Assembly: GCA_016285145.1 (NCBI GenBank) | Contig: JAEEQE010000016.1 | Span: 1-58,025, forward strand | DNA length: 58,025 nt | Origin: Bacteroidales bacterium | Lineage (GTDB): Bacteria; Bacteroidota; Bacteroidia; Bacteroidales; WCHB1-69 | Direction: 5' to 3' | Shown here: positions 1-58,025 of the stretch, piece after piece | Layout: every line of letters begins with the position of its first letter | Numbering within the stretch: position 1 is the first letter of the stretch | Notes under the pieces: model-generated | Told to the model about the DNA's origin: nothing | What the model saw: only the letters and a program-made list of their open reading frames with translations | Databases searched by the model: none | Made by a program: the position numbers and the translations under genes

Positions 1-1275
1 GTCCAACGAAATCGTGAAGCAACGCTCGCAGTGGTAGCAGAGGTTGATCTCTTTCGACAGGGCCACCTTCTTCACGTCCTCGCAGGTGATGCCTTCGGGC
101 GTTTCGAGGCAGAGGGTGTCGAAATAGTTTTCGTTATATTGTTTGAATCCGTACTTGGCTGCTTCTTCAGCGAGAACGCCAGCCAACACATTGATTTTCA
201 CAGCTTTGTTCTTTAGTCCCTCGGCCCCATGCCACATGCCGTAGAAGCCGGCCATGATGGCGGTGAGGGCGCTGGCAGTGCAGATGTTGGAGGTTGCGCG
301 CTCGCGTTTGATGTGCTGCTCGCGGGTCTGCAGGGCCATACGCACGGCGCGGTTGCCTTGTGCATCGACGGTGACGCCGATGATACGGCCGGGCATCTGG
401 CGAAGGAACTCTTCCTTGCAAGCGTAGAAGCCAGCGGCAGGGCTACCGTAGCCCATCGGGATGCCGAAACGCTGGGTGGAGCCGACCACGCAGTCAGCGC
501 CCCATTCGCCCGGAGGCGTGAGCAGCGTCAGAGCCAGCAGATCGGTAGCCACGCCCACGAAGATGTTCTTGGCGTGCGCTTTCTCGACCCATGCGCTGAA
601 ATTGTGGATGCTGCCCCAGTAGCTCGGGTATTGGATCATCGCGCCGAAGAAGGTCTCGTCGAGTTCCACTTGGTCGGGTTTGCCGATCACGAGCTCGATG
701 CCGTGCGGTGCGGCGTTGGTCTTCATCACGCCGATGGAGTGCGGGAACACGCCCTCAGCGACGAAGTATTTCACCACGTTGTTCTTCTGTTGCTCGCGGC
801 TGCGGCTGCGGAAGAACATCAGCATCATCTCGCCGGCGGCCGTGGCGTCATCCAGCATGGAAGCGTTGGCCAACGGCATGGCAGTCAGGCTGCTGATCAT
901 CGTCTGGTAGTTCAGCAAAGCCTCGATACGGCCTTGGGAAATCTCCGCCTGATACGGGGTGTAGGAGGTGTACCAGCCCGGATTCTCGAAAATATTGCGC
1001 AGAATCACCGCCGGGGTGTAGGTGTTGTAATGACCCATACCGATGTAGGAACGGTAAATCTTGTTCTTCGCCATCAGGGCGTGAATGTGGTTGAGGTATT
1101 CGCCCTCGGTCATGCCTTCCGGCAGGTCCAGCGGCTTGGGCAGGCGGATAGCGGCGGGAACCGTCTTCTCGATCAGTTCATCCATCGTCTTAACGCCAAT
1201 CACTTCCAGCATCTTCTGCTGTTCGGCCTCGCTCGGACCATTGTGTCTGCTAACAAAGTTGTCTTTAATTATCAT
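1..1275 (-). CDS. gcvP: Glycine dehydrogenase (glycine cleavage system P protein), N-terminal part, cut by window edge
   Basis: The reverse strand encodes 425 residues that run out of the window in frame. They begin MIIKDNFVSRHNGPSE and contain IGMGHYNTYTPAVILRN, NPGWYTSYTPYQAEISQGR, TAMPLANASMLD and MALQTREQHIKREKATSN-like text (here RERATSN), all typical of the N-terminal half of glycine dehydrogenase. The enzyme uses pyridoxal phosphate to decarboxylate glycine and loads the aminomethyl group on the H protein. In Bacteroidales the protein is usually one fused chain of about 950 residues, so more than half, including the PLP lysine, lies outside the window. A separate two-subunit form cannot be excluded. 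The start is the only ATG downstream of a TATTTTTG promoter box. A long open frame on the opposite strand is a shadow of this gene. Confidence 0.93.
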   Translation of the reverse strand, partial: MIIKDNFVSRHNGPSEAEQQKMLEVIGVKTMDELIEKTVPAAIRLPKPLDLPEGMTEGEYLNHIHALMAKNKIYRSYIGMGHYNTYTPAVILRNIFENPGWYTSYTPYQAEISQGRIEALLNYQTMISSLTAMPLANASMLDDATAAGEMMLMFFRSRSREQQKNNVVKYFVAEGVFPHSIGVMKTNAAPHGIELVIGKPDQVELDETFFGAMIQYPSYWGSIHNFSAWVEKAHAKNIFVGVATDLLALTLLTPPGEWGADCVVGSTQRFGIPMGYGSPAAGFYACKEEFLRQMPGRIIGVTVDAQGNRAVRMALQTREQHIKRERATSNICTASALTAIMAGFYGMWHGAEGLKNKAVKINVLAGVLAEEAAKYGFKQYNENYFDTLCLETPEGITCEDVKKVALSKEINLCYHCERCFTISLD

Positions 1276-1324
1276 ATTGATTTTAAATTAGTTATAAATA
1301 TTTTTATCCAAAATAGAGGAAAGG

Positions 1325-1332
1325 CAAAAATA
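1325..1332 (-). promoter_or_regulatory. -7 promoter box of gcvP
   Basis: TATTTTTG read on the minus strand fits the Bacteroidetes consensus TAnnTTTG. It lies about 50 bases upstream of the gcvP ATG. No convincing -33 element is visible. Confidence 0.55.
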
Positions 1333-1343
1333 CAATTTTTTAA

Positions 1344-1363
1344 TGAATAGTGAACAGTGAATG
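1344..1363. repeat. Short heptamer array
   Basis: TGAATAG, TGAACAG and TGAATGG follow each other with a 7-base period in the gcvP/EnvC gap. The units resemble those of the longer array at 55389-55437. Confidence 0.5.
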
Positions 1364-1532
1364 GGGGTCAGGGGTTTATTATTTTTTTCTGAAAATATTT
1401 TACTTAAACATGCATTAAATAACTGCCAACTCCTAACGGCCAAAGAAAAACGATTTCAGAAACGATAATAGGCTAACATTACATGGTTTATAATTAATAT
1501 AGTTTCACACTAAAAAAACGACACATCCGTTA

Positions 1533-1540
1533 TATCTTTG
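1533..1540 (+). promoter_or_regulatory. -7 promoter box of the EnvC-like gene
   Basis: TATCTTTG matches TAnnTTTG and lies 20 bases before the ATG, as expected for a short leader. The rest of the 285-base gap with gcvP shows only AT-rich sequence and a few heptamer units. Confidence 0.6.
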
Positions 1541-1560
1541 CAAGTTAAAAAAATGCAATT

Positions 1561-2859
1561 ATGCCGAAGAATTCCTCTCCTTCGTTAAAACATATCTTTT
1601 TGATTCTCATGATGGTACCTCTGCTATGGGCTCAATGTGCGTTTGCACAGACCAAGAGCAGCAGCCAGCTGAAAAAGGACAAACAGAAAATCGAAAACGA
1701 GATTGCCAACACGCAGAGTCTGCTCAAGAAAACGGAGAAAAACCAGAAGGCCTCCTTACAGCAGATTGCCGTTCTGCGCCAGCAGATCAGCAACCGTGAG
1801 AAGCTGATCACCGCCCTCAACAACGAGATCATGCAGATGGAGGAGCAGCAGGAGCTCAACCAGCAGATGATTGCCCAGCTCCAGAAAAAGCTGGAATACA
1901 TGAAATCCGACTACGCCCAAGTGGTCTATATGGCCTACCGCAACCGGCGGCTGATGGACAAGGTGACTTTCATCCTGGCCTCCGACGACTTCTCGCAGAT
2001 GTTCCGGCGCTTCCGTTTCTTCACTCTTTTTTCCAAACATGTGAAAGAGCAGGCCGACAAGATCGACCAAACCCAGCAGGAGTTGAAGCAGAAAAACGAG
2101 GAGATCATTGCGTTGAAGAACGAAAAGCTGAACCTGTTATCCGGCAAGGAGACGGAAATCAAGAAGTTGGAGAGCGACCGGCGGGAGAAGACCCGGAATG
2201 CGGAGCAGCTGAAGAAGCAGTCGCAGCAGTTAGCCGCCGACCTGAAGGCCAAGCAGAAGAAGCGCAAGGAGTTGGACGCCGCCATCAAGCGGGCCATTGA
2301 AGCGGAGATCGCCGCCGCCAACCAGCGGAAAGCCAACACAAAAGGCAGCAGCAAGTCCAGCACTTCCTCCACGGCCTCCAACAAGACCACCACATCTTCG
2401 CGCAGCACGGCCACCATCACCATGACTCCCGAGGAGAAGACCCTCAACACCTCTTTCATCAACAACAAGGGACGGCTGCCCTGGCCTGTGGCCAAAGGTG
2501 CCAAGGTGGGCGATTACGGCAACTACGCACATCCCGACGTACCTTCGGTGACCATTGAAAACCGCGGCATCGACATCCTCACCGACGCAGGCGCGCCCGT
2601 GCGTGCCGTCTTCGAAGGCGAAGTGACCAGCATCATGGACATCATGGGCACCAAAGTGGTGATGATCCGGCACGGCGAATATATCAGCGTCTATCAAAAT
2701 CTGGCCAACGTGAATGTCTCCAAAGGCTCAAAAGTCTCCACCAAGCAGACCATCGGCACCGTGGCCAAAAACGTATCCTCCAACACCTACGAGCTGCATT
2801 TCGAAATCTGGCGCAACAGCTCCAACCTCAACCCCAACGACTGGCTCACCCGAAAATAA
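1561..2859 (+). CDS. EnvC/NlpD-like murein hydrolase activator with degenerate LytM (M23) domain
   Basis: The 432-residue protein has a signal peptide ending near CAFAQ, a long glutamine- and lysine-rich coiled coil (about residues 35-265), a Ser/Thr-rich linker and a C-terminal LytM domain (about 305-432). The metal site is mostly lost. The HxxxD motif reads NRGID (N334, D338), the YAHL motif reads YQNL (N380) and the HLH motif reads ELH (E411, H413). This is the pattern of EnvC, which does not cut peptidoglycan itself but activates N-acetylmuramoyl amidases at the division site. A periplasmic amidase-activator role is therefore more likely than peptidase activity. The next gene, engB, starts six bases after the stop, suggesting one operon with a TAnnTTTG promoter in front. 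Confidence 0.85.
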   Translation: MPKNSSPSLKHIFLILMMVPLLWAQCAFAQTKSSSQLKKDKQKIENEIANTQSLLKKTEKNQKASLQQIAVLRQQISNREKLITALNNEIMQMEEQQELNQQMIAQLQKKLEYMKSDYAQVVYMAYRNRRLMDKVTFILASDDFSQMFRRFRFFTLFSKHVKEQADKIDQTQQELKQKNEEIIALKNEKLNLLSGKETEIKKLESDRREKTRNAEQLKKQSQQLAADLKAKQKKRKELDAAIKRAIEAEIAAANQRKANTKGSSKSSTSSTASNKTTTSSRSTATITMTPEEKTLNTSFINNKGRLPWPVAKGAKVGDYGNYAHPDVPSVTIENRGIDILTDAGAPVRAVFEGEVTSIMDIMGTKVVMIRHGEYISVYQNLANVNVSKGSKVSTKQTIGTVAKNVSSNTYELHFEIWRNSSNLNPNDWLTRK

Positions 2860-2865
2860 CAGGAT

Positions 2866-3483
2866 ATGATCATCAAAAGCGCCACCTTCCTGCAAAGCGT
2901 CGCCGACTGGCGGCAATGCCCCGAGGCCCATCTGCCGGAATATGCCTTCATTGGCCGCTCCAATGTGGGAAAATCCTCCCTCATCAACATGCTGGTCAAT
3001 AACAGCAAACTGGCCAAGACATCATCCAAGCCAGGTAAAACGCAGACCATCAACCATTTTCTCATCAATAAAAATTGGTACCTGGTGGATCTTCCCGGCT
3101 ATGGGTATGCCAGCATCTCGAAAACCATGCGCGACAAATGGCAAAAGATGATCAGCGACTACCTGCTGTACCGCGGGAACCTGCAGATTGTATTCGTGCT
3201 GGTGGACTCACGCATCGAGCCGCAAACCATCGACCTCGACTTCATTGACAACCTCGGCGAGCAGGGCATCCCTTTCGCCATCATCTTCACCAAGGCCGAC
3301 AAATTATCTTCCGGCAAGATACAGAGCCACGTGCAACGCTTCAAAAACCGGCTGTTGGAGACATGGGAATCGCTGCCGCCCACTTTTGTATCCTCCGCCG
3401 AAACCAAGAAAGGAAAAGAAGAAATTCTCCAATATATCGAACAAATCAATCAACAGTTTAATAAACCCAATTCCACTATTTAA
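2866..3483 (+). CDS. engB: Ribosome biogenesis GTP-binding protein EngB (YsxC/YihA)
   Basis: This 205-residue P-loop GTPase has the size and motifs of EngB: G1 GRSNVGKSSLINML at about residues 30-43, G3 DLPGYGYA, G4 TKADK and a G5-like SSAETKKG. EngB helps assemble the large ribosomal subunit and acts in the cytoplasm. The gene lies six bases after the EnvC-like gene and one base before the lipoprotein gene, so the three are probably co-transcribed. All GTPase motifs are intact and the frame is uninterrupted. Confidence 0.95.
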   Translation: MIIKSATFLQSVADWRQCPEAHLPEYAFIGRSNVGKSSLINMLVNNSKLAKTSSKPGKTQTINHFLINKNWYLVDLPGYGYASISKTMRDKWQKMISDYLLYRGNLQIVFVLVDSRIEPQTIDLDFIDNLGEQGIPFAIIFTKADKLSSGKIQSHVQRFKNRLLETWESLPPTFVSSAETKKGKEEILQYIEQINQQFNKPNSTI

Positions 3484-3484
3484 C

Positions 3485-3919
3485 ATGAAAGTCCAACTAT
3501 CCATTTTACTGTTCGTCCTTCTCTGTTTGGGCGGATGCAAGACAAACAAATCGGCAACCTCTAAGGACAATCTTCCCTTGCAAGGCACCCACTGGAACCT
3601 GGTCTCCATCGAAGGCCAGGAACTGGAAACAAACAAATATCCCGTTAACGTGAAGCCGTACATTTTTTTTGACACAGCGGGCACCTTCAACGGTAATTTA
3701 GGCTGCAACATCTTCTTCGGGACCTATTACCAGAAGAAACAGAAAATAGAGATTGAATACGGCAGTGCAACCAAACGTCTTTGCGGCAACATGGAGATTG
3801 AAAAAGCCATGATGGGAGCCATCAAAAAAGACATCAATAATTTCACTATCGAGGGCAAACAGCTCACGCTCTATTCCGGAAAAAAGGAGATTTTGAAATT
3901 CGAAGGCGTTGCCGAATAA
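3485..3919 (+). CDS. META-domain lipoprotein (HslJ-like)
   Basis: The start is placed at the ATG just after the engB stop, giving 144 residues with a lipoprotein signal whose lipobox is LGGC (Cys18). An in-frame extension upstream would overlap engB completely and lacks a signal. The mature part contains GTHWNLVSIEGQEL and FNGNLGCNIFFGTY, typical of the META domain found in HslJ and in many small Bacteroidetes lipoproteins. It probably sits in the cell envelope. HslJ is linked to novobiocin resistance in E. coli, but nothing here fixes the function. It ends at a hairpin terminator shared with the convergent gldJ gene. Confidence 0.85.
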   Translation: MKVQLSILLFVLLCLGGCKTNKSATSKDNLPLQGTHWNLVSIEGQELETNKYPVNVKPYIFFDTAGTFNGNLGCNIFFGTYYQKKQKIEIEYGSATKRLCGNMEIEKAMMGAIKKDINNFTIEGKQLTLYSGKKEILKFEGVAE

Positions 3920-3943
3920 TTTCATTTTTGCCATACTTCACAA

Positions 3944-3977
3944 AAAAAAGAACCGCCATAAAGCGGTTCTTTTTTTT
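3944..3977. terminator. Bidirectional terminator between the META lipoprotein gene and gldJ
   Basis: AAGAACCGC and GCGGTTCTT pair around a CATAAA loop. The stem is flanked by A residues on the left and T residues on the right, so it can stop transcription from both strands. Confidence 0.85.
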
Positions 3978-4003
3978 ACCATAATATAATATATGTATGA
4001 GGA

Positions 4004-5494
4004 TTATTTTCCTTTCACCTGAGAACCCACACGAGCCATAGCGCAACGGAAGCCGATATAGTCCGTAGCTTCGTCCTCGTCCATGTAGCGTCTTGAGCCG
4101 GGAGCGAAGTAATAGGGGATGTCCTTCCAAGAACCGCCTTTATAGACGCGGGCGTGGTCGCTGACCAGCGAGTAAGCGTAGTTGTCATTGAGCTTGCGGT
4201 ACATCTGATCGGTAGCCTCTGTGTTCGAGGTGGCGTTGGTCCAGCTGTCGATGTCCTGCAAGGACTGCCAGTCGCCATCCAAGTAGTTCTTGTTGTCGGC
4301 GGCACGGTAGTTACGTCTTCTGTCGTTCTTGAAGTCGGAGACGGGCACCATGGGGATTTTACCCACGCTATCGCGTTCAGCCACGGTACCGTCTTCCAGC
4401 AGTTTCTTCGTCTCGAAATAGTTACCACGGAAGGGGTTGTATTCTGTCACGTCATCGTGGGAGCTTTGTCTATAGACATCCATCACCCATTCGGAGACGT
4501 TGCCGGCCATGTGATACAAGCCGTAGTCGTTGGGCCAGAATGATTTGACCTCAGCGGTCTTGAAGCTTGCATCGTTCAAAGAGCTTGCCACACCCATATA
4601 GTCGCCACGACCGCGGCGTCCGTTGGCCATGAAGTCACCATAATATTTCTTATCCTCGGTACGGAGTTGCTGGCCGGTCCACGGATAGACTTTGCGTTCG
4701 AGGACGCGCTCGTTGAGGGTGTTGCCCACCAAGCCAAGAGCGGCATACTCCCATTCGGCTTCGGTCGGCAGGCGGTATTTGGGCAGCAGGATACCGTCTT
4801 CCATCTTCACGTTGCGGTATTCGCCGGAGGAGATGTAGCGGAGACGTTTCTCGCCTTCAGCCTCGTAGGTTTCGTATGTCAGATAAGCATCGGTGTTGAA
4901 ATAACCTTCTGCCGTCGGGGTTTCGGCAAATTCCACATAACCGCGGTCAACAAGGATCTGCTCATTCACACGGTCGGTACGCCAGGCGGCGTAATTGGTA
5001 GCCTGGAGCCAGTTGACACCCACAACAGGATACTTGGCGTAAGCGGGATGACGGAAATAGTATTCCACATCCGACTCATTATAACCAAGGCGGTCGCGCC
5101 AAACATTCTCATCGGGAAGAGCATTGTCATAGACCACTTTCAGATCCTGCGGCACGAAAACGCGTTCCAGCCAGTAAAGATATTCACGATAGTCCAGGTT
5201 GGAAATCTCACATTCGTCCATATAGAAGGAGGCGACGGAAACCCTGCGGGGGTTGTTGTTCCAATCCTTCATCACATCCTCTTCCATGGCACCCATCACG
5301 AAGGAACCACCTTCGATGAACACAAGGCCGGGACCTGTAGCCTGTTCTTCAAAAGCAGCCACCTCGAACCCGCCGTTCTTGGCATCGTTATAATTCCATC
5401 CTGTGGTCGGGGAGGTTTCCTTCTTACAGGAAGACATCGTCACAAGGAGAGCACAGAGGATAAACAGACCTGTTAATTTTGTTGACTTATTCAT
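4004..5494 (-). CDS. gldJ: Gliding motility / type IX secretion lipoprotein GldJ
   Basis: The 496-residue lipoprotein (lipobox SSC, Cys23) has an N-terminal GWNYNDAKNGGFEV segment followed by a SUMF1-type fold: PGLVFIEGGSFVMG near residues 54-67, YRLPTEAEWEYAALG, GNVSEWVMDVYR and a terminal YIGFRCAM. The GWNYND start and the large insertions are features of GldJ, a paralogue of GldK/PorK. GldJ is an outer-membrane lipoprotein that stabilises GldK and is needed for type IX secretion in Flavobacterium johnsoniae. There gldJ lies beside porU and porV, as it nearly does here. It is downstream of porP with a 41-base gap and probably shares its promoter. GldK is the main alternative; the N-terminus and neighbours favour GldJ. 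Confidence 0.88.
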   Translation of the reverse strand: MNKSTKLTGLFILCALLVTMSSCKKETSPTTGWNYNDAKNGGFEVAAFEEQATGPGLVFIEGGSFVMGAMEEDVMKDWNNNPRRVSVASFYMDECEISNLDYREYLYWLERVFVPQDLKVVYDNALPDENVWRDRLGYNESDVEYYFRHPAYAKYPVVGVNWLQATNYAAWRTDRVNEQILVDRGYVEFAETPTAEGYFNTDAYLTYETYEAEGEKRLRYISSGEYRNVKMEDGILLPKYRLPTEAEWEYAALGLVGNTLNERVLERKVYPWTGQQLRTEDKKYYGDFMANGRRGRGDYMGVASSLNDASFKTAEVKSFWPNDYGLYHMAGNVSEWVMDVYRQSSHDDVTEYNPFRGNYFETKKLLEDGTVAERDSVGKIPMVPVSDFKNDRRRNYRAADNKNYLDGDWQSLQDIDSWTNATSNTEATDQMYRKLNDNYAYSLVSDHARVYKGGSWKDIPYYFAPGSRRYMDEDEATDYIGFRCAMARVGSQVKGK

Positions 5495-5535
5495 TGTTTT
5501 GATGTTTTATAATCTTGTTAAATGTAAAATTCAAA

Positions 5536-6636
5536 TTAGAATGACGGACAATTCAGATCCTTGATAGCTTTGTGTTTCTCAGGGCACGGCAGGAGGAGCT
5601 GCAAGGAGACCTCGTGAGCACCGCCCGTGGCCACATTGGCAAGCTGTCCTACAGTGAAATCGTAGGAATAGGCGACTTTAAGCCACTTGTACTCCACACC
5701 GAACATCACGATAACGGCATCAGACAAGCCATATTTTTCGGTATGTACTGTCTCTTTTCCGTCTTCCACTATGGTGTAGGTATATTTGTACATCGGAGCG
5801 CAACGATACCAGGCACCCACCGTGAACGGGTAGAAATTCAGATAGAGACCCGTATTGAAATAGTTGAACGGTCTTTGGTGTTGCCAGATAAAGTTCGGGC
5901 TGATAGAGATATCGCCGAAGGTATGGTCGATTTTGCTTTTGCGTTTCAGGTCGAAATGGGCACCCACGTGAAGCGTATGCTTCACCGGGTTCATGTCATA
6001 CATATCGTTTCCGTCATTGTCATTCAAAAAGCTGAAGCCCTCGACACCATCCAAGGAGGCGGTCACGATATGATGGGCTGCATAGCCGAAATAGAAGTGC
6101 GGCGTGTAACCCATGAGGCCTGCGGAAAGGCCGAAGTTCCAGCGACTGAGAGTGCCGTGTTGTTCTCTGGTCTGATAGACGACGCCATAGCGGGGGTCAA
6201 TCATGTCTCCGAAAACGAGGTTGTCCCAGTTCAGCTGTTTGGTCTGGAAGTCCGCCTGCACGGCCAACCGGAGGGTGAATTTCTTGCTCACTTTCGCCTT
6301 GAACGCATACATGGGGCTGATGCCGTAGGTGTTGATGGAACCGCCATTCTCGCCGGCACGGTCCTGAAACAATAGCAAGCCCACACCGCCGGAAATCTTG
6401 TCGAAATGCTCGTCAAACGAGGCGGTGCTGGAGATGAACGTTCCTTGCATGCTCGGCCATTGATCCCTGAAATTCAACGAGATACGGGGACATACATTCG
6501 AACCTGCAAAGGCCGGATTCAAGTAAAGCGGATTGGCATAGAACTGCGAAAACATCGCGTCCTGCGCATTCACGCGCATGGTGAGCACGGAAATCACTGC
6601 TGTTAAAAGTATGATTATTCTCTTTTGCATATTCAC
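5536..6636 (-). CDS. PorP/SprF family type IX secretion outer-membrane protein
   Basis: The 366-residue protein has a signal peptide (cleavage near VNAQ) and starts its mature part with DAMFSQFYANPLYLNPAFAG, the signature of the PorP/SprF family. The rest is rich in alternating aromatic residues, as in an outer-membrane beta-barrel. Family members are linked to type IX secretion; PorP belongs to the porPKLMN operon and SprF is needed for SprB secretion. Here the partner gene is gldJ and no porKLMN follows, so the protein may be a paralogue rather than the core PorP. A TATTTTTG box lies 18 bases upstream of the ATG in the gap shared with divergent porU. An internal Met two codons in is an equally good start. 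Confidence 0.88.
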   Translation of the reverse strand: MNMQKRIIILLTAVISVLTMRVNAQDAMFSQFYANPLYLNPAFAGSNVCPRISLNFRDQWPSMQGTFISSTASFDEHFDKISGGVGLLLFQDRAGENGGSINTYGISPMYAFKAKVSKKFTLRLAVQADFQTKQLNWDNLVFGDMIDPRYGVVYQTREQHGTLSRWNFGLSAGLMGYTPHFYFGYAAHHIVTASLDGVEGFSFLNDNDGNDMYDMNPVKHTLHVGAHFDLKRKSKIDHTFGDISISPNFIWQHQRPFNYFNTGLYLNFYPFTVGAWYRCAPMYKYTYTIVEDGKETVHTEKYGLSDAVIVMFGVEYKWLKVAYSYDFTVGQLANVATGGAHEVSLQLLLPCPEKHKAIKDLNCPSF

Positions 6637-6653
6637 TATCTTTTATAAGCGGG

Positions 6654-6661
6654 CAAAAATA
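6654..6661 (-). promoter_or_regulatory. -7 promoter box of porP-gldJ
   Basis: TATTTTTG on the minus strand lies 18 bases before the porP-like start. The gap to porU (6637-6809) is AT-rich; no equally good box was seen for porU. Confidence 0.6.
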
Positions 6662-6809
6662 CAAAAATATTTGTCACAGCCTTGCTCCTAATTTATAATA
6701 TTATCAACATTAAAATAATAACAACAAAACTTCCCTTCAATCTGCAATAATCACAACGTGCATTCGTTAACAAAATTGCATCGTCTTTGATTATTTAAAT
6801 AAACGGCAA

Positions 6810-9800
6810 ATGGAAAGAAAATCTTGGGTACCCTTGTTGATTTTTTTTATAATAATTTCACAACTATCTCATATTCAATCACAAACAATTGAAAAAAAAA
6901 TTCAAATCAAGTGGACGGACAATGTGATTCAGCACTTTTCCGAGGAAAACGTGCAGGAGCACCTGCATTTTCAGGACGCCTCCTACGGACAGCCGTTCCC
7001 CTCTCTGCCCTGCTATCAGGAGCTGATTCCGGTGTCAGAAGCCTACAAAGAGTACAGCATCTCGATCGGGCAGGTGCAACACGAGCCCATGCGGGCACAG
7101 GACGGGGCGTTGATACCCGCCTCCTTCACCGTCCGCCAGCCTGACGTGCGCGTGAAGACCGTTCATCAGCGCAACAAAACATACGCCCTGCTGACGTTCA
7201 TCCCCATCATCCAAACCGGCCAAGGCCAGTACAGCCGGGTCACCTCCATCAGCCTCCGCATCGAAGGCACAGGGGTGACCGCAGCCAAAGCGGCCAAAAC
7301 ACATCCATCCCAATCGGTATTAGCTGCTGGCAGCTGGTACTCTTTCACCCTCCAACAGGAAGGCATCTACCGGGTGACCGGGCAGGACCTCAGCTCTTTG
7401 GGCATGAGTCTGCCTGTTCCATCCTCCTCCTTAGCCCTTTTTGGGAACGGGGGGAAGATGCTGCCCGAAGCCAATGCCACCGCCCGCATTGAGGATTTGC
7501 GGGAGATACCCGTCCAGATGTTCGACGGCGGGGATGGTTCCTTTGACAAGAACGACTATTTTCTGTTTTTCGGGGAATCGCCGCACGGCTGGGCCTACGA
7601 CACCCTCACCGGCTATTTCCGCCATGCCCTCAACATCTACTCCGACTCCACCCGCTATTTCATCACCAATTCGGCTGGTATCGGCGAGAAAAAGCGAATT
7701 ACCACCGTGGACAACGGCAATCTGACGGCCACCGCAACGGTCAGTGAATACACGCATTACGCTTTTTACGAAGACGACCTTTACAATCCGTGGGAATCCG
7801 GTAAAGAGTGGTTTGGCGACCGTTTCGAGGCCACCCTGAACCGGGCTTACACCTTTGCCATTCCTGGGTATAAGTCGGGCAGCAGTTGTCGCGTTTCCGT
7901 GGCGGCGGCGGCCTCCTCCGTTTCCTATTCCCAATTTACAATAAGCACCAACGGAAGCGGCATCGGGACCTTGTCGTTCGGCCCCATCGGCAACCGGATC
8001 GCCACCCGCAACCGGCAGGATTTCTTCTGCAGCCCAAGCGGCAACAATCTCACGATCACCTTGGACTACAACCAGCCTACATCTTCTTCCTCCGCTTATT
8101 TGGACTGGATTGAAATCCAAGTGCCCTGCATGCTCACCATGCACTCGTCACAGCTACCCTTCTCCAATCCTTCCACTATCGGCCACGGTAATGTCACGCG
8201 GTTCGTCATCAGCGGGGCCACCTCCGGCACCCGCGTGTGGGACGTGACAGACCCGGGCCAAACATTCCAGCACACGCTCACCATCAACGGAGGCTCCGCC
8301 TCGTTCAACAGCCCGACGGAGACGCTTCGCCAGTTCATCGCCTTTAATGAGACGGGGTACTTGAGCATTACACCGGGCGGTCGGGTGGAGAACCAGAACC
8401 TGCACGGCAGTAGCGACATTGACATGGTCATCATCGCGCATCCCGACTTCATCAGTCAGGCGCATCGTTTGGCCAACTACCGTCGCATCAACCAAGGTCT
8501 GAAGGTAAAGGTAGTACCCATCCAGCAGGTTTACAACGAGTTCTCCGGCGGCACACAGGACCCCATCGCCATCCGTGACTACATGAAGACGATTTACGAC
8601 AACAGCAACAAAGAGTATCCGAAATACCTGCTGCTCTTCGGGCGGCCCAGCTACGATTTCCGCGGGCGTTCCAACGACACGAAGATATTCGTGCCCAACT
8701 ACCAGTATGCCGCAAGTCCGGACTACATTTCCGAATACGATTTCTACTCCAACGATGATAATTTCGGTTTGTTGGATGAGGATGAAAGTTGCGGCAGCGG
8801 TCTGTTTGACATAGCCATCGGGCGGTTCCCGGCCAGCACGCAGGCGCAGGCCACCGCCGCCGTGGACAAGAGCATCCGATATACGGAGAGTTTGGACTTG
8901 GTGACAGGCGCCTCCAACCAGATCAGCAACTTGGCCGACTGGCGAAACATCATAGCCTTTGTAGCCGATGACGAGGATTTCAACGATTTCATCGCCAGTG
9001 CTGACAACATGTCGAACATCCTCAAGGTGGCCAATCCGAACATCAATTTTGACAAAATCTATTTAGATGCCTACCAGCAGATCTCCAACGCAGGCGGGCA
9101 GCGTTATCCGGAGGTGAGCACGGCCATCAACAACCGCATGAGTCGTGGCTCGCTATTATTCACCTACATCGGGCACAGCGGAAAGGACGGCTGGTCGCAC
9201 GAGCGCATCCTGGAGGCTTCCGACATCAACAAGTGGAGCAACAAGTTCAACATGCCGCTGATGTTGTCGTTGTCGTGTACCTTTGCCTACTACGACCGTC
9301 CGGTCCTTTCGCCGGCGGAGATGGTCCTGTTCAACAGCAACGGTGGTGGTTCCGCCATCATCGCGGCCACGCGGGAGGCCTGGTCCTCACCCAACAACAG
9401 TTTCGGGCGGCACATTGCGAGCCTCCTCTTCAACCAAGACGGGCAAGGGCGATACCCCACCATCGGGGAGATTGAGTACCGTGCCAAGAATGCCTACGGC
9501 GGCGCCGGCACCGCATTAGCCATGTTCGTGCTCTTAGGTGATCCATCCATGCCGTTGGCCATCCCCGCCTACCGGATTGTCACCGATTCCATCAACCACC
9601 ACGTCCCAGGAATCACCAGCGACACCCTGCGTGCGTTGTCAAAAGTGACTGTTAGCGGGCATATTGCCGGAGCGGACAATCAGATTCTTCAGGATTTCAA
9701 CGGAACGCTCTACCCTACCATTTTTGACAAAAAAAGCATTGTCACCACGTTAGCCAACGACCCCAACAGCCAGCCTTTCGATTTCGAAGTGCAGAAAAAC

Positions 9801-10646
9801 ATTCTCTTCAAGGGCAACAGCACCGTCCGTAACGGGCATTTCACCTTCTCGTTTTATATTCCAAAAGATATAGACTACACTTTTGGCAACGGCAAGATCA
9901 GCTATTACGCCAAGAGTGACCAGATAGATGGAGCGGGTGCCTTCTCCGATTTCATCATCGGCGGGAATGACACCAACGCCCTCAGCGACACCAAGGGTCC
10001 GGCCATCAATCTGTATCTGAACAACGAGAACTTCGTCAACGGCGGCATGGTGGACCCGTCGCCCATGCTCATCGCCAAGATCCGCGACGACTACGGCATC
10101 AACACCACGGGCAACGGCATCGGGCACGACATCACCGCCATTCTTGACAACCAGAACGACAAGACCATCATCCTCAACGACTATTACGAAACCGAGAAAG
10201 ACAGTTTCAACTCAGGCACTGTGCGCTACCCGCTCGACGACCTGTCCGCAGGCACGCACACGCTGCGGGTACGCGCATGGGACATCAACAACAACCACGC
10301 GGAAAGTGAAATCTCGTTTGAGGTGGTCTCCCATGAAAAGCTCACCTTGAAACACGTGCTGAACTACCCCAACCCGTTCACCACCCACACGGAGTTCTTC
10401 TTCGAGCAGAACCAGAGCGGCGGCACCTTCGACATCCAAATCCAGATTTACACCATCTCCGGCAAACTGTTGAAGACCATCACGGAAACACAGTTCATCG
10501 AAGGCAACCGGTCGGCGGGCATCGTCTGGGACGGTCGCGACGACTACGGGGACAGAATCGGCAAAGGGGTGTATCTTTACCGGCTGCGGGTCCGCAACCA
10601 AAACCAGGAGACAGCAGAAGAAATAGAAAAAATCGTCATACTGTAA
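6810..10646 (+). CDS. porU: Type IX secretion sortase PorU (C25 gingipain-like peptidase family)
   Basis: The 1278-residue protein has an N-terminal signal sequence, a propeptide-like region, a C25 cysteine-peptidase domain (about 550-900) and a C-terminal FlgD/CTD-like beta domain from NYPNPF to GKGVYLYRLR. The catalytic pair is visible: His789 in GHSGKDGW and Cys823 in LSLSCTFAYYD. PorU acts on the cell surface, where it removes the C-terminal signal of type IX cargo and joins the cargo to anionic lipopolysaccharide. PorV, its partner, is encoded 71 bases downstream, and gldJ-porP lie divergently upstream. The length is closer to the long flavobacterial forms than to P. gingivalis PorU (about 1160). 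The assignment over a secreted gingipain rests on this gene context. Confidence 0.92.
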   Translation: MERKSWVPLLIFFIIISQLSHIQSQTIEKKIQIKWTDNVIQHFSEENVQEHLHFQDASYGQPFPSLPCYQELIPVSEAYKEYSISIGQVQHEPMRAQDGALIPASFTVRQPDVRVKTVHQRNKTYALLTFIPIIQTGQGQYSRVTSISLRIEGTGVTAAKAAKTHPSQSVLAAGSWYSFTLQQEGIYRVTGQDLSSLGMSLPVPSSSLALFGNGGKMLPEANATARIEDLREIPVQMFDGGDGSFDKNDYFLFFGESPHGWAYDTLTGYFRHALNIYSDSTRYFITNSAGIGEKKRITTVDNGNLTATATVSEYTHYAFYEDDLYNPWESGKEWFGDRFEATLNRAYTFAIPGYKSGSSCRVSVAAAASSVSYSQFTISTNGSGIGTLSFGPIGNRIATRNRQDFFCSPSGNNLTITLDYNQPTSSSSAYLDWIEIQVPCMLTMHSSQLPFSNPSTIGHGNVTRFVISGATSGTRVWDVTDPGQTFQHTLTINGGSASFNSPTETLRQFIAFNETGYLSITPGGRVENQNLHGSSDIDMVIIAHPDFISQAHRLANYRRINQGLKVKVVPIQQVYNEFSGGTQDPIAIRDYMKTIYDNSNKEYPKYLLLFGRPSYDFRGRSNDTKIFVPNYQYAASPDYISEYDFYSNDDNFGLLDEDESCGSGLFDIAIGRFPASTQAQATAAVDKSIRYTESLDLVTGASNQISNLADWRNIIAFVADDEDFNDFIASADNMSNILKVANPNINFDKIYLDAYQQISNAGGQRYPEVSTAINNRMSRGSLLFTYIGHSGKDGWSHERILEASDINKWSNKFNMPLMLSLSCTFAYYDRPVLSPAEMVLFNSNGGGSAIIAATREAWSSPNNSFGRHIASLLFNQDGQGRYPTIGEIEYRAKNAYGGAGTALAMFVLLGDPSMPLAIPAYRIVTDSINHHVPGITSDTLRALSKVTVSGHIAGADNQILQDFNGTLYPTIFDKKSIVTTLANDPNSQPFDFEVQKNILFKGNSTVRNGHFTFSFYIPKDIDYTFGNGKISYYAKSDQIDGAGAFSDFIIGGNDTNALSDTKGPAINLYLNNENFVNGGMVDPSPMLIAKIRDDYGINTTGNGIGHDITAILDNQNDKTIILNDYYETEKDSFNSGTVRYPLDDLSAGTHTLRVRAWDINNNHAESEISFEVVSHEKLTLKHVLNYPNPFTTHTEFFFEQNQSGGTFDIQIQIYTISGKLLKTITETQFIEGNRSAGIVWDGRDDYGDRIGKGVYLYRLRVRNQNQETAEEIEKIVIL

Positions 10647-10717
10647 AATAAATCTGAAATAGTTGCGTTATTCCCTTTTGTTCTATTCAAAATAAAACGT
10701 TACAACATAATAAAAAT

Positions 10718-11998
10718 ATGAAAAAAACTACAACCATCCTTGCGCTTTTAGCGTTATTCTTCAGTTATCAAATCGCTTATTCTCAATCTAATATCAACCC
10801 GGGACAGCTGGGTGGCAAAGAGTTGAACACCATCACCACTGCCGTGCCCTTCCTGCTGATCTCGCCCGATTCGCGTGCCGGTGCCATGGGCGACATCGGA
10901 TGTGCCACCTCCACGGATGTCAACTCCCAGGCCTACAACGCCGCCAAGTACGTGTACAGTCCGAACACTTTCGGTATCAGCGTTTCCTACAGTCCCTGGC
11001 TCCACAATCTGGTGAACGACATAAACTTGGCCTACTTGAGCGCCTACTGGAAAATCACCGAGATGGACGCCATCTCCATGTCGCTCCGTTATTTCTCTTT
11101 GGGTGACATTGAGTTTACGGACGATCAAGGTAACAAGATGAGCGACCAGAACCCCAACGAGTTCTCTTTGGATTTCGCCTATTCCCGCAAGCTGATTGAC
11201 CAGTTGTCCATTGCCGTCACCCCGCGTTTCATCTACTCCAACCTCACTGCCAACCAGTTCGTGTCGGGAGAGGAGACCAAGGCCGGTTTGGCCGGTGCTG
11301 CCGACATCGCCTTGTTCTACGAGCAAAGTCTCAAAGCCAAACGCCTTAACAGCAGCGTGCTGCGTGCCGGCTTGGCCATTTCCAACATCGGCAACAAGAT
11401 GTCTTATTCTTCCGGAACCCTGCGTCGTGACTTCCTGCCGACGAACCTCAAGATCGGTATCGGCTATGAACTTGGCTTCGACGAATACAACAAGCTTGCC
11501 ATCAACGGCGAAATCAACAAGCTGCTGGTCCCGACCAACCCGGTGTATGCTCGGGACTCCAACGGACGCATCCTGTACAATCAAGAAACCAACAAGCCGA
11601 TTATCGCCTACGGTAAGGATCCTGATGTTTCCGTGCCGCAGGGCATCATCCAATCCTTCTACGATGCGCCCGGTATCGGATACGGTCCCAAAGGCCGCAA
11701 CAGCGTCTTCGGCGAGGAGATGGCTGAGATCAACTGGGCGTTGGGGTTGGAATACAGCTACCGTAACCTTTTCTTTGTACGGCTCGGTTACTTCCACGAA
11801 AACGGCTACAAGGGCGCGCGCCAGTTCATGACGGTGGGTGCCGGCATCAAATACAACATCTTCAACATCGATGTGGCCTACCTGTTCACCACCAACGGAC
11901 AGAACCATCCGTTGGCCAACACCTTGCGTTTCACCCTGTCGTTCGACTTCGTCTCCTTCAACCGGGAGGCCATCAAAACGCAAGGGAAACTAAAATAG
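10718..11998 (+). CDS. porV: Type IX secretion outer-membrane shuttle protein PorV (LptO)
   Basis: The 426-residue protein has a signal peptide (about 1-23) and a FadL-like beta-barrel sequence. TTAVPFLLISPDSRAGAMGD near residues 40-59, followed by TSTDVNSQAYNAAKYVY, is characteristic of PorV. PorV binds cargo leaving the type IX translocon and carries it to the PorU sortase at the cell surface. The order porU-porV is conserved in many Bacteroidetes. No separate TAnnTTTG box is obvious in the 71-base gap, so it is likely transcribed with porU. ispF starts four bases after its stop and may belong to the same transcript. Confidence 0.92.
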   Translation: MKKTTTILALLALFFSYQIAYSQSNINPGQLGGKELNTITTAVPFLLISPDSRAGAMGDIGCATSTDVNSQAYNAAKYVYSPNTFGISVSYSPWLHNLVNDINLAYLSAYWKITEMDAISMSLRYFSLGDIEFTDDQGNKMSDQNPNEFSLDFAYSRKLIDQLSIAVTPRFIYSNLTANQFVSGEETKAGLAGAADIALFYEQSLKAKRLNSSVLRAGLAISNIGNKMSYSSGTLRRDFLPTNLKIGIGYELGFDEYNKLAINGEINKLLVPTNPVYARDSNGRILYNQETNKPIIAYGKDPDVSVPQGIIQSFYDAPGIGYGPKGRNSVFGEEMAEINWALGLEYSYRNLFFVRLGYFHENGYKGARQFMTVGAGIKYNIFNIDVAYLFTTNGQNHPLANTLRFTLSFDFVSFNREAIKTQGKLK

Positions 11999-12002
11999 CG
12001 CT

Positions 12003-12485
12003 ATGGATTTCCGCATCGGTTTCGGATATGATTCCCATCGCTTTGCCCCCGACAGGCCGCTTGTCCTCGGGGGCATTCGCGTTCCTTTTGAGCAAGGACT
12101 TGCCGCCCACTCGGACGGTGACGTGCTGATTCACGCCCTCTGCGACGCACTGCTCGGGGCCGCCGCCCTGAAAGACATTGGCACGCATTTCCCCGATCAC
12201 GACCCAAACTACGAAAACATTGACAGCAAGATATTGTTATCCAAGGTTATAGAACTATTACACCAAGACCATTGGAGAGTTAATAACGCGGACTGCACGC
12301 TAATCTTGGAACAGCCGAAAATGAAACCCCACATCGACGCCATGACGCAGACCTTGGCCCAACTTCTGCACCTCGACCCGTCACGTTTGTCCATCAAAGC
12401 CAAGACCAACGAGAAGATGGGCTTTATCGGAAGAGGGGAAGGCATTGCCGCCACCGCCGTTGTCACCATAATCCAATCCGTATGA
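12003..12485 (+). CDS. ispF: 2-C-methyl-D-erythritol 2,4-cyclodiphosphate synthase
   Basis: The protein has 160 residues, the usual family size. RIGFGYDSHRF near the N-terminus carries the zinc-binding DxH, SDGDVLIHALCDALLGA is the second metal motif, and KTNEKMGFIGRGEGIAA closes the active site. IspF cyclises CDP-methylerythritol phosphate in the non-mevalonate isoprenoid route; ispE of the same route is at 40641-41405. Its stop codon overlaps the ATG of the following M3 peptidase in an ATGA junction, implying translational coupling. Confidence 0.96.
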   Translation: MDFRIGFGYDSHRFAPDRPLVLGGIRVPFEQGLAAHSDGDVLIHALCDALLGAAALKDIGTHFPDHDPNYENIDSKILLSKVIELLHQDHWRVNNADCTLILEQPKMKPHIDAMTQTLAQLLHLDPSRLSIKAKTNEKMGFIGRGEGIAATAVVTIIQSV

Positions 12486-14596
12486 AAAAAATCATCCCAA
12501 CCCTTTTTCTTATTCTCACCATTATGACGACCCAAGCCCAGATCAAGTTGCAGACCGCGCCGCCATACGGCGTTGCCAAGAATCCGTTATTGGAGAAATG
12601 GGACACGCCCTACCAGACGCCGCCCTTCAAGAGCATCAAGCCGGAGCATTATCTGCCAGCCTTCAAGGAGGCCATCCAAAAGGCCAAGGAGGACATCAAC
12701 TCCATCAAACAGAACAGGATGGCGACGTTCCAGAACACCATTGTGGCGTTGGACCGTGCCGGCGAGCTGGTCACCCGCGCCTCGGGTATCTTCTTCAATC
12801 TGCTGGAATGTGATGCCACGCCGGAGATGCAGGACATCGCCACCAAGGTGCAACCCATGCTCACCGAGTACTCGAACAGCATCTATTTAGACACCGCCCT
12901 GTTTCAACGTGTGAAATATGTTTATGAGCACGAATACAAAAAATTAGAGGGCGCGGACCAGATGTTGTTGAAAAAAACATACGAGGCCTTCCTCGACAAC
13001 GGGGCCAATCTCAATGATAAAGACAAAAAGCTGTTCAACAGTTTTTCCATGGAGTTGAGCAACCTCACGCTATTGTTCGGGCAGAATGCCCTGGCAGCCA
13101 CCAACAGTTACCAGATGCACATCAAAGACAAGAAAGAGTTGGCCGGACTGCCGGACAACGAGCTGGCCATTGCGGCACAACGTGCCAAAGACAAAGGACT
13201 GGAAGGTTATCTTTTCGACCTGTCGCACCCCAGCGTGAACGCCATCCTGACGTATGCCGACAACCGCGAGTTGCGCAAGGAGATGTACATGCACTCCTGC
13301 AACAAAGCCTTCGGCGGTGACTACGACAACTGTTCCGTCATCCGGAAAATCCTGGCGTGCCGGGAGAAAATCGCTTCGTTGTTAGGATATCCGAACTATG
13401 CCGAATATGCTCTGCACAACCGGATGGCGAAAAACAGCAAACAGGTCTATAACCTGCTGGACCAGTTGCGGGATGCCGCCCTGCCTGTCGCCAACCGGGA
13501 AATGGAAACCCTCTCCAAATTCGCCCATGCCAACGGACTGAAGGGCGACCTGCAACGCTGGGACTTCGCCTACTATTCTGAAAAACAGAAAAACGAACTC
13601 TACGACCTGAACACGGAGATGTTGAAACCCTATTTCCCGTTGGAGAGTGTCATCAAAGGAGTCTTTGAGTTGGCAGCCACCTTATATGACCTGCGTTTTG
13701 AACCCGCTCTGAATGTGGATGTGTATCATCCGGATGTGACTGCCTACCACGTGTATCGGGGTGACCAATTCATGGCGGTGCTCTATCTGGACTTCCATCC
13801 GAGAGCCACCAAGCGGAGCGGGGCCTGGATGACCAACTTCCGTGAGCAGTACATTGATGACAACGGAGATGATGTGCGTCCGTTAATCAGTCTGGTGATG
13901 AACTTCACCCCCGCCTCGGACGGGCAGCCTTCGCTACTCTCTTTCAGCGAGGTCACCACATTCCTCCACGAGTTCGGCCATGCCTTGAACGGGATGCTGT
14001 CGGAGGTGCCGTATGCGTCCATTTCCGGCACGAACACTCCGCGCGACTTTGTGGAGCTTCCCTCACAGCTGAACGAGAACTGGGCCACGGAGCCGGAATT
14101 CCTGCAGACGTTCGCTTTCCATTACAAAACCGGCGAGCCGATTCCGGAGGAATACATCGAGCGTCTTAAGAAAATGCGCCAATATCTGGCGGGCTACAGC
14201 TGTTTGCGTCAGCTATCCTTCGGTTATTTGGATATGATGTACCACACCACACCCGCTCCGGAGATAAAGGACATTCAAGCCAAGGAATTTTCAGTGTTCA
14301 AGCCGTTGGATGTGATGCCCACTGTTTCGCAGGCGTGCATGAGTACCTCCTTCAGCCACATTTTCGCTGGAGGCTATGCTGCTGGCTATTACGGATATAA
14401 ATGGGCCGAGATGCTGGAAGCCGATGCCTTCTCCGTTTTTCAGGAGAACGGCGTGATGGACCGCGAAACCGCCAACCGCTATGTGGAAACCATCCTCTCG
14501 AAAGGAGGGTCGGAAGACGCCATGGAGATGTTCGTCCGCTTCCGCGGACGCAAACCGGAAGTCAAAGCCCTGCTACTTCGCGACGGATTGAAATAA
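12482..14596 (+). CDS. M3-family peptidyl-dipeptidase (Dcp-like), exported
   Basis: The 704-residue metallopeptidase has a signal peptide ending TTQAQ. The zinc site is complete: HEFGH (His496, Glu497, His500) and a third ligand Glu525 in DFVELPSQ. The C-terminal HIFAGGYAAGYYGYKWAE is typical of the Dcp/oligopeptidase A group. Such enzymes release dipeptides from the C-terminus of peptides. The signal peptide suggests a periplasmic peptide-scavenging role, fitting the M16 and S46 peptidases elsewhere in the window. The start overlaps the ispF stop. Dcp is preferred over oligopeptidase A because of length and export, but substrate choice is not proven. Confidence 0.9.
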   Translation: MKKIIPTLFLILTIMTTQAQIKLQTAPPYGVAKNPLLEKWDTPYQTPPFKSIKPEHYLPAFKEAIQKAKEDINSIKQNRMATFQNTIVALDRAGELVTRASGIFFNLLECDATPEMQDIATKVQPMLTEYSNSIYLDTALFQRVKYVYEHEYKKLEGADQMLLKKTYEAFLDNGANLNDKDKKLFNSFSMELSNLTLLFGQNALAATNSYQMHIKDKKELAGLPDNELAIAAQRAKDKGLEGYLFDLSHPSVNAILTYADNRELRKEMYMHSCNKAFGGDYDNCSVIRKILACREKIASLLGYPNYAEYALHNRMAKNSKQVYNLLDQLRDAALPVANREMETLSKFAHANGLKGDLQRWDFAYYSEKQKNELYDLNTEMLKPYFPLESVIKGVFELAATLYDLRFEPALNVDVYHPDVTAYHVYRGDQFMAVLYLDFHPRATKRSGAWMTNFREQYIDDNGDDVRPLISLVMNFTPASDGQPSLLSFSEVTTFLHEFGHALNGMLSEVPYASISGTNTPRDFVELPSQLNENWATEPEFLQTFAFHYKTGEPIPEEYIERLKKMRQYLAGYSCLRQLSFGYLDMMYHTTPAPEIKDIQAKEFSVFKPLDVMPTVSQACMSTSFSHIFAGGYAAGYYGYKWAEMLEADAFSVFQENGVMDRETANRYVETILSKGGSEDAMEMFVRFRGRKPEVKALLLRDGLK

Positions 14597-14645
14597 AAGC
14601 AGTGGAAACCCTGTTTTTGCGAACCGCGCATTCGCACTTTATTTG

Positions 14646-14653
14646 TATCTTTG
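14646..14653 (+). promoter_or_regulatory. -7 promoter box of gldFG
   Basis: TATCTTTG lies 20 bases before the gldF ATG, marking a new transcription unit after the M3 peptidase. Confidence 0.6.
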
Positions 14654-14673
14654 CCGCCTTAATGGAATAAACT

Positions 14674-15405
14674 ATGTTTAGCTTATATATCAAGGAGATA
14701 AAGTCGTTTTTGAGTTCGATTATAGGCTACATCTTCATTGGGGTTTTCCTGATTATTTCGGGATTGTTCCTCTGGGTGTTCCCGAACATCGACAACATCA
14801 TGGAAGCCGGGCTGGCCGATTTGCAAGGTCTGTTCAGTCTTTCCCAGTTCCTCTTCCTGTTTCTTGTCCCGGCCATCACCATGCGGTCGTTTGCGGAGGA
14901 GAAGCGCACCGGCACCATGGACCTGCTGCTCACCAAACCCCTGACCGACATGCAGATCATCGGGGCCAAGTTCCTCTCCTGCTTGACGTTGCTTATCATC
15001 GCGCTGATACCCACTTTGGTGTATGTGATCTCCATCTATTTCTTGGGCAATCCTGTGGGCAACATTGACATGGGCAGCACATGGGGTTCCTACCTCGGAC
15101 TGATATTCTTAGGGGCCTCGTTCATCTCCATCGGTCTGTTCGCCTCCTCCCTGACCAACAACCAGATTGTGGCTTTCATCATCGCCGCCCCGCTCTGCTT
15201 TATACTCTCGTTCGGCTTCGCCTTCATCTATTCTTTCGAATCACTCGGGGCTTTCGGCTACTATATCAAGACATTAGGCATTGAACATCATTACGCCTCC
15301 ATCAGCAAGGGTGTCATCGACTCCCGCGACATCATCTACTTCTGCAGTGTCATCTTCCTATTCCTGTTCGGCACGAGAATCGTACTTCTGAAACGCAAAT
15401 GGTAA
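14674..15405 (+). CDS. gldF: Gliding-type ABC transporter permease GldF
   Basis: The 243-residue protein has six predicted membrane segments and the ABC-2 permease pattern. LFLFLVPAITMRSFAEEKRTGTMDLLLTKPL (read in parts) covers the conserved loop after the second segment: AITMRSFAEEKRTGT and LLLTKPLTDMQ are typical of GldF. GldF and GldG form the membrane part of an ABC transporter needed for gliding in F. johnsoniae; homologues are widespread in non-gliding Bacteroidales with unknown substrate. gldG follows after 18 bases. No ATPase gene (gldA) is adjacent. Confidence 0.88.
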   Translation: MFSLYIKEIKSFLSSIIGYIFIGVFLIISGLFLWVFPNIDNIMEAGLADLQGLFSLSQFLFLFLVPAITMRSFAEEKRTGTMDLLLTKPLTDMQIIGAKFLSCLTLLIIALIPTLVYVISIYFLGNPVGNIDMGSTWGSYLGLIFLGASFISIGLFASSLTNNQIVAFIIAAPLCFILSFGFAFIYSFESLGAFGYYIKTLGIEHHYASISKGVIDSRDIIYFCSVIFLFLFGTRIVLLKRKW

Positions 15406-15423
15406 CCTTTAGAGACGCAGACT

Positions 15424-17247
15424 ATGAAGTTATTCGGCAAAAAAAGCAATACCAAACAATACGCTGACGGAAGCAGACAGTTCAAACGGAACACGCTTCT
15501 CGGTCTGTTGGTGGCCATTCTCGTTGTGCTGGCCGTCAACATCCTCTCCTCGTTTCTTTTCTTCCGCATCGACCTGACCAAAGACAAACGGCATTCGCTG
15601 TCAAAAGGCACCATTGAGATGCTGGAAAACTTAGAGGACCGCATCTACGTCCGCGTCTATCTCAAAGGCAAGGATCAGCCAGCTGACTACCAGCTGTTTG
15701 CCAAGCAGGTGGAACAGATGTTGCAAGATTTCCGCAGTTATTCCAAAAAAGTCTATTTTGAGTTCATTGATCCATTGGAGGGGAAAACCAACGATGAGGT
15801 AAACGGCATTTTAGGGGAATTTGTAAAAAAAGGTCTGGACCCCATTCCTATCAGTCGTGAGGATGCCAACGGGTTTTCCACGCACATGGTCATCCCGGGG
15901 GCCATTGTTTCCTACCGTGACCATGAGTACCCCGCCAAGTTGGTGGTGGCCGACCCATCGGGAGCCGACTGGCTGCAATACTCCATTGAAGAGTTGGAAT
16001 ACAATCTGGTGTCGCCCATCCGCCGGCTTATGAAGACCGAGAAACCGAACGTCGCCTTCCTGGACGGTCACGGCGAGTTAGACTTCTGGAGCACCTGCTG
16101 GACGGCCATGCAGCTCCAGCGTTTCTATAACACCAGCCGCATCATATTGGACGGCAAGATCAACGCCCTACGCCATATCAGCGTGGCGGATTCCGCCAGC
16201 CAAACCTTGAAATTGGGCGACAACCGCTACGATGTACTCATTGTTGCGCAGCCTACAAAACCCTTCAACGAATACGACAAATACATCCTCGACCAGTTCA
16301 TCATGCGTGGAGGCAAGGTACTGTGGCTCATCGACAACACCACGGCCTCGTTAGACAGCCTGCAGTCCACGCCCGAATTCTTCGCCACGCCACGCTCGCT
16401 GTACATCAACGACCTGTTTTTCACCTACGGAGTTCGGATCAACCCCAACCTGATTCAAGATCTGAGTTGCCTGCCCATCCCGCAACAGGTAGGCATGATT
16501 GGCGACCAGCCGCAGTTCAAATTCATGGCTTTCCCGTATAGTTTGGATGTCGTCAACTTCAGCGACCACCCTATTGTACGTAATATCAAAGAGATAAAAT
16601 CCGACTTCGCCGGCAGCATTGACCTTGTGGGCAAAAATGCCAACCTTCAGAAAACCGTGTTGATGACCTCGTCGGAGCGTTCCAAATTAGTGCCTACGCC
16701 CTCCATTGTAACCTTGAAGGTGGGCATAGCCAAGCCCAACATCCAGGAGTTCGCCTTCCGAAACTTGCCAATGGCCGTGCTCGTCGAGGGCGAGTTCGAA
16801 TCCGCCTTCAAGGGCATCCTGCCCGTGGAATTCGACACCCTCAAGGAGTTGGACTACCGGGCCAAGAGCGTGCCCACCCGCCAGATCTTCGTGGCGGACG
16901 GCGACATCATCCGCAACCCCTTCGACAAAAAACGCAACCAGCCCTACCCAGCCGGCTACGACATCTACACCCGCACCATGTTCGACAACACACAGTTCAT
17001 CATCAACTGTGTGAACTACCTGTGTGCGGATGATGATTTGCTGCAATTGCGAGCCAAAAACTTCAAAATCGGAGCGTTGGCCCCCGACAAGATCCGCAGC
17101 CGCAAGACGCTGTTAGCCACACTCAACATCGTCATCCCGCTCCTGCTCATCTCCATCTTGGGCGTGGTGCTTATCCTGACCCGCAAACTGAAATACAGCC
17201 GCAGCGCGAAAACTGACACAAATATATCATCCCAACAACGACAATAA
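15424..17247 (+). CDS. gldG: GldG, auxiliary component of the GldF ABC transporter
   Basis: The 607-residue protein has one N-terminal membrane helix (about 27-48), a large extracytoplasmic part and one C-terminal helix near residues 568-590 ending in a short basic tail. FRIDLTKDKRHSLSKGTIEML after the first helix and NVAFLDGHGELDF in the middle are typical of GldG proteins of the ABC-type auxiliary family. It probably acts with GldF in the cytoplasmic membrane. The gene is closely linked to gldF and shares its promoter. Confidence 0.88.
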   Translation: MKLFGKKSNTKQYADGSRQFKRNTLLGLLVAILVVLAVNILSSFLFFRIDLTKDKRHSLSKGTIEMLENLEDRIYVRVYLKGKDQPADYQLFAKQVEQMLQDFRSYSKKVYFEFIDPLEGKTNDEVNGILGEFVKKGLDPIPISREDANGFSTHMVIPGAIVSYRDHEYPAKLVVADPSGADWLQYSIEELEYNLVSPIRRLMKTEKPNVAFLDGHGELDFWSTCWTAMQLQRFYNTSRIILDGKINALRHISVADSASQTLKLGDNRYDVLIVAQPTKPFNEYDKYILDQFIMRGGKVLWLIDNTTASLDSLQSTPEFFATPRSLYINDLFFTYGVRINPNLIQDLSCLPIPQQVGMIGDQPQFKFMAFPYSLDVVNFSDHPIVRNIKEIKSDFAGSIDLVGKNANLQKTVLMTSSERSKLVPTPSIVTLKVGIAKPNIQEFAFRNLPMAVLVEGEFESAFKGILPVEFDTLKELDYRAKSVPTRQIFVADGDIIRNPFDKKRNQPYPAGYDIYTRTMFDNTQFIINCVNYLCADDDLLQLRAKNFKIGALAPDKIRSRKTLLATLNIVIPLLLISILGVVLILTRKLKYSRSAKTDTNISSQQRQ

Positions 17248-17271
17248 ATTATTCATCAAATTATCCTAATT

Positions 17272-20097
17272 ATGAAAAAACTGTTTTTTGCAATTGTCAC
17301 GTTCTTCACCTTCATTGGCATGACCTGGGGGCAGGAACTTGATTTGAACAAAGCTATTCCGGCGGACGTGAAAGTCACCATCGGCAAGTTGGACAATGGA
17401 ATGACCTACTACATCCGTCGCAACACGTATCCCAAAAACCGCGTGGAGTTTCGTCTCGCGGTGAATGCCGGCTCCAACCAGGAGAACGACAACCAGCAGG
17501 GTCTGGCCCACTTCACCGAGCACATGGCCTTCAACGGCATTGAAGGATTCCCGAGCAACAGCGTGGTCGATCATCTGCGCAGCAAGGGCGTGGTGTTCGG
17601 CGCTGACCTCAACGCCTACACCAGCTTCGACGAGACCGTCTATATGATTCCCATGCCGACGGACGATCCCGGCAATATTGACCTTGGCCTCAAGATTCTG
17701 AGAGGTTGGGCCGCCGGACTGCTTTACGACAACAAGGAAATTGACGAGGAACGCGGTGTCATCATCGAAGAATACCGTCTCGGCCTCGGTGCCGACGACC
17801 GTATGCGCAAGGAGTACTGGCCTGTCCTCATGAAGGATTCCCGCTACGCCGACCGTATGCCCATCGGCAAATTGGACATCCTCCAAACTTTCGACTATCA
17901 GGTTATCAAAGATTTCTACAAAGACTGGTATCGGCCTGATTTGCAAGCTGTTATCGTAGTCGGTGACATTGACGTGAAAGAGGTGGAAGCCAAAATCAAG
18001 ACGATGTTCGGTAACATCCCCGCCAAGCAGAATCCCCGCAAGAAAGAAATTTACGGCATCGGTGCCAACAAGGAACCTCTCGTAGCCGTCTGTACCGACA
18101 AAGAAGCCACCGGCAACTCGGTGATGGTCATCCGCAAACATCAGCACACCCCGATGAAAACCATCGGCGACTTCCGCCAGCAACTCTGCATTGACCTCTA
18201 CAACACCATGTTCGACGCCCGTTTTGAGGAGATGACCCAAGATGCCAAATGCCCGTTCTTAAGTGCCGGTGCCGGATACGGCGACTTCATCGGCAACACC
18301 GATGCGTATGCTTTGCAGACCACGGCCAAGGAAAACCACATCCCCGATGCGTTGCGCGTGCTTTTGCGTGAGGACTACCGCGTGCTGAAATACGGATTCC
18401 TGCAAACCGAACTTGACCGCGCCAAAGAAGAACTGTTAGAACAATACGATAAAGCCGAGAAAGAGGCTGACAAGACCGAATCGGCCCGTTTCGCCTCCCA
18501 ATACATCAACAATTTCCTTCGCCAGGATCCTATCCCGGGTGCCAAACGCGAGAACAACTACGCCAAAAAACTGATTGCAGGCATCACGCTGGATGAAATC
18601 AATGCTTTGGCCAAGAATTGGGTGACGGAAGACAACATGGTGGCCATCGTCACCGCCCCCGAAAAGGAAGGCGTGACCGTCCCCACCAAAGAAGTAATCC
18701 TTTCCATCTTGAAAGACAAATCGTTAGCCAATGTTGAACCTTACGTTGACACTTATAAAGATCAGGAAATCCTTGAAAAAGAAACTCTTCACCCTGGCAA
18801 AATCACCAACGTGGAGAAAATCGATGCTGTGGGTGCCGAAAAGTGGACCCTCTCCAACGGCATCACCGTCTATCTGAAGAAAACAGACTATAAAAACGAT
18901 GAAATCCTGTTCAGTGCCAGCAGCAAAGGTGGTAAATCGCTTTATCCTGTAAAAGACCTTGCTTCCGCCGATTTCGCCGCCGAGATTATCGACCGCGGCG
19001 GTATTGCCGGAATGGACTACAACTCCTTGATGAAAAAGATGAAAGGTAAAAATGTGGGTGTGTCCCCGAATATAAACCTGTTGTCAGAAGGTTTCGACGG
19101 TTCTTCTTCCCCGAAAGACCTGGAGTTCTTCTTCCAATACCTTAACGCTTTCTTCACCAACCCGCGCATCGACCCCAACGCTTACGATCTGGTGATGCAG
19201 GAGACAAAAGAAGGCCTCAAGATGATTCAGGTTCAGCCAATGTACAAATATTTGGGCAAATTCATTGATGCAGCCTACAATCATGATCCCTACATGAGAC
19301 AAATGTTATCATTCGACGATGAGTATTTGAGCCAAGTCAACTTCGACCGTGCCGTGCAGATTTACAAAGAACGCTTCACCAACCCAGCCGATTTCACTTT
19401 CTACTTCGTGGGCAATTACGATGAGACAAAAATGAAAGAATTTGTGGAACTCTACCTCGGTTCCTTGAAAACCGACCTCAAGAATAAAGAGAACTACAAT
19501 CTCAGCGTGTTGAAACCGCGTCCTGACAAAGCTTCCACACAGACGGTTTATGCCGGCTCCGAAGAGCAGGGCTATATGGGCATGTACATCACCAACCCCA
19601 TAGACTGGAACTACCGCAACAGTATCATCGCCGATATGATTGGCGAGGCTCTGGACATTCAATTCGTGCGCATTGTGCGTGAGAAAATGGGCGATGTGTA
19701 TTCCCCGATGGTGCAGATGGGTGCCAGCAAACTGCCTCATCCTGAAATGACTCTGATGATTCTCCTGGGCTGCGACCCCGTGAAGACCGACAAACTGGCC
19801 GATGCCAGCCTGAAAATCCTCAACGACTTCAAGGTCAAAGGTCCGGACAAGAAAACCATGGAGCTGGTGAAGAAGCAGATGATCAGCACCCGCGCCAAGA
19901 ACATCCAGACCAACAGATTCTGGCTGAGCTACATCAGCGGCAAAGTCAACCAAAACGAACCGCTGATCAACCCGTCCGAATATGACAACATCGTCAACAC
20001 CGTCACCAAGAAGGAGATGGTCGAGTTCATGAAGAAATATTTCAAGCCGGAGATTTACACCCGCGCCGACATGCACCCGACCACGATGCAGAAATAA
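17272..20097 (+). CDS. M16-family zinc metallopeptidase, secreted, two-repeat form
   Basis: The 941-residue protein has a signal peptide (MKKLFFAIVTFFTFIGMTWG) and an inverted zinc motif HFTEH (His80, Glu83, His84) with the distal Glu in DEERGVIIEEYR. The family is built from repeated M16 domains; the C-terminal half lacks HxxEH and is probably the inactive partner that forms the substrate chamber. It likely degrades peptides in the periplasm or outside the cell. It lies 24 bases after gldG and may be in the same transcript. It is twice the size of the second M16 gene at 50788-52038, which has one domain pair and no signal peptide. Confidence 0.9.
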   Translation: MKKLFFAIVTFFTFIGMTWGQELDLNKAIPADVKVTIGKLDNGMTYYIRRNTYPKNRVEFRLAVNAGSNQENDNQQGLAHFTEHMAFNGIEGFPSNSVVDHLRSKGVVFGADLNAYTSFDETVYMIPMPTDDPGNIDLGLKILRGWAAGLLYDNKEIDEERGVIIEEYRLGLGADDRMRKEYWPVLMKDSRYADRMPIGKLDILQTFDYQVIKDFYKDWYRPDLQAVIVVGDIDVKEVEAKIKTMFGNIPAKQNPRKKEIYGIGANKEPLVAVCTDKEATGNSVMVIRKHQHTPMKTIGDFRQQLCIDLYNTMFDARFEEMTQDAKCPFLSAGAGYGDFIGNTDAYALQTTAKENHIPDALRVLLREDYRVLKYGFLQTELDRAKEELLEQYDKAEKEADKTESARFASQYINNFLRQDPIPGAKRENNYAKKLIAGITLDEINALAKNWVTEDNMVAIVTAPEKEGVTVPTKEVILSILKDKSLANVEPYVDTYKDQEILEKETLHPGKITNVEKIDAVGAEKWTLSNGITVYLKKTDYKNDEILFSASSKGGKSLYPVKDLASADFAAEIIDRGGIAGMDYNSLMKKMKGKNVGVSPNINLLSEGFDGSSSPKDLEFFFQYLNAFFTNPRIDPNAYDLVMQETKEGLKMIQVQPMYKYLGKFIDAAYNHDPYMRQMLSFDDEYLSQVNFDRAVQIYKERFTNPADFTFYFVGNYDETKMKEFVELYLGSLKTDLKNKENYNLSVLKPRPDKASTQTVYAGSEEQGYMGMYITNPIDWNYRNSIIADMIGEALDIQFVRIVREKMGDVYSPMVQMGASKLPHPEMTLMILLGCDPVKTDKLADASLKILNDFKVKGPDKKTMELVKKQMISTRAKNIQTNRFWLSYISGKVNQNEPLINPSEYDNIVNTVTKKEMVEFMKKYFKPEIYTRADMHPTTMQK

Positions 20098-20136
20098 CAA
20101 AATAACAAAACGTGGATAAATAACCCTTTATCGAAT

Positions 20137-20168
20137 ATTGTAGAGACGCAGACTTGCGTCTCTACAAT
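20137..20168. repeat. Perfect palindromic repeat, TAGAGACG family, member 1
   Basis: ATTGTAGAGACGCA and TGCGTCTCTACAAT form 14-bp perfect arms around a GACT loop in the gap between the M16 peptidase gene and ahcY. It has no T tract, so it is not a clear terminator. Related elements are at 22579-22602 and 39570-39594. Confidence 0.85.
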
Positions 20169-20208
20169 TATAAAACACAATCAAATAGTTAACGAACCAT
20201 ACACAGAA

Positions 20209-21618
20209 ATGACTGATTACGAATTGAAGTACAAAATTGCCGATATGGCGTTGGCCGAATGGGGCCGCAAAGACATTGAAGTATCACAAAAAGAGATGCC
20301 GGGTCTGTTGGCTCTGCGCGAAAAATATGGCGACAGCAAGCCGCTGAAGGGTGTGCGCATCATGGGTTCCCTGCACATGACCATCCAGACCGCCGTGCTG
20401 ATTGAGACGCTGGTACATTTGGGCGCGGAGGTGCGCTGGTGCAGCTGCAACATCTTCTCCACGCAGGACCACGCCGCTGCGGCCATCGCGGCCACGGGCG
20501 TGAACGTGTTCGCCTGGAAGGGCGAATCTTTAGAGGATTATTGGTGGTGTACCAATCAGGCTCTCTCCTTCCCCGGCGGCAAAGGCCCGCAACTCATCGT
20601 GGATGACGGCGGCGACGCCACCCTGCTCATCCACCTGGGCTACAAGGCGGAAGAAGACCCCACCGTTTTGGACAAAGAACCCTCTTCCCACGAGGAGGCT
20701 GTCATCTTCCAGACTTTGAAGGAGATACTGAAAGAAGACCCGCACAAATGGCACAATATGGTGAAAGAGATCAAGGGAGTGTCGGAGGAGACAACCACGG
20801 GCGTGCACCGTCTGTACCAGATGATGGAGCGCGGCGAGCTGCTCTTCCCGGCCATCAACGTGAATGACTCCGTCACCAAGTCCAAGTTCGACAACAAGTA
20901 CGGCTGTCGCGAGTCGTTGGCCGACGGCATCAAGCGCGCCACCGACGTGATGGTGGCCGGCAAGGTGGTGGTGGTGTGCGGCTATGGCGACGTGGGCAAG
21001 GGCTGCGCCCAGTCCATGAAGTCCTACGGCGCACGCGTCATCGTGACGGAAGTCGATCCCATCTGCGCACTGCAGGCCGCCATGGAGGGCTTTGAGGTGA
21101 AAACCGTGGAAGATGCCCTCGAAGAAGGCAACATCTATGTCACTTGCACCGGCAACTGCGACGTCATCACCGTCGATCACCTCAACAAGATGAAAGACCA
21201 GGCTATCGTGTGCAACATCGGCCATTTCGACAATGAAATCCAGGTGGGTGCGTTCGAGGCCCAGCCCAACATCAAGAAACGCAACATCAAGCCGCAGGTG
21301 GATGAGTACATCTTCCCCGACGGACACTCCATCTTCATCCTGGCGGAAGGCCGCTTGGTGAACTTGGGTTGCGCCACGGGACATCCCTCCTTCGTGATGA
21401 GCAACTCCTTCACCAACCAGACAATGGCTCAACTCGACCTCTGGCAAAACGACTACAAAGTCGGTGTCTATAACCTGCCCAAGCACTTGGACGAGGAGGT
21501 GGCACGTCTGCATCTGAGCAAGATCGGCGTGAAACTGACGACACTCACCCAGAAGCAGGCCGACTATATCGGCGTGAAGGTGGAAGGACCGTTCAAGACG
21601 GATTCGTACCGTTACTAA
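20209..21618 (+). CDS. ahcY: Adenosylhomocysteinase (S-adenosyl-L-homocysteine hydrolase)
   Basis: The 469-residue enzyme shows the family motifs in order: [39 protein letters not shown], the NAD-binding [16 protein letters not shown], and a C-terminal [10 protein letters not shown]. It splits S-adenosylhomocysteine into adenosine and homocysteine in the cytoplasm, relieving inhibition of methyltransferases. The gene stands alone: a palindromic repeat lies upstream and a strong terminator downstream. No TAnnTTTG box or SAH-riboswitch-like structure was recognised in the 111-base upstream gap. Confidence 0.97.
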
Positions 21619-21653
21619 TGGGTGAATCACAAAAGAAAATCAATAGCAAAAGG

Positions 21654-21684
21654 AGAGAGGACTGATGACGGTCCTCTCTTTTTT
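21654..21684 (+). terminator. Terminator of ahcY
   Basis: AGAGAGGAC and GTCCTCTCT pair around TGATGACG and are followed by a run of T. It separates ahcY from the sugar locus. Confidence 0.85.
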
Positions 21685-21724
21685 ATTTGGAAACAGCGAC
21701 AAAGTGTAAATGCCATTTTTTTTG

Positions 21725-21732
21725 TATCTTTG
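21725..21732 (+). promoter_or_regulatory. -7 promoter box of rfbF
   Basis: TATCTTTG lies 29 bases before the chosen rfbF ATG. It falls inside an upstream in-frame extension, which rules out the earlier ATG at 21687. Confidence 0.6.
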
Positions 21733-21761
21733 CACATTCAATAATTAGAGCATTTTTTATT

Positions 21762-22538
21762 ATGAAAGTCGTTATTTTGGCCGGAGGTTACGGAACCCGT
21801 ATCAGTGAAGAAAGCCATCTGAAACCCAAACCGATGATTGAAATCGGTGACAAACCCATTTTGTGGCATATCATGAAAATCTATTCCCATTATGGGTACA
21901 ACGACTTCATCATCTGCTGCGGATACAAACATTATATCATAAAGGAGTGGTTTGCTGACTATTATCTTCACAACAGCGACATATCCTTTGATTTCACCAA
22001 CGACAATAAAATGACAGTGCTCAACACCTCCGCTGTGGAGCCTTGGAAGGTAACTCTGATAGACACCGGGCTCAACACCATGACCGGCGGGCGTGTGAAA
22101 CGCATTCAGAAATATGTCGGCGATGAGCCTTTTATGCTCACATACGGTGACGGTGTGGCTGACATCAACATCGCAGAACTGGTGAAATTCCACCAAAGCC
22201 ATGGCAAGATTGCCACCATCACGACCGTGAACGTGGGTCAGCGTTTCGGTATCATTGAAATGGACGACACCGACACCATCAAGGCCTTCCGCGAAAAATC
22301 CGACTCCGACGGCAGCGTTATCAATGGCGGATTCATGGTCTTTCAACCTGAAATATTCAATTATATTGACGACGACACCACTGTTTTTGAGAGAAAACCC
22401 CTTGAATCCATGGCCAAATTAGGAGAATTGAAGGCATACAAGCACGATGGTTTCTGGCAATGCATGGACACCCAACGCGACAAGATGAATCTGGAGGGAC
22501 TATGGGCATCGGGCAAGGCACCGTGGAAAGTATGGTAA
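21762..22538 (+). CDS. rfbF: Glucose-1-phosphate cytidylyltransferase
   Basis: The 258-residue protein starts MKVVILAGGYGTRISEE, the nucleotidyltransferase signature, and contains KPMIEIGDKPILWHIMK, YGDGVADIN and FWQCMDTQRDK, all typical of RfbF/DdhA. It makes CDP-glucose from glucose 1-phosphate and CTP, the first step to 3,6-dideoxyhexoses. The start is fixed by the promoter box upstream and by the conserved N-terminus. rfbG follows after 80 bases that contain a palindromic repeat. Confidence 0.95.
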   Translation: MKVVILAGGYGTRISEESHLKPKPMIEIGDKPILWHIMKIYSHYGYNDFIICCGYKHYIIKEWFADYYLHNSDISFDFTNDNKMTVLNTSAVEPWKVTLIDTGLNTMTGGRVKRIQKYVGDEPFMLTYGDGVADINIAELVKFHQSHGKIATITTVNVGQRFGIIEMDDTDTIKAFREKSDSDGSVINGGFMVFQPEIFNYIDDDTTVFERKPLESMAKLGELKAYKHDGFWQCMDTQRDKMNLEGLWASGKAPWKVW

Positions 22539-22578
22539 TTAGAATTGCAAAGCGCCTATAACAACAAACATTCATTAT

Positions 22579-22602
22579 AGAGACGGTGTGCACACCGTCT
22601 CT
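22579..22602. repeat. Perfect palindrome, TAGAGACG family, member 2
   Basis: AGAGACGGTGTG is followed directly by its reverse complement CACACCGTCTCT between rfbF and rfbG. The outer AGAGACG/CGTCTCT is shared with the repeat at 20137. Confidence 0.85.
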
Positions 22603-22618
22603 TATAACAAAAAAGAAC

Positions 22619-23689
22619 ATGCAGACATTCAAAGGCAAGAAGGTTTTTCTCACAGGCCACACCGGTTTCAAAGGTGCGTGGTTAACCTTGATGTTGCATC
22701 AGATGGGTGCAGAGGTGACGGGCTATTCGTTGGCACCGAACACCAACCCCAGCCTTTTCGAGGTTATTCAAGGTGAGGAAATGTGCCTTTCCGTCATCGG
22801 CGACCTCCGCGACACCCAGTTGCTGCATAAAACGATGACTGAGTGCCAGCCCGACGTGGTGTTCCACCTTGCCGCTCAACCGATTGTGAGAACCTCCTAC
22901 CAGATTCCCGCCGAGACCTTCGAGATCAACGCCATCGGCACCGCCAATGTGCTCGACGGCATACGGATGTTAAAGAAACCTTGCGTGGGCGTGATGATCA
23001 CCACCGACAAGGTCTATCAGAACAACGAAACGGGACAGGCCTACAAGGAGGACGACCGCTTCGGCGGCTACGACCCCTACAGCGCCAGCAAGGCGTGCGC
23101 CGAGTTGGTCATCGACTCGTATCGTAAATCGTTCTTTAATCCTGATGATTACGAACAGCATCACAAGACCATCGCTTCGGCCCGCGCCGGCAACGTTATC
23201 GGCGGGGGCGACTGGGCCGCCGACCGGCTGGTGCCCGACATCGTGCGGGCTTTGTCCAAAGGCGAGGCCATACAGATTCGAAACCCCAAAGCCGTGCGCC
23301 CGTGGCAACATGTGCTGGAACCGCTTTCCGGCTACATCCTGCTGGCGCAAAAGCTGATGGAAGATCCCGTCAAATACGCCGAGGGATTCAACTTCGGTCC
23401 GAACCCTGCCGACACGCTGACGGTGGAGGAGATGACGCAGATGGCCACGGAGATATGGGGCGGCGGCACATTTGTTTTCCCCCAGCTCACCAACCAACCG
23501 CACGAGGCGGGTCTGCTCTCGTTGGACATCACCAAAGCCGGCAAAGTGCTGGGCTGGAGACCACGCCTCAATGCACGACAGGCTCTGGAGATGACATTGG
23601 AGTGGTATAAAATGTTCTATCAGAAAGGAACTTCATCCATAGTGGAACTGATGAAGGAGCAGATAAACAGAAATTTTGTCATTTTATGA
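22619..23689 (+). CDS. rfbG: CDP-glucose 4,6-dehydratase
   Basis: From the chosen ATG the protein has 356 residues. VFLTGHTGFKGAWLTLML is the NAD-binding start typical of RfbG/DdhB, and GGYDPYSASKACAELVI carries the catalytic YxxxK. It converts CDP-glucose to CDP-4-keto-6-deoxyglucose. An in-frame extension of 11 codons upstream is unlikely because it reads through the palindrome-flanked leader and lacks homology. The next sugar gene in the pathway, rfbH, is displaced by an inserted ATPase gene. Confidence 0.95.
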   Translation: MQTFKGKKVFLTGHTGFKGAWLTLMLHQMGAEVTGYSLAPNTNPSLFEVIQGEEMCLSVIGDLRDTQLLHKTMTECQPDVVFHLAAQPIVRTSYQIPAETFEINAIGTANVLDGIRMLKKPCVGVMITTDKVYQNNETGQAYKEDDRFGGYDPYSASKACAELVIDSYRKSFFNPDDYEQHHKTIASARAGNVIGGGDWAADRLVPDIVRALSKGEAIQIRNPKAVRPWQHVLEPLSGYILLAQKLMEDPVKYAEGFNFGPNPADTLTVEEMTQMATEIWGGGTFVFPQLTNQPHEAGLLSLDITKAGKVLGWRPRLNARQALEMTLEWYKMFYQKGTSSIVELMKEQINRNFVIL

Positions 23690-23707
23690 TTTCCATAAAA
23701 TGGAAAT
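23689..23707. repeat. Palindrome in front of the first ATPase gene
   Basis: ATTTCCAT and ATGGAAAT are separated by AAA. It overlaps the end of rfbG by one base. The direct repeat GAAATTTTGT is also present at 23670 and 23703, 33 bases apart, the second copy running into the -7 box. It may be an operator. Confidence 0.5.
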
Positions 23708-23711
23708 TTTG

Positions 23712-23719
23712 TATTTTTG
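23712..23719 (+). promoter_or_regulatory. -7 promoter box of the first ATPase gene
   Basis: TATTTTTG lies 20 bases before the ATG of the ATPase gene and directly after a small palindrome. Confidence 0.6.
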
Positions 23720-23738
23720 CAAAATCAGATTTTGAAAA

Positions 23739-24887
23739 ATGGCAACAAATAGGAACAGGGCAATATTCGACAATCCCTTTGTCACGACAGGATATGTGGG
23801 AGCTGCTTATTTCTGTGACAGAGAAAAGGAGACGGAAGACATTGTACGATTGCTGACTAATGGTAACAATGTGGCTCTGATATCTCCCCGTAGATATGGG
23901 AAAACTGACTTGCTCCGGCATTGTTTTGCACAAAAAGAGATTGCAGAACGGTACTATACCTTTATAGTTGACATATATTCAACCAAATCGGTCTCAGAAA
24001 TGGTTGGTAAGCTGGGAAGTGTTATTTTGGAAACGCTCAAGCCTCACGGGAAAAAAATATGGGGGAAATTTCTAAAAATGCTCGCTTCAGTCAGGTCTGA
24101 AATCAGTTTCGACATTAATGGATTGCCTTCATGGACTATGAGTGTGGGTGATATAGAGGCTCCCGACACCACCCTGGGAGAAATATTCGCCTACTTGCAA
24201 AACGCAGATAAGCCCTGTATCGTAGCTATTGACGAGTTCCAGCAAATCACAAAATATGCCGACACGAACATCGAAGCTGCATTGCGGACGTATATTCAAT
24301 ATTGCAGCAATGCCAAATTTGTATTTTCCGGTTCACGTCAGCATTTGATGGGATCGATGTTCCTCTCTCCAGCACGTCCTTTTTATCAGAGCGTGACCAT
24401 CTATGGATTGAACCGACTACCCTTGGACAAGTACACGTCTTTTTGCCAATATCATTTTCAAGATTATGGCAAACAAGTGGAAAATGAGGTCGTAGAACAA
24501 TTATACAATCAATTTGAGGGTGTTACATACTACATCCAACGTGCCATGAACGAACTTTTCTTTCGAACCCCCATCAGTGGTGTATGTAAAACAAGAGATA
24601 TTGACAGTGCAATACAAGCGATTATAGACATCTCATCCCCGATATATGAGGATTTACTCTATCAATTACCGGAAAAGCAAAGCCGAGTGTTGGTGGCAAT
24701 TGGGAAAGAGCAAAAAGCTGTCAATATTACATCCGGAAAATTTGTGAAAAAACACGGGTTGCTTTCCCCGAATTCCGTTAAAGCAGCGGTCCCGGCTCTA
24801 ATAGACAAGGGTTTGCTCACTATGGACAAAGGGGTATATCAAGTTTACGACAAATTTTTCAACCTTTGGTTAGAACAACATATATGA
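23739..24887 (+). CDS. AAA-family ATPase of the archaeal-ATPase (ATPase_2) type with C-terminal winged helix
   Basis: The 382-residue protein begins with FDNPFVTTGYVGAAYFCDRE, then a Walker A variant SPRRYGKTDLLRH (about residues 49-60), Walker B CIVAIDEFQQIT and a sensor-like VFSGSRQHLMGS. The C-terminal 80 residues (KFVKKHGLLSPNSVKAAVPALIDKGLL) look like a winged helix. Family members occur in many copies in Bacteroidetes and archaea; their job is unknown. It interrupts the rfbG-rfbH order, has its own promoter and palindrome, appears richer in A+T than its neighbours, and is followed by a sequence shared with the second ATPase gene at 32802. These points suggest a mobile cassette. A sugar role is unlikely. 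Confidence 0.82.
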   Translation: MATNRNRAIFDNPFVTTGYVGAAYFCDREKETEDIVRLLTNGNNVALISPRRYGKTDLLRHCFAQKEIAERYYTFIVDIYSTKSVSEMVGKLGSVILETLKPHGKKIWGKFLKMLASVRSEISFDINGLPSWTMSVGDIEAPDTTLGEIFAYLQNADKPCIVAIDEFQQITKYADTNIEAALRTYIQYCSNAKFVFSGSRQHLMGSMFLSPARPFYQSVTIYGLNRLPLDKYTSFCQYHFQDYGKQVENEVVEQLYNQFEGVTYYIQRAMNELFFRTPISGVCKTRDIDSAIQAIIDISSPIYEDLLYQLPEKQSRVLVAIGKEQKAVNITSGKFVKKHGLLSPNSVKAAVPALIDKGLLTMDKGVYQVYDKFFNLWLEQHI

Positions 24888-24892
24888 TTGCC

Positions 24893-24936
24893 ATTACGAA
24901 AAAAGTCGTCACGAAAAAACGCATAATAAAGAATAG
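24893..24936. repeat. 3' flanking element shared by the two ATPase genes, copy 1
   Basis: Starts ATTACGAAAAAAGTC six bases after the ATPase stop and ends near GCATAATAAAGA. A closely similar stretch lies after the ATPase gene at 32802. Confidence 0.7.
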
Positions 24937-24989
24937 CACAAAAGAATCATGACCAAACGGGAAGAGACACTGCAATAACGAAAATATAT

Positions 24990-24997
24990 TACATTTG
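24990..24997 (+). promoter_or_regulatory. -7 promoter box of rfbH
   Basis: TACATTTG lies 18 bases before the rfbH ATG. It would restart transcription of the sugar operon downstream of the ATPase insertion. Confidence 0.5.
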
Positions 24998-25015
24998 AAT
25001 AACCAATAACATATT

Positions 25016-26329
25016 ATGTTGAACCATAAAGAATTACGCAAACAGATCACGGCATTGACCGCCGAATACTACAAAGCCCGCTTTGAAGAGAAAGAGTTCG
25101 TGCCCGGCAAGACCAAAGTGAACTATGCCGGTCGTGTGTTTGACGAGGAGGAATTGCAGAATGCGGTGAACGCATCTCTGGATTTCTGGCTGACAGAAGG
25201 AAGATTCTCCGAAGAGTTCTCCAGCAAGATTTCAGAGTTTTTGGGGGTGGAGAATGTGCTGCTCACCAATTCCGGCTCTTCCGCCAACCTGTTGGCGTTC
25301 ACAGCCCTGACTTCTGAAAAACTTGGTGACAAAAGGCTGAAGCCTGGTGACGAAGTGATCTCCGTGGCCGCCGGATTCCCCGCCACCGTGACACCTATCA
25401 TCCAAAACGGACTTGTACCTGTCTTCGTGGATCTTAGCATTCCGACCTATAATATTGATGTCGAAATGTTGAAGAAAGCCATCACCCCAAAAGTGAAGTG
25501 CATCTTCCTGGCACACACCCTCGGCAACCCGTTTGACATTGATGCCATCATGGAGATAGCCAAAGAGCACGATCTGTGGGTGGTGGAAGACAACTGCGAC
25601 GCTTTCGGTTCCGAATACAAGGGCCGAAAGACCGGCACATTCGGTCACATTTCCACCATATCGTTTTATCCCGCCCACCATATCACCACCGGCGAGGGCG
25701 GAGCCATCTGCACCAACGACCCGCAGCTGGCGAGAATCGTGCGTGCGTTCCGCGACTGGGGACGTGACTGTTACTGCGCCGGCGGCGACAACAACACCTG
25801 CGGCAAGCGCTTTTCCCAGCAGTTTGGCACGTTGCCCTTTGGCTTTGACCACAAGTATGTCTATTCGGAAATCGGCTACAACTTGAAGATGACCGACATA
25901 CAAGCTGCTATCGGAGCCGCCCAAATGGACAAGCTGCCCGACTTTTGCGAGAGTCGCAAGGCACATTTTCAAGAGTGGAAGCGTATCTTCGGCAAGTATT
26001 CGCAGTATTTCATCACCCCTGAACCCACCGAGGGAGCCGACCCCGCATGGTTCGCGTTTATCGTAACGTTGAAGGAAAACTGCCCGTTCAAACGCGATGA
26101 TTTGACCAAGTATCTGAACGATAACCTGATAGAAACCCGCAATTTCTTCGCCGGCAATATGACCAAGCAGCCTGCCTTCATCGGCAAAAACTGGCGTATT
26201 GCCGACCATCTGAACCGTACAGACTATATCATGAACAACACTTTCTTCTTGGGCACCTATCCCGGCCTTACCGATGAAATGTTCAAGTACGCAGAAGAGA
26301 AATTGGATGAATTCGTGAAACAATATTAA
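25016..26329 (+). CDS. rfbH: CDP-4-keto-6-deoxyglucose 3-dehydrase (E1, RfbH/DdhC)
   Basis: The 437-residue protein has the aminotransferase-like fold with LLTNSGSSANLLAFTAL and SFYPAHHITTGEGG. In the latter, His221 stands where aminotransferases have the PLP lysine, the hallmark of this dehydrase. The RDCYCAGGDNNTCGKRF segment carries the cysteines of its [2Fe-2S] cluster. It removes the 3-hydroxyl of CDP-4-keto-6-deoxyglucose using PMP, with electrons from the reductase encoded four bases downstream. The product, CDP-4-keto-3,6-dideoxyglucose, is the branch point for abequose, paratose, tyvelose, ascarylose and yersiniose. Confidence 0.96.
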   Translation: MLNHKELRKQITALTAEYYKARFEEKEFVPGKTKVNYAGRVFDEEELQNAVNASLDFWLTEGRFSEEFSSKISEFLGVENVLLTNSGSSANLLAFTALTSEKLGDKRLKPGDEVISVAAGFPATVTPIIQNGLVPVFVDLSIPTYNIDVEMLKKAITPKVKCIFLAHTLGNPFDIDAIMEIAKEHDLWVVEDNCDAFGSEYKGRKTGTFGHISTISFYPAHHITTGEGGAICTNDPQLARIVRAFRDWGRDCYCAGGDNNTCGKRFSQQFGTLPFGFDHKYVYSEIGYNLKMTDIQAAIGAAQMDKLPDFCESRKAHFQEWKRIFGKYSQYFITPEPTEGADPAWFAFIVTLKENCPFKRDDLTKYLNDNLIETRNFFAGNMTKQPAFIGKNWRIADHLNRTDYIMNNTFFLGTYPGLTDEMFKYAEEKLDEFVKQY

Positions 26330-26333
26330 CATT

Positions 26334-27017
26334 ATGTTGGCAAAGAAATACTTATCAGAGGTCGTTTCCATAGCGAACCCATTCAAGGGTATCTATACCG
26401 TGGAATTCAAGTCACTGGAAAGGCCTTACAAATATGCCCCGGGGCAGTTCCTCCATATCGCCATTGACGAGGAATACGACGGCATCGGACAGTGGCCGGA
26501 ATCGCGCTGCTTCTCCATGCAGAGCGACCCTGCCGAGGAGGTCATCCGCATCACCTACGCCGTGAAAGGAAACTTCACGCAAGAGATGGAAAAGACCTTG
26601 GCCGTGGGCAGGGAAGTGTGGCTGAAACTTCCGTTTGGCGAACTTTTCACACAGCCGCACAACAAAACCAATACCGTGTTCATTGCCGGCGGCACGGGCG
26701 TGACGCCCTTCCTTTCGCTCTTCACCCACGAATCCTTCAGGGACTATGCGGACCCGAAGATTTATCTGGGTTACAAAAACGAAGACTACTACATCTACCA
26801 AAAAGAGTTCGCCGCCATCCAGAACGACAATGCCCGAATCACCATCTTTTACGAAAACAAGGATGGCATAATCGACATTGCGAAGATTCACGAGCAGAAC
26901 GGCAACGATAGCAGCTATTTCATCTCCGGCCCTCCCGTGATGATCAAAATTTTCAAGGAAAAGCTCATCGAACTCGGCGTGCCGAAGGAGCATGTGCTCA
27001 CAGACGATTGGGAATAA
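26334..27017 (+). CDS. Flavin reductase for RfbH (E3-type, lacking the ferredoxin domain)
   Basis: The 227-residue protein matches the ferredoxin-NADP reductase fold: RCFSMQS binds FAD, FIAGGTGVTPFLSLF binds NAD(P)H, YFISGPPVMIK is the third motif and it ends in TDDWE. It most likely passes electrons to RfbH. Known partners AscD and DdhD are about 330 residues because they also carry an N-terminal plant-type [2Fe-2S] domain. That domain is absent here; the sequence begins directly with the FAD-binding barrel (MLAKKYLSEVVSIANPFKG). Electron transfer must then be direct or use a separate ferredoxin. Assignment relies on the four-base spacing to rfbH. Confidence 0.85.
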   Translation: MLAKKYLSEVVSIANPFKGIYTVEFKSLERPYKYAPGQFLHIAIDEEYDGIGQWPESRCFSMQSDPAEEVIRITYAVKGNFTQEMEKTLAVGREVWLKLPFGELFTQPHNKTNTVFIAGGTGVTPFLSLFTHESFRDYADPKIYLGYKNEDYYIYQKEFAAIQNDNARITIFYENKDGIIDIAKIHEQNGNDSSYFISGPPVMIKIFKEKLIELGVPKEHVLTDDWE

Positions 27018-27047
27018 TTTGGAACGTTAATACAACTTTTTAATAAA

Positions 27048-27824
27048 ATGAACTTACAAGAACGTCAAATGCTGGACTCCTTACTTGAATTAAAGGAAGT
27101 ATATGGAGTTTATGGAATAAAAGCGGAATTTGAGGCCGAAGGGGCCCGCATGGATGAACTTATCCGTCTTCGGGAATTGATATTACGTGCCGATTTGAAA
27201 TTCATCACCAAAATCGGCGGATGCGAAGCCGTGCACGACATGCAACAATGTAAATTGCTGGGCGCCACGGGCGTCATGGCACCGATGATTGAAACCCCTT
27301 TTGCGCTGAGCAAGTTCGTCGGCGCGGCAAAACGTGTTTATGGTGACGACATGGATTCTGTGGAATGGATCATCAATGCTGAAACGAAGACTTGCCATGC
27401 CAATTACAAAGAGATATTGGAAGTTGGCAGCGGGTTCTTGAAAACCGTCACCGTTGGTCGCAGTGATCTTTCTGCCTCTATGGGGATTGCGCGCAAGGAT
27501 ATTGAAACAGAACCTGTCTTTGAAGCCACACGAGATTTGTTGCAACAATCACGCCAGGCGGGAATCACCACCAATTTTGGTGGCAATATTGGTGTTGAAA
27601 GTATTCCGTTTATTGTCAGGATGAGTGACGTGGCCGATCGTTTTGAAACACGCAAAGTGGTGATTTCCATTGAAAAAGATGAAAACAAGTTAAAACAAAC
27701 CATCCACAAAGCCTTGGATTTTGAACTTCAATGGCTTTTATATAAAAAATCCTACTATACCCGCCTCTCCTCCGAGGACGAGGCCCGCATAGAGCGTATG
27801 CGTTATCAATTAAACAAAGATTAA
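27048..27824 (+). CDS. HpcH/HpaI aldolase / citrate-lyase-beta family protein
   Basis: The 258-residue protein has the TIM-barrel pattern of the family: KAEFEAEGARMDEL, FITKIGGCEAV, GVMAPMIETPFAL, IINAETKTCH and TVGRSDLSASMG. Glu112 and Asp140 are in the positions of the divalent-metal ligands of HpcH, so the lyase chemistry is probably intact. Family members cleave or form C-C bonds next to pyruvate or similar 2-oxo acids. Here it sits between the dideoxysugar genes and a 2-keto-3-deoxy-sugar-acid kinase-like gene, 30 bases after the reductase and two bases before the kinase. It could supply pyruvate, or build a longer sugar acid. The true substrate is unknown. Confidence 0.82.
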   Translation: MNLQERQMLDSLLELKEVYGVYGIKAEFEAEGARMDELIRLRELILRADLKFITKIGGCEAVHDMQQCKLLGATGVMAPMIETPFALSKFVGAAKRVYGDDMDSVEWIINAETKTCHANYKEILEVGSGFLKTVTVGRSDLSASMGIARKDIETEPVFEATRDLLQQSRQAGITTNFGGNIGVESIPFIVRMSDVADRFETRKVVISIEKDENKLKQTIHKALDFELQWLLYKKSYYTRLSSEDEARIERMRYQLNKD

Positions 27825-27826
27825 GT

Positions 27827-28849
27827 ATGGACAAAGTCGTTACTTTTGGTGAATTGATGTTGAAACTCTCCCCGGAAGGATATGGGAGACTTATCCAAGC
27901 ACATCAACTCAATGTGGAGTACAGCGGGGCGGAAGCCAACGTGGCCGTTTGTCTGGCCAATTTCGGACGGTCTGTTTCTTTTGTAACAGCTGTACCTGAT
28001 AATGTTTTAGGCGATGCCGCGATTAATGCCATGCGACATTACGGGGTAGATGTCTCTAACATCATTCGGAATGACGGGCGCTTAGGCATCTATTTTTCAG
28101 AAAAAGGCGCAAGCCAACGCCCTTCGAAAGTGGTGTACGACCGGAAACATTCCGCCATCGCCTTGGCAGCGGCATCCGATTTTGACTGGGATGCCATCTT
28201 CCATAATGCCACATGGTTCCATTTCACGGGCATCACACCCGCTTTGAGCGACAATGCCGCTGCCAATTGCCTTGCCGCCTGCAAAATGGCAAAATCCAAA
28301 GGCATTACCATCAGTTGCGACCTTAATTATCGGTCAAAACTTTGGAGCAAGGAAAAAGCCAATACTGTAATGACCGAGTTGTGCCAATATGTGGATATTT
28401 GCATAGCCAATGAAGCAGATGCCGCTGACGTGTTCGGAATCAAAGCAGAACAGTGCGATGTGGACAAAGGCATCCTTAATGAACAATCCTACCTTTCTGT
28501 AGCCCAACAGTTACAAAAGAAGTTTGGCTTCAAACAAGTGGCCATCACATTACGGGAATCCATCTCTGCCAGCGACAATAACTGGTCGGCCATCCTGTTG
28601 GATGACAACATAATCCATACAAGCCACAAATATCCCATTCATATCGTTGACCGGATAGGCGGTGGCGACTCCTTTGGTGCAGGTCTCGTTTACGCCATAT
28701 CAGCGGGTTATGACCCACAGCACGCTTTGGAGTTCGCAGTGGCAGCCAGTTGCCTGAAGCAAACCATTGAAGGGGATTTCAACCTCGTGACAATCGACGA
28801 GGTTGAATCTCTTGTTGACGGAAACCAATCGGGTAGAATATCAAGATAG
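27827..28849 (+). CDS. PfkB-family carbohydrate kinase, 2-keto-3-deoxygluconate kinase-like
   Basis: The 340-residue protein has the PfkB fold: VVTFGELMLKLSPEGYGRL at the N-terminus, SGAEANVAVCLANFGRSV, and DRIGGGDSFGAGLVYA with catalytic Asp at about residue 281. The N-terminus is most like KdgK, which phosphorylates 2-keto-3-deoxygluconate. It starts two bases after the aldolase stop, so the two enzymes probably work on the same compound: a kinase plus aldolase would turn a keto-deoxy sugar acid into pyruvate plus a phosphorylated aldehyde. Being in the middle of a CDP-sugar operon is unusual. The TPP enzyme gene follows after 19 bases. Confidence 0.85.
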   Translation: MDKVVTFGELMLKLSPEGYGRLIQAHQLNVEYSGAEANVAVCLANFGRSVSFVTAVPDNVLGDAAINAMRHYGVDVSNIIRNDGRLGIYFSEKGASQRPSKVVYDRKHSAIALAAASDFDWDAIFHNATWFHFTGITPALSDNAAANCLAACKMAKSKGITISCDLNYRSKLWSKEKANTVMTELCQYVDICIANEADAADVFGIKAEQCDVDKGILNEQSYLSVAQQLQKKFGFKQVAITLRESISASDNNWSAILLDDNIIHTSHKYPIHIVDRIGGGDSFGAGLVYAISAGYDPQHALEFAVAASCLKQTIEGDFNLVTIDEVESLVDGNQSGRISR

Positions 28850-28868
28850 ACCATATAAATGCCTTTTT

Positions 28869-30683
28869 ATGATTAAAGTTAGTGATTTTATTTTCCAATA
28901 TCTGGTTGAAAAATACAATATCCATCATTGTTTTATGGTGACAGGCGGTGGAGCCATGCACCTGAACGACTCCATAGGTCACACTAAAGGCCTGACGTAC
29001 ATCTGCAACCATCATGAACAGGCATCTGCCATTGCAGGAGAGGGCTATTACCGGGCTTGCGGCCAACTGGCCGTCACCTGCGTCACGACCGGACCCGGCG
29101 GCACCAATGCCGTTACCGGAGTTTTGGGACAATATCTTGATTCCATTCCCGGATTGTATATTTCCGGACAGATAAAGACTTCCACCTACAAGCATACTTA
29201 TCCGTATTTGAATCTGCGTCAACTGGGCGATCAAGAAGCGGATATCGTTTCCATCGTTACACCCATTACAAAGTATGCCAAAACCATTTACAATCCTTTG
29301 GATGTGAAATACGAGCTGGACAAGGCTATTGCCATCGCTTTGGACGGCAGACCCGGTCCTGTTTGGCTGGATGTTCCGCTGGACGTGCAAGGCGCCACCG
29401 TTGACGAAAGCCTGTTCCGTGAATTCAACCCCTCCGCTGAAATAATTGACCCTGTGAAACACTCCTTGGTGGATGAACAAATCAAACAACTTATCGAAAA
29501 AATCAGAGGTTCGAAAAGTCCTGTCATCTATGTGGGCAATGGCGTTCGGCTGGCCAAACGGGAAAAGGAGTTCATCCAACTGGCAGAAACCCTGAATATT
29601 CCCGTGGTCACGGCTATCAGCGGCTCCGACATCATCTGGCACAACCACCCGCTGTGTTTCGGAAAGCCCGGCATTTGCGGCGACCGCATCGGGAACATCA
29701 TGGTACAAAATGCCGACCTGTTGATTGTAATGGGTACACGCTTGAGCATCCGACAAGTAAGTTATGCCTACGACCTGCTGGCCCCCAAAGCATTCAAAGT
29801 GATGGTGGACATTGACCTTGCCGAGATGCAAAAACCCACATTGAACATCGACATGCCCATCCATGTTAATCTTTCAGAGTTTATAGACAAGATGCTTGTC
29901 GCCCTTGTGAACGAGAAAACGCTGCCCGGTTTTATGGAGTGGAAAAATTGGGGAAGGGCCATTGAAAGCAAACTCCCCACCCTTTTTGATGACAATCCGG
30001 ATTGTGAAGGATATGCCAACTCGTACAAGTTCGCCGACGAACTTTTCAAGCAACTTAAGGATGGCGATGTAGTTGTGACGGGCAACGGCACGGCTTACAC
30101 CTGCACCTATCAAGCCATGAACGTCAACAAAGGGGTAAGAGTGTTTGCCAACCAAGGCTGTGCCGCCATGGGTTACGGATTGCCCGCTGCCATCGGTGCC
30201 TGCGTCAGCAATGAAAAAGGGAAAACAATCTGCGTGACGGGTGACGGTTCCATCCAAATGAACATTCAGGAACTTCAAACCATTGTCACAAACAAACTGC
30301 CACTGAAAATCTTCGTGTTAGAGAATGAAAGCTACCTGGCTATCAAAACAACCCAAAAAGCTTTCTTTAACGGGAATTTCACGGGAAGCAACCCAACAAG
30401 CGGAGTGATATGCCCTGATTTGAAACGAATTGCGGAAGCATACGGAATTCCCTTCACACGAGTGTCAAGCAATGATGAATTACACGATGCCATTGCTCAA
30501 ACACTGAACGCCGAAGGTGCCATGATTTGTGAAGTGAAAATGCATCCCGAACAGACTCTTTTTCCTAAATCCGCATCTTTTATGGATAAGGAGACAGGGA
30601 AAATGACATCCGCGCCACTTGACAAAATGGCCCCTTTCATGCCTGAGGAACTACAATCACAATGTGTATTCACAAGCAAATAA
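28869..30683 (+). CDS. Thiamine-diphosphate-dependent enzyme, acetolactate synthase-like (YerE-type candidate)
   Basis: From the chosen ATG (MIKVSDFIFQYL) the protein has 604 residues in three TPP-enzyme domains: the pyrimidine-binding domain with catalytic Glu50 in HHEQASAIAGEG and TTGPGGTNAVTGV, a central domain, and the pyrophosphate domain with GDG at 458-460 and NQGCAAMGYGLPAAIGA. It resembles acetohydroxyacid synthase but lies in a sugar locus. In Yersinia, YerE, a relative, attaches a two-carbon unit from pyruvate to C4 of CDP-3,6-dideoxy-4-keto-glucose, the product made by the genes just upstream. That is the best hypothesis here. The earlier in-frame ATG at 28803 overlaps the kinase gene and adds 22 residues not typical of the family. 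Confidence 0.85.
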   Translation: MIKVSDFIFQYLVEKYNIHHCFMVTGGGAMHLNDSIGHTKGLTYICNHHEQASAIAGEGYYRACGQLAVTCVTTGPGGTNAVTGVLGQYLDSIPGLYISGQIKTSTYKHTYPYLNLRQLGDQEADIVSIVTPITKYAKTIYNPLDVKYELDKAIAIALDGRPGPVWLDVPLDVQGATVDESLFREFNPSAEIIDPVKHSLVDEQIKQLIEKIRGSKSPVIYVGNGVRLAKREKEFIQLAETLNIPVVTAISGSDIIWHNHPLCFGKPGICGDRIGNIMVQNADLLIVMGTRLSIRQVSYAYDLLAPKAFKVMVDIDLAEMQKPTLNIDMPIHVNLSEFIDKMLVALVNEKTLPGFMEWKNWGRAIESKLPTLFDDNPDCEGYANSYKFADELFKQLKDGDVVVTGNGTAYTCTYQAMNVNKGVRVFANQGCAAMGYGLPAAIGACVSNEKGKTICVTGDGSIQMNIQELQTIVTNKLPLKIFVLENESYLAIKTTQKAFFNGNFTGSNPTSGVICPDLKRIAEAYGIPFTRVSSNDELHDAIAQTLNAEGAMICEVKMHPEQTLFPKSASFMDKETGKMTSAPLDKMAPFMPEELQSQCVFTSK

Positions 30684-30697
30684 AGCCTTCTTTCATC

Positions 30698-31603
30698 ATG
30701 CATAACCTCATCGTCACAGGAGCTACCGGATGTGTCGGAAGCGCGGTCGTCAGACAGGCGCTCGCACGAGGTATGAACGTGACATGCATCGTCCACAACG
30801 ATTCCAAAAGGCTATCGAATCTTCCTCAAAGTGAACGCGTTCATGTTGTAGAATGCAATCTGTCGGATTACTCCTCACTGGAATTAGCAGGCCAATATGA
30901 TGCCTTCATACACCTGTCATGGGAGAAAACCTTCGGTACCTCCCGCGATGATGCCGAGACCCAAACCCGCAACATCCAATACACCCTTGATGCCGTCAGA
31001 TTAGCACATCGTTGCGGCTGCAGCGTGTTTGTAGGTGCAGGATCGCAGGCAGAATATGGTGTGCAATCGCAAGACCTTACCCCCACCCTGCCTGTCAGCC
31101 CCGAAAGCGGATACGGCATCGCCAAGTATGCGGCAGGGAAGTTGTCGGCTATGCTGTGCAAAAGTTTAGGCCTCCGTCACAACTGGGTGCGCATTCTCAG
31201 CGTTTATGGCCCGAACGATGGAGAAAACACGCTCATCAGTTACGCCATTCGCGAGCTGAAAGCCGGACGTTCCCCCGAGCTCACCAAATGCGAGCAGATT
31301 TGGGACTACCTTTATGCCGACGATGCCGGCGACGCCATTCTGTCAGTTGCCGCCAACGGCGTTGACGGCAAAACATACCCTTTGGGGTCAGGACAAGGAA
31401 GAAAGTTGTCAGAATACATTGAGGAGATCCGCCAGATCATCAATCCTTCCGTTAAAGTCCAATATGGTGTTAAAGACTATTATCCGCATCAGCCGATGCA
31501 CCTGGTGGCCGACATCAGCGAGCTGACGAAGGATACCGGATGGAAACCAAAATTTACTTTTATAAAAGGGATCCTTTCATTTGTTTGTAACGATAATGAT
31601 TGA
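30698..31603 (+). CDS. NAD-dependent epimerase/dehydratase/reductase (SDR; YerF-type candidate)
   Basis: The 301-residue extended SDR begins MHNLIVTGATGCVGSAVVRQ and carries GAGSQAEYG and the catalytic YGIAK. It starts 14 bases after the TPP gene. In the yersiniose route the last step is reduction of the acetyl side chain by YerF, and the position here suits such a role. An epimerase or 4-reductase of the same fold is equally possible on sequence alone. An upstream ATG 12 codons earlier overlaps the TPP gene and was rejected because the Rossmann motif normally starts near residue 3-5. Confidence 0.82.
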   Translation: MHNLIVTGATGCVGSAVVRQALARGMNVTCIVHNDSKRLSNLPQSERVHVVECNLSDYSSLELAGQYDAFIHLSWEKTFGTSRDDAETQTRNIQYTLDAVRLAHRCGCSVFVGAGSQAEYGVQSQDLTPTLPVSPESGYGIAKYAAGKLSAMLCKSLGLRHNWVRILSVYGPNDGENTLISYAIRELKAGRSPELTKCEQIWDYLYADDAGDAILSVAANGVDGKTYPLGSGQGRKLSEYIEEIRQIINPSVKVQYGVKDYYPHQPMHLVADISELTKDTGWKPKFTFIKGILSFVCNDND

Positions 31604-31615
31604 TATTAAATAATT

Positions 31616-32587
31616 ATGAAAAAAATAAGCATCCTGATACCCTGTTATAACGAAGAAGAAAACGTGGTGCCCATAAGCAAAGCCGTGGTGGAAGAGTTAC
31701 AAAACAACCTTCCAAACTACGACTACGAGATTGTTTTCATCGACAATGACTCACAGGACAACACCCGCCCCTTGTTGCGGGAAATCTGCAAGCAGAATCC
31801 TAAAATCAAGGCCATCTTCAATGCCAAGAATTTTGGGCAGTTCAACAGTCCATACTATGGAATGCTCCAAACCTCAGGCGATTGCACCATCAGTATGTGC
31901 TGTGACTTCCAAGATCCTGTGGAGATGATTCCCCGTTTGGTGGAAACCTGGGAAAACGGTGCCAAAATCGTCTCCTGTATCAAGACCAAGAGCAAGGAGA
32001 ATCCCATCATGCGTTTTTTGCGCACCATTTATTATAAAATCATCAAGAAAATGTCTTCTGTGGACCAGATTGAGCATTTTACCGGCTTTGGTCTTTATGA
32101 CAAAAGCTTTATCGAGGTGTTGCGCAATCTGAAAGACCCCACCCCGTTCATTCGCGGCATTGTGGCCGAACTGGGTTATAAACGGGTGGACATTGAATAC
32201 ACCCAGGCAAAGCGACGTGCCGGGAAAACGCACAACAATTTCTTCACCCTGTTTGATGCGGCCATGCTCAGCTTCACCAGCTACACCAAGGTAGGCCTGC
32301 ATCTCGTCACTTTTGCCGGATTGATATTGTCAGGCTTGTCGATTCTGGCCGCATTGGTTTACCTTGTACTGAAGCTGATTTATTGGGATTCCTTCTCCGC
32401 CGGCTTGGCTCCATTGATCATCGGCCTGTTCTTCATCAATGCGGTGGAATTGCTCTTTATCGGCTTCGTGGGAGAGTACGTGATGAGCATCAACACGCGG
32501 GTGATGAACCGCCCACTGGTGATTGAAGAGGAACGCATTAATTTTGATACAGAAGATAAAGAAAATCCCTGTTTCGAATCAGAATAA
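31616..32587 (+). CDS. GtrB-like family 2 glycosyltransferase with two C-terminal membrane helices
   Basis: The 323-residue protein has a GT2 domain (ISILIPCYNEEENV; VFIDNDSQDNT; CCDFQDPVEMIPRL) and two membrane helices near residues 225-290, the layout of GtrB/ArnC-type enzymes that load a sugar on undecaprenyl phosphate at the inner face of the membrane. It is the last gene of the tightly spaced sugar-synthesis run, 12 bases after the reductase gene, so it may move the sugar made here onto the lipid carrier. Known GtrB proteins use UDP or GDP sugars, so use of a CDP-sugar is only inferred. A gtrA flippase gene is at 37139. Confidence 0.87.
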   Translation: MKKISILIPCYNEEENVVPISKAVVEELQNNLPNYDYEIVFIDNDSQDNTRPLLREICKQNPKIKAIFNAKNFGQFNSPYYGMLQTSGDCTISMCCDFQDPVEMIPRLVETWENGAKIVSCIKTKSKENPIMRFLRTIYYKIIKKMSSVDQIEHFTGFGLYDKSFIEVLRNLKDPTPFIRGIVAELGYKRVDIEYTQAKRRAGKTHNNFFTLFDAAMLSFTSYTKVGLHLVTFAGLILSGLSILAALVYLVLKLIYWDSFSAGLAPLIIGLFFINAVELLFIGFVGEYVMSINTRVMNRPLVIEEERINFDTEDKENPCFESE

Positions 32588-32713
32588 TCTCCAAATGTTC
32601 CGATTATGAATAGAATTTTTGTGGTTTTGCAACGCATAAATCATTACGCTTTAAAGCATAACGCCACAAAGCATAATAACGGACAGCGATTTCTGCCAAC
32701 CCTATCGATACAG

Positions 32714-32769
32714 AATCCATATTGTAAATATGGATTTTTTTAAAAAAATTTCGATTGTGAATATGGATT
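32714..32769. repeat. Palindrome plus third half-site in front of the second ATPase gene
   Basis: AATCCATATT and AATATGGATT (32714-32723, 32727-32736) are separated by GTA. AATATGGATT recurs at 32760-32769, 33 bases further, just before the -7 box. The arrangement suggests an operator. The preceding gap (32588-32713) holds no gene. Confidence 0.55.
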
Positions 32770-32774
32770 TTTTG

Positions 32775-32782
32775 TACATTTG
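32775..32782 (+). promoter_or_regulatory. -7 promoter box of the second ATPase gene
   Basis: TACATTTG lies 20 bases before the ATG; a repeated half-site ends six bases upstream of the box. Confidence 0.6.
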
Positions 32783-32801
32783 CAACCCGAAAATATGAAT
32801 T

Positions 32802-34052
32802 ATGGTCACAAAGGATTTGTTACGGCAGGTGATTTATGAGCAGCGCGAACAACACGAAGACCTCGGTGTGCAGAGGCTATTGCCGCTAACACAAATCTCT
32901 AATCCTGAAATACTTGTCATTTCTGGTGTGCGAAGGTGCGGCAAGTCTGTCCTGATGCAGCAAATCAAGTCCCGCCTATCGGAACAGGACTATTACTTAA
33001 GTTTTGACGATGACCGTCTGCTTTATTTCACCGTAGAAGATTTCCAAACCCTATATGATGTGTTTGCCGAAGACTTCGGCCTGCAACACACTTTCTACCT
33101 TGACGAAGTGCAGTTGATACCCGGCTGGGAACGGTTTGTCGGCAGACTGTACCGTCAGAACAACAAAGTGTTTGTGACGGGCAGCAATGCCTTTATGCTG
33201 AGCAAGGAACTCGGGACACTTCTGACAGGAAGGCATTTGAAGCAGGAGCTATTCCCGATGTCATTCCCCGAATACATGTCCATGAAAGGTATCGAATGGG
33301 GAAGGCCTGACTTCTATACCACAGAAGGTCGCGCCAAAATGCTGAACATACAGAACAAATACTTGACAGACGGAGGCTTTCCACAATATCTGTCCACCAG
33401 CAATCCACGCTATTTGAAAGAATTATATAACGATATCATTTATCGGGACATTGTTGTCAGGCACAAACTCCCATCAGACAGGCAACTACGGGAAGTTGCT
33501 TATTATTTAGCCAGCAACTATACGCACCGTTTTACCTATAAATCTGTAAGCAAGGCAACAAATGTGAAAAGTTCAGATACAGTGAGTGACTATATCAGTT
33601 ATATGGAAGAAGCATATCTGGTTGGCGTACTAACCAAATACGACTACAAGGTGGGGGAACAACTCAAAAGTCCCAAAAAGATATATTTCATTGACAATGG
33701 GCTCGTAGCCCAAATCGGGTTCGGGTTCAGCGACAACTGGGGTTCCCGATTAGAAAACGCTGTTTATCTCGAATTGCGCCGAAGAGAACAGGAACCCTAT
33801 TATTTCAGTGACAAAGGGGAATGTGACTTTATTGTAAAGCAAGGAGGGAGCATTGTTGCTGCCTATCAAGTTACAACTTCCATGCACACGACAAGTAATC
33901 GTGAACGCGAAGAAGCGGGGCTGATGGCCGCGATGAACGCCTTCAACCTAAAGGAAGGCTTCATTATCACGCAGGAGCAATCAGAAGAAAAAGTGCTGCC
34001 AGATGGTAGAAGAATCCATATACTTCCCTATTATCGCTGGATTCTCGAATGA
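32802..34052 (+). CDS. AAA_14/DUF4143 family ATPase
   Basis: The 416-residue protein has Walker A SGVRRCGKSVLMQQ (about 45-58), Walker B TFYLDEVQLIPGWE and a C-terminal DUF4143 domain with GGFPQYL, LYNDIIYRDIVVRHK, YKSVSKATN and FIDNGLVAQ. The end of DUF4143 has a PD-(D/E)XK-like nuclease fold; here ECDFIVKQ keeps the Asp but the usual ExK reads QVT, so nuclease activity is doubtful. The family is abundant in Bacteroidetes; its function is unknown. It sits between two glycosyltransferase genes, with its own promoter and palindrome, and is followed by the same 3' element as the ATPase gene at 23739. A mobile cassette is the likely explanation. Confidence 0.88.
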   Translation: MVTKDLLRQVIYEQREQHEDLGVQRLLPLTQISNPEILVISGVRRCGKSVLMQQIKSRLSEQDYYLSFDDDRLLYFTVEDFQTLYDVFAEDFGLQHTFYLDEVQLIPGWERFVGRLYRQNNKVFVTGSNAFMLSKELGTLLTGRHLKQELFPMSFPEYMSMKGIEWGRPDFYTTEGRAKMLNIQNKYLTDGGFPQYLSTSNPRYLKELYNDIIYRDIVVRHKLPSDRQLREVAYYLASNYTHRFTYKSVSKATNVKSSDTVSDYISYMEEAYLVGVLTKYDYKVGEQLKSPKKIYFIDNGLVAQIGFGFSDNWGSRLENAVYLELRRREQEPYYFSDKGECDFIVKQGGSIVAAYQVTTSMHTTSNREREEAGLMAAMNAFNLKEGFIITQEQSEEKVLPDGRRIHILPYYRWILE

Positions 34053-34093
34053 TATGTCTCTCCCATTTCAGAATAATCAAACATAAAATAAAG

Positions 34094-34134
34094 ATTACGA
34101 AAAAAGTCTTAACAAAAAATGCATAACAAAGAGA
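34094..34134. repeat. 3' flanking element shared by the two ATPase genes, copy 2
   Basis: Starts ATTACGAAAAAAGTC and ends near GCATAACAAAGA, closely matching the copy at 24893. It lies 41 bases after the ATPase stop and just before the next ATG. Confidence 0.7.
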
Positions 34135-34144
34135 TATAAATATT

Positions 34145-36913
34145 ATGAGTTCTAAAAAATCAAAAAAGCAGGTTAAAAGCAATGGCACAGTATTAGGGAA
34201 ACAATACCCGAGCGATTTGAAAAATGCCAACAACGAGCTTGTCTCCAACATTGTTCAATGGTCATTTTGTATTATCGGGACCATTTTCCTGTTTTCATGT
34301 TTAGGTTTACTAATCTCCAAAATATACCATCCGGAAACAGAAAGCATTGTAAAGGCCGCGTTAGAAAAATGTATCGTAACGGACTTCCAACCAGAACCCG
34401 TGGAGGCCTTGTTGTTCCGAACAGGACTGCTCTTTATCCCATGCTGTCTTCTTGGCCTTTACTTTCTCACCACTCGTTCATTTTTCAAAAAAATCGCACA
34501 AAACAAATGGTTAGCTTATTCCTTGGTTGTTTTGGCTTCAGCTGGCATTGCCTTCTTGGGATATTATGTGTTTGCCCAAGACAACCCCACCTATCTTGAG
34601 ACACTTGGAAGATTACATAACGAGCGGGACCGACTGGCGGTCACCAATTATGATTTTTTCTTCAAGGACACTTTCCTTGACACTCATCTGGCTCAATATT
34701 TCCTGCTATGGGTATCCTTGTTACTTTTATTCTATCTGTTTGTGGTCAAGTTTATTCGTGGAATCGGATCCAAAGTATATAAAATATTATCTTCCGCCGT
34801 GCTTTTTGTGTTTGCCGCAATCATCCTGATTCAGATCTTCAACATGATGCACTTCGACATGCCTTTGAACTGGGAAAACCAATTTGACTTCAATGCCGTC
34901 TTCTATTCTGCCACTCAGGTAAATGCCGGCAGTCAACTGCTGAATGACGGGTTCACGAACACGTATGGCTTATATCCTCATTTTCTACAGCCTTTCTTTA
35001 ATCTATTTGGATTTTCGGTTTCCAGTTTCACCTTCGCGATGAGTTTATTGATTGTTTTTACTTTTGCCTCCATCCTGCTCTTTTTATACACTACGGTACA
35101 AGACAAGATCATCGCACTGCTCGGTTTTGGCACCAGTTTATATTTCTCCTATTTGCTGAACCGTTTGATCATGAATTTTGATTCTGCTTTTGCCATTTTC
35201 CCCATCCGAACCACACCGGTGGCTCTCCTGCTTTTAACTGTTTCCCTTTTCTTAATAGCGGTAAAAAAGGACAAACAGCGCTTTCAGCGCATTGTCTATT
35301 ACGTCGGAACAGTCCTTATGGCGTTCGGTGTTATTTGGAATTTCGAGTTCGGATTAGTTTCCTATCTTTCATGGTTGGCATTCCTCTGCTATTATGATTT
35401 CTTTTCCCCTGAAAAGAAATTCAATTGGAAGAAAATCCTGTTCCATTTTGGAGTATGGATTGTCACATTATTGCTGGCTTTTGCATGTTATGGAATAATC
35501 CAACGAATACATTACGGTCATTTCCCCGATTTCAGCTTACTCACATCCACACTCTCTGTTTTTGGATCCATGGGGTTTTTCATGTTGCCCATGCCGTTGT
35601 TCCACCCGTGGATGTTGCTCGTTCTTGTCCATATCTTATGCTTGGTTTATGCCATCAGCCGACTTTTCAAAAAGGACATCACACCCAAATCTGCCGCCAT
35701 ATTCCTGATGGCCATTTTAGGATGCGGTCTTTTCGCATACTATCAGGGCAGAAGCCACAACTGGAATTTCACCACAAGCTTGCTTCCAGGTCTCATTGAA
35801 CTCACACTGCTCACTGACGAATTATGGGCAACCTTCAAACGCACCAACAACTTCATCTTAACGCCATTCCTTTATTTGTGCTTTGCCTGTCTGTTACTTT
35901 CAACCATTAGTCTTGGCGCCGCATCTTCCGACATTAGCAACTTGGCCAATCAAACCGTCCGCAAAGAATTGAAGCCTGCCTATGCCAAAGAGAAAAAATA
36001 TATCAACAGCGTCAACCATTTCATCGATTCCTGCGATATCTCCTCCGACCGTGTCATATTGCTGTGTTCCAACAAGTACCAAGGGTTGTTCATGCAGGAC
36101 AAGCGGATGCGCTCCGCCGTCAATCCGGGTATTCTGGACTTGTTTTATAAAACAGATGCCGAGCGATATGTGACTACCCTTGCCGATTCCGCCTACGATG
36201 TGTTTTTAGGCAACAATTTCTACTATCCATATCTTTCCGACATTCGTACTGTTTTAACTGCGGAATATCAAGTTGTAGATCGTCTTTACGACACCACCGC
36301 TTTGATTTTCGCTCATTTGCAGAAACGGAACACTCCTTCTCCAGCAACCGTATTTTTCCAAAAAAGAAATACAACCCTGCTGCATGAAAAATTCACCAAA
36401 GACTCCACATATTACCGTCAACTGTGCAATCTGTCGAAAAACGGACGGGACAGTTTGGACATCCCGTCCACCTTTACTGTGGAAATCCTCTTCCGCGCCG
36501 ACAGCATGCAATTCTACCAATACCCCGTGCTATGTGCCAATAACACTGATAGCTCGGGCTTTGCAATATTCAACACGGGGAACAAGGCAAAACCTGACGA
36601 ATATTACATCAATATTGGTGGCATCGGATTCCCTATCCAGCTGAAATCCAATCAATGGCACTACCTTACCGTAGTGTTTTCCGGACAACAAGTCTATGCC
36701 TTTGATAACGGGCAAATGAAAGCTGCTGTCATGTTCCCCTCCTCGTACAAGAAATCCGAGAACAAACTATATGTTGGGAACAATGGTTCCCTGCGGCATT
36801 TCTCTGGCATTATCAATGAGGTTGCCATATCCTCCGGCGCACTATCTGCTCAAGAGATTTCAAACACTTGGCAGAATATCAATTCCAGCATACAGAAACT
36901 ACGCCCCCGATAG
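34145..36913 (+). CDS. Multi-pass membrane protein with C-terminal LamG/concanavalin-like domain, probable GT-C glycosyltransferase
   Basis: The 922-residue protein has about a dozen or more hydrophobic helices in residues 35-600, then an extracytoplasmic part. Residues about 775-915 look like a LamG/concanavalin fold: STFTVEILFRAD, WHYLTVVFSGQQVYAFDNGQ and HFSGIINEVAISSGALSAQE. The helix region with acidic and aromatic loops (NWENQFDFNAVFYS, TNTYGLYPHFLQPFF) resembles GT-C enzymes that use polyprenyl-phosphate sugars on the outer face of the membrane. Its place beside GtrB-like, GtrA and GT2 genes supports a role in transferring a lipid-linked sugar to a surface glycan. The LamG end may bind the acceptor. 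No family was recognised with certainty. Confidence 0.68.
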   Translation: MSSKKSKKQVKSNGTVLGKQYPSDLKNANNELVSNIVQWSFCIIGTIFLFSCLGLLISKIYHPETESIVKAALEKCIVTDFQPEPVEALLFRTGLLFIPCCLLGLYFLTTRSFFKKIAQNKWLAYSLVVLASAGIAFLGYYVFAQDNPTYLETLGRLHNERDRLAVTNYDFFFKDTFLDTHLAQYFLLWVSLLLLFYLFVVKFIRGIGSKVYKILSSAVLFVFAAIILIQIFNMMHFDMPLNWENQFDFNAVFYSATQVNAGSQLLNDGFTNTYGLYPHFLQPFFNLFGFSVSSFTFAMSLLIVFTFASILLFLYTTVQDKIIALLGFGTSLYFSYLLNRLIMNFDSAFAIFPIRTTPVALLLLTVSLFLIAVKKDKQRFQRIVYYVGTVLMAFGVIWNFEFGLVSYLSWLAFLCYYDFFSPEKKFNWKKILFHFGVWIVTLLLAFACYGIIQRIHYGHFPDFSLLTSTLSVFGSMGFFMLPMPLFHPWMLLVLVHILCLVYAISRLFKKDITPKSAAIFLMAILGCGLFAYYQGRSHNWNFTTSLLPGLIELTLLTDELWATFKRTNNFILTPFLYLCFACLLLSTISLGAASSDISNLANQTVRKELKPAYAKEKKYINSVNHFIDSCDISSDRVILLCSNKYQGLFMQDKRMRSAVNPGILDLFYKTDAERYVTTLADSAYDVFLGNNFYYPYLSDIRTVLTAEYQVVDRLYDTTALIFAHLQKRNTPSPATVFFQKRNTTLLHEKFTKDSTYYRQLCNLSKNGRDSLDIPSTFTVEILFRADSMQFYQYPVLCANNTDSSGFAIFNTGNKAKPDEYYINIGGIGFPIQLKSNQWHYLTVVFSGQQVYAFDNGQMKAAVMFPSSYKKSENKLYVGNNGSLRHFSGIINEVAISSGALSAQEISNTWQNINSSIQKLRPR

Positions 36914-36930
36914 GACAATACATTTTTTCG

Positions 36931-36938
36931 TATCTTTG
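36931..36938 (+). promoter_or_regulatory. -7 promoter box upstream of the gtrA region
   Basis: TATCTTTG lies 18 bases after the stop of the LamG protein gene and about 200 bases before the probable gtrA start. It may be the original gtrA promoter. Confidence 0.5.
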
Positions 36939-37041
36939 CCGCTGATTATATTGCAGACAATTTGAGCCAACTTGTTTTGCCTATTAAAATACAGACACAC
37001 AACAAGGTGTGAGAAAAAAGAGGGGACCTGCCGATATATTT

Positions 37042-37049
37042 TAAATTTG
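37042..37049 (+). promoter_or_regulatory. -7 promoter box of the ATPase relic in front of gtrA
   Basis: TAAATTTG lies just before the ATG of the relic open frame and could now also drive gtrA. Confidence 0.5.
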
Positions 37050-37054
37050 CAGTT

Positions 37055-37138
37055 ATGGGAATTTACATCAATCCGGGTAATGAGAACTTCCGTAAGGCAC
37101 GGAATGAGGAGTATGTGGACAAATCCGGACTGAATACA
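37055..37138 (+). pseudogene. N-terminal relic of an AAA-ATPase-like (PF09820 type) gene fused in frame to gtrA
   Basis: The first codons read MGIYINPGNENFRKA followed by RNEEYVDKSGL. This is the conserved N-terminus of the AAA-ATPase-like/DUF1703 proteins that are common in Bacteroidetes. After about 26 residues the homology stops and the frame runs straight into gtrA, whose natural start is probably Met29 (37139). The Walker motifs and the rest of the ATPase gene are missing. It appears to be the stump left by a deletion that removed the body of the gene. Whether a fusion protein is made is unknown. Confidence 0.7.
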
Positions 37139-37546
37139 ATGGATAAACTGATACAACTGATCAAAACACTTTACGCCAAATACCGCAACTTCATCCTCTA
37201 TTGCGTTATTGGCGTGATCAACACGGGAGTGGATCTGGGCGTGTTTTCGCTGCTCTGCCACTGGGGTGTGCATTATCTGGTTGCCAACATCGTCAGCTAC
37301 CACTGCGGCATCGTGTGCAGTTTCCTCCTCAACCGGAAAGTCAACTTCAAAGTCAAGGACAAGGTTTTCCGCCGCTTCCTCTCCTTCTACGGTATCAGCC
37401 TGGTGGCCGTGGCCGCCAGCGAAGGCATGCTATACCTGTTTGTATCCGTCATGGGGCTCCACAGCATTGTGGCCAAGCTCATTTCCATGGTCATCATTGC
37501 CATCTGCCAGTTTCTATTTGTCAAACGCTTTACTTTCAGAAAATAA
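37139..37546 (+). CDS. gtrA: GtrA-family membrane protein (polyprenyl-phosphate sugar flippase)
   Basis: From the internal Met the protein has 135 residues and four membrane helices. FILYCVIGVINTGVDLGVFS, NIVSYHCGIVCSFLLNRKVNF and QFLFVKRFTFRK are typical of GtrA. These proteins are thought to flip undecaprenyl-phosphate-linked sugars across the inner membrane for O-antigen decoration. The open frame extends 28 codons upstream into a relic of an ATPase gene, so the start is ambiguous; Met29 is favoured because GtrA proteins start shortly before the first helix. A GT2 gene follows after six bases. Confidence 0.88.
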   Translation: MDKLIQLIKTLYAKYRNFILYCVIGVINTGVDLGVFSLLCHWGVHYLVANIVSYHCGIVCSFLLNRKVNFKVKDKVFRRFLSFYGISLVAVAASEGMLYLFVSVMGLHSIVAKLISMVIIAICQFLFVKRFTFRK

Positions 37547-37552
37547 TCGCCT

Positions 37553-38281
37553 ATGCAAACCACCATCATAATTCCCTGTTACAACGAAGCCAACCGCCTG
37601 AACAAGGAGGCTTTTCTGCAATTCCTCGGCAATCACGAAGATGTGTCCTTCCTCTTTGTCAATGATGGTAGCAAGGACAACACCTTAGAGATGCTCGCGG
37701 CCTTCGCGAACGAGCACCAACGAATCCATTATCTGGACGTGCAGCCCAATGGCGGCAAGGCAGAGGCCGTGCGCCGAGGCATGCTTCACGCTGCAGAACA
37801 CATCCCCAGCGATTATATCGGCTTCTGGGATGCGGATCTGGCAACGCCGCTATGGGAAATCGACAACTTCCTCACACAAATACAACGCGGTGATTTTGAA
37901 ATGGTTACCGGATTACGTCTCATGCGCTTGGGTGCTGGCGTGAAACGCAAACAACTGCGCCATTATTTAGGACGCTGCTTTGCCACCACGGCCTCCATCC
38001 TGCTGAAACTGCCCGTTTATGACACCCAATGTGGGGCCAAACTATACAAGACCTCCATCGTACCGACTCTCTTCTCCGATTCCTTCGTCACCCGCTGGCT
38101 GTTTGATGTGGAACTGCTGGCCCGCTTTATAAACGCCTACGGACGCGACAAAGCCATCCAGAACGTTTACGAATACCCACTCCTCGAATGGGTGGACGTA
38201 GGTGGCTCACAACTGAAATTCAAGGACTTCTTCAAAGCCCCCTACGAACTCTGGCAGATTAAAAGACGCTACAAATTGTAG
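37553..38281 (+). CDS. Family 2 glycosyltransferase, dolichol-phosphate mannosyltransferase-like
   Basis: The 242-residue protein is a single GT2 domain: TTIIIPCYNEANRL, FLFVNDGSKDNT, GGKAEAVRRGM, YIGFWDADLATP and DTQCGAKLYK. It lacks the C-terminal helices of the GtrB-like enzyme at 31616. Pairing with gtrA six bases upstream suggests that it makes the polyprenyl-phosphate sugar that GtrA flips. The sugar is unknown. Confidence 0.88.
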   Translation: MQTTIIIPCYNEANRLNKEAFLQFLGNHEDVSFLFVNDGSKDNTLEMLAAFANEHQRIHYLDVQPNGGKAEAVRRGMLHAAEHIPSDYIGFWDADLATPLWEIDNFLTQIQRGDFEMVTGLRLMRLGAGVKRKQLRHYLGRCFATTASILLKLPVYDTQCGAKLYKTSIVPTLFSDSFVTRWLFDVELLARFINAYGRDKAIQNVYEYPLLEWVDVGGSQLKFKDFFKAPYELWQIKRRYKL

Positions 38282-38349
38282 GCATCCTTTTAAAGTCTCA
38301 TAACAATCTAAAATCATTTTTCACACTGATTATAACATAAAACCATTAT

Positions 38350-40629
38350 ATGAAAGAATTTTGGACAAAAAACAAGAAAAACGCCTGGTTTTGGGCTTTT
38401 ATCATCGTAGCGGCGGCACTGCTTTTCATCATGCCCATTTTAAGTTTAGATGCCGGTAACACGGGGGATGAAGACGGTTTTCAGATTCCTCAAGGACAGA
38501 ATGTCGTCAACTACTATAAAACCCATGGAGAAGACACCACCTGTCTCAACTTCAAAGACAACCTCCAATACTACGGTTCTTCTTTCGATGTCATTACAGA
38601 ATACATCAATCAAACATTTCATATCAAGGACATAAATATCTCACGCCATATCTGCAATTCCCTTTTGGGGTGGCTGGCTATCCTTATGGTGGGACTGATA
38701 GCCTACCAATTGGGCGGCTTCCGTGCCGGCGCGATTGCCATGATCCTGCTGTTCTTGTCGCCACGATTCCTCGGCCATTCGTTCAACAACCCTAAAGACT
38801 TGCCATTCGCCACGGCGGTCATATCTGCCATTTTCGGCATGGTGCTCTTTTTCAAGCAATTCCCGAAAGTAAAATGGTACACCTTTGTCATCCTCATTCT
38901 CTCCATCGCCTTCTCTATCAGCGTCCGTATCGGCGGATTGATACTCTTTGGCTACTTCGGGCTTTTGGGTCTGATTTACCTTTTCTTCCATCTTTCCAAT
39001 AAAAAGAAAAACGGCAACAAACTTCAAGGTAACGGGTCCGCAGACACATATCATATTACCCTCAAGGATTTCTTCAAGTTGCTGGTTATGGGCCTGCTCA
39101 TCTGCATCGTCGGGTATTTTGCCGGGCTTCTGTTGTGGCCGTTCGCGCTACAGGCACCGATCAAGAATCCCATGGAAGCGTTCAAACTGATGTCCTCCTT
39201 TGACATCTCGCTCCGCCAGCTCTTCGAGGGCACGATGCAGTGGTCTGACCGGCTGCCATGGTACTATACGCCCAAATACATCCTTATCTCAATTCCCATT
39301 GCCGTCATCATCGGCATGATTCTCTTCTTCATCTTCTGCTGGCGGAAAAAAGAGGACCGCTTCTGGGCATTCTTCGTCTTCTTCACCTTCTTCTTCCCCG
39401 TATTCTGGATTGTCTATACCCGCGCCAATGTGTATGGCGGCTGGCGTCACGCCATGTTCGCCTACCCGCCTATGGTAGTCGCTGCCGGATGGGGATTTGA
39501 CGGTCTCGTGCGGTGGGTGGAATCAAAATTGGGAATTAACAATGAAACAACAACAAATAACGATGATACAGACGTGGCACGCCACGTCTCTACGAAGGGT
39601 ATTATCGTGAACGTGGCCAGCGTGGTGATTCTGTTGGCGCTGCTCATCGGGCCCATTCGCCATATCGTGGCCAACCACCCGTACGAATATGTCTATTTCA
39701 ACGAGTTTGCCGGTGGGGCCAAGAAAGCCTTCGGCAACTACGAGATGGACTACTACTACCACTCCACCCGCGAGGCTTCCGAATGGATTATCGCCAATGC
39801 CGAGCCCAAAGCCGATGGCTCCAAAATCCGCGTGGGCACCTGGCACACCGCCTCGGTGAACTACTTCTTCCGCAACGACACCGCCCGCTTCCAGCCCACA
39901 TTCATCCGCTGGTACGAAAAGGAGAACTCCGACTGGGATTACGCCATCTTCACCGTTACAGGCATCAACCCGGAATACCTCCGCAGCCCGAAGTTCCCGC
40001 CCAAAAACACGGTCAAAACCATTGAGGTGGATGGCAAACCCATCTGCATCATCCTCAAACGGAACGACAAATCCGACTGCCAAGCCTTCAAATACAAGAA
40101 CGAGGGACGGCTCGACTCCGCCTTCATCCTCTATAAACAAGCCCTGCAAAAGGATCCCGAGAACCTTGGTGCCCTGCTCAATATCGGAGAACTCTACGTA
40201 CGCATCAACCGTCCCGACAGTGCCTTGATGTTCCTCAACCGTTACACCGCCATCGACCCGTATGCAGAAGTGGCCAACTACATGACGGCTTACGCCCATA
40301 TCTACAAAGGCGAAAACGACAAAGCTTTGGATATTGTCCGCAAGATCCAGAAACACAACATCAAATACACGGGCGCCTATTATCTTGCCATCCAGATTTA
40401 TCTGCAGAAGAAAGATTTCGTGGCTGCTAACAAGGAGTTCATGAAGCTGATTGACATTGACCGCGTGGACGACCAATTTGTGCAGATGTGGCTACAATTC
40501 AACCAGATGCAGAACATCGATGCGCAACACGCCTACATCAAGCTCTATAAGGCGATGGCCAAGAGCTTCGAAAAACGGGGTAAGAAAAAAGAGGCCGAAC
40601 AATACCAAAAACTGGCCACCGGCAGATAA
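38350..40629 (+). CDS. GT39-like membrane glycosyltransferase with C-terminal TPR repeats
   Basis: The 759-residue protein has about ten membrane helices in residues 10-450, with an acidic first loop (GNTGDEDGFQIPQG), GHSFNNPKDLPFATAV and YGGWRHAMFAYPPM, all resembling GT39/GT-C enzymes that use lipid-linked sugars. Residues about 570-750 contain TPR-like repeats (GALLNIGELYVRINRPDSAL). The loop before the last helix (about residues 400-415) is encoded by a palindromic repeat of the TAGAGACG family, and its asparagine-rich run NNETTTNN looks like linker. It is 68 bases after the GT2 gene. The protein probably ends the glycan pathway of this locus. Confidence 0.75.
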   Translation: MKEFWTKNKKNAWFWAFIIVAAALLFIMPILSLDAGNTGDEDGFQIPQGQNVVNYYKTHGEDTTCLNFKDNLQYYGSSFDVITEYINQTFHIKDINISRHICNSLLGWLAILMVGLIAYQLGGFRAGAIAMILLFLSPRFLGHSFNNPKDLPFATAVISAIFGMVLFFKQFPKVKWYTFVILILSIAFSISVRIGGLILFGYFGLLGLIYLFFHLSNKKKNGNKLQGNGSADTYHITLKDFFKLLVMGLLICIVGYFAGLLLWPFALQAPIKNPMEAFKLMSSFDISLRQLFEGTMQWSDRLPWYYTPKYILISIPIAVIIGMILFFIFCWRKKEDRFWAFFVFFTFFFPVFWIVYTRANVYGGWRHAMFAYPPMVVAAGWGFDGLVRWVESKLGINNETTTNNDDTDVARHVSTKGIIVNVASVVILLALLIGPIRHIVANHPYEYVYFNEFAGGAKKAFGNYEMDYYYHSTREASEWIIANAEPKADGSKIRVGTWHTASVNYFFRNDTARFQPTFIRWYEKENSDWDYAIFTVTGINPEYLRSPKFPPKNTVKTIEVDGKPICIILKRNDKSDCQAFKYKNEGRLDSAFILYKQALQKDPENLGALLNIGELYVRINRPDSALMFLNRYTAIDPYAEVANYMTAYAHIYKGENDKALDIVRKIQKHNIKYTGAYYLAIQIYLQKKDFVAANKEFMKLIDIDRVDDQFVQMWLQFNQMQNIDAQHAYIKLYKAMAKSFEKRGKKKEAEQYQKLATGR
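39570..39594. repeat. TAGAGACG-family palindrome inside a coding region, member 3
   Basis: AGACGTGGC and GCCACGTCT form 9-bp arms separated by AC; the right side continues TCTAC as in member 1. It encodes DTDVARHVST in a membrane-protein loop without breaking the frame. Confidence 0.75.
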
Positions 40630-40640
40630 TCGCTCCCGAC

Positions 40641-41405
40641 CTATTTACGGAACAATCCATACACAGCGGTGCCACTTCCCGACATAGAGGCGTAGGTGGC
40701 ACCGTTTTCATAAAACGAGCGCTTGATTTCCGCCAACTCGGGATGCTGTTCGAAGATGCTGTCCTCGAAATCGTTATGCAGAAGGTCGCGCCATTGCAGC
40801 ACCGGGGTGCGGATGATGTCGCACACATGCACAGTGGGCATTTTAGGCGTCACGCCCGCGTAGGCTTCGCGTGTGGAAACCGACACATCTGGTTTTTCAA
40901 TGCGTATTTCGTAATCTGACAAATCCAGCGGAATAGGCTGCAGAATCTCACCCCGTCCTGTGGCATACGCAGGTGTGTTGAGGATAAAGAAGGGCACATC
41001 GCTGCCCAATTGCGCTGCGTATGAAAGCAACGCCGTGTTATCCAACGGCAGACTGAAAAAGTCGGCCAGCATTTTCAGGGTGAACGCCGCATCGGCGGAA
41101 CCGCCGCCAAGACCGGCCCCTGTGGGGATGTGCTTCTCCAAACGCAGTCGCACGCCCCGAATGCCGAAATCGCGCTGCAACAGCCGGAAAGCTTTCACAC
41201 AAAGGTTTTTATCATCCGGACCCACATCCTGAACACTCTCGCAAACAAACTCAAAATCGATGTCCGTTTCCTCCAACGTGAGACTGTCCCTATAATAATC
41301 CGTAGGATAAAACACCGTCTCCAAGTCGTGGTACCCGTCCGGGCGTTTGCGCACGATGTTCAGACCGAGGTTGATTTTGCAATTGACTGGCATCATAAGT
41401 TTCAC
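40641..41405 (-). CDS. ispE: 4-diphosphocytidyl-2-C-methyl-D-erythritol kinase
   Basis: The 254-residue GHMP kinase has NCKINLGLNIVRKRPDGYH near the N-terminus, the ATP loop PTGAGLGGGSADAAF (about residues 95-109) and a C-terminal SMSGSGTAVYG. It phosphorylates CDP-methylerythritol in the isoprenoid pathway, the step before IspF. The gene is convergent with the TPR glycosyltransferase gene (11-base gap) and has a TACCTTTG box 22 bases upstream. Confidence 0.96.
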   Translation of the reverse strand: MKLMMPVNCKINLGLNIVRKRPDGYHDLETVFYPTDYYRDSLTLEETDIDFEFVCESVQDVGPDDKNLCVKAFRLLQRDFGIRGVRLRLEKHIPTGAGLGGGSADAAFTLKMLADFFSLPLDNTALLSYAAQLGSDVPFFILNTPAYATGRGEILQPIPLDLSDYEIRIEKPDVSVSTREAYAGVTPKMPTVHVCDIIRTPVLQWRDLLHNDFEDSIFEQHPELAEIKRSFYENGATYASMSGSGTAVYGLFRK

Positions 41406-41426
41406 TATAAGTTGTTATCAGCACTG

Positions 41427-41434
41427 CAAAGGTA
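41427..41434 (-). promoter_or_regulatory. -7 promoter box of ispE
   Basis: TACCTTTG on the minus strand lies 22 bases before the ispE start, in the gap shared with divergent era. Confidence 0.6.
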
Positions 41435-41551
41435 TGATTTTTTTCGGACTATCGGAAGGGAGCCTTGTATTTTAAAACAGGGAACTTCATATTGTAAAAG
41501 ACGGCGGAACAGTACACGCGATCGGATTCTGCCGTGTGTGCAAAAAAGTCG

Positions 41552-41559
41552 TACTTTTG
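41552..41559 (+). promoter_or_regulatory. -7 promoter box of era
   Basis: TACTTTTG lies 33 bases before the era ATG. Confidence 0.6.
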
Positions 41560-41592
41560 CGGCTGCAATAATAATCTACGAATCATCCGAAT

Positions 41593-42513
41593 ATGAATAC
41601 ATTTACGGACACGCTTACCAGCACTCCTGACCACCGCGCCGGCTTTGTCAACATCATAGGGAACCCCAATGTGGGCAAAAGTACGCTTATGAACCAGCTG
41701 GTGGGCGAGAAAATCTCCATTATGACCTCCAAGGCGCAGACCACGCGCCACCGCATCAAGGGCATTGTGAACGGCGACAACTACCAGATTGTCTATTCCG
41801 ACCTTCCCGGCGTGCTCGAGCCCGCCTACATGATGCAGAAAATGATGATGCGCTTCGTGGTGGACTCGCTGCAAGATGCTGACATTATCCTTTATATGGT
41901 GGATTGCGGCGAAATGAAATACCACGCGGAACTTGTAGAGAAAATCAAATCCTTGGGAAGGCCTATTGTTTTAACTATTAATAAAATAGACAAATACACC
42001 GAAGAGCAGGTCGCGGAGACGGAGCAATTCTGGAAACAACTGTTCCCAGATGCCGATGTGCTGACAGTTTCCGCCCTCAAAGGCGTGCATATCAACGAAT
42101 TGAGGGAGAAAATCATCGAATTGCTGCCGCTTTGTCCTCCCTATTTCCCCAAGGATGCCCTGACCGACCGTCCGATGCGCTTTTTTGTGTCGGAGCTAAT
42201 CCGCGAACAGATTCTCCTACAATACAAGAAGGAAATACCCTATAGTGTGGAGGTGGTTGTGGAAAGCTACAAGGAGGAAGAGGACATTATCCGCATCGGG
42301 GCCATCCTGTATGTGGAACGCGACACCCAAAAGGCCATCATCATCGGCAGCAAGGGAGCGGCCATCAAGAAACTCGGCTCCGACGCACGCCTGTCCATCG
42401 AGGATTTCCTGCAAAAGCACGTCTATTTGGATCTGTCGGTAAAAGTACTCAAAGACTGGCGTAACAGCGAGTTGCTGATGAGACGCTTCGGATACGACGA
42501 GGGGGAGAGGTAA
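41593..42513 (+). CDS. era: GTPase Era
   Basis: The 306-residue GTPase has G1 GNPNVGKSTLMNQLVG near residues 22-37, G3 DLPGV, G4 NKIDK and a C-terminal KH domain (IIGSKGAAIKKLGSDAR; VYLDLSVKVLKDWR) that binds the 3' end of 16S rRNA. Era helps mature the small ribosomal subunit. The KH domain separates it from EngA and EngB. It has its own promoter and is followed by a heptamer array. Confidence 0.97.
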   Translation: MNTFTDTLTSTPDHRAGFVNIIGNPNVGKSTLMNQLVGEKISIMTSKAQTTRHRIKGIVNGDNYQIVYSDLPGVLEPAYMMQKMMMRFVVDSLQDADIILYMVDCGEMKYHAELVEKIKSLGRPIVLTINKIDKYTEEQVAETEQFWKQLFPDADVLTVSALKGVHINELREKIIELLPLCPPYFPKDALTDRPMRFFVSELIREQILLQYKKEIPYSVEVVVESYKEEEDIIRIGAILYVERDTQKAIIIGSKGAAIKKLGSDARLSIEDFLQKHVYLDLSVKVLKDWRNSELLMRRFGYDEGER

Positions 42514-42518
42514 AAGTA

Positions 42519-42546
42519 TAGAGTTTAGAGTTGATAGTTTAGAGTT
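42519..42546. repeat. Heptamer array after era
   Basis: Four units with a 7-base period: TAGAGTT, TAGAGTT, GATAGTT, TAGAGTT. A perfect 14-bp palindrome TTGGGAATTCCCAA follows at 42555-42568. Confidence 0.7.
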
Positions 42547-42554
42547 TGTAAAAA

Positions 42555-42568
42555 TTGGGAATTCCCAA
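42555..42568. repeat. Perfect 14-bp palindrome upstream of hutI
   Basis: TTGGGAATTCCCAA is 30 bases before the hutI ATG. It could be an operator; nothing else supports this. Confidence 0.35.
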
Positions 42569-42597
42569 AATCAAATAATCCCTATTAATTTTTTAAT

Positions 42598-43851
42598 ATG
42601 GCAATATTAGTAAAAAACATCAAACAGTTGGTTCAGGCCGAACCGAAAAAAATAAAATTCCGCGCAGGAAAAGAGATGCAACAACTTCCTGTCATTGACA
42701 ACGCTTATCTTTTGACGGTGGGCGAAAAAATCAAGGATTTCGGTCCCATGGAGGAGCTCCCCAAGATTGACCTGAACAAAATCAAAGAACCGATAGAGGT
42801 GGTTGACGCCTCCGGGCGGATGGTTTTCCCCTCTTTTTGTGACTCGCACACGCATATCGTCTATGCCGGCAGCCGCGAGGTGGAGTACATCGACAAGATC
42901 AAGGGCCTCAGCTACGAGGAGATAGCCAAGCGTGGTGGCGGAATCCTCAACTCCGCGCAACGTCTGCACAATACATCGGAAGAGGCGTTGTACGAGCAAG
43001 CATGGCAACGTCTGGAAGAGATGGCATCCTACGGTACAGGGGCGGTGGAAATCAAGAGCGGCTATGGTCTCTCCACGGAGGATGAGCTAAAGATGCTCCG
43101 CGTCATTCGCCACCTCAAGGAGACCTCCCCGTTGACCATCAAGGCCAATTTCCTCGGTGCACACGCGGTGCCATTGGCCTATAAGAACAATCCCGACGAG
43201 TATGTGGATTTGATTATCAATGAGATGATTCCGATGGTAGCCGCGGAAGATTTAGCCGACTACATCGATGTATTCTGCGACAAAGGTTTCTTCACCTGCG
43301 AGCAGACAGAGCGAATGCTGATGCAGGGCATCAAATACGGGCTGCGGCCCAAAATCCATGCCAATGAGATGGCCTGCTCGGGCGGCATCCAAGTGGGCGT
43401 GAAGTACAACGCCCTCTCGGTGGATCATCTGGAATACACAGGCGACGAGGAAATCGCCGTCCTCAGAGGCAGCGAGACCATGCCGACCATCCTGCCGGGA
43501 GCCGCCTTTTTCTTAGGTATGGTGTGCGCCCCCGCACGCAAGATGATGGAGGGCGGACTGCCGGTGGCCTTAGCCTCCGACTACAACCCGGGATCCTGCC
43601 CGTCGGGCAATATGCAGTTAGTGCTGGCGATGGGCTCCATCATGTACAAAATGCTCACAGAAGAGGCCATCAACGCCACCACCATCAATACAGCGTATGC
43701 ATTAGGCGAACATGAGACCGTTGGCACCATCACGAAGGGAAAGAAGGCCAACTTCTTTATCACCAAGCCAATGGATACCATCTACTATATGAGTTATGGC
43801 TTCGGCAGTAACAAGGTGGAACAATATTTCCTCAATGGAAAACGCATGTAG
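42598..43851 (+). CDS. hutI: Imidazolonepropionase
   Basis: The 417-residue amidohydrolase has DSHTHIVYAGSRE (metal His pair), GAVEIKSGYGLS, KIHANEMACSGGIQ, VDHLEYT and DYNPGSCPSGNM, the characteristic HutI set. It opens the imidazolone ring in histidine degradation. The other hut genes (hutH, hutU, ftcD) are not in the window, so the pathway must be scattered or partial. The gene ends at a strong terminator, and no TAnnTTTG box is obvious in front. Confidence 0.95.
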   Translation: MAILVKNIKQLVQAEPKKIKFRAGKEMQQLPVIDNAYLLTVGEKIKDFGPMEELPKIDLNKIKEPIEVVDASGRMVFPSFCDSHTHIVYAGSREVEYIDKIKGLSYEEIAKRGGGILNSAQRLHNTSEEALYEQAWQRLEEMASYGTGAVEIKSGYGLSTEDELKMLRVIRHLKETSPLTIKANFLGAHAVPLAYKNNPDEYVDLIINEMIPMVAAEDLADYIDVFCDKGFFTCEQTERMLMQGIKYGLRPKIHANEMACSGGIQVGVKYNALSVDHLEYTGDEEIAVLRGSETMPTILPGAAFFLGMVCAPARKMMEGGLPVALASDYNPGSCPSGNMQLVLAMGSIMYKMLTEEAINATTINTAYALGEHETVGTITKGKKANFFITKPMDTIYYMSYGFGSNKVEQYFLNGKRM

Positions 43852-43861
43852 AAGATAAGAC

Positions 43862-43898
43862 AGAGGGCGATGCCGAAAAGCATCGCCCTCTATTTTTT
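43862..43898 (+). terminator. Terminator of hutI
   Basis: AGAGGGCGATGC and GCATCGCCCTCT pair perfectly around CGAAAA and are followed by ATTTTTTT. Confidence 0.9.
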
Positions 43899-43914
43899 TG
43901 TCTTTTCATCATTA

Positions 43915-46059
43915 TTACTGCACAATCTTGATTTCCTGCATCAGATTCTGTGCATTGGCCATCTTGTCGATGATGAATAGCAAGTAGCGCATGTCCATGC
44001 AGATGGTGCGTTGCACTTCGTTCTCAAACGCGATATCGCCACTCATGGCCTCCCAGTTGCCATCGAAGGCCAAACCGATGAGATTGCCATTGGCGTCAAT
44101 GACCGGACTGCCGGAGTTACCACCCGTAATGTCGTTGGTGGTGATGAAGTTGACCACGAGGTCACCATTCTCGTTGGCGTAGCGACCATAGTCATGGTTC
44201 TCCCACAGCCGGATGAGGTCCTTGGGCACGTCAAACTCCCAGTCGCCGGGTTTGTACTTGGCCATCACACCATCCAACGTGGTAATGTAGTTGTATGTGA
44301 CGGCATCCGCCGGTTGACAATCCTGCACGCTGCCGTAGGTGAGTCGCATGGTGAAGTTGGCATCCGGATAGAAATTGCGGTTTTTCTGCATTTCCCTCAA
44401 ACCCTGCATGTACAAACGATTGGCACGATCACAATTCACCTTGTCGGCTTCATCTCCCAATTTCCAGTACGATTGCAAGATATCGTACATCAAAGCATAA
44501 ATGGGATCCTTTGCCAGCGATTTGGGCTTCTCAATCCACGCATTCAGCTTATCGGGATCCACCAGAATAGATTTGGCGAAGGCGTTATCTACGAAAGCGG
44601 TGAAATCGCCATGGTTCTTGTCACCCACCTTTTTGATGGTGGCGGGCAACTGGTCGTGTTTCACATCTTTGTAGAACAGGTTCAGCAGGGCGATAGTGAC
44701 GTCGCGATCCAACGCCTTGTTATAATCCTTGAAGAAATTATCGAATTCCGGTTTCAGCTTTTTCGCATACGCGATGATTTTGTCTTGCGGGGCCGCTTTT
44801 GACTCTATGGCATTATTCAGCGATCTGAATTTCAAAGCAAACGTCACGGCTTCGCCGCCGCGCCAACCTGCCTCGCGGTGGTAGATGAGAGCCTTGGTGT
44901 AGTTTTTCTGGTGTTTCCAATATTTGTCAAGCTCATCCAAGACATTGAGATACTTATTTATCCGGTCTTCGCTGCGATACGTCCAGTTGCGGAAATCCTG
45001 TTCCTGGGTCACACGTTTGTCATACACTTTGTTCTGCTTGAGTTGTTTCACCTGTCCGATATAATATTTCCAGTAGTTGCTCACACTGGCCTGCTTGGAG
45101 GCATATTGGATGAAGACAGCAGGGTCGGCATCCATGTGCTTGCGGTACTGCTCCAGTTTGGTGGTACGGCAGTCCACAATGGCGGGGCCTTCCAATTCGA
45201 TGATATTCTTCACGGCACCGGAGTAGGAGTAGCGGTCAGTGGAACCGGGATAGCCTAAAATCATAGTGTAATCACCTGGTTGTACGCCTTTTAATGATAT
45301 AGGCAGATAGTGCTTCGATTTCATGGGCACGTTGTTCTTACTGTACGCGGCAGGTTTGCCATCGGGAGATGTATAAACACGGAAGATACAGAAGTCGCCT
45401 TTGTGGCGCGGCCATGTCCAGTTGTCAGTGTCGGCGCCATATTTGCCGATGCCCCAAGGCGGACAGGCCACGAGGCGCACATCTTTGTACACATCGTACT
45501 CAAACAGGATGTACTGGTTGCCGTGGTAGAAGGGTACGATTTCCACTTTCACATCGCGCTTGCCCTTTCGTTCTTCTGCAAGCATCTTGCCGTTCTCCTC
45601 TATTTTCTTGGCGCGTTCCTCTTCCGACATATTATCGGTAATACCTTTTAAAACGGCTGCTGTAACATCTTCTATATAAGAAAGGAACGACACAGTAAGG
45701 CCTTCGTTGGGCAGTTCCTGGTCTTTGCTGCGGGCCCAGAAGCCGTCCTGCAGGTAATCGTGTTCCACGGAGGCGTGTGCCTGCACGTAGGAGAGGCCGC
45801 AGTGATGGTTGGTGAGCAGCAAACCCTCAGGTGAGATCAGCTCGCCAGTGCAGCCGCCGCCGAATTGCACGATGGCATCCTTGAGGCTGGGTTGGTTGAA
45901 GCTGAAGATCTGCTCAGCGGTAAGCTTGCAGCCAAGTCGCTGCATGTCAGCCAGATTCTGTCCGTTGATGGAATACGGGAGCCACATGCCCTCGTCAGCG
46001 CGGGCACCCAACACAAGCATCATCAAAGCGATGCACAATAGGTTGATTCTATGTTTCAT
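43915..46059 (-). CDS. S46-family dipeptidyl-peptidase, DPP7-like
   Basis: From the chosen start (MKHRINLLCIALMMLV) the protein has 714 residues with a signal peptide. The serine-protease triad region is visible: TNHHCGLSYVQ carries the catalytic His and TGGNSGSPVIDANG the Ser. The residue after FD in LAFDGNWEAMSGD is Gly; DPP11 enzymes, which prefer Asp or Glu at P1, have Arg there, so this is DPP7-like and should prefer hydrophobic P1 residues. S46 enzymes work in the periplasm and release dipeptides for growth on peptides. The longer frame from 46140 was rejected since it reads through a TACCTTTG promoter box and the signal peptide would be internal. Confidence 0.93.
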   Translation of the reverse strand: MKHRINLLCIALMMLVLGARADEGMWLPYSINGQNLADMQRLGCKLTAEQIFSFNQPSLKDAIVQFGGGCTGELISPEGLLLTNHHCGLSYVQAHASVEHDYLQDGFWARSKDQELPNEGLTVSFLSYIEDVTAAVLKGITDNMSEEERAKKIEENGKMLAEERKGKRDVKVEIVPFYHGNQYILFEYDVYKDVRLVACPPWGIGKYGADTDNWTWPRHKGDFCIFRVYTSPDGKPAAYSKNNVPMKSKHYLPISLKGVQPGDYTMILGYPGSTDRYSYSGAVKNIIELEGPAIVDCRTTKLEQYRKHMDADPAVFIQYASKQASVSNYWKYYIGQVKQLKQNKVYDKRVTQEQDFRNWTYRSEDRINKYLNVLDELDKYWKHQKNYTKALIYHREAGWRGGEAVTFALKFRSLNNAIESKAAPQDKIIAYAKKLKPEFDNFFKDYNKALDRDVTIALLNLFYKDVKHDQLPATIKKVGDKNHGDFTAFVDNAFAKSILVDPDKLNAWIEKPKSLAKDPIYALMYDILQSYWKLGDEADKVNCDRANRLYMQGLREMQKNRNFYPDANFTMRLTYGSVQDCQPADAVTYNYITTLDGVMAKYKPGDWEFDVPKDLIRLWENHDYGRYANENGDLVVNFITTNDITGGNSGSPVIDANGNLIGLAFDGNWEAMSGDIAFENEVQRTICMDMRYLLFIIDKMANAQNLMQEIKIVQ

Positions 46060-46080
46060 CTTGTCTGTAATTTGAAAGTG

Positions 46081-46088
46081 CAAAGGTA
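46081..46088 (-). promoter_or_regulatory. -7 promoter box of the S46 peptidase gene
   Basis: TACCTTTG on the minus strand lies 22 bases before the chosen start and supports it over the upstream ATG. Confidence 0.6.
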
Positions 46089-46137
46089 TGAAAAATTTGG
46101 CAAATCCTATCTGGAATCCGACGGTTTGATTTTCGGA

Positions 46138-46168
46138 CAAAAAAAACTCTCCCCTTGCGGAGAGAGTT
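46138..46168 (-). terminator. Terminator of the rpsF-rpsR-rplI operon
   Basis: On the minus strand AACTCTCTCC and GGGGAGAGTT pair (one G-U) around GCAA and are followed by a run of T. Confidence 0.85.
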
Positions 46169-46191
46169 TCGTATAGGTAAGAGCGTAAACA

Positions 46192-46650
46192 CTACTCTTG
46201 CTCGGCCACCACGTGAAGCTTGAGGCTCACCTTGTTGAAATCCTTGTGCAGGTTGACCATGGCGGTGTATTCGCCCAGTTCTTTGATGTGGTCTTCGTGC
46301 ATGATGATTTTTCTGCGGTCGATGTCGATGTCGTGTTGCTCTTTCAGTGCGTTGGCCACGGCGATGGACGTGACGGAGCCGAAGATGGTACCCTTTTCGG
46401 AAGCCTTGGTCGGAATCGTGACCTCAAGACCCTCGATTTTACCGGCGAGGAACTCGGCCTCTTTTCTGATCTTTTCGGCTTTGAAAGCACGCTGTTTCAG
46501 CGTCTCTGCCAGCATTTTCTTCTTCGCGGGGGTGGCAAGCTCGGCCAGACCGTTCGGAATGAGATAATTACGAGCATAACCGTCTTTAACCTTTACGAGG
46601 TCATCGGCATAGCCTAAATTCTGTACGTCTTGTTTTAATATAATTTCCAT
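46192..46650 (-). CDS. rplI: 50S ribosomal protein L9
   Basis: The 152-residue protein begins MEIILKQDVQNLGYADDLV and has VKDGYARNYLIPNGLA, the L9 signature, then a helix and a C-terminal RNA-binding domain starting at GTIFGSVTS. It binds 23S rRNA. It is last in the rpsF-rpsR-rplI operon, 14 bases after rpsR, and ends at a clear terminator. Confidence 0.98.
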   Translation of the reverse strand: MEIILKQDVQNLGYADDLVKVKDGYARNYLIPNGLAELATPAKKKMLAETLKQRAFKAEKIRKEAEFLAGKIEGLEVTIPTKASEKGTIFGSVTSIAVANALKEQHDIDIDRRKIIMHEDHIKELGEYTAMVNLHKDFNKVSLKLHVVAEQE

Positions 46651-46664
46651 GTCAATTCCTCCTA

Positions 46665-46937
46665 TTAGTTAGATTTTAAATTGTCGGTTACGAACGGCAG
46701 AAGGGCCAAATGACGGGCTCTTTTGACAGCCTGGGCCACTTTCTTCTGATATTTCAGGGAAGTACCGGTGAGACGGCGGGGCAGAATCTTGCCTTGCTCG
46801 TTCACGAACTTCTTGAGAAATTCGCCATCCTTGTAGTCAATGTACTTGATACCGCTCTTTTTGAAACGGCAGTATTTTTTCTTCTTAATATCAACTGCTA
46901 CGGGAGCAATGTATTTGATGTCGGATTGTTGTGCCAT
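46665..46937 (-). CDS. rpsR: 30S ribosomal protein S18
   Basis: The 90-residue protein contains [37 protein letters not shown] and [12 protein letters not shown], typical of S18, which pairs with S6 in the small subunit. It lies two bases after rpsF and 14 before rplI. Confidence 0.98.
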
Positions 46938-46939
46938 AA

Positions 46940-47386
46940 TTATTCTGCTTGTTCTGTTTGATTAGACTCGTTGTTAACTTCCTGAGGTTGTTCAGCTACG
47001 GGAGCTTCCTCTTTCACCTCTTCCTTGACTTCCTCGGCAGCGGCTGCTTTGGCGTTGCGGTTCGCACGTCTTTTCTCTGCGTAGGCGATAGCGTACTTGT
47101 CCATGCTCACGGTGAGGAAACGCATGATGCGCTCGTCACGACGGTATTGCAGCTCCAATGCTTCTACGACGGCACCGTCTTCTGCCTTGAATTCAAAAAG
47201 GTGGTAGAATCCGGAGGATTTCTTCTGGATGGGATACTCCAGCTTACGGAGGCCCCAGTTCTCCTGATGGACGATCTCAGCACCGTTGTCGGTGAGGATC
47301 TTCTCAAACTTTTGTACCGTTTCCTTCATCTGATCTTCAGACAAAACGGGCGTCATAATGAAAACGGTTTCATACTGATTTGCCAT
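46940..47386 (-). CDS. rpsF: 30S ribosomal protein S6 with acidic C-terminal tail
   Basis: The first about 110 residues match S6 ([56 protein letters not shown]). The last 35 residues form a Glu- and Ala-rich tail ([16 protein letters not shown]...) ending in EQAE, longer than in the E. coli core fold. S6 binds S18 and 16S rRNA. It is the first gene of the operon, behind a TACTTTTG box. Confidence 0.97.
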
Positions 47387-47435
47387 AATTTGTTAAAGTT
47401 TGTTTGTTAAAAAATGTGTTTAAAATTTTGGGCGG

Positions 47436-47443
47436 CAAAAGTA
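47436..47443 (-). promoter_or_regulatory. -7 promoter box of rpsF-rpsR-rplI
   Basis: TACTTTTG on the minus strand; the leader to rpsF is about 45 bases and AT-rich. Confidence 0.6.
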
Positions 47444-47510
47444 CAAAAATTTTCTTATCATCCAACAGGTTAGCAAGATTTATTTTCAACAGGCAGAAAA
47501 ACCCGCATCC

Positions 47511-47542
47511 ATCCCGCCGGCAGACACACCCGCCGGCGGGAT
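47511..47542 (-). terminator. Hairpin after the cysteine-rich lipoprotein gene
   Basis: ATCCCGCCGG and CCGGCGGGAT pair perfectly around a 12-base loop. The T run comes ten bases later on the minus strand, so terminator function is likely but not textbook. Confidence 0.5.
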
Positions 47543-47573
47543 TTCGGATGGGTCCCGGGTGTCAGAGTCGTGC

Positions 47574-48167
47574 TCAATCGGCAAAATAGAGGCACAACTC
47601 CACGCACCCCAGCACACAGGGGGCATACAATTCCAGCGTGGACATGCAGGCCAACGAGCAGACGAACCAGCAGTCGCGGCGGGCAAACCAAGCCTTCTGC
47701 GCGGACACGGCGCCCGCGTGACGGGCCTCCGCCTTGGCGATGCGCTTCAAGGCATCCTGCGAGCACTCCGTGCAAGGCGACTCCGCATACCGCTCCGTGA
47801 TACCGGGATGGTCCGCCTCCACCCGAACCCGAGCATCCAAAAGCAACTGCTTGAACTGCTCGAAAAAGGCGGCATCCAACTGCGTGACCCGCTGGAACTC
47901 CTGGAAATCCCCCGATTCGCACACCGCAAGGAATTGCGTGCGGTCAGCATTGTATGCTTGGTCACAAGCCGCCCAGAATTTGACGGCAAGCTGCTCAACC
48001 TCCTGATAGTAAATACTGAAATCCACAGTGTCGCCCGCCAATTCATCTGGGAAGGTGGCGGCGACGTCTTTTTTCACATCTTCTTTATTACAACTGACAA
48101 CAATAACGGCTGTAGCCACAGCCAAACTAGCGATACCTGCTATACTTAATAGGATTCTTTTTTTCAT
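47574..48167 (-). CDS. Cysteine-rich lipoprotein of unknown function
   Basis: No family was recognised. From MKKRILLSIAGIASLAV the protein has 197 residues with a lipobox VVSC (Cys26), so it is probably anchored in the envelope. The middle is helical and acidic. The C-terminus has a regular pattern of six cysteines: Cys166, 170, 174, then nine residues, then Cys184, 188, 192, i.e. CX3CX3C-X9-CX3CX3C, plus Cys132 and Cys135 in SPCTECS. Such spacing puts the cysteines on one face of a helix, suited to disulphides or metal binding. A start three codons earlier (48176) is equally possible. Longer in-frame extension to 48395 crosses GC-rich sequence without signal or homology. A promoter lies about 380 bases upstream. 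Confidence 0.72.
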   Translation of the reverse strand: MKKRILLSIAGIASLAVATAVIVVSCNKEDVKKDVAATFPDELAGDTVDFSIYYQEVEQLAVKFWAACDQAYNADRTQFLAVCESGDFQEFQRVTQLDAAFFEQFKQLLLDARVRVEADHPGITERYAESPCTECSQDALKRIAKAEARHAGAVSAQKAWFARRDCWFVCSLACMSTLELYAPCVLGCVELCLYFAD

Positions 48168-48657
48168 AATTTTCATAATAAACCTGGTTATACAATAAAA
48201 TAATATTAGCACAGTTCTGTCCCGCGGCAGGAAATGTATCCTTTCCGCCAAGAATGGTGTCACGTGCCCCGCGGATAGAACCATGCCGCGAGGTTGAGTC
48301 ATACAACGCCTTACAGTGCTTTGTTGGCCGGGACTCCGTTGTCTCCCCCTAAAAAAGGATAATCTCCCCCACACCGGCACCTGCCTCCCCACCACCGGCG
48401 CACGTCATAGTGGCAGGGAGCAGCGCCTGAGCACCCGACAGCCGTCTGCTCTTCCTCCCCCGCAGACCCTCTTCACTATTCCGAACAAACGATCTCTTAT
48501 CATAAACAATAGTTATTTCGATATTAATTTTATAATAAAAATCAACATCGCAAATATACATCAAAACAACCCATTGCACAAGGGTTTTGATGAAAAATTA
48601 ACAAATTTTAAATATTACACATTATCTAACAAGAAATCAAACGGTTACAAAACCGCA
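48168..48657. other. 490-base gap: probable long leader of the lipoprotein gene, no gene seen
   Basis: Between a minus-strand promoter box at 48551 and the lipoprotein start lie about 370 bases. They include a GC-rich stretch (about 48340-48480) and an imperfect inverted repeat, GTTCTGTCCCGCGG (48214) against CCGCGGATAGAAC (48269). Open frames here are short and show no known motif. The part from 48560 to 48657 is AT-rich and abuts the uvrB stop. Confidence 0.45.
48551..48558 (-). promoter_or_regulatory. -7 promoter box, long-leader transcript toward the lipoprotein gene
   Basis: TATATTTG on the minus strand, with TTGTG about 18 bases upstream as a -33 element. It is one of the better two-part matches in the window. 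Confidence 0.55.
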
Positions 48658-50700
48658 TCAATACTCGCTTATACGCTGGTCGATCTCTTTTATCTGGTCA
48701 CGGAGGATAATGGCCATATCAAAATCCAAATCCTTGACGGCCTTATCCATCTCTTTTCGGAGTTTTTTCTTCTTTTGCTCCAATTGCTCAATATTGAGCA
48801 GATGGATGTCCGGCTCGGCGGCCAACGCTCTTGGGGCCTCAAAGGTCTTGTATTCTTTGACCTTCTTGTCGCCCGACTGCGTGACGGCATCATTAATATT
48901 TCCTGCCAAATAGACCTCCTCCGACTTGATCACCCCCTTTGGCGTGATGTGATGAGCCTCGTTGTAAGCCATCTGTTTGGCCCGGCGGCGCGCGGTCTCG
49001 TCCATCGTGGCCTGCATAGACTTGGTGATTTTGTTGGCATAGAAGATGACGCGTCCGTTCACATGGCGCGCCGCACGGCCTGCCGTCTGCGTAAGCGACC
49101 GCTCATTGCGCAGGAAGCCCTCTTTGTCGGCATCCATGATGGCCACCAACGACACTTCCGGCAAATCAAGGCCTTCGCGCAACAGATTCACTCCCACCAG
49201 CACGTCAATAGCCCCAAATCGCAAGTCTTTGAGAATTTCAACGCGGTCCAAGGTCTCCACATCCGAATGTATGTAGCAGGATTTTATCCCGATATTGATC
49301 AAATACGTGTTCAGTTCCTCGGCCATACGCTTGGTCAGCGTGGTCACCAGCACACGTTCGCCCCTGTCAACGGTGTCTTCAATCTCGTTCAGCAGGTCGT
49401 CCACCTGATTGGTGGCGGGACGCACCTCGATGGGCGGGTCTAACAGACCTGTAGGACGCACCACCTGCTCCACCACCACCCCACCGGAGCGCTGCAACTC
49501 GAAATCGGCCGGCGTGGCGCTCATGAAGATGGTCTGCCCGATCAAGTTCTCGAATTCCGCGAACTTCAACGGACGGTTATCCAGGGCCGCAGGCAAACGG
49601 AAACCATAGTCCACCAGATTGATCTTCCGCGAACGGTCGCCCCCGTACATGGCCCCGATTTGCGGCACCGTGACGTGGCTCTCGTCAATCACCAGCACGA
49701 AATCATCCGGGAAAAAGTCCAAGATGCAGAAGGGCCGCTCCCCGGGCTTGCGTTTGTCGAAATAGCGCGAATAATTCTCAATGCCAGAGCAATAGCCCAG
49801 CTCCTTCATCATCTCCACATCATAATTCACACGGTCATCCAACCGTTTGGCCTCCAAGTGCTTGCCAATGGATTTCAAGTAGGCAATCTGCTCACCGAGG
49901 TCCAATTTGATCTGATCGATGGCTTCATTCATCGACTGTTGGGTGGTAACGAAGATGCTGGCCGGATAGATGGTGACCTTCTCCACTTTGCCAATCACCC
50001 CGCCGGTGGCGGCCTCCAACTCGGCGATGGACTCTATTTCATCGTCAAAAAAGACGATACGGTAGGCGCAATCGCTGTATGGAGGATAAATGTCCACCGT
50101 GTCGCCCTTCACGCGGAACTGCGACGGCTGCAGGTCCAGCTCCGTGCGCGAATAGAGGCTGTTGACGAACGTTAGCAACAGCTTGTTACGGTCAATCAGC
50201 ATTCCTGTATGCAGATGGATGACGTTCTTGGCAAAATCATCGGGATTGCCGATGCCGTATATGCAGGACACCGAAGCAACGACAATCACATCGCGGCGCC
50301 CTGACAGCAGCGAGGCTGTCGTGTGCAAGCGCAGTTTTTCGATCTCATCGTTGATGGCCAAATCCTTCTCTATGTACGTGTTGGTCGTCGGGATGTAGGC
50401 TTCCGGCTGGTAATAGTCGTAGTAGGAAACGTAGTACTCCACCGCGTTGTCCGGAAAGAACTGCTTGAACTCCCCATAGAGCTGCGCCGCCAAGGTCTTA
50501 TTATGACTGAGCACCAGGGCGGGACGGTTCACCTGCTGGAGAACATTGGCGATAGTGAACGTCTTGCCCGACCCGGTGACACCGAGCAGGGTTTGCGCTT
50601 GGTCACCGCGGTTAAGACCGTCCACCAGTTGGCGGATGGCGGTAGGCTGGTCGCCGGAGGGTTTATATGAGGAGGAGAGTTTGAAATCCATAGGTGTCAT
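48658..50700 (-). CDS. uvrB: Excinuclease ABC subunit B
   Basis: From the chosen ATG ([16 protein letters not shown]) the protein has 680 residues, the normal UvrB length. It shows [14 protein letters not shown] (Walker A), the beta-hairpin [61 protein letters not shown] and a C-terminal UVR motif ([20 protein letters not shown]). UvrB verifies DNA damage in nucleotide excision repair. An earlier ATG at 50778 was rejected because a TATTTTTG box lies between it and the conserved start. MDF three codons on is an alternative. Confidence 0.97.
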
Positions 50701-50711
50701 TAAAAAGGGCG

Positions 50712-50719
50712 CAAAAATA
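50712..50719 (-). promoter_or_regulatory. -7 promoter box of uvrB
   Basis: TATTTTTG on the minus strand lies 12 bases before the chosen uvrB start. Confidence 0.6.
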
Positions 50720-50767
50720 CGATTTAATTCCTGAATCCGGCGGTTGTTTGTTTTAAGGAAAATGATG

Positions 50768-50775
50768 TATCTTTG
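50768..50775 (+). promoter_or_regulatory. -7 promoter box of the second M16 peptidase gene
   Basis: TATCTTTG lies 13 bases before the ATG at 50788 and overlaps an earlier ATG at 50773, which is therefore unlikely to be used. Confidence 0.6.
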
Positions 50776-50787
50776 CAATTTTTAAAA

Positions 50788-52038
50788 ATGGATATAATAA
50801 AGAGAAAGATATTGGACAACGGCCTGCGTGTGCTGGTTCACGAGGACCACACCACACCGCTGGCAACGTGCAACATAGTGTATAATGTAGGCTCCCGCGA
50901 CGAGCATCCCGACCACACCGGACTGGCCCATCTGATGGAGCATTTCATGTTCACCGGCTCCGTTCATGTGCCGAACTACGACGAAGCCCTGCAGAAGGTC
51001 GGAGCCATCAACAACGCCTACACCTCGCAGGACATCACCCATTATTATATTGTACTGCCCGCCAACAATATAGAAACCGCCCTCTGGATCGAGTCCGACA
51101 GAATGCTCGAACTGGCCTTCCGCCAGCAGTCGCTTGACATCCAGAAACAGGTGGTGATCGAAGAGTTCAAGGAGACTTACCTCAACCGGCCATACGGTGA
51201 CCTTATGATGCTGTTCAACCAGATGGCCTACCAAAGACATCCGTACCAGTGGCTGCCCATCGGGAAAAAAACCGAGCATATCGCCGAAGTCGATATGGCA
51301 ATCATCAAGGATTTCTACTACCGCTTCTACCGTCCGAACAACGCCGTGTTAGTGGTGGCTGGCAATGTGCGTTATGAGGAGGTTATTCCGCTGGTAGAAA
51401 AGTGGTTCTGCGACATTCCACCCGGCGATGCACCTAAGAAGAACTACCCTGAAGAATTACCGCAAAAGGAGTTGCGACTCCAAATGGTGGAACGCCCTGT
51501 ACCCTCGGACATTCTGGTGAAGGGCTGGCACATGTGCGAGCGCATGCACCCCGACTACTATGCCTGCGACCTGTTGTCGGACATGTTCGGCACGGGACAA
51601 TCGTCCTATCTATATCAGCATTTAGTGACGGAGAAGAAACTCTTCACCGACATCTCCGCCTCCATCATGGGCACCACGGACGAGGGGCTGTTTCTCATCA
51701 GCGGACGGCCTGTGGAGGGCGTCTCCATTGAAGAAGCAGATGCCGCCTTGTGTAATTATCTCTATGGTTTCAAAGCAGATAAAAACTTCCCGCACGATTT
51801 GCGGAAAGTGCAGAACCGCGCCGAGGCCGTGTTATTGCACAACGACATCAAAATCGATGACCGGGCCTCCAACTTGGCCGTGGGCGAGACCATCTCCAAC
51901 GTGGAGTATTTCCTTGACGAGCGCCAGCACTATTTCGATGTGACAGAAGAACAAATGTGCCGACTGATTTCGGAGATGCTGACAGAAAAAGAGAGTAACA
52001 CATTGTTTTATAAGGCAATGCAATCTAATAACAGCTGA
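50788..52038 (+). CDS. M16-family zinc peptidase, single-unit processing-peptidase type
   Basis: The 416-residue protein starts MDIIKRKILDNGLRVLVHED and has the inverted zinc motif HLMEH (about residue 47) with the distal Glu in QVVIEEFKETYLNRP. One active and one inactive M16 domain are present, as in PqqL- and mitochondrial-processing-peptidase-like proteins. No signal peptide is seen, so a cytoplasmic place is likely, unlike the secreted 941-residue relative at 17272. It is divergent from uvrB. Confidence 0.92.
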   Translation: MDIIKRKILDNGLRVLVHEDHTTPLATCNIVYNVGSRDEHPDHTGLAHLMEHFMFTGSVHVPNYDEALQKVGAINNAYTSQDITHYYIVLPANNIETALWIESDRMLELAFRQQSLDIQKQVVIEEFKETYLNRPYGDLMMLFNQMAYQRHPYQWLPIGKKTEHIAEVDMAIIKDFYYRFYRPNNAVLVVAGNVRYEEVIPLVEKWFCDIPPGDAPKKNYPEELPQKELRLQMVERPVPSDILVKGWHMCERMHPDYYACDLLSDMFGTGQSSYLYQHLVTEKKLFTDISASIMGTTDEGLFLISGRPVEGVSIEEADAALCNYLYGFKADKNFPHDLRKVQNRAEAVLLHNDIKIDDRASNLAVGETISNVEYFLDERQHYFDVTEEQMCRLISEMLTEKESNTLFYKAMQSNNS

Positions 52039-52082
52039 TTATTATCGCAACATCAATAAGGCGAAAAGAACTGACTATCCAA

Positions 52083-52847
52083 TCATTTAGTGGCCCCGTC
52101 CAAGACCAGACGGAATCCGACATAATTGTATTGGGCGTTAGGGATACTTTGGCTGCGGGCGGAAACGCGACAAACATCCGAATAGCTGGTCATACAGCCG
52201 CCTCGATAGACTTTGGTTTCGCCCAAATTGTACCCGGTGGGATTCTCAAGAACCTTGCTTGAATTCCATTCATACATATCAAAACCATCGAAACACCATT
52301 CATACACGTTGCCAGTCATATCATAAACACCCAGCTCGTTCGGATGTTTTGTGCCGACGGCGTGGATTGTTTTCCCACTGTTTTTCTTGCACCAGGCCAC
52401 CTCTTCCAAATTGTCGGAACCGCTAAACTTGTAGTTTTGGGAAAATTGGCCTCCGCGGGCGGCATATTCCCATTCGGCCTCTGTGGGCAGGCGGTATTTC
52501 TTCCCCGTAAGTTCATTTAGCTTGGCAATGAAGGTCTGAGCGTCATACCAACTGACACGTGTAACCGGCAAACTGTCACCAGAGACCTTGGAGGGGTTCT
52601 TGCCGCCCATCACCGACATCCAAAGTCCTTGAGTCACTTCGTATTTGGCGATATAAAAACCGTCAAGTTTTACCGGATGGGCTGGAGCCTCATTCACGAA
52701 ACAGTCGGAATGCCGGCCGGTGCAACCCATCATAAACTCGCCGCCTTCTACATAAACCATTTCAATGGCGGGAATTTGAGCGTAAACCGAAGACGCCAGC
52801 AGAACAGCGATTATGGTGATGAATAGAGATTTGTTTTTCATATTCAT
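52083..52847 (-). CDS. Secreted SUMF1/formylglycine-generating-enzyme-like protein
   Basis: The 254-residue protein has a signal peptide (cleavage near VYAQ) and a complete SUMF1 fold: EMVYVEGGEFMMGC, FYIAKYEVTQGLW, YRLPTEAEWEYAARGG, NELGVYDMTGNVYEW, VYRGGCM and YVGFRLVLD. The active FGE cysteine pair (CxxxxC in the RGG segment) is not conserved; the segment reads RGGCMTSYSDVCR, so sulfatase activation is unlikely. The fold is often used as a binding module in Bacteroidetes, as in GldJ and GldK. It stands alone behind a TACTTTTG box. Confidence 0.85.
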   Translation of the reverse strand: MNMKNKSLFITIIAVLLASSVYAQIPAIEMVYVEGGEFMMGCTGRHSDCFVNEAPAHPVKLDGFYIAKYEVTQGLWMSVMGGKNPSKVSGDSLPVTRVSWYDAQTFIAKLNELTGKKYRLPTEAEWEYAARGGQFSQNYKFSGSDNLEEVAWCKKNSGKTIHAVGTKHPNELGVYDMTGNVYEWCFDGFDMYEWNSSKVLENPTGYNLGETKVYRGGCMTSYSDVCRVSARSQSIPNAQYNYVGFRLVLDGATK

Positions 52848-52906
52848 GTTGTTTTATTATTATTGTTTACAACAATAACATTTGATGATTATCAAATAAA
52901 CAATGG

Positions 52907-52914
52907 CAAAAGTA
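52907..52914 (-). promoter_or_regulatory. -7 promoter box of the SUMF1 gene
   Basis: TACTTTTG on the minus strand; the leader is about 55 bases. Confidence 0.55.
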
Positions 52915-53004
52915 CAAAAATTACTGGTATTACGATTTGTTAAACTACTGGAAAAAATTATACGGATATTTGGAATATAGTTTTCATGGGTTGGAAATAA
53001 TGTC

Positions 53005-53012
53005 TATTTTTG
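53005..53012 (+). promoter_or_regulatory. -7 promoter box of the TonB-C gene
   Basis: TATTTTTG with TTTC 19 bases upstream (52982-52985) as a -33 element. It lies inside an upstream in-frame extension and supports the start at 53060. Confidence 0.55.
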
Positions 53013-53059
53013 CGCATTATTTGCAGTTCTTGGTTTCTCACATCCAAAATGATTGTTTT

Positions 53060-53773
53060 ATGAAAAAGATTTTTTCAAAAATTGCTTTGGTCACATTGTT
53101 GCTGGTGTTGTGCGGAAGTTCCGCTTTTGCCCAGCAGAGCAAATACACGAAAAAAGGCAACAAGGCGCTGGCCCAAAACGATGAGGAAAAGGCCGCCCAC
53201 TATTTCTATTGCGGCGCTATGTTCGACCAGTCGAAAGCCGCGTTCGACAAGCTTGAAGCGATGGCGGATCGAGGCTCCCAAGATGCAAATATGCTGTTGG
53301 GGGCTTTCTATCAGCGGGGAGTGATGGTGGAGAAGGATTTGGCAAAGGCAATCTCCCTTTACCAAAAGGCTGAGAAATTCAACTTGAAATACCTCATAAA
53401 GGCGTTGGAGAACGAACTCAACAACGTATATGAAAACGATCCCGATTCTTTGGACAGAAAAAACATCTATACTTCCACAAAAAAATTACCAGAGTTTCCC
53501 GGAGGCATGGAGGCGTTGATGACAACACTATCGCGAAACACCATTTATCCGGAATATGCCCGCAATTTGAAGTTAGCAGGCACCGTTTTGGTGAAATTTG
53601 TCGTGGAAAAAGACGGCAGAATGGATGGGTTTACGATTGTGGTGTCCCTGCATCCCATTCTTGACAACGAAACCATCAGGGTCCTCGGCACGCTTCCCAA
53701 GTGGGAACCGGGCCTCCTGAACGGGAAACCCGTGCGCTGCTACTATCAGATACCGATGACGTTTCGGATGTGA
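53060..53773 (+). CDS. Periplasmic protein with Sel1-like repeats and a TonB C-terminal domain
   Basis: From MKKIFSKIALVTLLL the protein has 237 residues with a signal peptide (cleavage near SAFAQ). Residues about 30-115 form TPR/Sel1-like helices (ANMLLGAFYQRGVMVEKDLAKA), and residues about 145-237 form a TonB-C domain (FPGGMEALMTTLSRN; YPEYARNLKLAGTVLVKFVV; PKWEPGLLNGKPV). In Bacteroidetes such TonB-C proteins are often free in the periplasm or bound to envelope partners rather than coupled to ExbBD, and no membrane anchor other than the signal is visible. Function is unknown. The longer frame from 52937 contains the promoter box and was rejected. Confidence 0.82.
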   Translation: MKKIFSKIALVTLLLVLCGSSAFAQQSKYTKKGNKALAQNDEEKAAHYFYCGAMFDQSKAAFDKLEAMADRGSQDANMLLGAFYQRGVMVEKDLAKAISLYQKAEKFNLKYLIKALENELNNVYENDPDSLDRKNIYTSTKKLPEFPGGMEALMTTLSRNTIYPEYARNLKLAGTVLVKFVVEKDGRMDGFTIVVSLHPILDNETIRVLGTLPKWEPGLLNGKPVRCYYQIPMTFRM

Positions 53774-53891
53774 TTTTTGCGCCTCCTCTCTCCCCGCCAT
53801 TCCCCGTCCATTTTTTTGACACTTCCGTCTTATTTTTGGACACAATGCGACTTTTCGTTTCCTGGCAACACTCTGTTATGGATATATTTCC

Positions 53892-53899
53892 TACTTTTG
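53892..53899 (+). promoter_or_regulatory. -7 promoter box upstream of the response regulator gene
   Basis: TACTTTTG followed by a leader of about 160 bases that is largely composite repeat copy A. Confidence 0.45.
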
Positions 53900-53910
53900 G
53901 CGCGATATTT

Positions 53911-54046
53911 GAAACTGCTTCCTTGAGCAGCCCATTCCCCTTCTTTTAGAAGGGGTGCTCGCAGGGCGGAGTAGTATTAGAGACAAAACGCGCGAAGCGC
54001 TAATAACCCCACACAAGCGACGAAATCGCGCAATGCGGGGGGCGAA
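53911..54046. repeat. Composite hairpin repeat, copy A
   Basis: Modules in order: GAAACTGCTTCCTTGAGCAG; a stem of CCCCTTCT and AGAAGGGG; GCTCGCAGGGC; then CAAAACGCGCGAAGCGCTAA and a CCCCACAC arm with a degraded partner. The same modules recur at 55443, 57002 and 57832. This copy fills the leader of the response-regulator gene. Confidence 0.8.
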
Positions 54047-54059
54047 AACCTAAAAAGAA

Positions 54060-55385
54060 ATGAAAAACACCATCCTCATCGTCGATGACAACCGCAACGT
54101 CCTTGCGGCGCTGAAACTGCTGCTCGAGCGCGAGTTCCAGCAGGTGGTCGCGCTGCCGTCGCCCAACACCCTGCTACGGCAGATCGAGCAGTGCCGCCCT
54201 GACGTCGTGCTGCTCGACATGAACTTCTCCGCCGGACTCAACACCGGCAACGAAGGCCTCTTCTGGCTCCGCGAGATCAAACGGCTCTTCCCACAGCTTC
54301 CTGTGGTGCTCTTCACCGCCTACGCCGACATCGAGCTGGCCGTGGCGGGCATGAAGGAGGGCGCCGCCGACTTTGTGGTGAAGCCGTGGGACAACGACCG
54401 CCTCATCGCCACCCTCATCCGCGCCTGTACTCCCGAAAAGAACAGTCCGAAACGGAAATCACAGGACGAATGCACCCTGTTCTGGAGCGATAGCCCGTCG
54501 ATGCGGGAACTGCGACTGATGGTGGAGAAAATCGCCCCCACAGACGCCGCCATCCTCATCACGGGTGAAAACGGCACGGGCAAGACGCTATTGGCCAAAG
54601 AGATACATCGTTTGTCCGCCCGCAACAACAAATCCTTCATGACCGTGGATTTGGGCGCGCTCACCGAAACGCTTTTCGAGAGCGAGCTGTTCGGGCACGT
54701 GAAGGGTGCATTCACCGATGCGAAAACCGACCGCGCGGGCAAAATCGAAGAGGCCGCGGGCGGCACCCTTTTCCTCGACGAGATCGGCAACCTCGCCTTC
54801 CCGCAGCAGGCCAAGCTGTTGACGGTCATCCAGCAGCGCACGGTCACGCGGGTGGGCAGCAACAAAGCCCTCCCCGTCGATTTCCGGCTCATCTGCGCCA
54901 CCAACCAGAAACTTGGCGAGAAGGTACTGCGCGGCGAGTTCCGCGAGGACCTCTACTACCGCGTTAACACCATCCATCTGGAAATCCCGCCCCTGCGCGA
55001 CCGTCGCGAGGACATCCTGCCTTTCGCAAAACATTTCCTGACGGTTTTTGCGGATAAATACCACAAAGACGGTCTCAAAATGAGTCCTGAAGCCGCCCGC
55101 AAGCTGACCGACCACCCGTGGTATGGCAACATCCGCGAACTAGAACACGCCGTGGAGCACGCGGTCATCGTCAGCGACAGCCCCGAACTTTGCGAACAAG
55201 ACTTCAAGCTCACAACCCCGATACAAAAGGATAACGTGCAGGAAGTCACTACCTTGGATGAAATGGAAGCCGAGATGATCCGCAAGTGCATCGCCAAATG
55301 CGCCGGCAACCTCACCACCGTGGCCGCCACCCTCGGCATCACCCGACAGACTCTCTATAACAAGATGAAAAAGTATGGGATATAA
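54060..55385 (+). CDS. Sigma-54-dependent response regulator (NtrC family)
   Basis: The 441-residue protein has a receiver domain with phospho-acceptor Asp53 (VVLLDMNF), a central AAA+ domain with Walker A GENGTGKTLLAKE, the sigma-54 contact loop GAFTDA (variant of GAFTGA), Walker B GGTLFLDEIG and RVNTIHLEIPPLRDR, and a C-terminal Fis-type helix-turn-helix (NLTTVAATLGITRQTLYNK). It should activate sigma-54 promoters when phosphorylated by the kinase encoded next. The pair lies next to an ABC exporter ATPase gene, a likely target. The GAFTDA change occurs in other functional members and does not argue against activity. Confidence 0.95.
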   Translation: MKNTILIVDDNRNVLAALKLLLEREFQQVVALPSPNTLLRQIEQCRPDVVLLDMNFSAGLNTGNEGLFWLREIKRLFPQLPVVLFTAYADIELAVAGMKEGAADFVVKPWDNDRLIATLIRACTPEKNSPKRKSQDECTLFWSDSPSMRELRLMVEKIAPTDAAILITGENGTGKTLLAKEIHRLSARNNKSFMTVDLGALTETLFESELFGHVKGAFTDAKTDRAGKIEEAAGGTLFLDEIGNLAFPQQAKLLTVIQQRTVTRVGSNKALPVDFRLICATNQKLGEKVLRGEFREDLYYRVNTIHLEIPPLRDRREDILPFAKHFLTVFADKYHKDGLKMSPEAARKLTDHPWYGNIRELEHAVEHAVIVSDSPELCEQDFKLTTPIQKDNVQEVTTLDEMEAEMIRKCIAKCAGNLTTVAATLGITRQTLYNKMKKYGI

Positions 55386-55388
55386 GAC

Positions 55389-55437
55389 GAATAGTGAATA
55401 GTGAACAGTGAACAGAGATTAGTGATTAGTAATCAGA
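55389..55437. repeat. Heptamer array after the response regulator gene
   Basis: Seven 7-base units: GAATAGT twice, GAACAGT, GAACAGA, GATTAGT twice, AATCAGA. Confidence 0.75.
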
Positions 55438-55442
55438 TATAA

Positions 55443-55650
55443 CGAAAGAGCCCAATATATTGAAACTACTTCCTTGAGCAGCTCATTCCCCTTCTTTTAG
55501 AAGGGGTGCCCGAAGGGCGGGGTAGTATTAGGGGGCAAAACGCGCGAAGCGCTAATAACCCCACACTGCGCTTCGCTTGTGTGGGGCTTGAAGAGACAGA
55601 AAGTACGGACTGCGGGAGCAGCGATAAGGTCGAAGCGAAGCGCAGTGTGA
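55443..55650. repeat. Composite hairpin repeat, copy B
   Basis: Begins CGAAAGAGCCCAAT, then GAAACTACTTCCTTGAGCAG, the CCCCTTCT/AGAAGGGG stem, GCCCGAAGGGC, CAAAACGCGCGAAGCGCTAA, a CCCCACAC/GTGTGGGG hairpin (55559-55586) and a tail ending AAGCGAAGCGCAGTGTG (55633-55649), which is the reverse complement of 55562-55578. It fills the regulator/kinase gap. Confidence 0.8.
55559..55586. repeat. CCCCACAC/GTGTGGGG hairpin with loop in reverse orientation
   Basis: Eight-base arms enclose TGCGCTTCGCTT. In copy D (57942-57969) the same arms enclose AAGCGAAGCGCA, the exact reverse complement. Confidence 0.85.
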
Positions 55651-55667
55651 GCTAGTAACGAACAGAT

Positions 55668-56885
55668 ATGGTAATAATAACGATAACAGTAATAATCGCG
55701 TGGCTCCTCACCACGTTTCTGCTGATCCAGCGTAACCGATGGATTAACAACCGCATCAAGTTCCTGTCGGAGGCGGTGGCGGGCGGCGATTTCAGCTTCA
55801 CCTTCCCCGAGCAGAACCGACGGCACAGCGACCGCGTGCTGGCCGAGTCGCTGAACCGCATCCGCGACATGCTCAGCCGCACCCGCCAGGAGACCATTGA
55901 CAAAGAACGCTACTATGCCTTGATTCTTGAGAATGTGCGCACCGGTATCGTGGCTTACGACGAACAGGGGTTCGTGATGCAGACCAACAGCGCGGCAGCA
56001 TCGCTTTTCGGACTGCCCGTGCTAACCCACATCCGTCAGCTCGACCGCGTGAGTGGCGGTCTGGCGGACATGCTGCTCGTGGCAGCGGCCGGTGATACCC
56101 GCACGCTCACCCTCCATGACGGCGAAAGCACCCACCAACTCTCCATCCAAGTCTCGCAAAGCCGCATCCGCGACCGCAACATCCGTATCTTGGTCGTCAA
56201 CGATATACACAACGAATTGGATAACAAGGAGATTGACTCGTGGATCTCGCTCACCCGCGTACTCACGCACGAGATTATGAACACCGTAAGTCCCATCACC
56301 TCGCTGAGCGAAAGTCTGCGTACGCTGGTTTCCGATACTTCGTCGGAACTCTACAAGGGACTGGATGTTATCCACTCCACGGGCAAGGGCATCGAAGGGT
56401 TTGTGGAGTCGTACCGGCAGTTCACGCACATCCCAACGCCCGCGCCGACCCTGTTTTACGTGCGGGAGTTGGTGACCCGCACTGTGCAGTTGGTGCAGTC
56501 CGTGCCGGAGAACGCCCGCATCGACTTCCGTTGGTCGGTGAAGCCCGGCGACATGCTGTTGCACGCCGACGAGAACCTTGTCGGGCGGGTGCTCAACAAC
56601 CTGCTGAAGAACGCTGTGGAGGCGATAGTCGAGGGGGATAATGGCTGGGTGGAAGTCCGCGCCTTCCTCAACGAACGCGAGGATGTGGTCATTGAGGTTG
56701 GCGACAGCGGCAACCCGATTCCACCCGATGTGGAGGAGCGTATCTTCATCCCGTTCTTCACCACCAAGAAGGAGGGTTCCGGCATCGGGCTGAGCATCTC
56801 CCGTCAGATCATGCGGCTTTCGGGCGGCACCCTCACGTTGCATACTACCCCGAACACCACATTCGTGATGACGTTCGGCGGGTAG
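55668..56885 (+). CDS. Sensor histidine kinase with PAS domain
   Basis: The 405-residue protein has one N-terminal membrane helix (IITITVIIAWLLTTFLLI), a short linker, a PAS domain (about 85-160: ILENVRTGIVAYDEQGFVMQ), a kinase core with His201 in LTHEIMNTVSPITSL, and the ATP-binding motifs NLLKNAVEAI, EVGDSGNPIP and TTKKEGSGIGLSISRQ. There is no large extracytoplasmic sensor; the signal is probably sensed in the membrane or cytoplasm. It most likely phosphorylates Asp53 of the regulator encoded just upstream. Composite repeats flank it on both sides. Confidence 0.94.
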   Translation: MVIITITVIIAWLLTTFLLIQRNRWINNRIKFLSEAVAGGDFSFTFPEQNRRHSDRVLAESLNRIRDMLSRTRQETIDKERYYALILENVRTGIVAYDEQGFVMQTNSAAASLFGLPVLTHIRQLDRVSGGLADMLLVAAAGDTRTLTLHDGESTHQLSIQVSQSRIRDRNIRILVVNDIHNELDNKEIDSWISLTRVLTHEIMNTVSPITSLSESLRTLVSDTSSELYKGLDVIHSTGKGIEGFVESYRQFTHIPTPAPTLFYVRELVTRTVQLVQSVPENARIDFRWSVKPGDMLLHADENLVGRVLNNLLKNAVEAIVEGDNGWVEVRAFLNEREDVVIEVGDSGNPIPPDVEERIFIPFFTTKKEGSGIGLSISRQIMRLSGGTLTLHTTPNTTFVMTFGG

Positions 56886-56989
56886 ATTCATAAGATTGTC
56901 TATTATTCATACACCGCTGTCCGAATGTTTGACGTTTGGCGAATGTTGTGATATCCGTAATAATTTGATAGTCAGTAGCGTTTCCCTTT

Positions 56990-57005
56990 TGGCACGGTTT
57001 TGGAA
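56990..57005 (+). promoter_or_regulatory. Possible sigma-54 promoter of the ABC transporter gene
   Basis: TGGCAC, five bases, TGGAA resembles the -24/-12 consensus TGGCAC-N5-TTGCA, though the -12 GC is replaced by GA and overlaps the start of repeat copy C. The NtrC-type regulator upstream makes such a site plausible. Confidence 0.3.
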
Positions 57006-57066
57006 ACATATTCCTTGAGCCGTCCCTCCCCCTTCTTGTAGAAAGGGTGCCCGAAGGGCGGGGTAA
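57002..57066. repeat. Composite hairpin repeat, copy C (short)
   Basis: GGAAACATATTCCTTGAGC, a CCCCCTTCT...AGAAAGGG stem and GCCCGAAGGGCGGGG. The GCGCGAAGCGC and CCCCACAC modules are missing. It ends just before the ABC transporter gene. Confidence 0.75.
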
Positions 57067-57079
57067 TTAGAACGAAACA

Positions 57080-57748
57080 ATGATACGATTAGAGAACATC
57101 AGCAAAAGCTTTCGCTCCGAAACGGTGGAGACGAAAGCGCTACAGCAAGTAAATATGGAGGTCCGGAAGGGCGAGTTCATAGCCATAATGGGCCCTTCCG
57201 GTTGCGGCAAGACCACCTTGCTCAACATCCTCGGTCTCCTCAACACCCCCGACTCGGGTCGTTATTTCCTCGATGGCCGCGACGTGAGCGGTTTGAAAGA
57301 GCGCGACCGGTTGAAGCTGCGGCGCGGGGTCATCGGCTTCGTGTTCCAGAGCTTCAACCTCATCGACGACATGAACGTCTTCGAGAACGTAGAGCTGCCG
57401 TTGCGCTACCTCGGTCTCAGCAAGTCGGAGCGGCGGGCGAAGGTCAACGAGGTGCTGGAACGCATGAGCATCATCCACCGGGCGAGCCACTACCCGCAGC
57501 AGCTCTCCGGTGGGCAGCAGCAGCGTGTCGCCGTGGCCCGTGCGGTCGTCTCCAACCCGCAGCTCATCCTCTGCGACGAGCCCACCGGCAACCTCGACAG
57601 CCACAACGGTCTCGACGTCATGCACCTCCTCTGCGACCTCAACGCCGCCGGCACCACCATCGTCATGGTCACCCACAGCGCCCACGACGCCGGCTTCGCG
57701 CACAGGATCGTACACCTCCTCGACGGCACCATCAATGATGAATGCTGA
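57080..57748 (+). CDS. ABC exporter ATP-binding protein (MacB/LolD type)
   Basis: The 222-residue ATPase has Walker A GPSGCGKTTLLN, Q-loop GFVFQSFNLI, signature LSGGQQQRVAVARA, Walker B LILCDEPTGNLD and H-loop VTHS. Size and LIDDMNVFENVELPLRYLGL are typical of MacB/LolD-type ATPases that work with FtsX-like permeases; permease genes probably lie beyond the window. It follows the NtrC-type regulator and kinase and has a weak sigma-54-like site upstream. The last codons (NDEC and stop) lie within a heptamer array, so the C-terminus is shaped by the repeat. Confidence 0.93.
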   Translation: MIRLENISKSFRSETVETKALQQVNMEVRKGEFIAIMGPSGCGKTTLLNILGLLNTPDSGRYFLDGRDVSGLKERDRLKLRRGVIGFVFQSFNLIDDMNVFENVELPLRYLGLSKSERRAKVNEVLERMSIIHRASHYPQQLSGGQQQRVAVARAVVSNPQLILCDEPTGNLDSHNGLDVMHLLCDLNAAGTTIVMVTHSAHDAGFAHRIVHLLDGTINDEC

Positions 57749-57831
57749 ATGATGAATGATGAATGTTGAATGTTGAATGCTGAATGATGAATGCTGAATG
57801 ATGAATGTAGAATGAAGAATGAAGAATGATG
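57734..57831. repeat. Heptamer array of 14 units overlapping the end of the ABC ATPase gene
   Basis: AATGATG, AATGCTG, AATGTTG, AATGTAG and AATGAAG units follow each other without a break for 98 bases. The stop codon of the ABC gene is in the second and third unit. Confidence 0.9.
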
Positions 57832-58025
57832 GTGCGAAAGAGCCCCAATTCCCCCCTTTAGGGGGGATGCCCGCAGGGCAGGGGGGTGAAACCACTTCCT
57901 TAAGCAGCCCCTGAGGGGCAAGACGCGCGAAGCGCTAATAACCCCACACAAGCGAAGCGCAGTGTGGGGCTGGAAGAAGCAGAAGGTTCCGAACTGCGGA
58001 GACAGCGATGACGACGAAGCGCAGC
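57832..58025. repeat. Composite hairpin repeat, copy D (runs to window end)
   Basis: Here the module order differs: CGAAAGAGCCCCAAT, then the stem CCCCCC-TTTA-GGGGGG with GCCCGCAGGGC, then GAAACCACTTCCTTAAGCAG, CAAGACGCGCGAAGCGCTAA, and the CCCCACAC/GTGTGGGG hairpin (57942-57969) with a homologous tail. No gene is seen. Confidence 0.8.
57942..57969. repeat. CCCCACAC/GTGTGGGG hairpin, forward loop
   Basis: Arms as in copy B; loop AAGCGAAGCGCA. Confidence 0.85.

What the first reader, a model, noticed from the sequence alone, without database searches (positions are those of the whole stretch)
21762..32587. A yersiniose-like branched CDP-dideoxysugar pathway in a Bacteroidales-type genome
The sequence shows rfbF, rfbG, rfbH and a flavin reductase, then a TPP-dependent acetolactate-synthase-like enzyme, an SDR reductase and a GtrB-like transferase in close order. 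From known chemistry the first four make CDP-4-keto-3,6-dideoxyglucose, and in Yersinia YerE (a TPP enzyme) and YerF (an SDR) turn this into CDP-yersiniose. The inference is that this bacterium makes a branched-chain dideoxysugar, or a variant, for its surface glycan. I am not aware of such a set being described for this group.
Basis: partly seen in the sequence, partly recalled or inferred. Interest (0 to 1): 0.75.

Follow-up and report, generated by a model that had tools for sequence, protein, structure and literature searches.

The report
Long-branch dideoxysugar pathway in Bacteroidales
A bacterium of the Bacteroidales carries an operon that appears to build an unusual branched sugar for its surface, with its own candidate enzymes to make the branch as well as to attach it, so the product is probably a longer-branched relative of yersiniose and not yersiniose itself.

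Summary
The TPP enzyme is YerE-like, not an acetolactate synthase: its best PDB match is JanthE (8rph), and E. coli IlvB, IlvI and Gcl fall outside in a tree. In 27 loci sorted (window included), YerE-like genes lie near one kind of 2-keto-acid-forming gene (HpcH 12, NeuB 5, DmpFG 2) or none found (8), never two. Pocket position 121 is Phe in 5ahk (probably PpYerE), L057 and the three E. coli enzymes, but Asp here. Best reading: a CDP-3,6-dideoxyhexose with a long hydroxylated C4 branch (caryophyllose/erwiniose-like), probably from a 2-keto-3-deoxy sugar acid. Against it: close relatives with the same pocket residues lack the aldolase and kinase, and the pair also occurs without the TPP gene. 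Yersiniose from pyruvate stays the main rival. No product was tested. YerE-like enzymes are a known family with over 200 in-silico members, so this is a variant, not a new kind.

The parts
21762..22538 (+). rfbF, glucose-1-phosphate cytidylyltransferase (CDP-glucose)
   Evidence: TIGR02623 401 bits over cut-off 300
22619..23689 (+). rfbG, CDP-glucose 4,6-dehydratase
   Evidence: TIGR02622 491 bits over cut-off 278
25016..26329 (+). rfbH, CDP-6-deoxy-4-keto-hexose 3-dehydrase
   Evidence: NF011936 679 bits over cut-off 423
26334..27017 (+). FAD/NAD reductase, probably the electron donor of this RfbH subtype
   Evidence: PF00175; present in 6 of 6 TPP loci whose RfbH is at least 69% like this one and found in 0 of 17 whose RfbH is 49-56% like it (some of these are short contigs)
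27048..27824 (+).
   Evidence: PF03328 42 bits; AF2 model pLDDT 92; Foldseek top hit HpaI 7et9, E 2e-8, TM about 0.6; E112 and D140 invariant in 17 of 17
27827..28849 (+).
   Evidence: PDB 2afb KDG kinase E 3.5e-112; NF041633 574 bits on the kinase part of a fusion model, under its cut-off of 700; beside the aldolase-like gene in 8 of 8 genomes that have it among 104 family genomes
28869..30683 (+). YerE-like ThDP-dependent carboligase (proposed branch-attaching enzyme)
   Evidence: PF02775, PF02776, PF00205; PDB 8rph (JanthE) 417 bits, 5ahk 247 bits, acetolactate synthase isozyme 1 (6lpi) 219 bits; tree
30698..31603 (+). extended SDR, proposed reducer of the branch ketone (YerF-like role)
   Evidence: PF01370 125 bits; 28-31% identical to the SDR beside the TPP gene in L013-L016 and L050
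31616..32587 (+). GtrB-like polyprenyl-phosphate glycosyltransferase
   Evidence: PF00535; NF047588 167 bits, under its cut-off of 500
34145..36913 (+). 922-aa protein with a C-terminal laminin-G-like domain; candidate membrane glycosyltransferase (inference)
   Evidence: PF13385 49 bits
37055..37546 (+). GtrA-like flippase candidate
   Evidence: PF04138 93.5 bits
37553..38281 (+). second GT2 glycosyltransferase
   Evidence: PF00535 73 bits

Best explanation
The operon makes and exports a C4-branched CDP-3,6-dideoxyhexose. RfbF, RfbG, RfbH and the reductase give CDP-4-keto-3,6-dideoxyglucose (strong by family, not assayed). The HpcH-type aldolase joins pyruvate to an aldehyde to give a 4-hydroxy-2-keto (2-keto-3-deoxy) acid, and the KDG-kinase-like enzyme phosphorylates it or its relative (inferred). 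The YerE-like ThDP enzyme decarboxylates this donor and adds the acyl unit to the C4 ketone of the CDP sugar (class of reaction supported by homology; donor inferred). The SDR reduces the new ketone (inferred). GtrB, GtrA and a downstream protein carry the sugar over on polyprenyl phosphate and attach it to a surface glycan (inferred). The likeliest donor is KDG or KDPG or a close relative, giving a roughly C11, caryophyllose-like sugar instead of C8 yersiniose.
For: YerE-like identity: 8rph 417 bits against 219 for acetolactate synthase 6lpi; tree with IlvB, IlvI, Gcl apart at 100/99; 8rph is JanthE, which accepts pyruvate, longer 2-keto acids and 4-hydroxy-2-oxovalerate. Donor-gene swapping: of 27 TPP loci sorted (window included), 12 carry HpcH, 5 NeuB, 2 DmpG+DmpF, in 8 none was found, and none carries two. 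JanthE's nearest row is L075, which has DmpFG, by family the makers of 4-hydroxy-2-oxovalerate. Position 121 is Asp in 12 of 12 HpcH loci, Val or Leu in the 2 DmpFG loci, Phe in L057, 5ahk, IlvB, IlvI and Gcl. HpcH comes with PfkB in 8 of 8 family genomes. KDPG aldolase PF01081: 7 of 8 genomes whose same-clade TPP locus lacks HpcH-PfkB, 0 of 4 that have it; rate in the order 62 of 197; a KDG kinase lies within 1 kb of it in 6 of the 7. Caryophyllose carries a 1,3,4,5-tetrahydroxyhexyl branch, deoxy at C2' as a 2-keto-3-deoxy donor would leave it.
Against: L013's TPP protein is 89% identical with the same eight pocket residues, yet its locus and genome have no HpcH match, so this TPP clade does not need the aldolase in general; its genome G500 also lacks PF01081 and has only a weak KDG-kinase match (32% identity). 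Asp121 is also in 7 of 8 loci without a donor gene and is missing from 2 of 5 NeuB loci. HpcH-PfkB occurs without TPP in four loci of the same family (L037-L040), before a class I aminotransferase and an ATP-grasp gene; a weaker HpcH relative lies without TPP in L026, another in a catabolic-looking Ilyobacter locus, and one with RfbF-RfbG but no TPP or RfbH in Novosphingobium. The HpcH protein matches known aldolases only distantly; Foldseek also lists pyruvate kinases and malyl-CoA lyases at similar scores, and Lys55 stands where HpaI has, from memory, Arg70. The PF01081 comparison is confounded by kinship: 1 of 103 family genomes has it over the cut-off. I recall no kinase in such a pathway; two HAD phosphatase references found no match in 37 kb of the window.
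Confidence: 0.5

Rival explanations
1. Classical yersiniose-like pathway: the TPP enzyme uses pyruvate, the SDR reduces the acetyl branch to hydroxyethyl, and the HpcH-PfkB pair serves another sugar or amino-acid building block of the same glycan.
For: Seven clade members (L013-L016, L050, L052, L053) keep rfbG, rfbH, an SDR and TPP with no donor gene found in the stretches searched, with the eight pocket residues the same except Ala/Ser at 498; HpcH-PfkB also occurs without TPP; JanthE accepts pyruvate.
Against: Asp121 and Tyr299 instead of Phe and Ala of 5ahk; HpcH, PfkB and TPP stay together in L012 although RfbH and SDR there are of other types; 7 of 8 genomes of the clade without HpcH-PfkB have a KDPG aldolase, so another donor could be at hand.
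Confidence: 0.27
2. HpcH and PfkB form a KDG-breaking module (kinase, then aldolase, like KdgK-Eda) that only feeds pyruvate to the TPP enzyme.
For: The kinase is the only strong KDG-kinase-like match in the genome (one other hit at E 7e-4) and no PF01081 aldolase was found there, so HpcH could stand in for Eda; an Ilyobacter relative lies among catabolic genes.
Against: In the window, L011, L012 and L017 the pair sits among surface-sugar genes, and in L037-L040 among transferase-like and aminotransferase genes; I recognised no uronate-breakdown genes beside it, but most of these neighbours were judged by eye only. Pyruvate needs no dedicated source.
Confidence: 0.1
3. The TPP enzyme does not act on the CDP sugar at all (an acetolactate synthase or a catabolic lyase in a glycan operon).
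For: PF02775/PF02776/PF00205 are shared by all such enzymes; the best NCBIfam hit is TIGR00118 acetolactate synthase, and no other match to this protein was found in the genome.
Against: 334 bits is far below TIGR00118's cut-off of 538; tree position; RfbG or RfbH lies in the same fetched stretch in 24 of 29 TPP loci, and four of the other five (L011, L024, L055, L074) are cut by contig ends.
Confidence: 0.05

Closest known systems
YerE-YerF yersiniose pathway (Yersinia; PpYerE)
   Same: CDP-4-keto-3,6-dideoxyglucose genes, a YerE-like ThDP enzyme, an SDR
   Different: Two extra genes (HpcH aldolase-like, PfkB kinase); the TPP enzyme is nearer JanthE than 5ahk (probably PpYerE) and has Asp121, Tyr299; YerE of Yersinia and YerF themselves were not compared
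JanthE (Janthinobacterium sp. HH01, PDB 8rph)
   Same: Closest solved enzyme, 417 bits; shares Tyr297 and Lys567 (window 299 and 567)
   Different: GDG ThDP motif here, CDG in JanthE; residues 121, 268, 293, 494, 498 and 564 differ; JanthE's natural substrates are unknown
ErwE erwiniose pathway (Pectobacterium) and MMAR_2332 caryophyllose pathway (Mycobacterium marinum)
   Same: According to the review, YerE-like enzymes that prefer longer hydroxylated 2-keto acids
   Different: I had neither sequence nor gene cluster of these, so kinship and gene order were not compared
HpcH/HpaI class II pyruvate aldolases (HpaI, YfaU, SwHKA)
   Same: Same barrel fold, Glu and Asp metal-site motifs kept
   Different: 14-19% identity in the structural matches to these enzymes; an invariant Lys at the apparent place of HpaI's Arg70 (recalled)
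KdgK-Eda (2-keto-3-deoxygluconate kinase with KDPG aldolase)
   Same: Same kinase kind paired with an aldolase-like protein
   Different: No PF01081 match in the genome; the partner is an HpcH-type protein and the pair lies in a glycan operon

Membership tests
YerE-like ThDP ketone lyases | Sequence groups with characterised YerE-like enzymes and outside AHAS | tested here: met
   Tree of 34 rows: 31 rows apart from IlvB, IlvI, Gcl at 100/99; JanthE inside a 29-row group with the window (100/99). 5ahk has a long branch, so its exact place is unsure
YerE-like ThDP ketone lyases | ThDP site (GDG...N motif, Glu50) | tested here: met
   GDG motif and HHEQ in the window protein; E50, D459, G460 and N486 invariant in 29 of 29
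YerE-like ThDP ketone lyases | Adds an acyl unit to a 4-keto sugar | not testable with these tools
   Needs an enzyme assay
Yersiniose pathway | CDP-4-keto-3,6-dideoxyglucose gene set | tested here: met
   RfbF, RfbG, RfbH over curated cut-offs
Yersiniose pathway | TPP enzyme with a pyruvate-type pocket like PpYerE (5ahk taken as PpYerE; identification recalled) | tested here: not met
   Asp121 and Tyr299 against Phe and Ala in 5ahk; a sequence proxy, not an assay
Yersiniose pathway | YerF reductase | tested here: inconclusive
   An extended SDR is present but no YerF sequence was compared
Long-branch (erwiniose/caryophyllose-type) pathway | Dedicated maker of a hydroxylated 2-keto-acid donor beside the ThDP enzyme | tested here: inconclusive
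   An HpcH-like gene and a kinase are present; their activity is unknown, and no known erwiniose or caryophyllose cluster was compared
HpcH/HpaI class II aldolase | Barrel fold and metal-binding Glu/Asp | tested here: met
   Foldseek top hits HpaI and SwHKA; E112 and D140 invariant in 17 of 17, lying in the motifs matched to SwHKA
HpcH/HpaI class II aldolase | Catalytic Arg (Arg70 of HpaI, recalled) | tested here: inconclusive
   Lys55 is invariant at the apparent place; no superposition was made
KDG kinase (PfkB) | Similarity to solved KDG kinase | tested here: met
   2afb E 3.5e-112; substrate not tested

The most novel reading that the evidence does not exclude
A combinatorial scheme for branched surface sugars in Bacteroidota: one CDP-dideoxysugar and ThDP-ligase core is combined with exchangeable donor modules (HpcH, NeuB or DmpFG) and finishing modules (kinase, HAD phosphatase, or SDR plus dehydroquinate-synthase homologue that could close the branch into a carbocycle), yielding sugars not yet seen. 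In the window the donor is KDG or KDPG, giving an unknown C11 branched dideoxysugar.
Probability: 0.35. Interest if true: 0.75.

Novelty: new variant of a known kind. Interest (0 to 1): 0.55.

Why it matters
Branched sugars on bacterial surfaces can be strong antigens, and their structures are usually found only by chemistry. If the gene beside the ThDP ligase sets the branch, the sugar class could be predicted from the genome. The review states that for the vast majority of the YerE-like enzymes found in silico no sugar structure is known; the donor modules listed here give direct, testable donor predictions, and new enzyme-donor pairs for making tertiary alcohols.

Tried and rejected
Rejected: TPP enzyme as acetolactate synthase (under the curated cut-off; tree; of 56 plasmid records matched, the 15 listed are at 31.6% identity or less and 9 of the 15 are annotated ilvB or ilvG). 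Rejected as too strong: 'the aldolase is required by this TPP enzyme' (no HpcH in the stretches of L013-L016, L050, L052, L053). A search for donor-pocket changes between HpcH-bearing and HpcH-free members of the window's clade found none at the eight JanthE positions apart from Ala/Ser at 498; 13 other columns separate the four HpcH-bearing rows from L013-L016, and their places in the fold were not examined. Plasmid search with P0007 at 1e-90 gave nothing. Dehydroquinate synthase in one bradyrhizose paper: the terms were not found in PMC4743980. Paper searches on branched sugars with acetolactate synthase in Bacteroidetes and on 2-keto-3-deoxy donors listed nothing on this set. Not done: SDR structure, TPP structure, comparison with YerE of Yersinia, YerF, ErwE or MMAR_2332 sequences (not at hand).

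Rows dropped: L018 (TPP cut by a contig end) and L071 (partial match) are not in the tree or counts; L051 (no rfb genes) and L070 (3.1 kb contig) are in the tree but not in the 27 loci counted by donor gene. L041 is the genome of L017 again (same coordinates) and was not counted twice. Absence of a donor gene was judged only within the stretch fetched (8.5-22 kb for the eight loci without one). The 1e-90 cut also let in rows near the AHAS range (L057 33%, L070 35%).


Full report
What is there. The window lies in a 2.73 Mb genome of 71 contigs. The eight named loci that the TPP protein brought in are titled Bacteroidales (3), Prevotellaceae (3), Bacteroidaceae (1) and Clostridiales (1, a cut fragment); two titles name rumen or reticulum. 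L011, L012 and L017 sit at the same contig coordinates as G420, G408 and G405, which are told as the same genus as the window, so I take the window to be Bacteroidales. At 21762-32587 run rfbF, rfbG, an ATPase gene, rfbH, an FAD/NAD reductase, an HpcH/HpaI-type protein, a PfkB kinase, a TPP enzyme, an extended SDR and a GtrB-like transferase. From rfbH to gtrB the gaps are 2 to 30 bp.

The TPP enzyme. Its best solved relative is 8rph (417 bits), then 5ahk (247), then acetolactate synthase isozyme 1, 6lpi (219). PMC12188165 (part 1 of 3 and passages seen) names 8rph as JanthE and says that it takes pyruvate, 2-oxobutanoate, 2-oxovalerate, 4-methyl-2-oxovalerate and 4-hydroxy-2-oxovalerate, natural substrates unknown. 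That 5ahk is PpYerE is my recollection; the PDB name is acetolactate synthase II. A tree of 29 rows from loci (window included), JanthE, 5ahk, E. coli IlvB, IlvI and Gcl sets the 3 E. coli enzymes apart at 100/99; 5ahk joins L057 (97/87), JanthE joins L075 (100/100); the window joins L011, L012 and L017 (100/99), then L013 (99/98), inside a 12-row clade (100/100). The tool flags long branches for 5ahk, Gcl, IlvI, L056, L070, L074 and L076, so their places are less sure.

What lies beside such enzymes. Searches at E 1e-90 found matches in 9 of 393 genomes of the order and 15 of 395 of the phylum, own genome included in both; the named scan gave 8 loci. Of the 29 loci in the tree, 27 were sorted by donor gene: HpcH 12 (window, L011, L012, L017, L019-L025, L055), NeuB PF03102 5 (L054, L072, L073, L074, L076), DmpG plus DmpF 2 (L056, L075), none found 8 (L013-L016, L050, L052, L053, L057); no locus has two. 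L051 has no rfb genes and L070 is on a short contig. Many of these loci are kin (L019-L025 are all of one family, f19), so the counts are not independent. Each of the gene types belongs to a family that makes 2-keto acids by joining pyruvate or phosphoenolpyruvate to an aldehyde (family knowledge). A review (PMC12247030; outline, passages and part 1 of 2 of the reference list seen) says that ErwE prefers donors such as 4-hydroxy-2-oxo acids and that MMAR_2332 (caryophyllose) has a similar preference.

The pocket. At the eight JanthE positions named in PMC12188165 the window has Asp121, Cys270, Arg295, Tyr299, Thr494, Ala498, Leu564, Lys567. Position 121 is Asp in 12 of 12 HpcH loci, 3 of 5 NeuB loci (Tyr and Val in the other two), 7 of 8 loci without a donor gene and the orphan L051; Val or Leu in the two DmpFG loci, Val in JanthE; Phe in L057, 5ahk, IlvB, IlvI and Gcl; Thr in L070. 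I read Asp as a sign of a hydroxylated donor; this is an inference. Against a simple story, L013-L015 have exactly the same eight residues without any aldolase nearby, and L013's genome has no HpcH match.

The aldolase-like protein and the kinase. The HpcH protein matches PF03328 (42 bits), folds at pLDDT 92 and resembles HpaI, SwHKA and YfaU (TM about 0.6, 14-19% identity in those rows); pyruvate kinases and malyl-CoA lyases, of the same wide superfamily, score little worse. E112 and D140 are invariant in 17 of 17 and lie in the motifs matched to SwHKA. Lys55 stands where I recall HpaI's Arg70. In the phylum sample 9 of 395 genomes have a match: the window's, seven of family f19 (all seven beside a YerE-like gene) and one weak one, G077, without it. 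The kinase is nearest KDG kinase 2afb and is the only such match in the genome apart from one at E 7e-4. Of 104 family genomes 8 have the HpcH gene and all 8 have the kinase next to it; 9 have the kinase at 1e-60. Four of these 8 (L037-L040) have no TPP gene in the stretch read but a class I aminotransferase and an ATP-grasp gene (Pfam run on L037; similar starts in L038-L040), and three of them (L037-L039) a DegT-like gene before the pair (Pfam run on L037). An aminotransferase is another kind of 2-keto-acid user, so this fits a keto-acid-making pair, but it also shows that the pair is not tied to branching. Further HpcH relatives without TPP: Novosphingobium (L078, with RfbF and RfbG) and Ilyobacter (L077, catabolic-looking).

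A test set before the search. If the TPP clade uses KDG or KDPG, clade members without HpcH-PfkB should have another source (written as the next test in the notebook). PF01081 was found in 7 of 8 such genomes (G501, G502, G503, G823, G883, G757, G884; not G500) and 0 of 4 with HpcH-PfkB; in 6 of the 7 a KDG kinase lies within 1 kb (not G884). G823 is the genome of the orphan L051. None of the 8 other genomes in that call (three family members with the pair but no TPP, four of f19, G516) had PF01081. Rate in the order: 62 of 197 over the cut-off; Fisher p 0.002 for 7 of 8 against this, 0.01 for 7 of 8 against 0 of 4. Weaknesses: two of the eight are of one genus, the four HpcH genomes are of one genus, and their family almost lacks PF01081 anyway (1 of 103 over the cut-off). 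I rate it as supportive, not decisive.

Reductase. The FAD/NAD reductase is found in 6 of 6 TPP loci whose RfbH is 69% or more like the window's (window, L017, L054, L056, L057, L072) and in 0 of 17 whose RfbH is 49-56% like it (a 45-bit match in L075, did not reach this search's threshold), so it probably serves this RfbH subtype.

Verdict. A YerE-like branching pathway is well supported by sequence; a longer, hydroxylated branch from a 2-keto-3-deoxy acid is my best explanation at 0.5; yersiniose from pyruvate is the main rival at 0.27. The family is known and more than 200 members were predicted by others, so this is a variant. Judged from titles and the starts of abstracts, my paper searches listed none on this gene set in Bacteroidales, but the main survey was not readable.

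Noticed in passing
L019, L021-L024, L072: Dehydroquinate-synthase homologue (PF01761 and PF24621, Pfam run on L021; the others by BLAST) with a 220-aa SDR near the YerE-like TPP gene and the HpcH or NeuB gene; L020, L025 and L055, which have HpcH but not this gene, have a HAD gene instead. Could close the branch into a ring.
   Followed up: partly
L054, L072, L073, L074, L076: NeuB-family synthase (PF03102) near the TPP gene in place of an aldolase.
   Followed up: partly
L056, L075: DmpG- and DmpF-type genes (PF07836, PF09290) beside the TPP gene, an erwiniose-like donor set.
   Followed up: partly
L037-L040: HpcH-PfkB pair without a TPP gene, followed by a class I aminotransferase and an ATP-grasp gene; the HpcH gene in L040 has one internal stop.
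   Followed up: partly
window 23739-24887 and 32802-34052; L011 5458-6615; L017 9791-10948: ATPase genes (ATPase_2 or AAA_14/DUF4143) sit at different places in the operon in different relatives, as if they move.
   Followed up: no
window 28869-30683 and L013 5303-7111: TPP proteins 89% identical while RfbF, RfbG and RfbH of the same loci are only 62, 48 and 51% identical: the clusters look like mosaics.
   Followed up: partly
L019: RfbF, RfbG, TPP and HpcH but no RfbH match in 19.5 kb: the acceptor there may keep its 3-hydroxyl.
   Followed up: no
L078 10037-16820 (Novosphingobium humi megaplasmid): RfbF, RfbG and HpcH homologues in a row, followed by genes that look like polysaccharide export genes and a GtrB homologue, without RfbH or TPP matches in 24.8 kb.
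   Followed up: partly
window genome: No other match to the TPP protein at E 0.001 or better, so no acetolactate synthase was found in this 95% complete genome.
   Followed up: no
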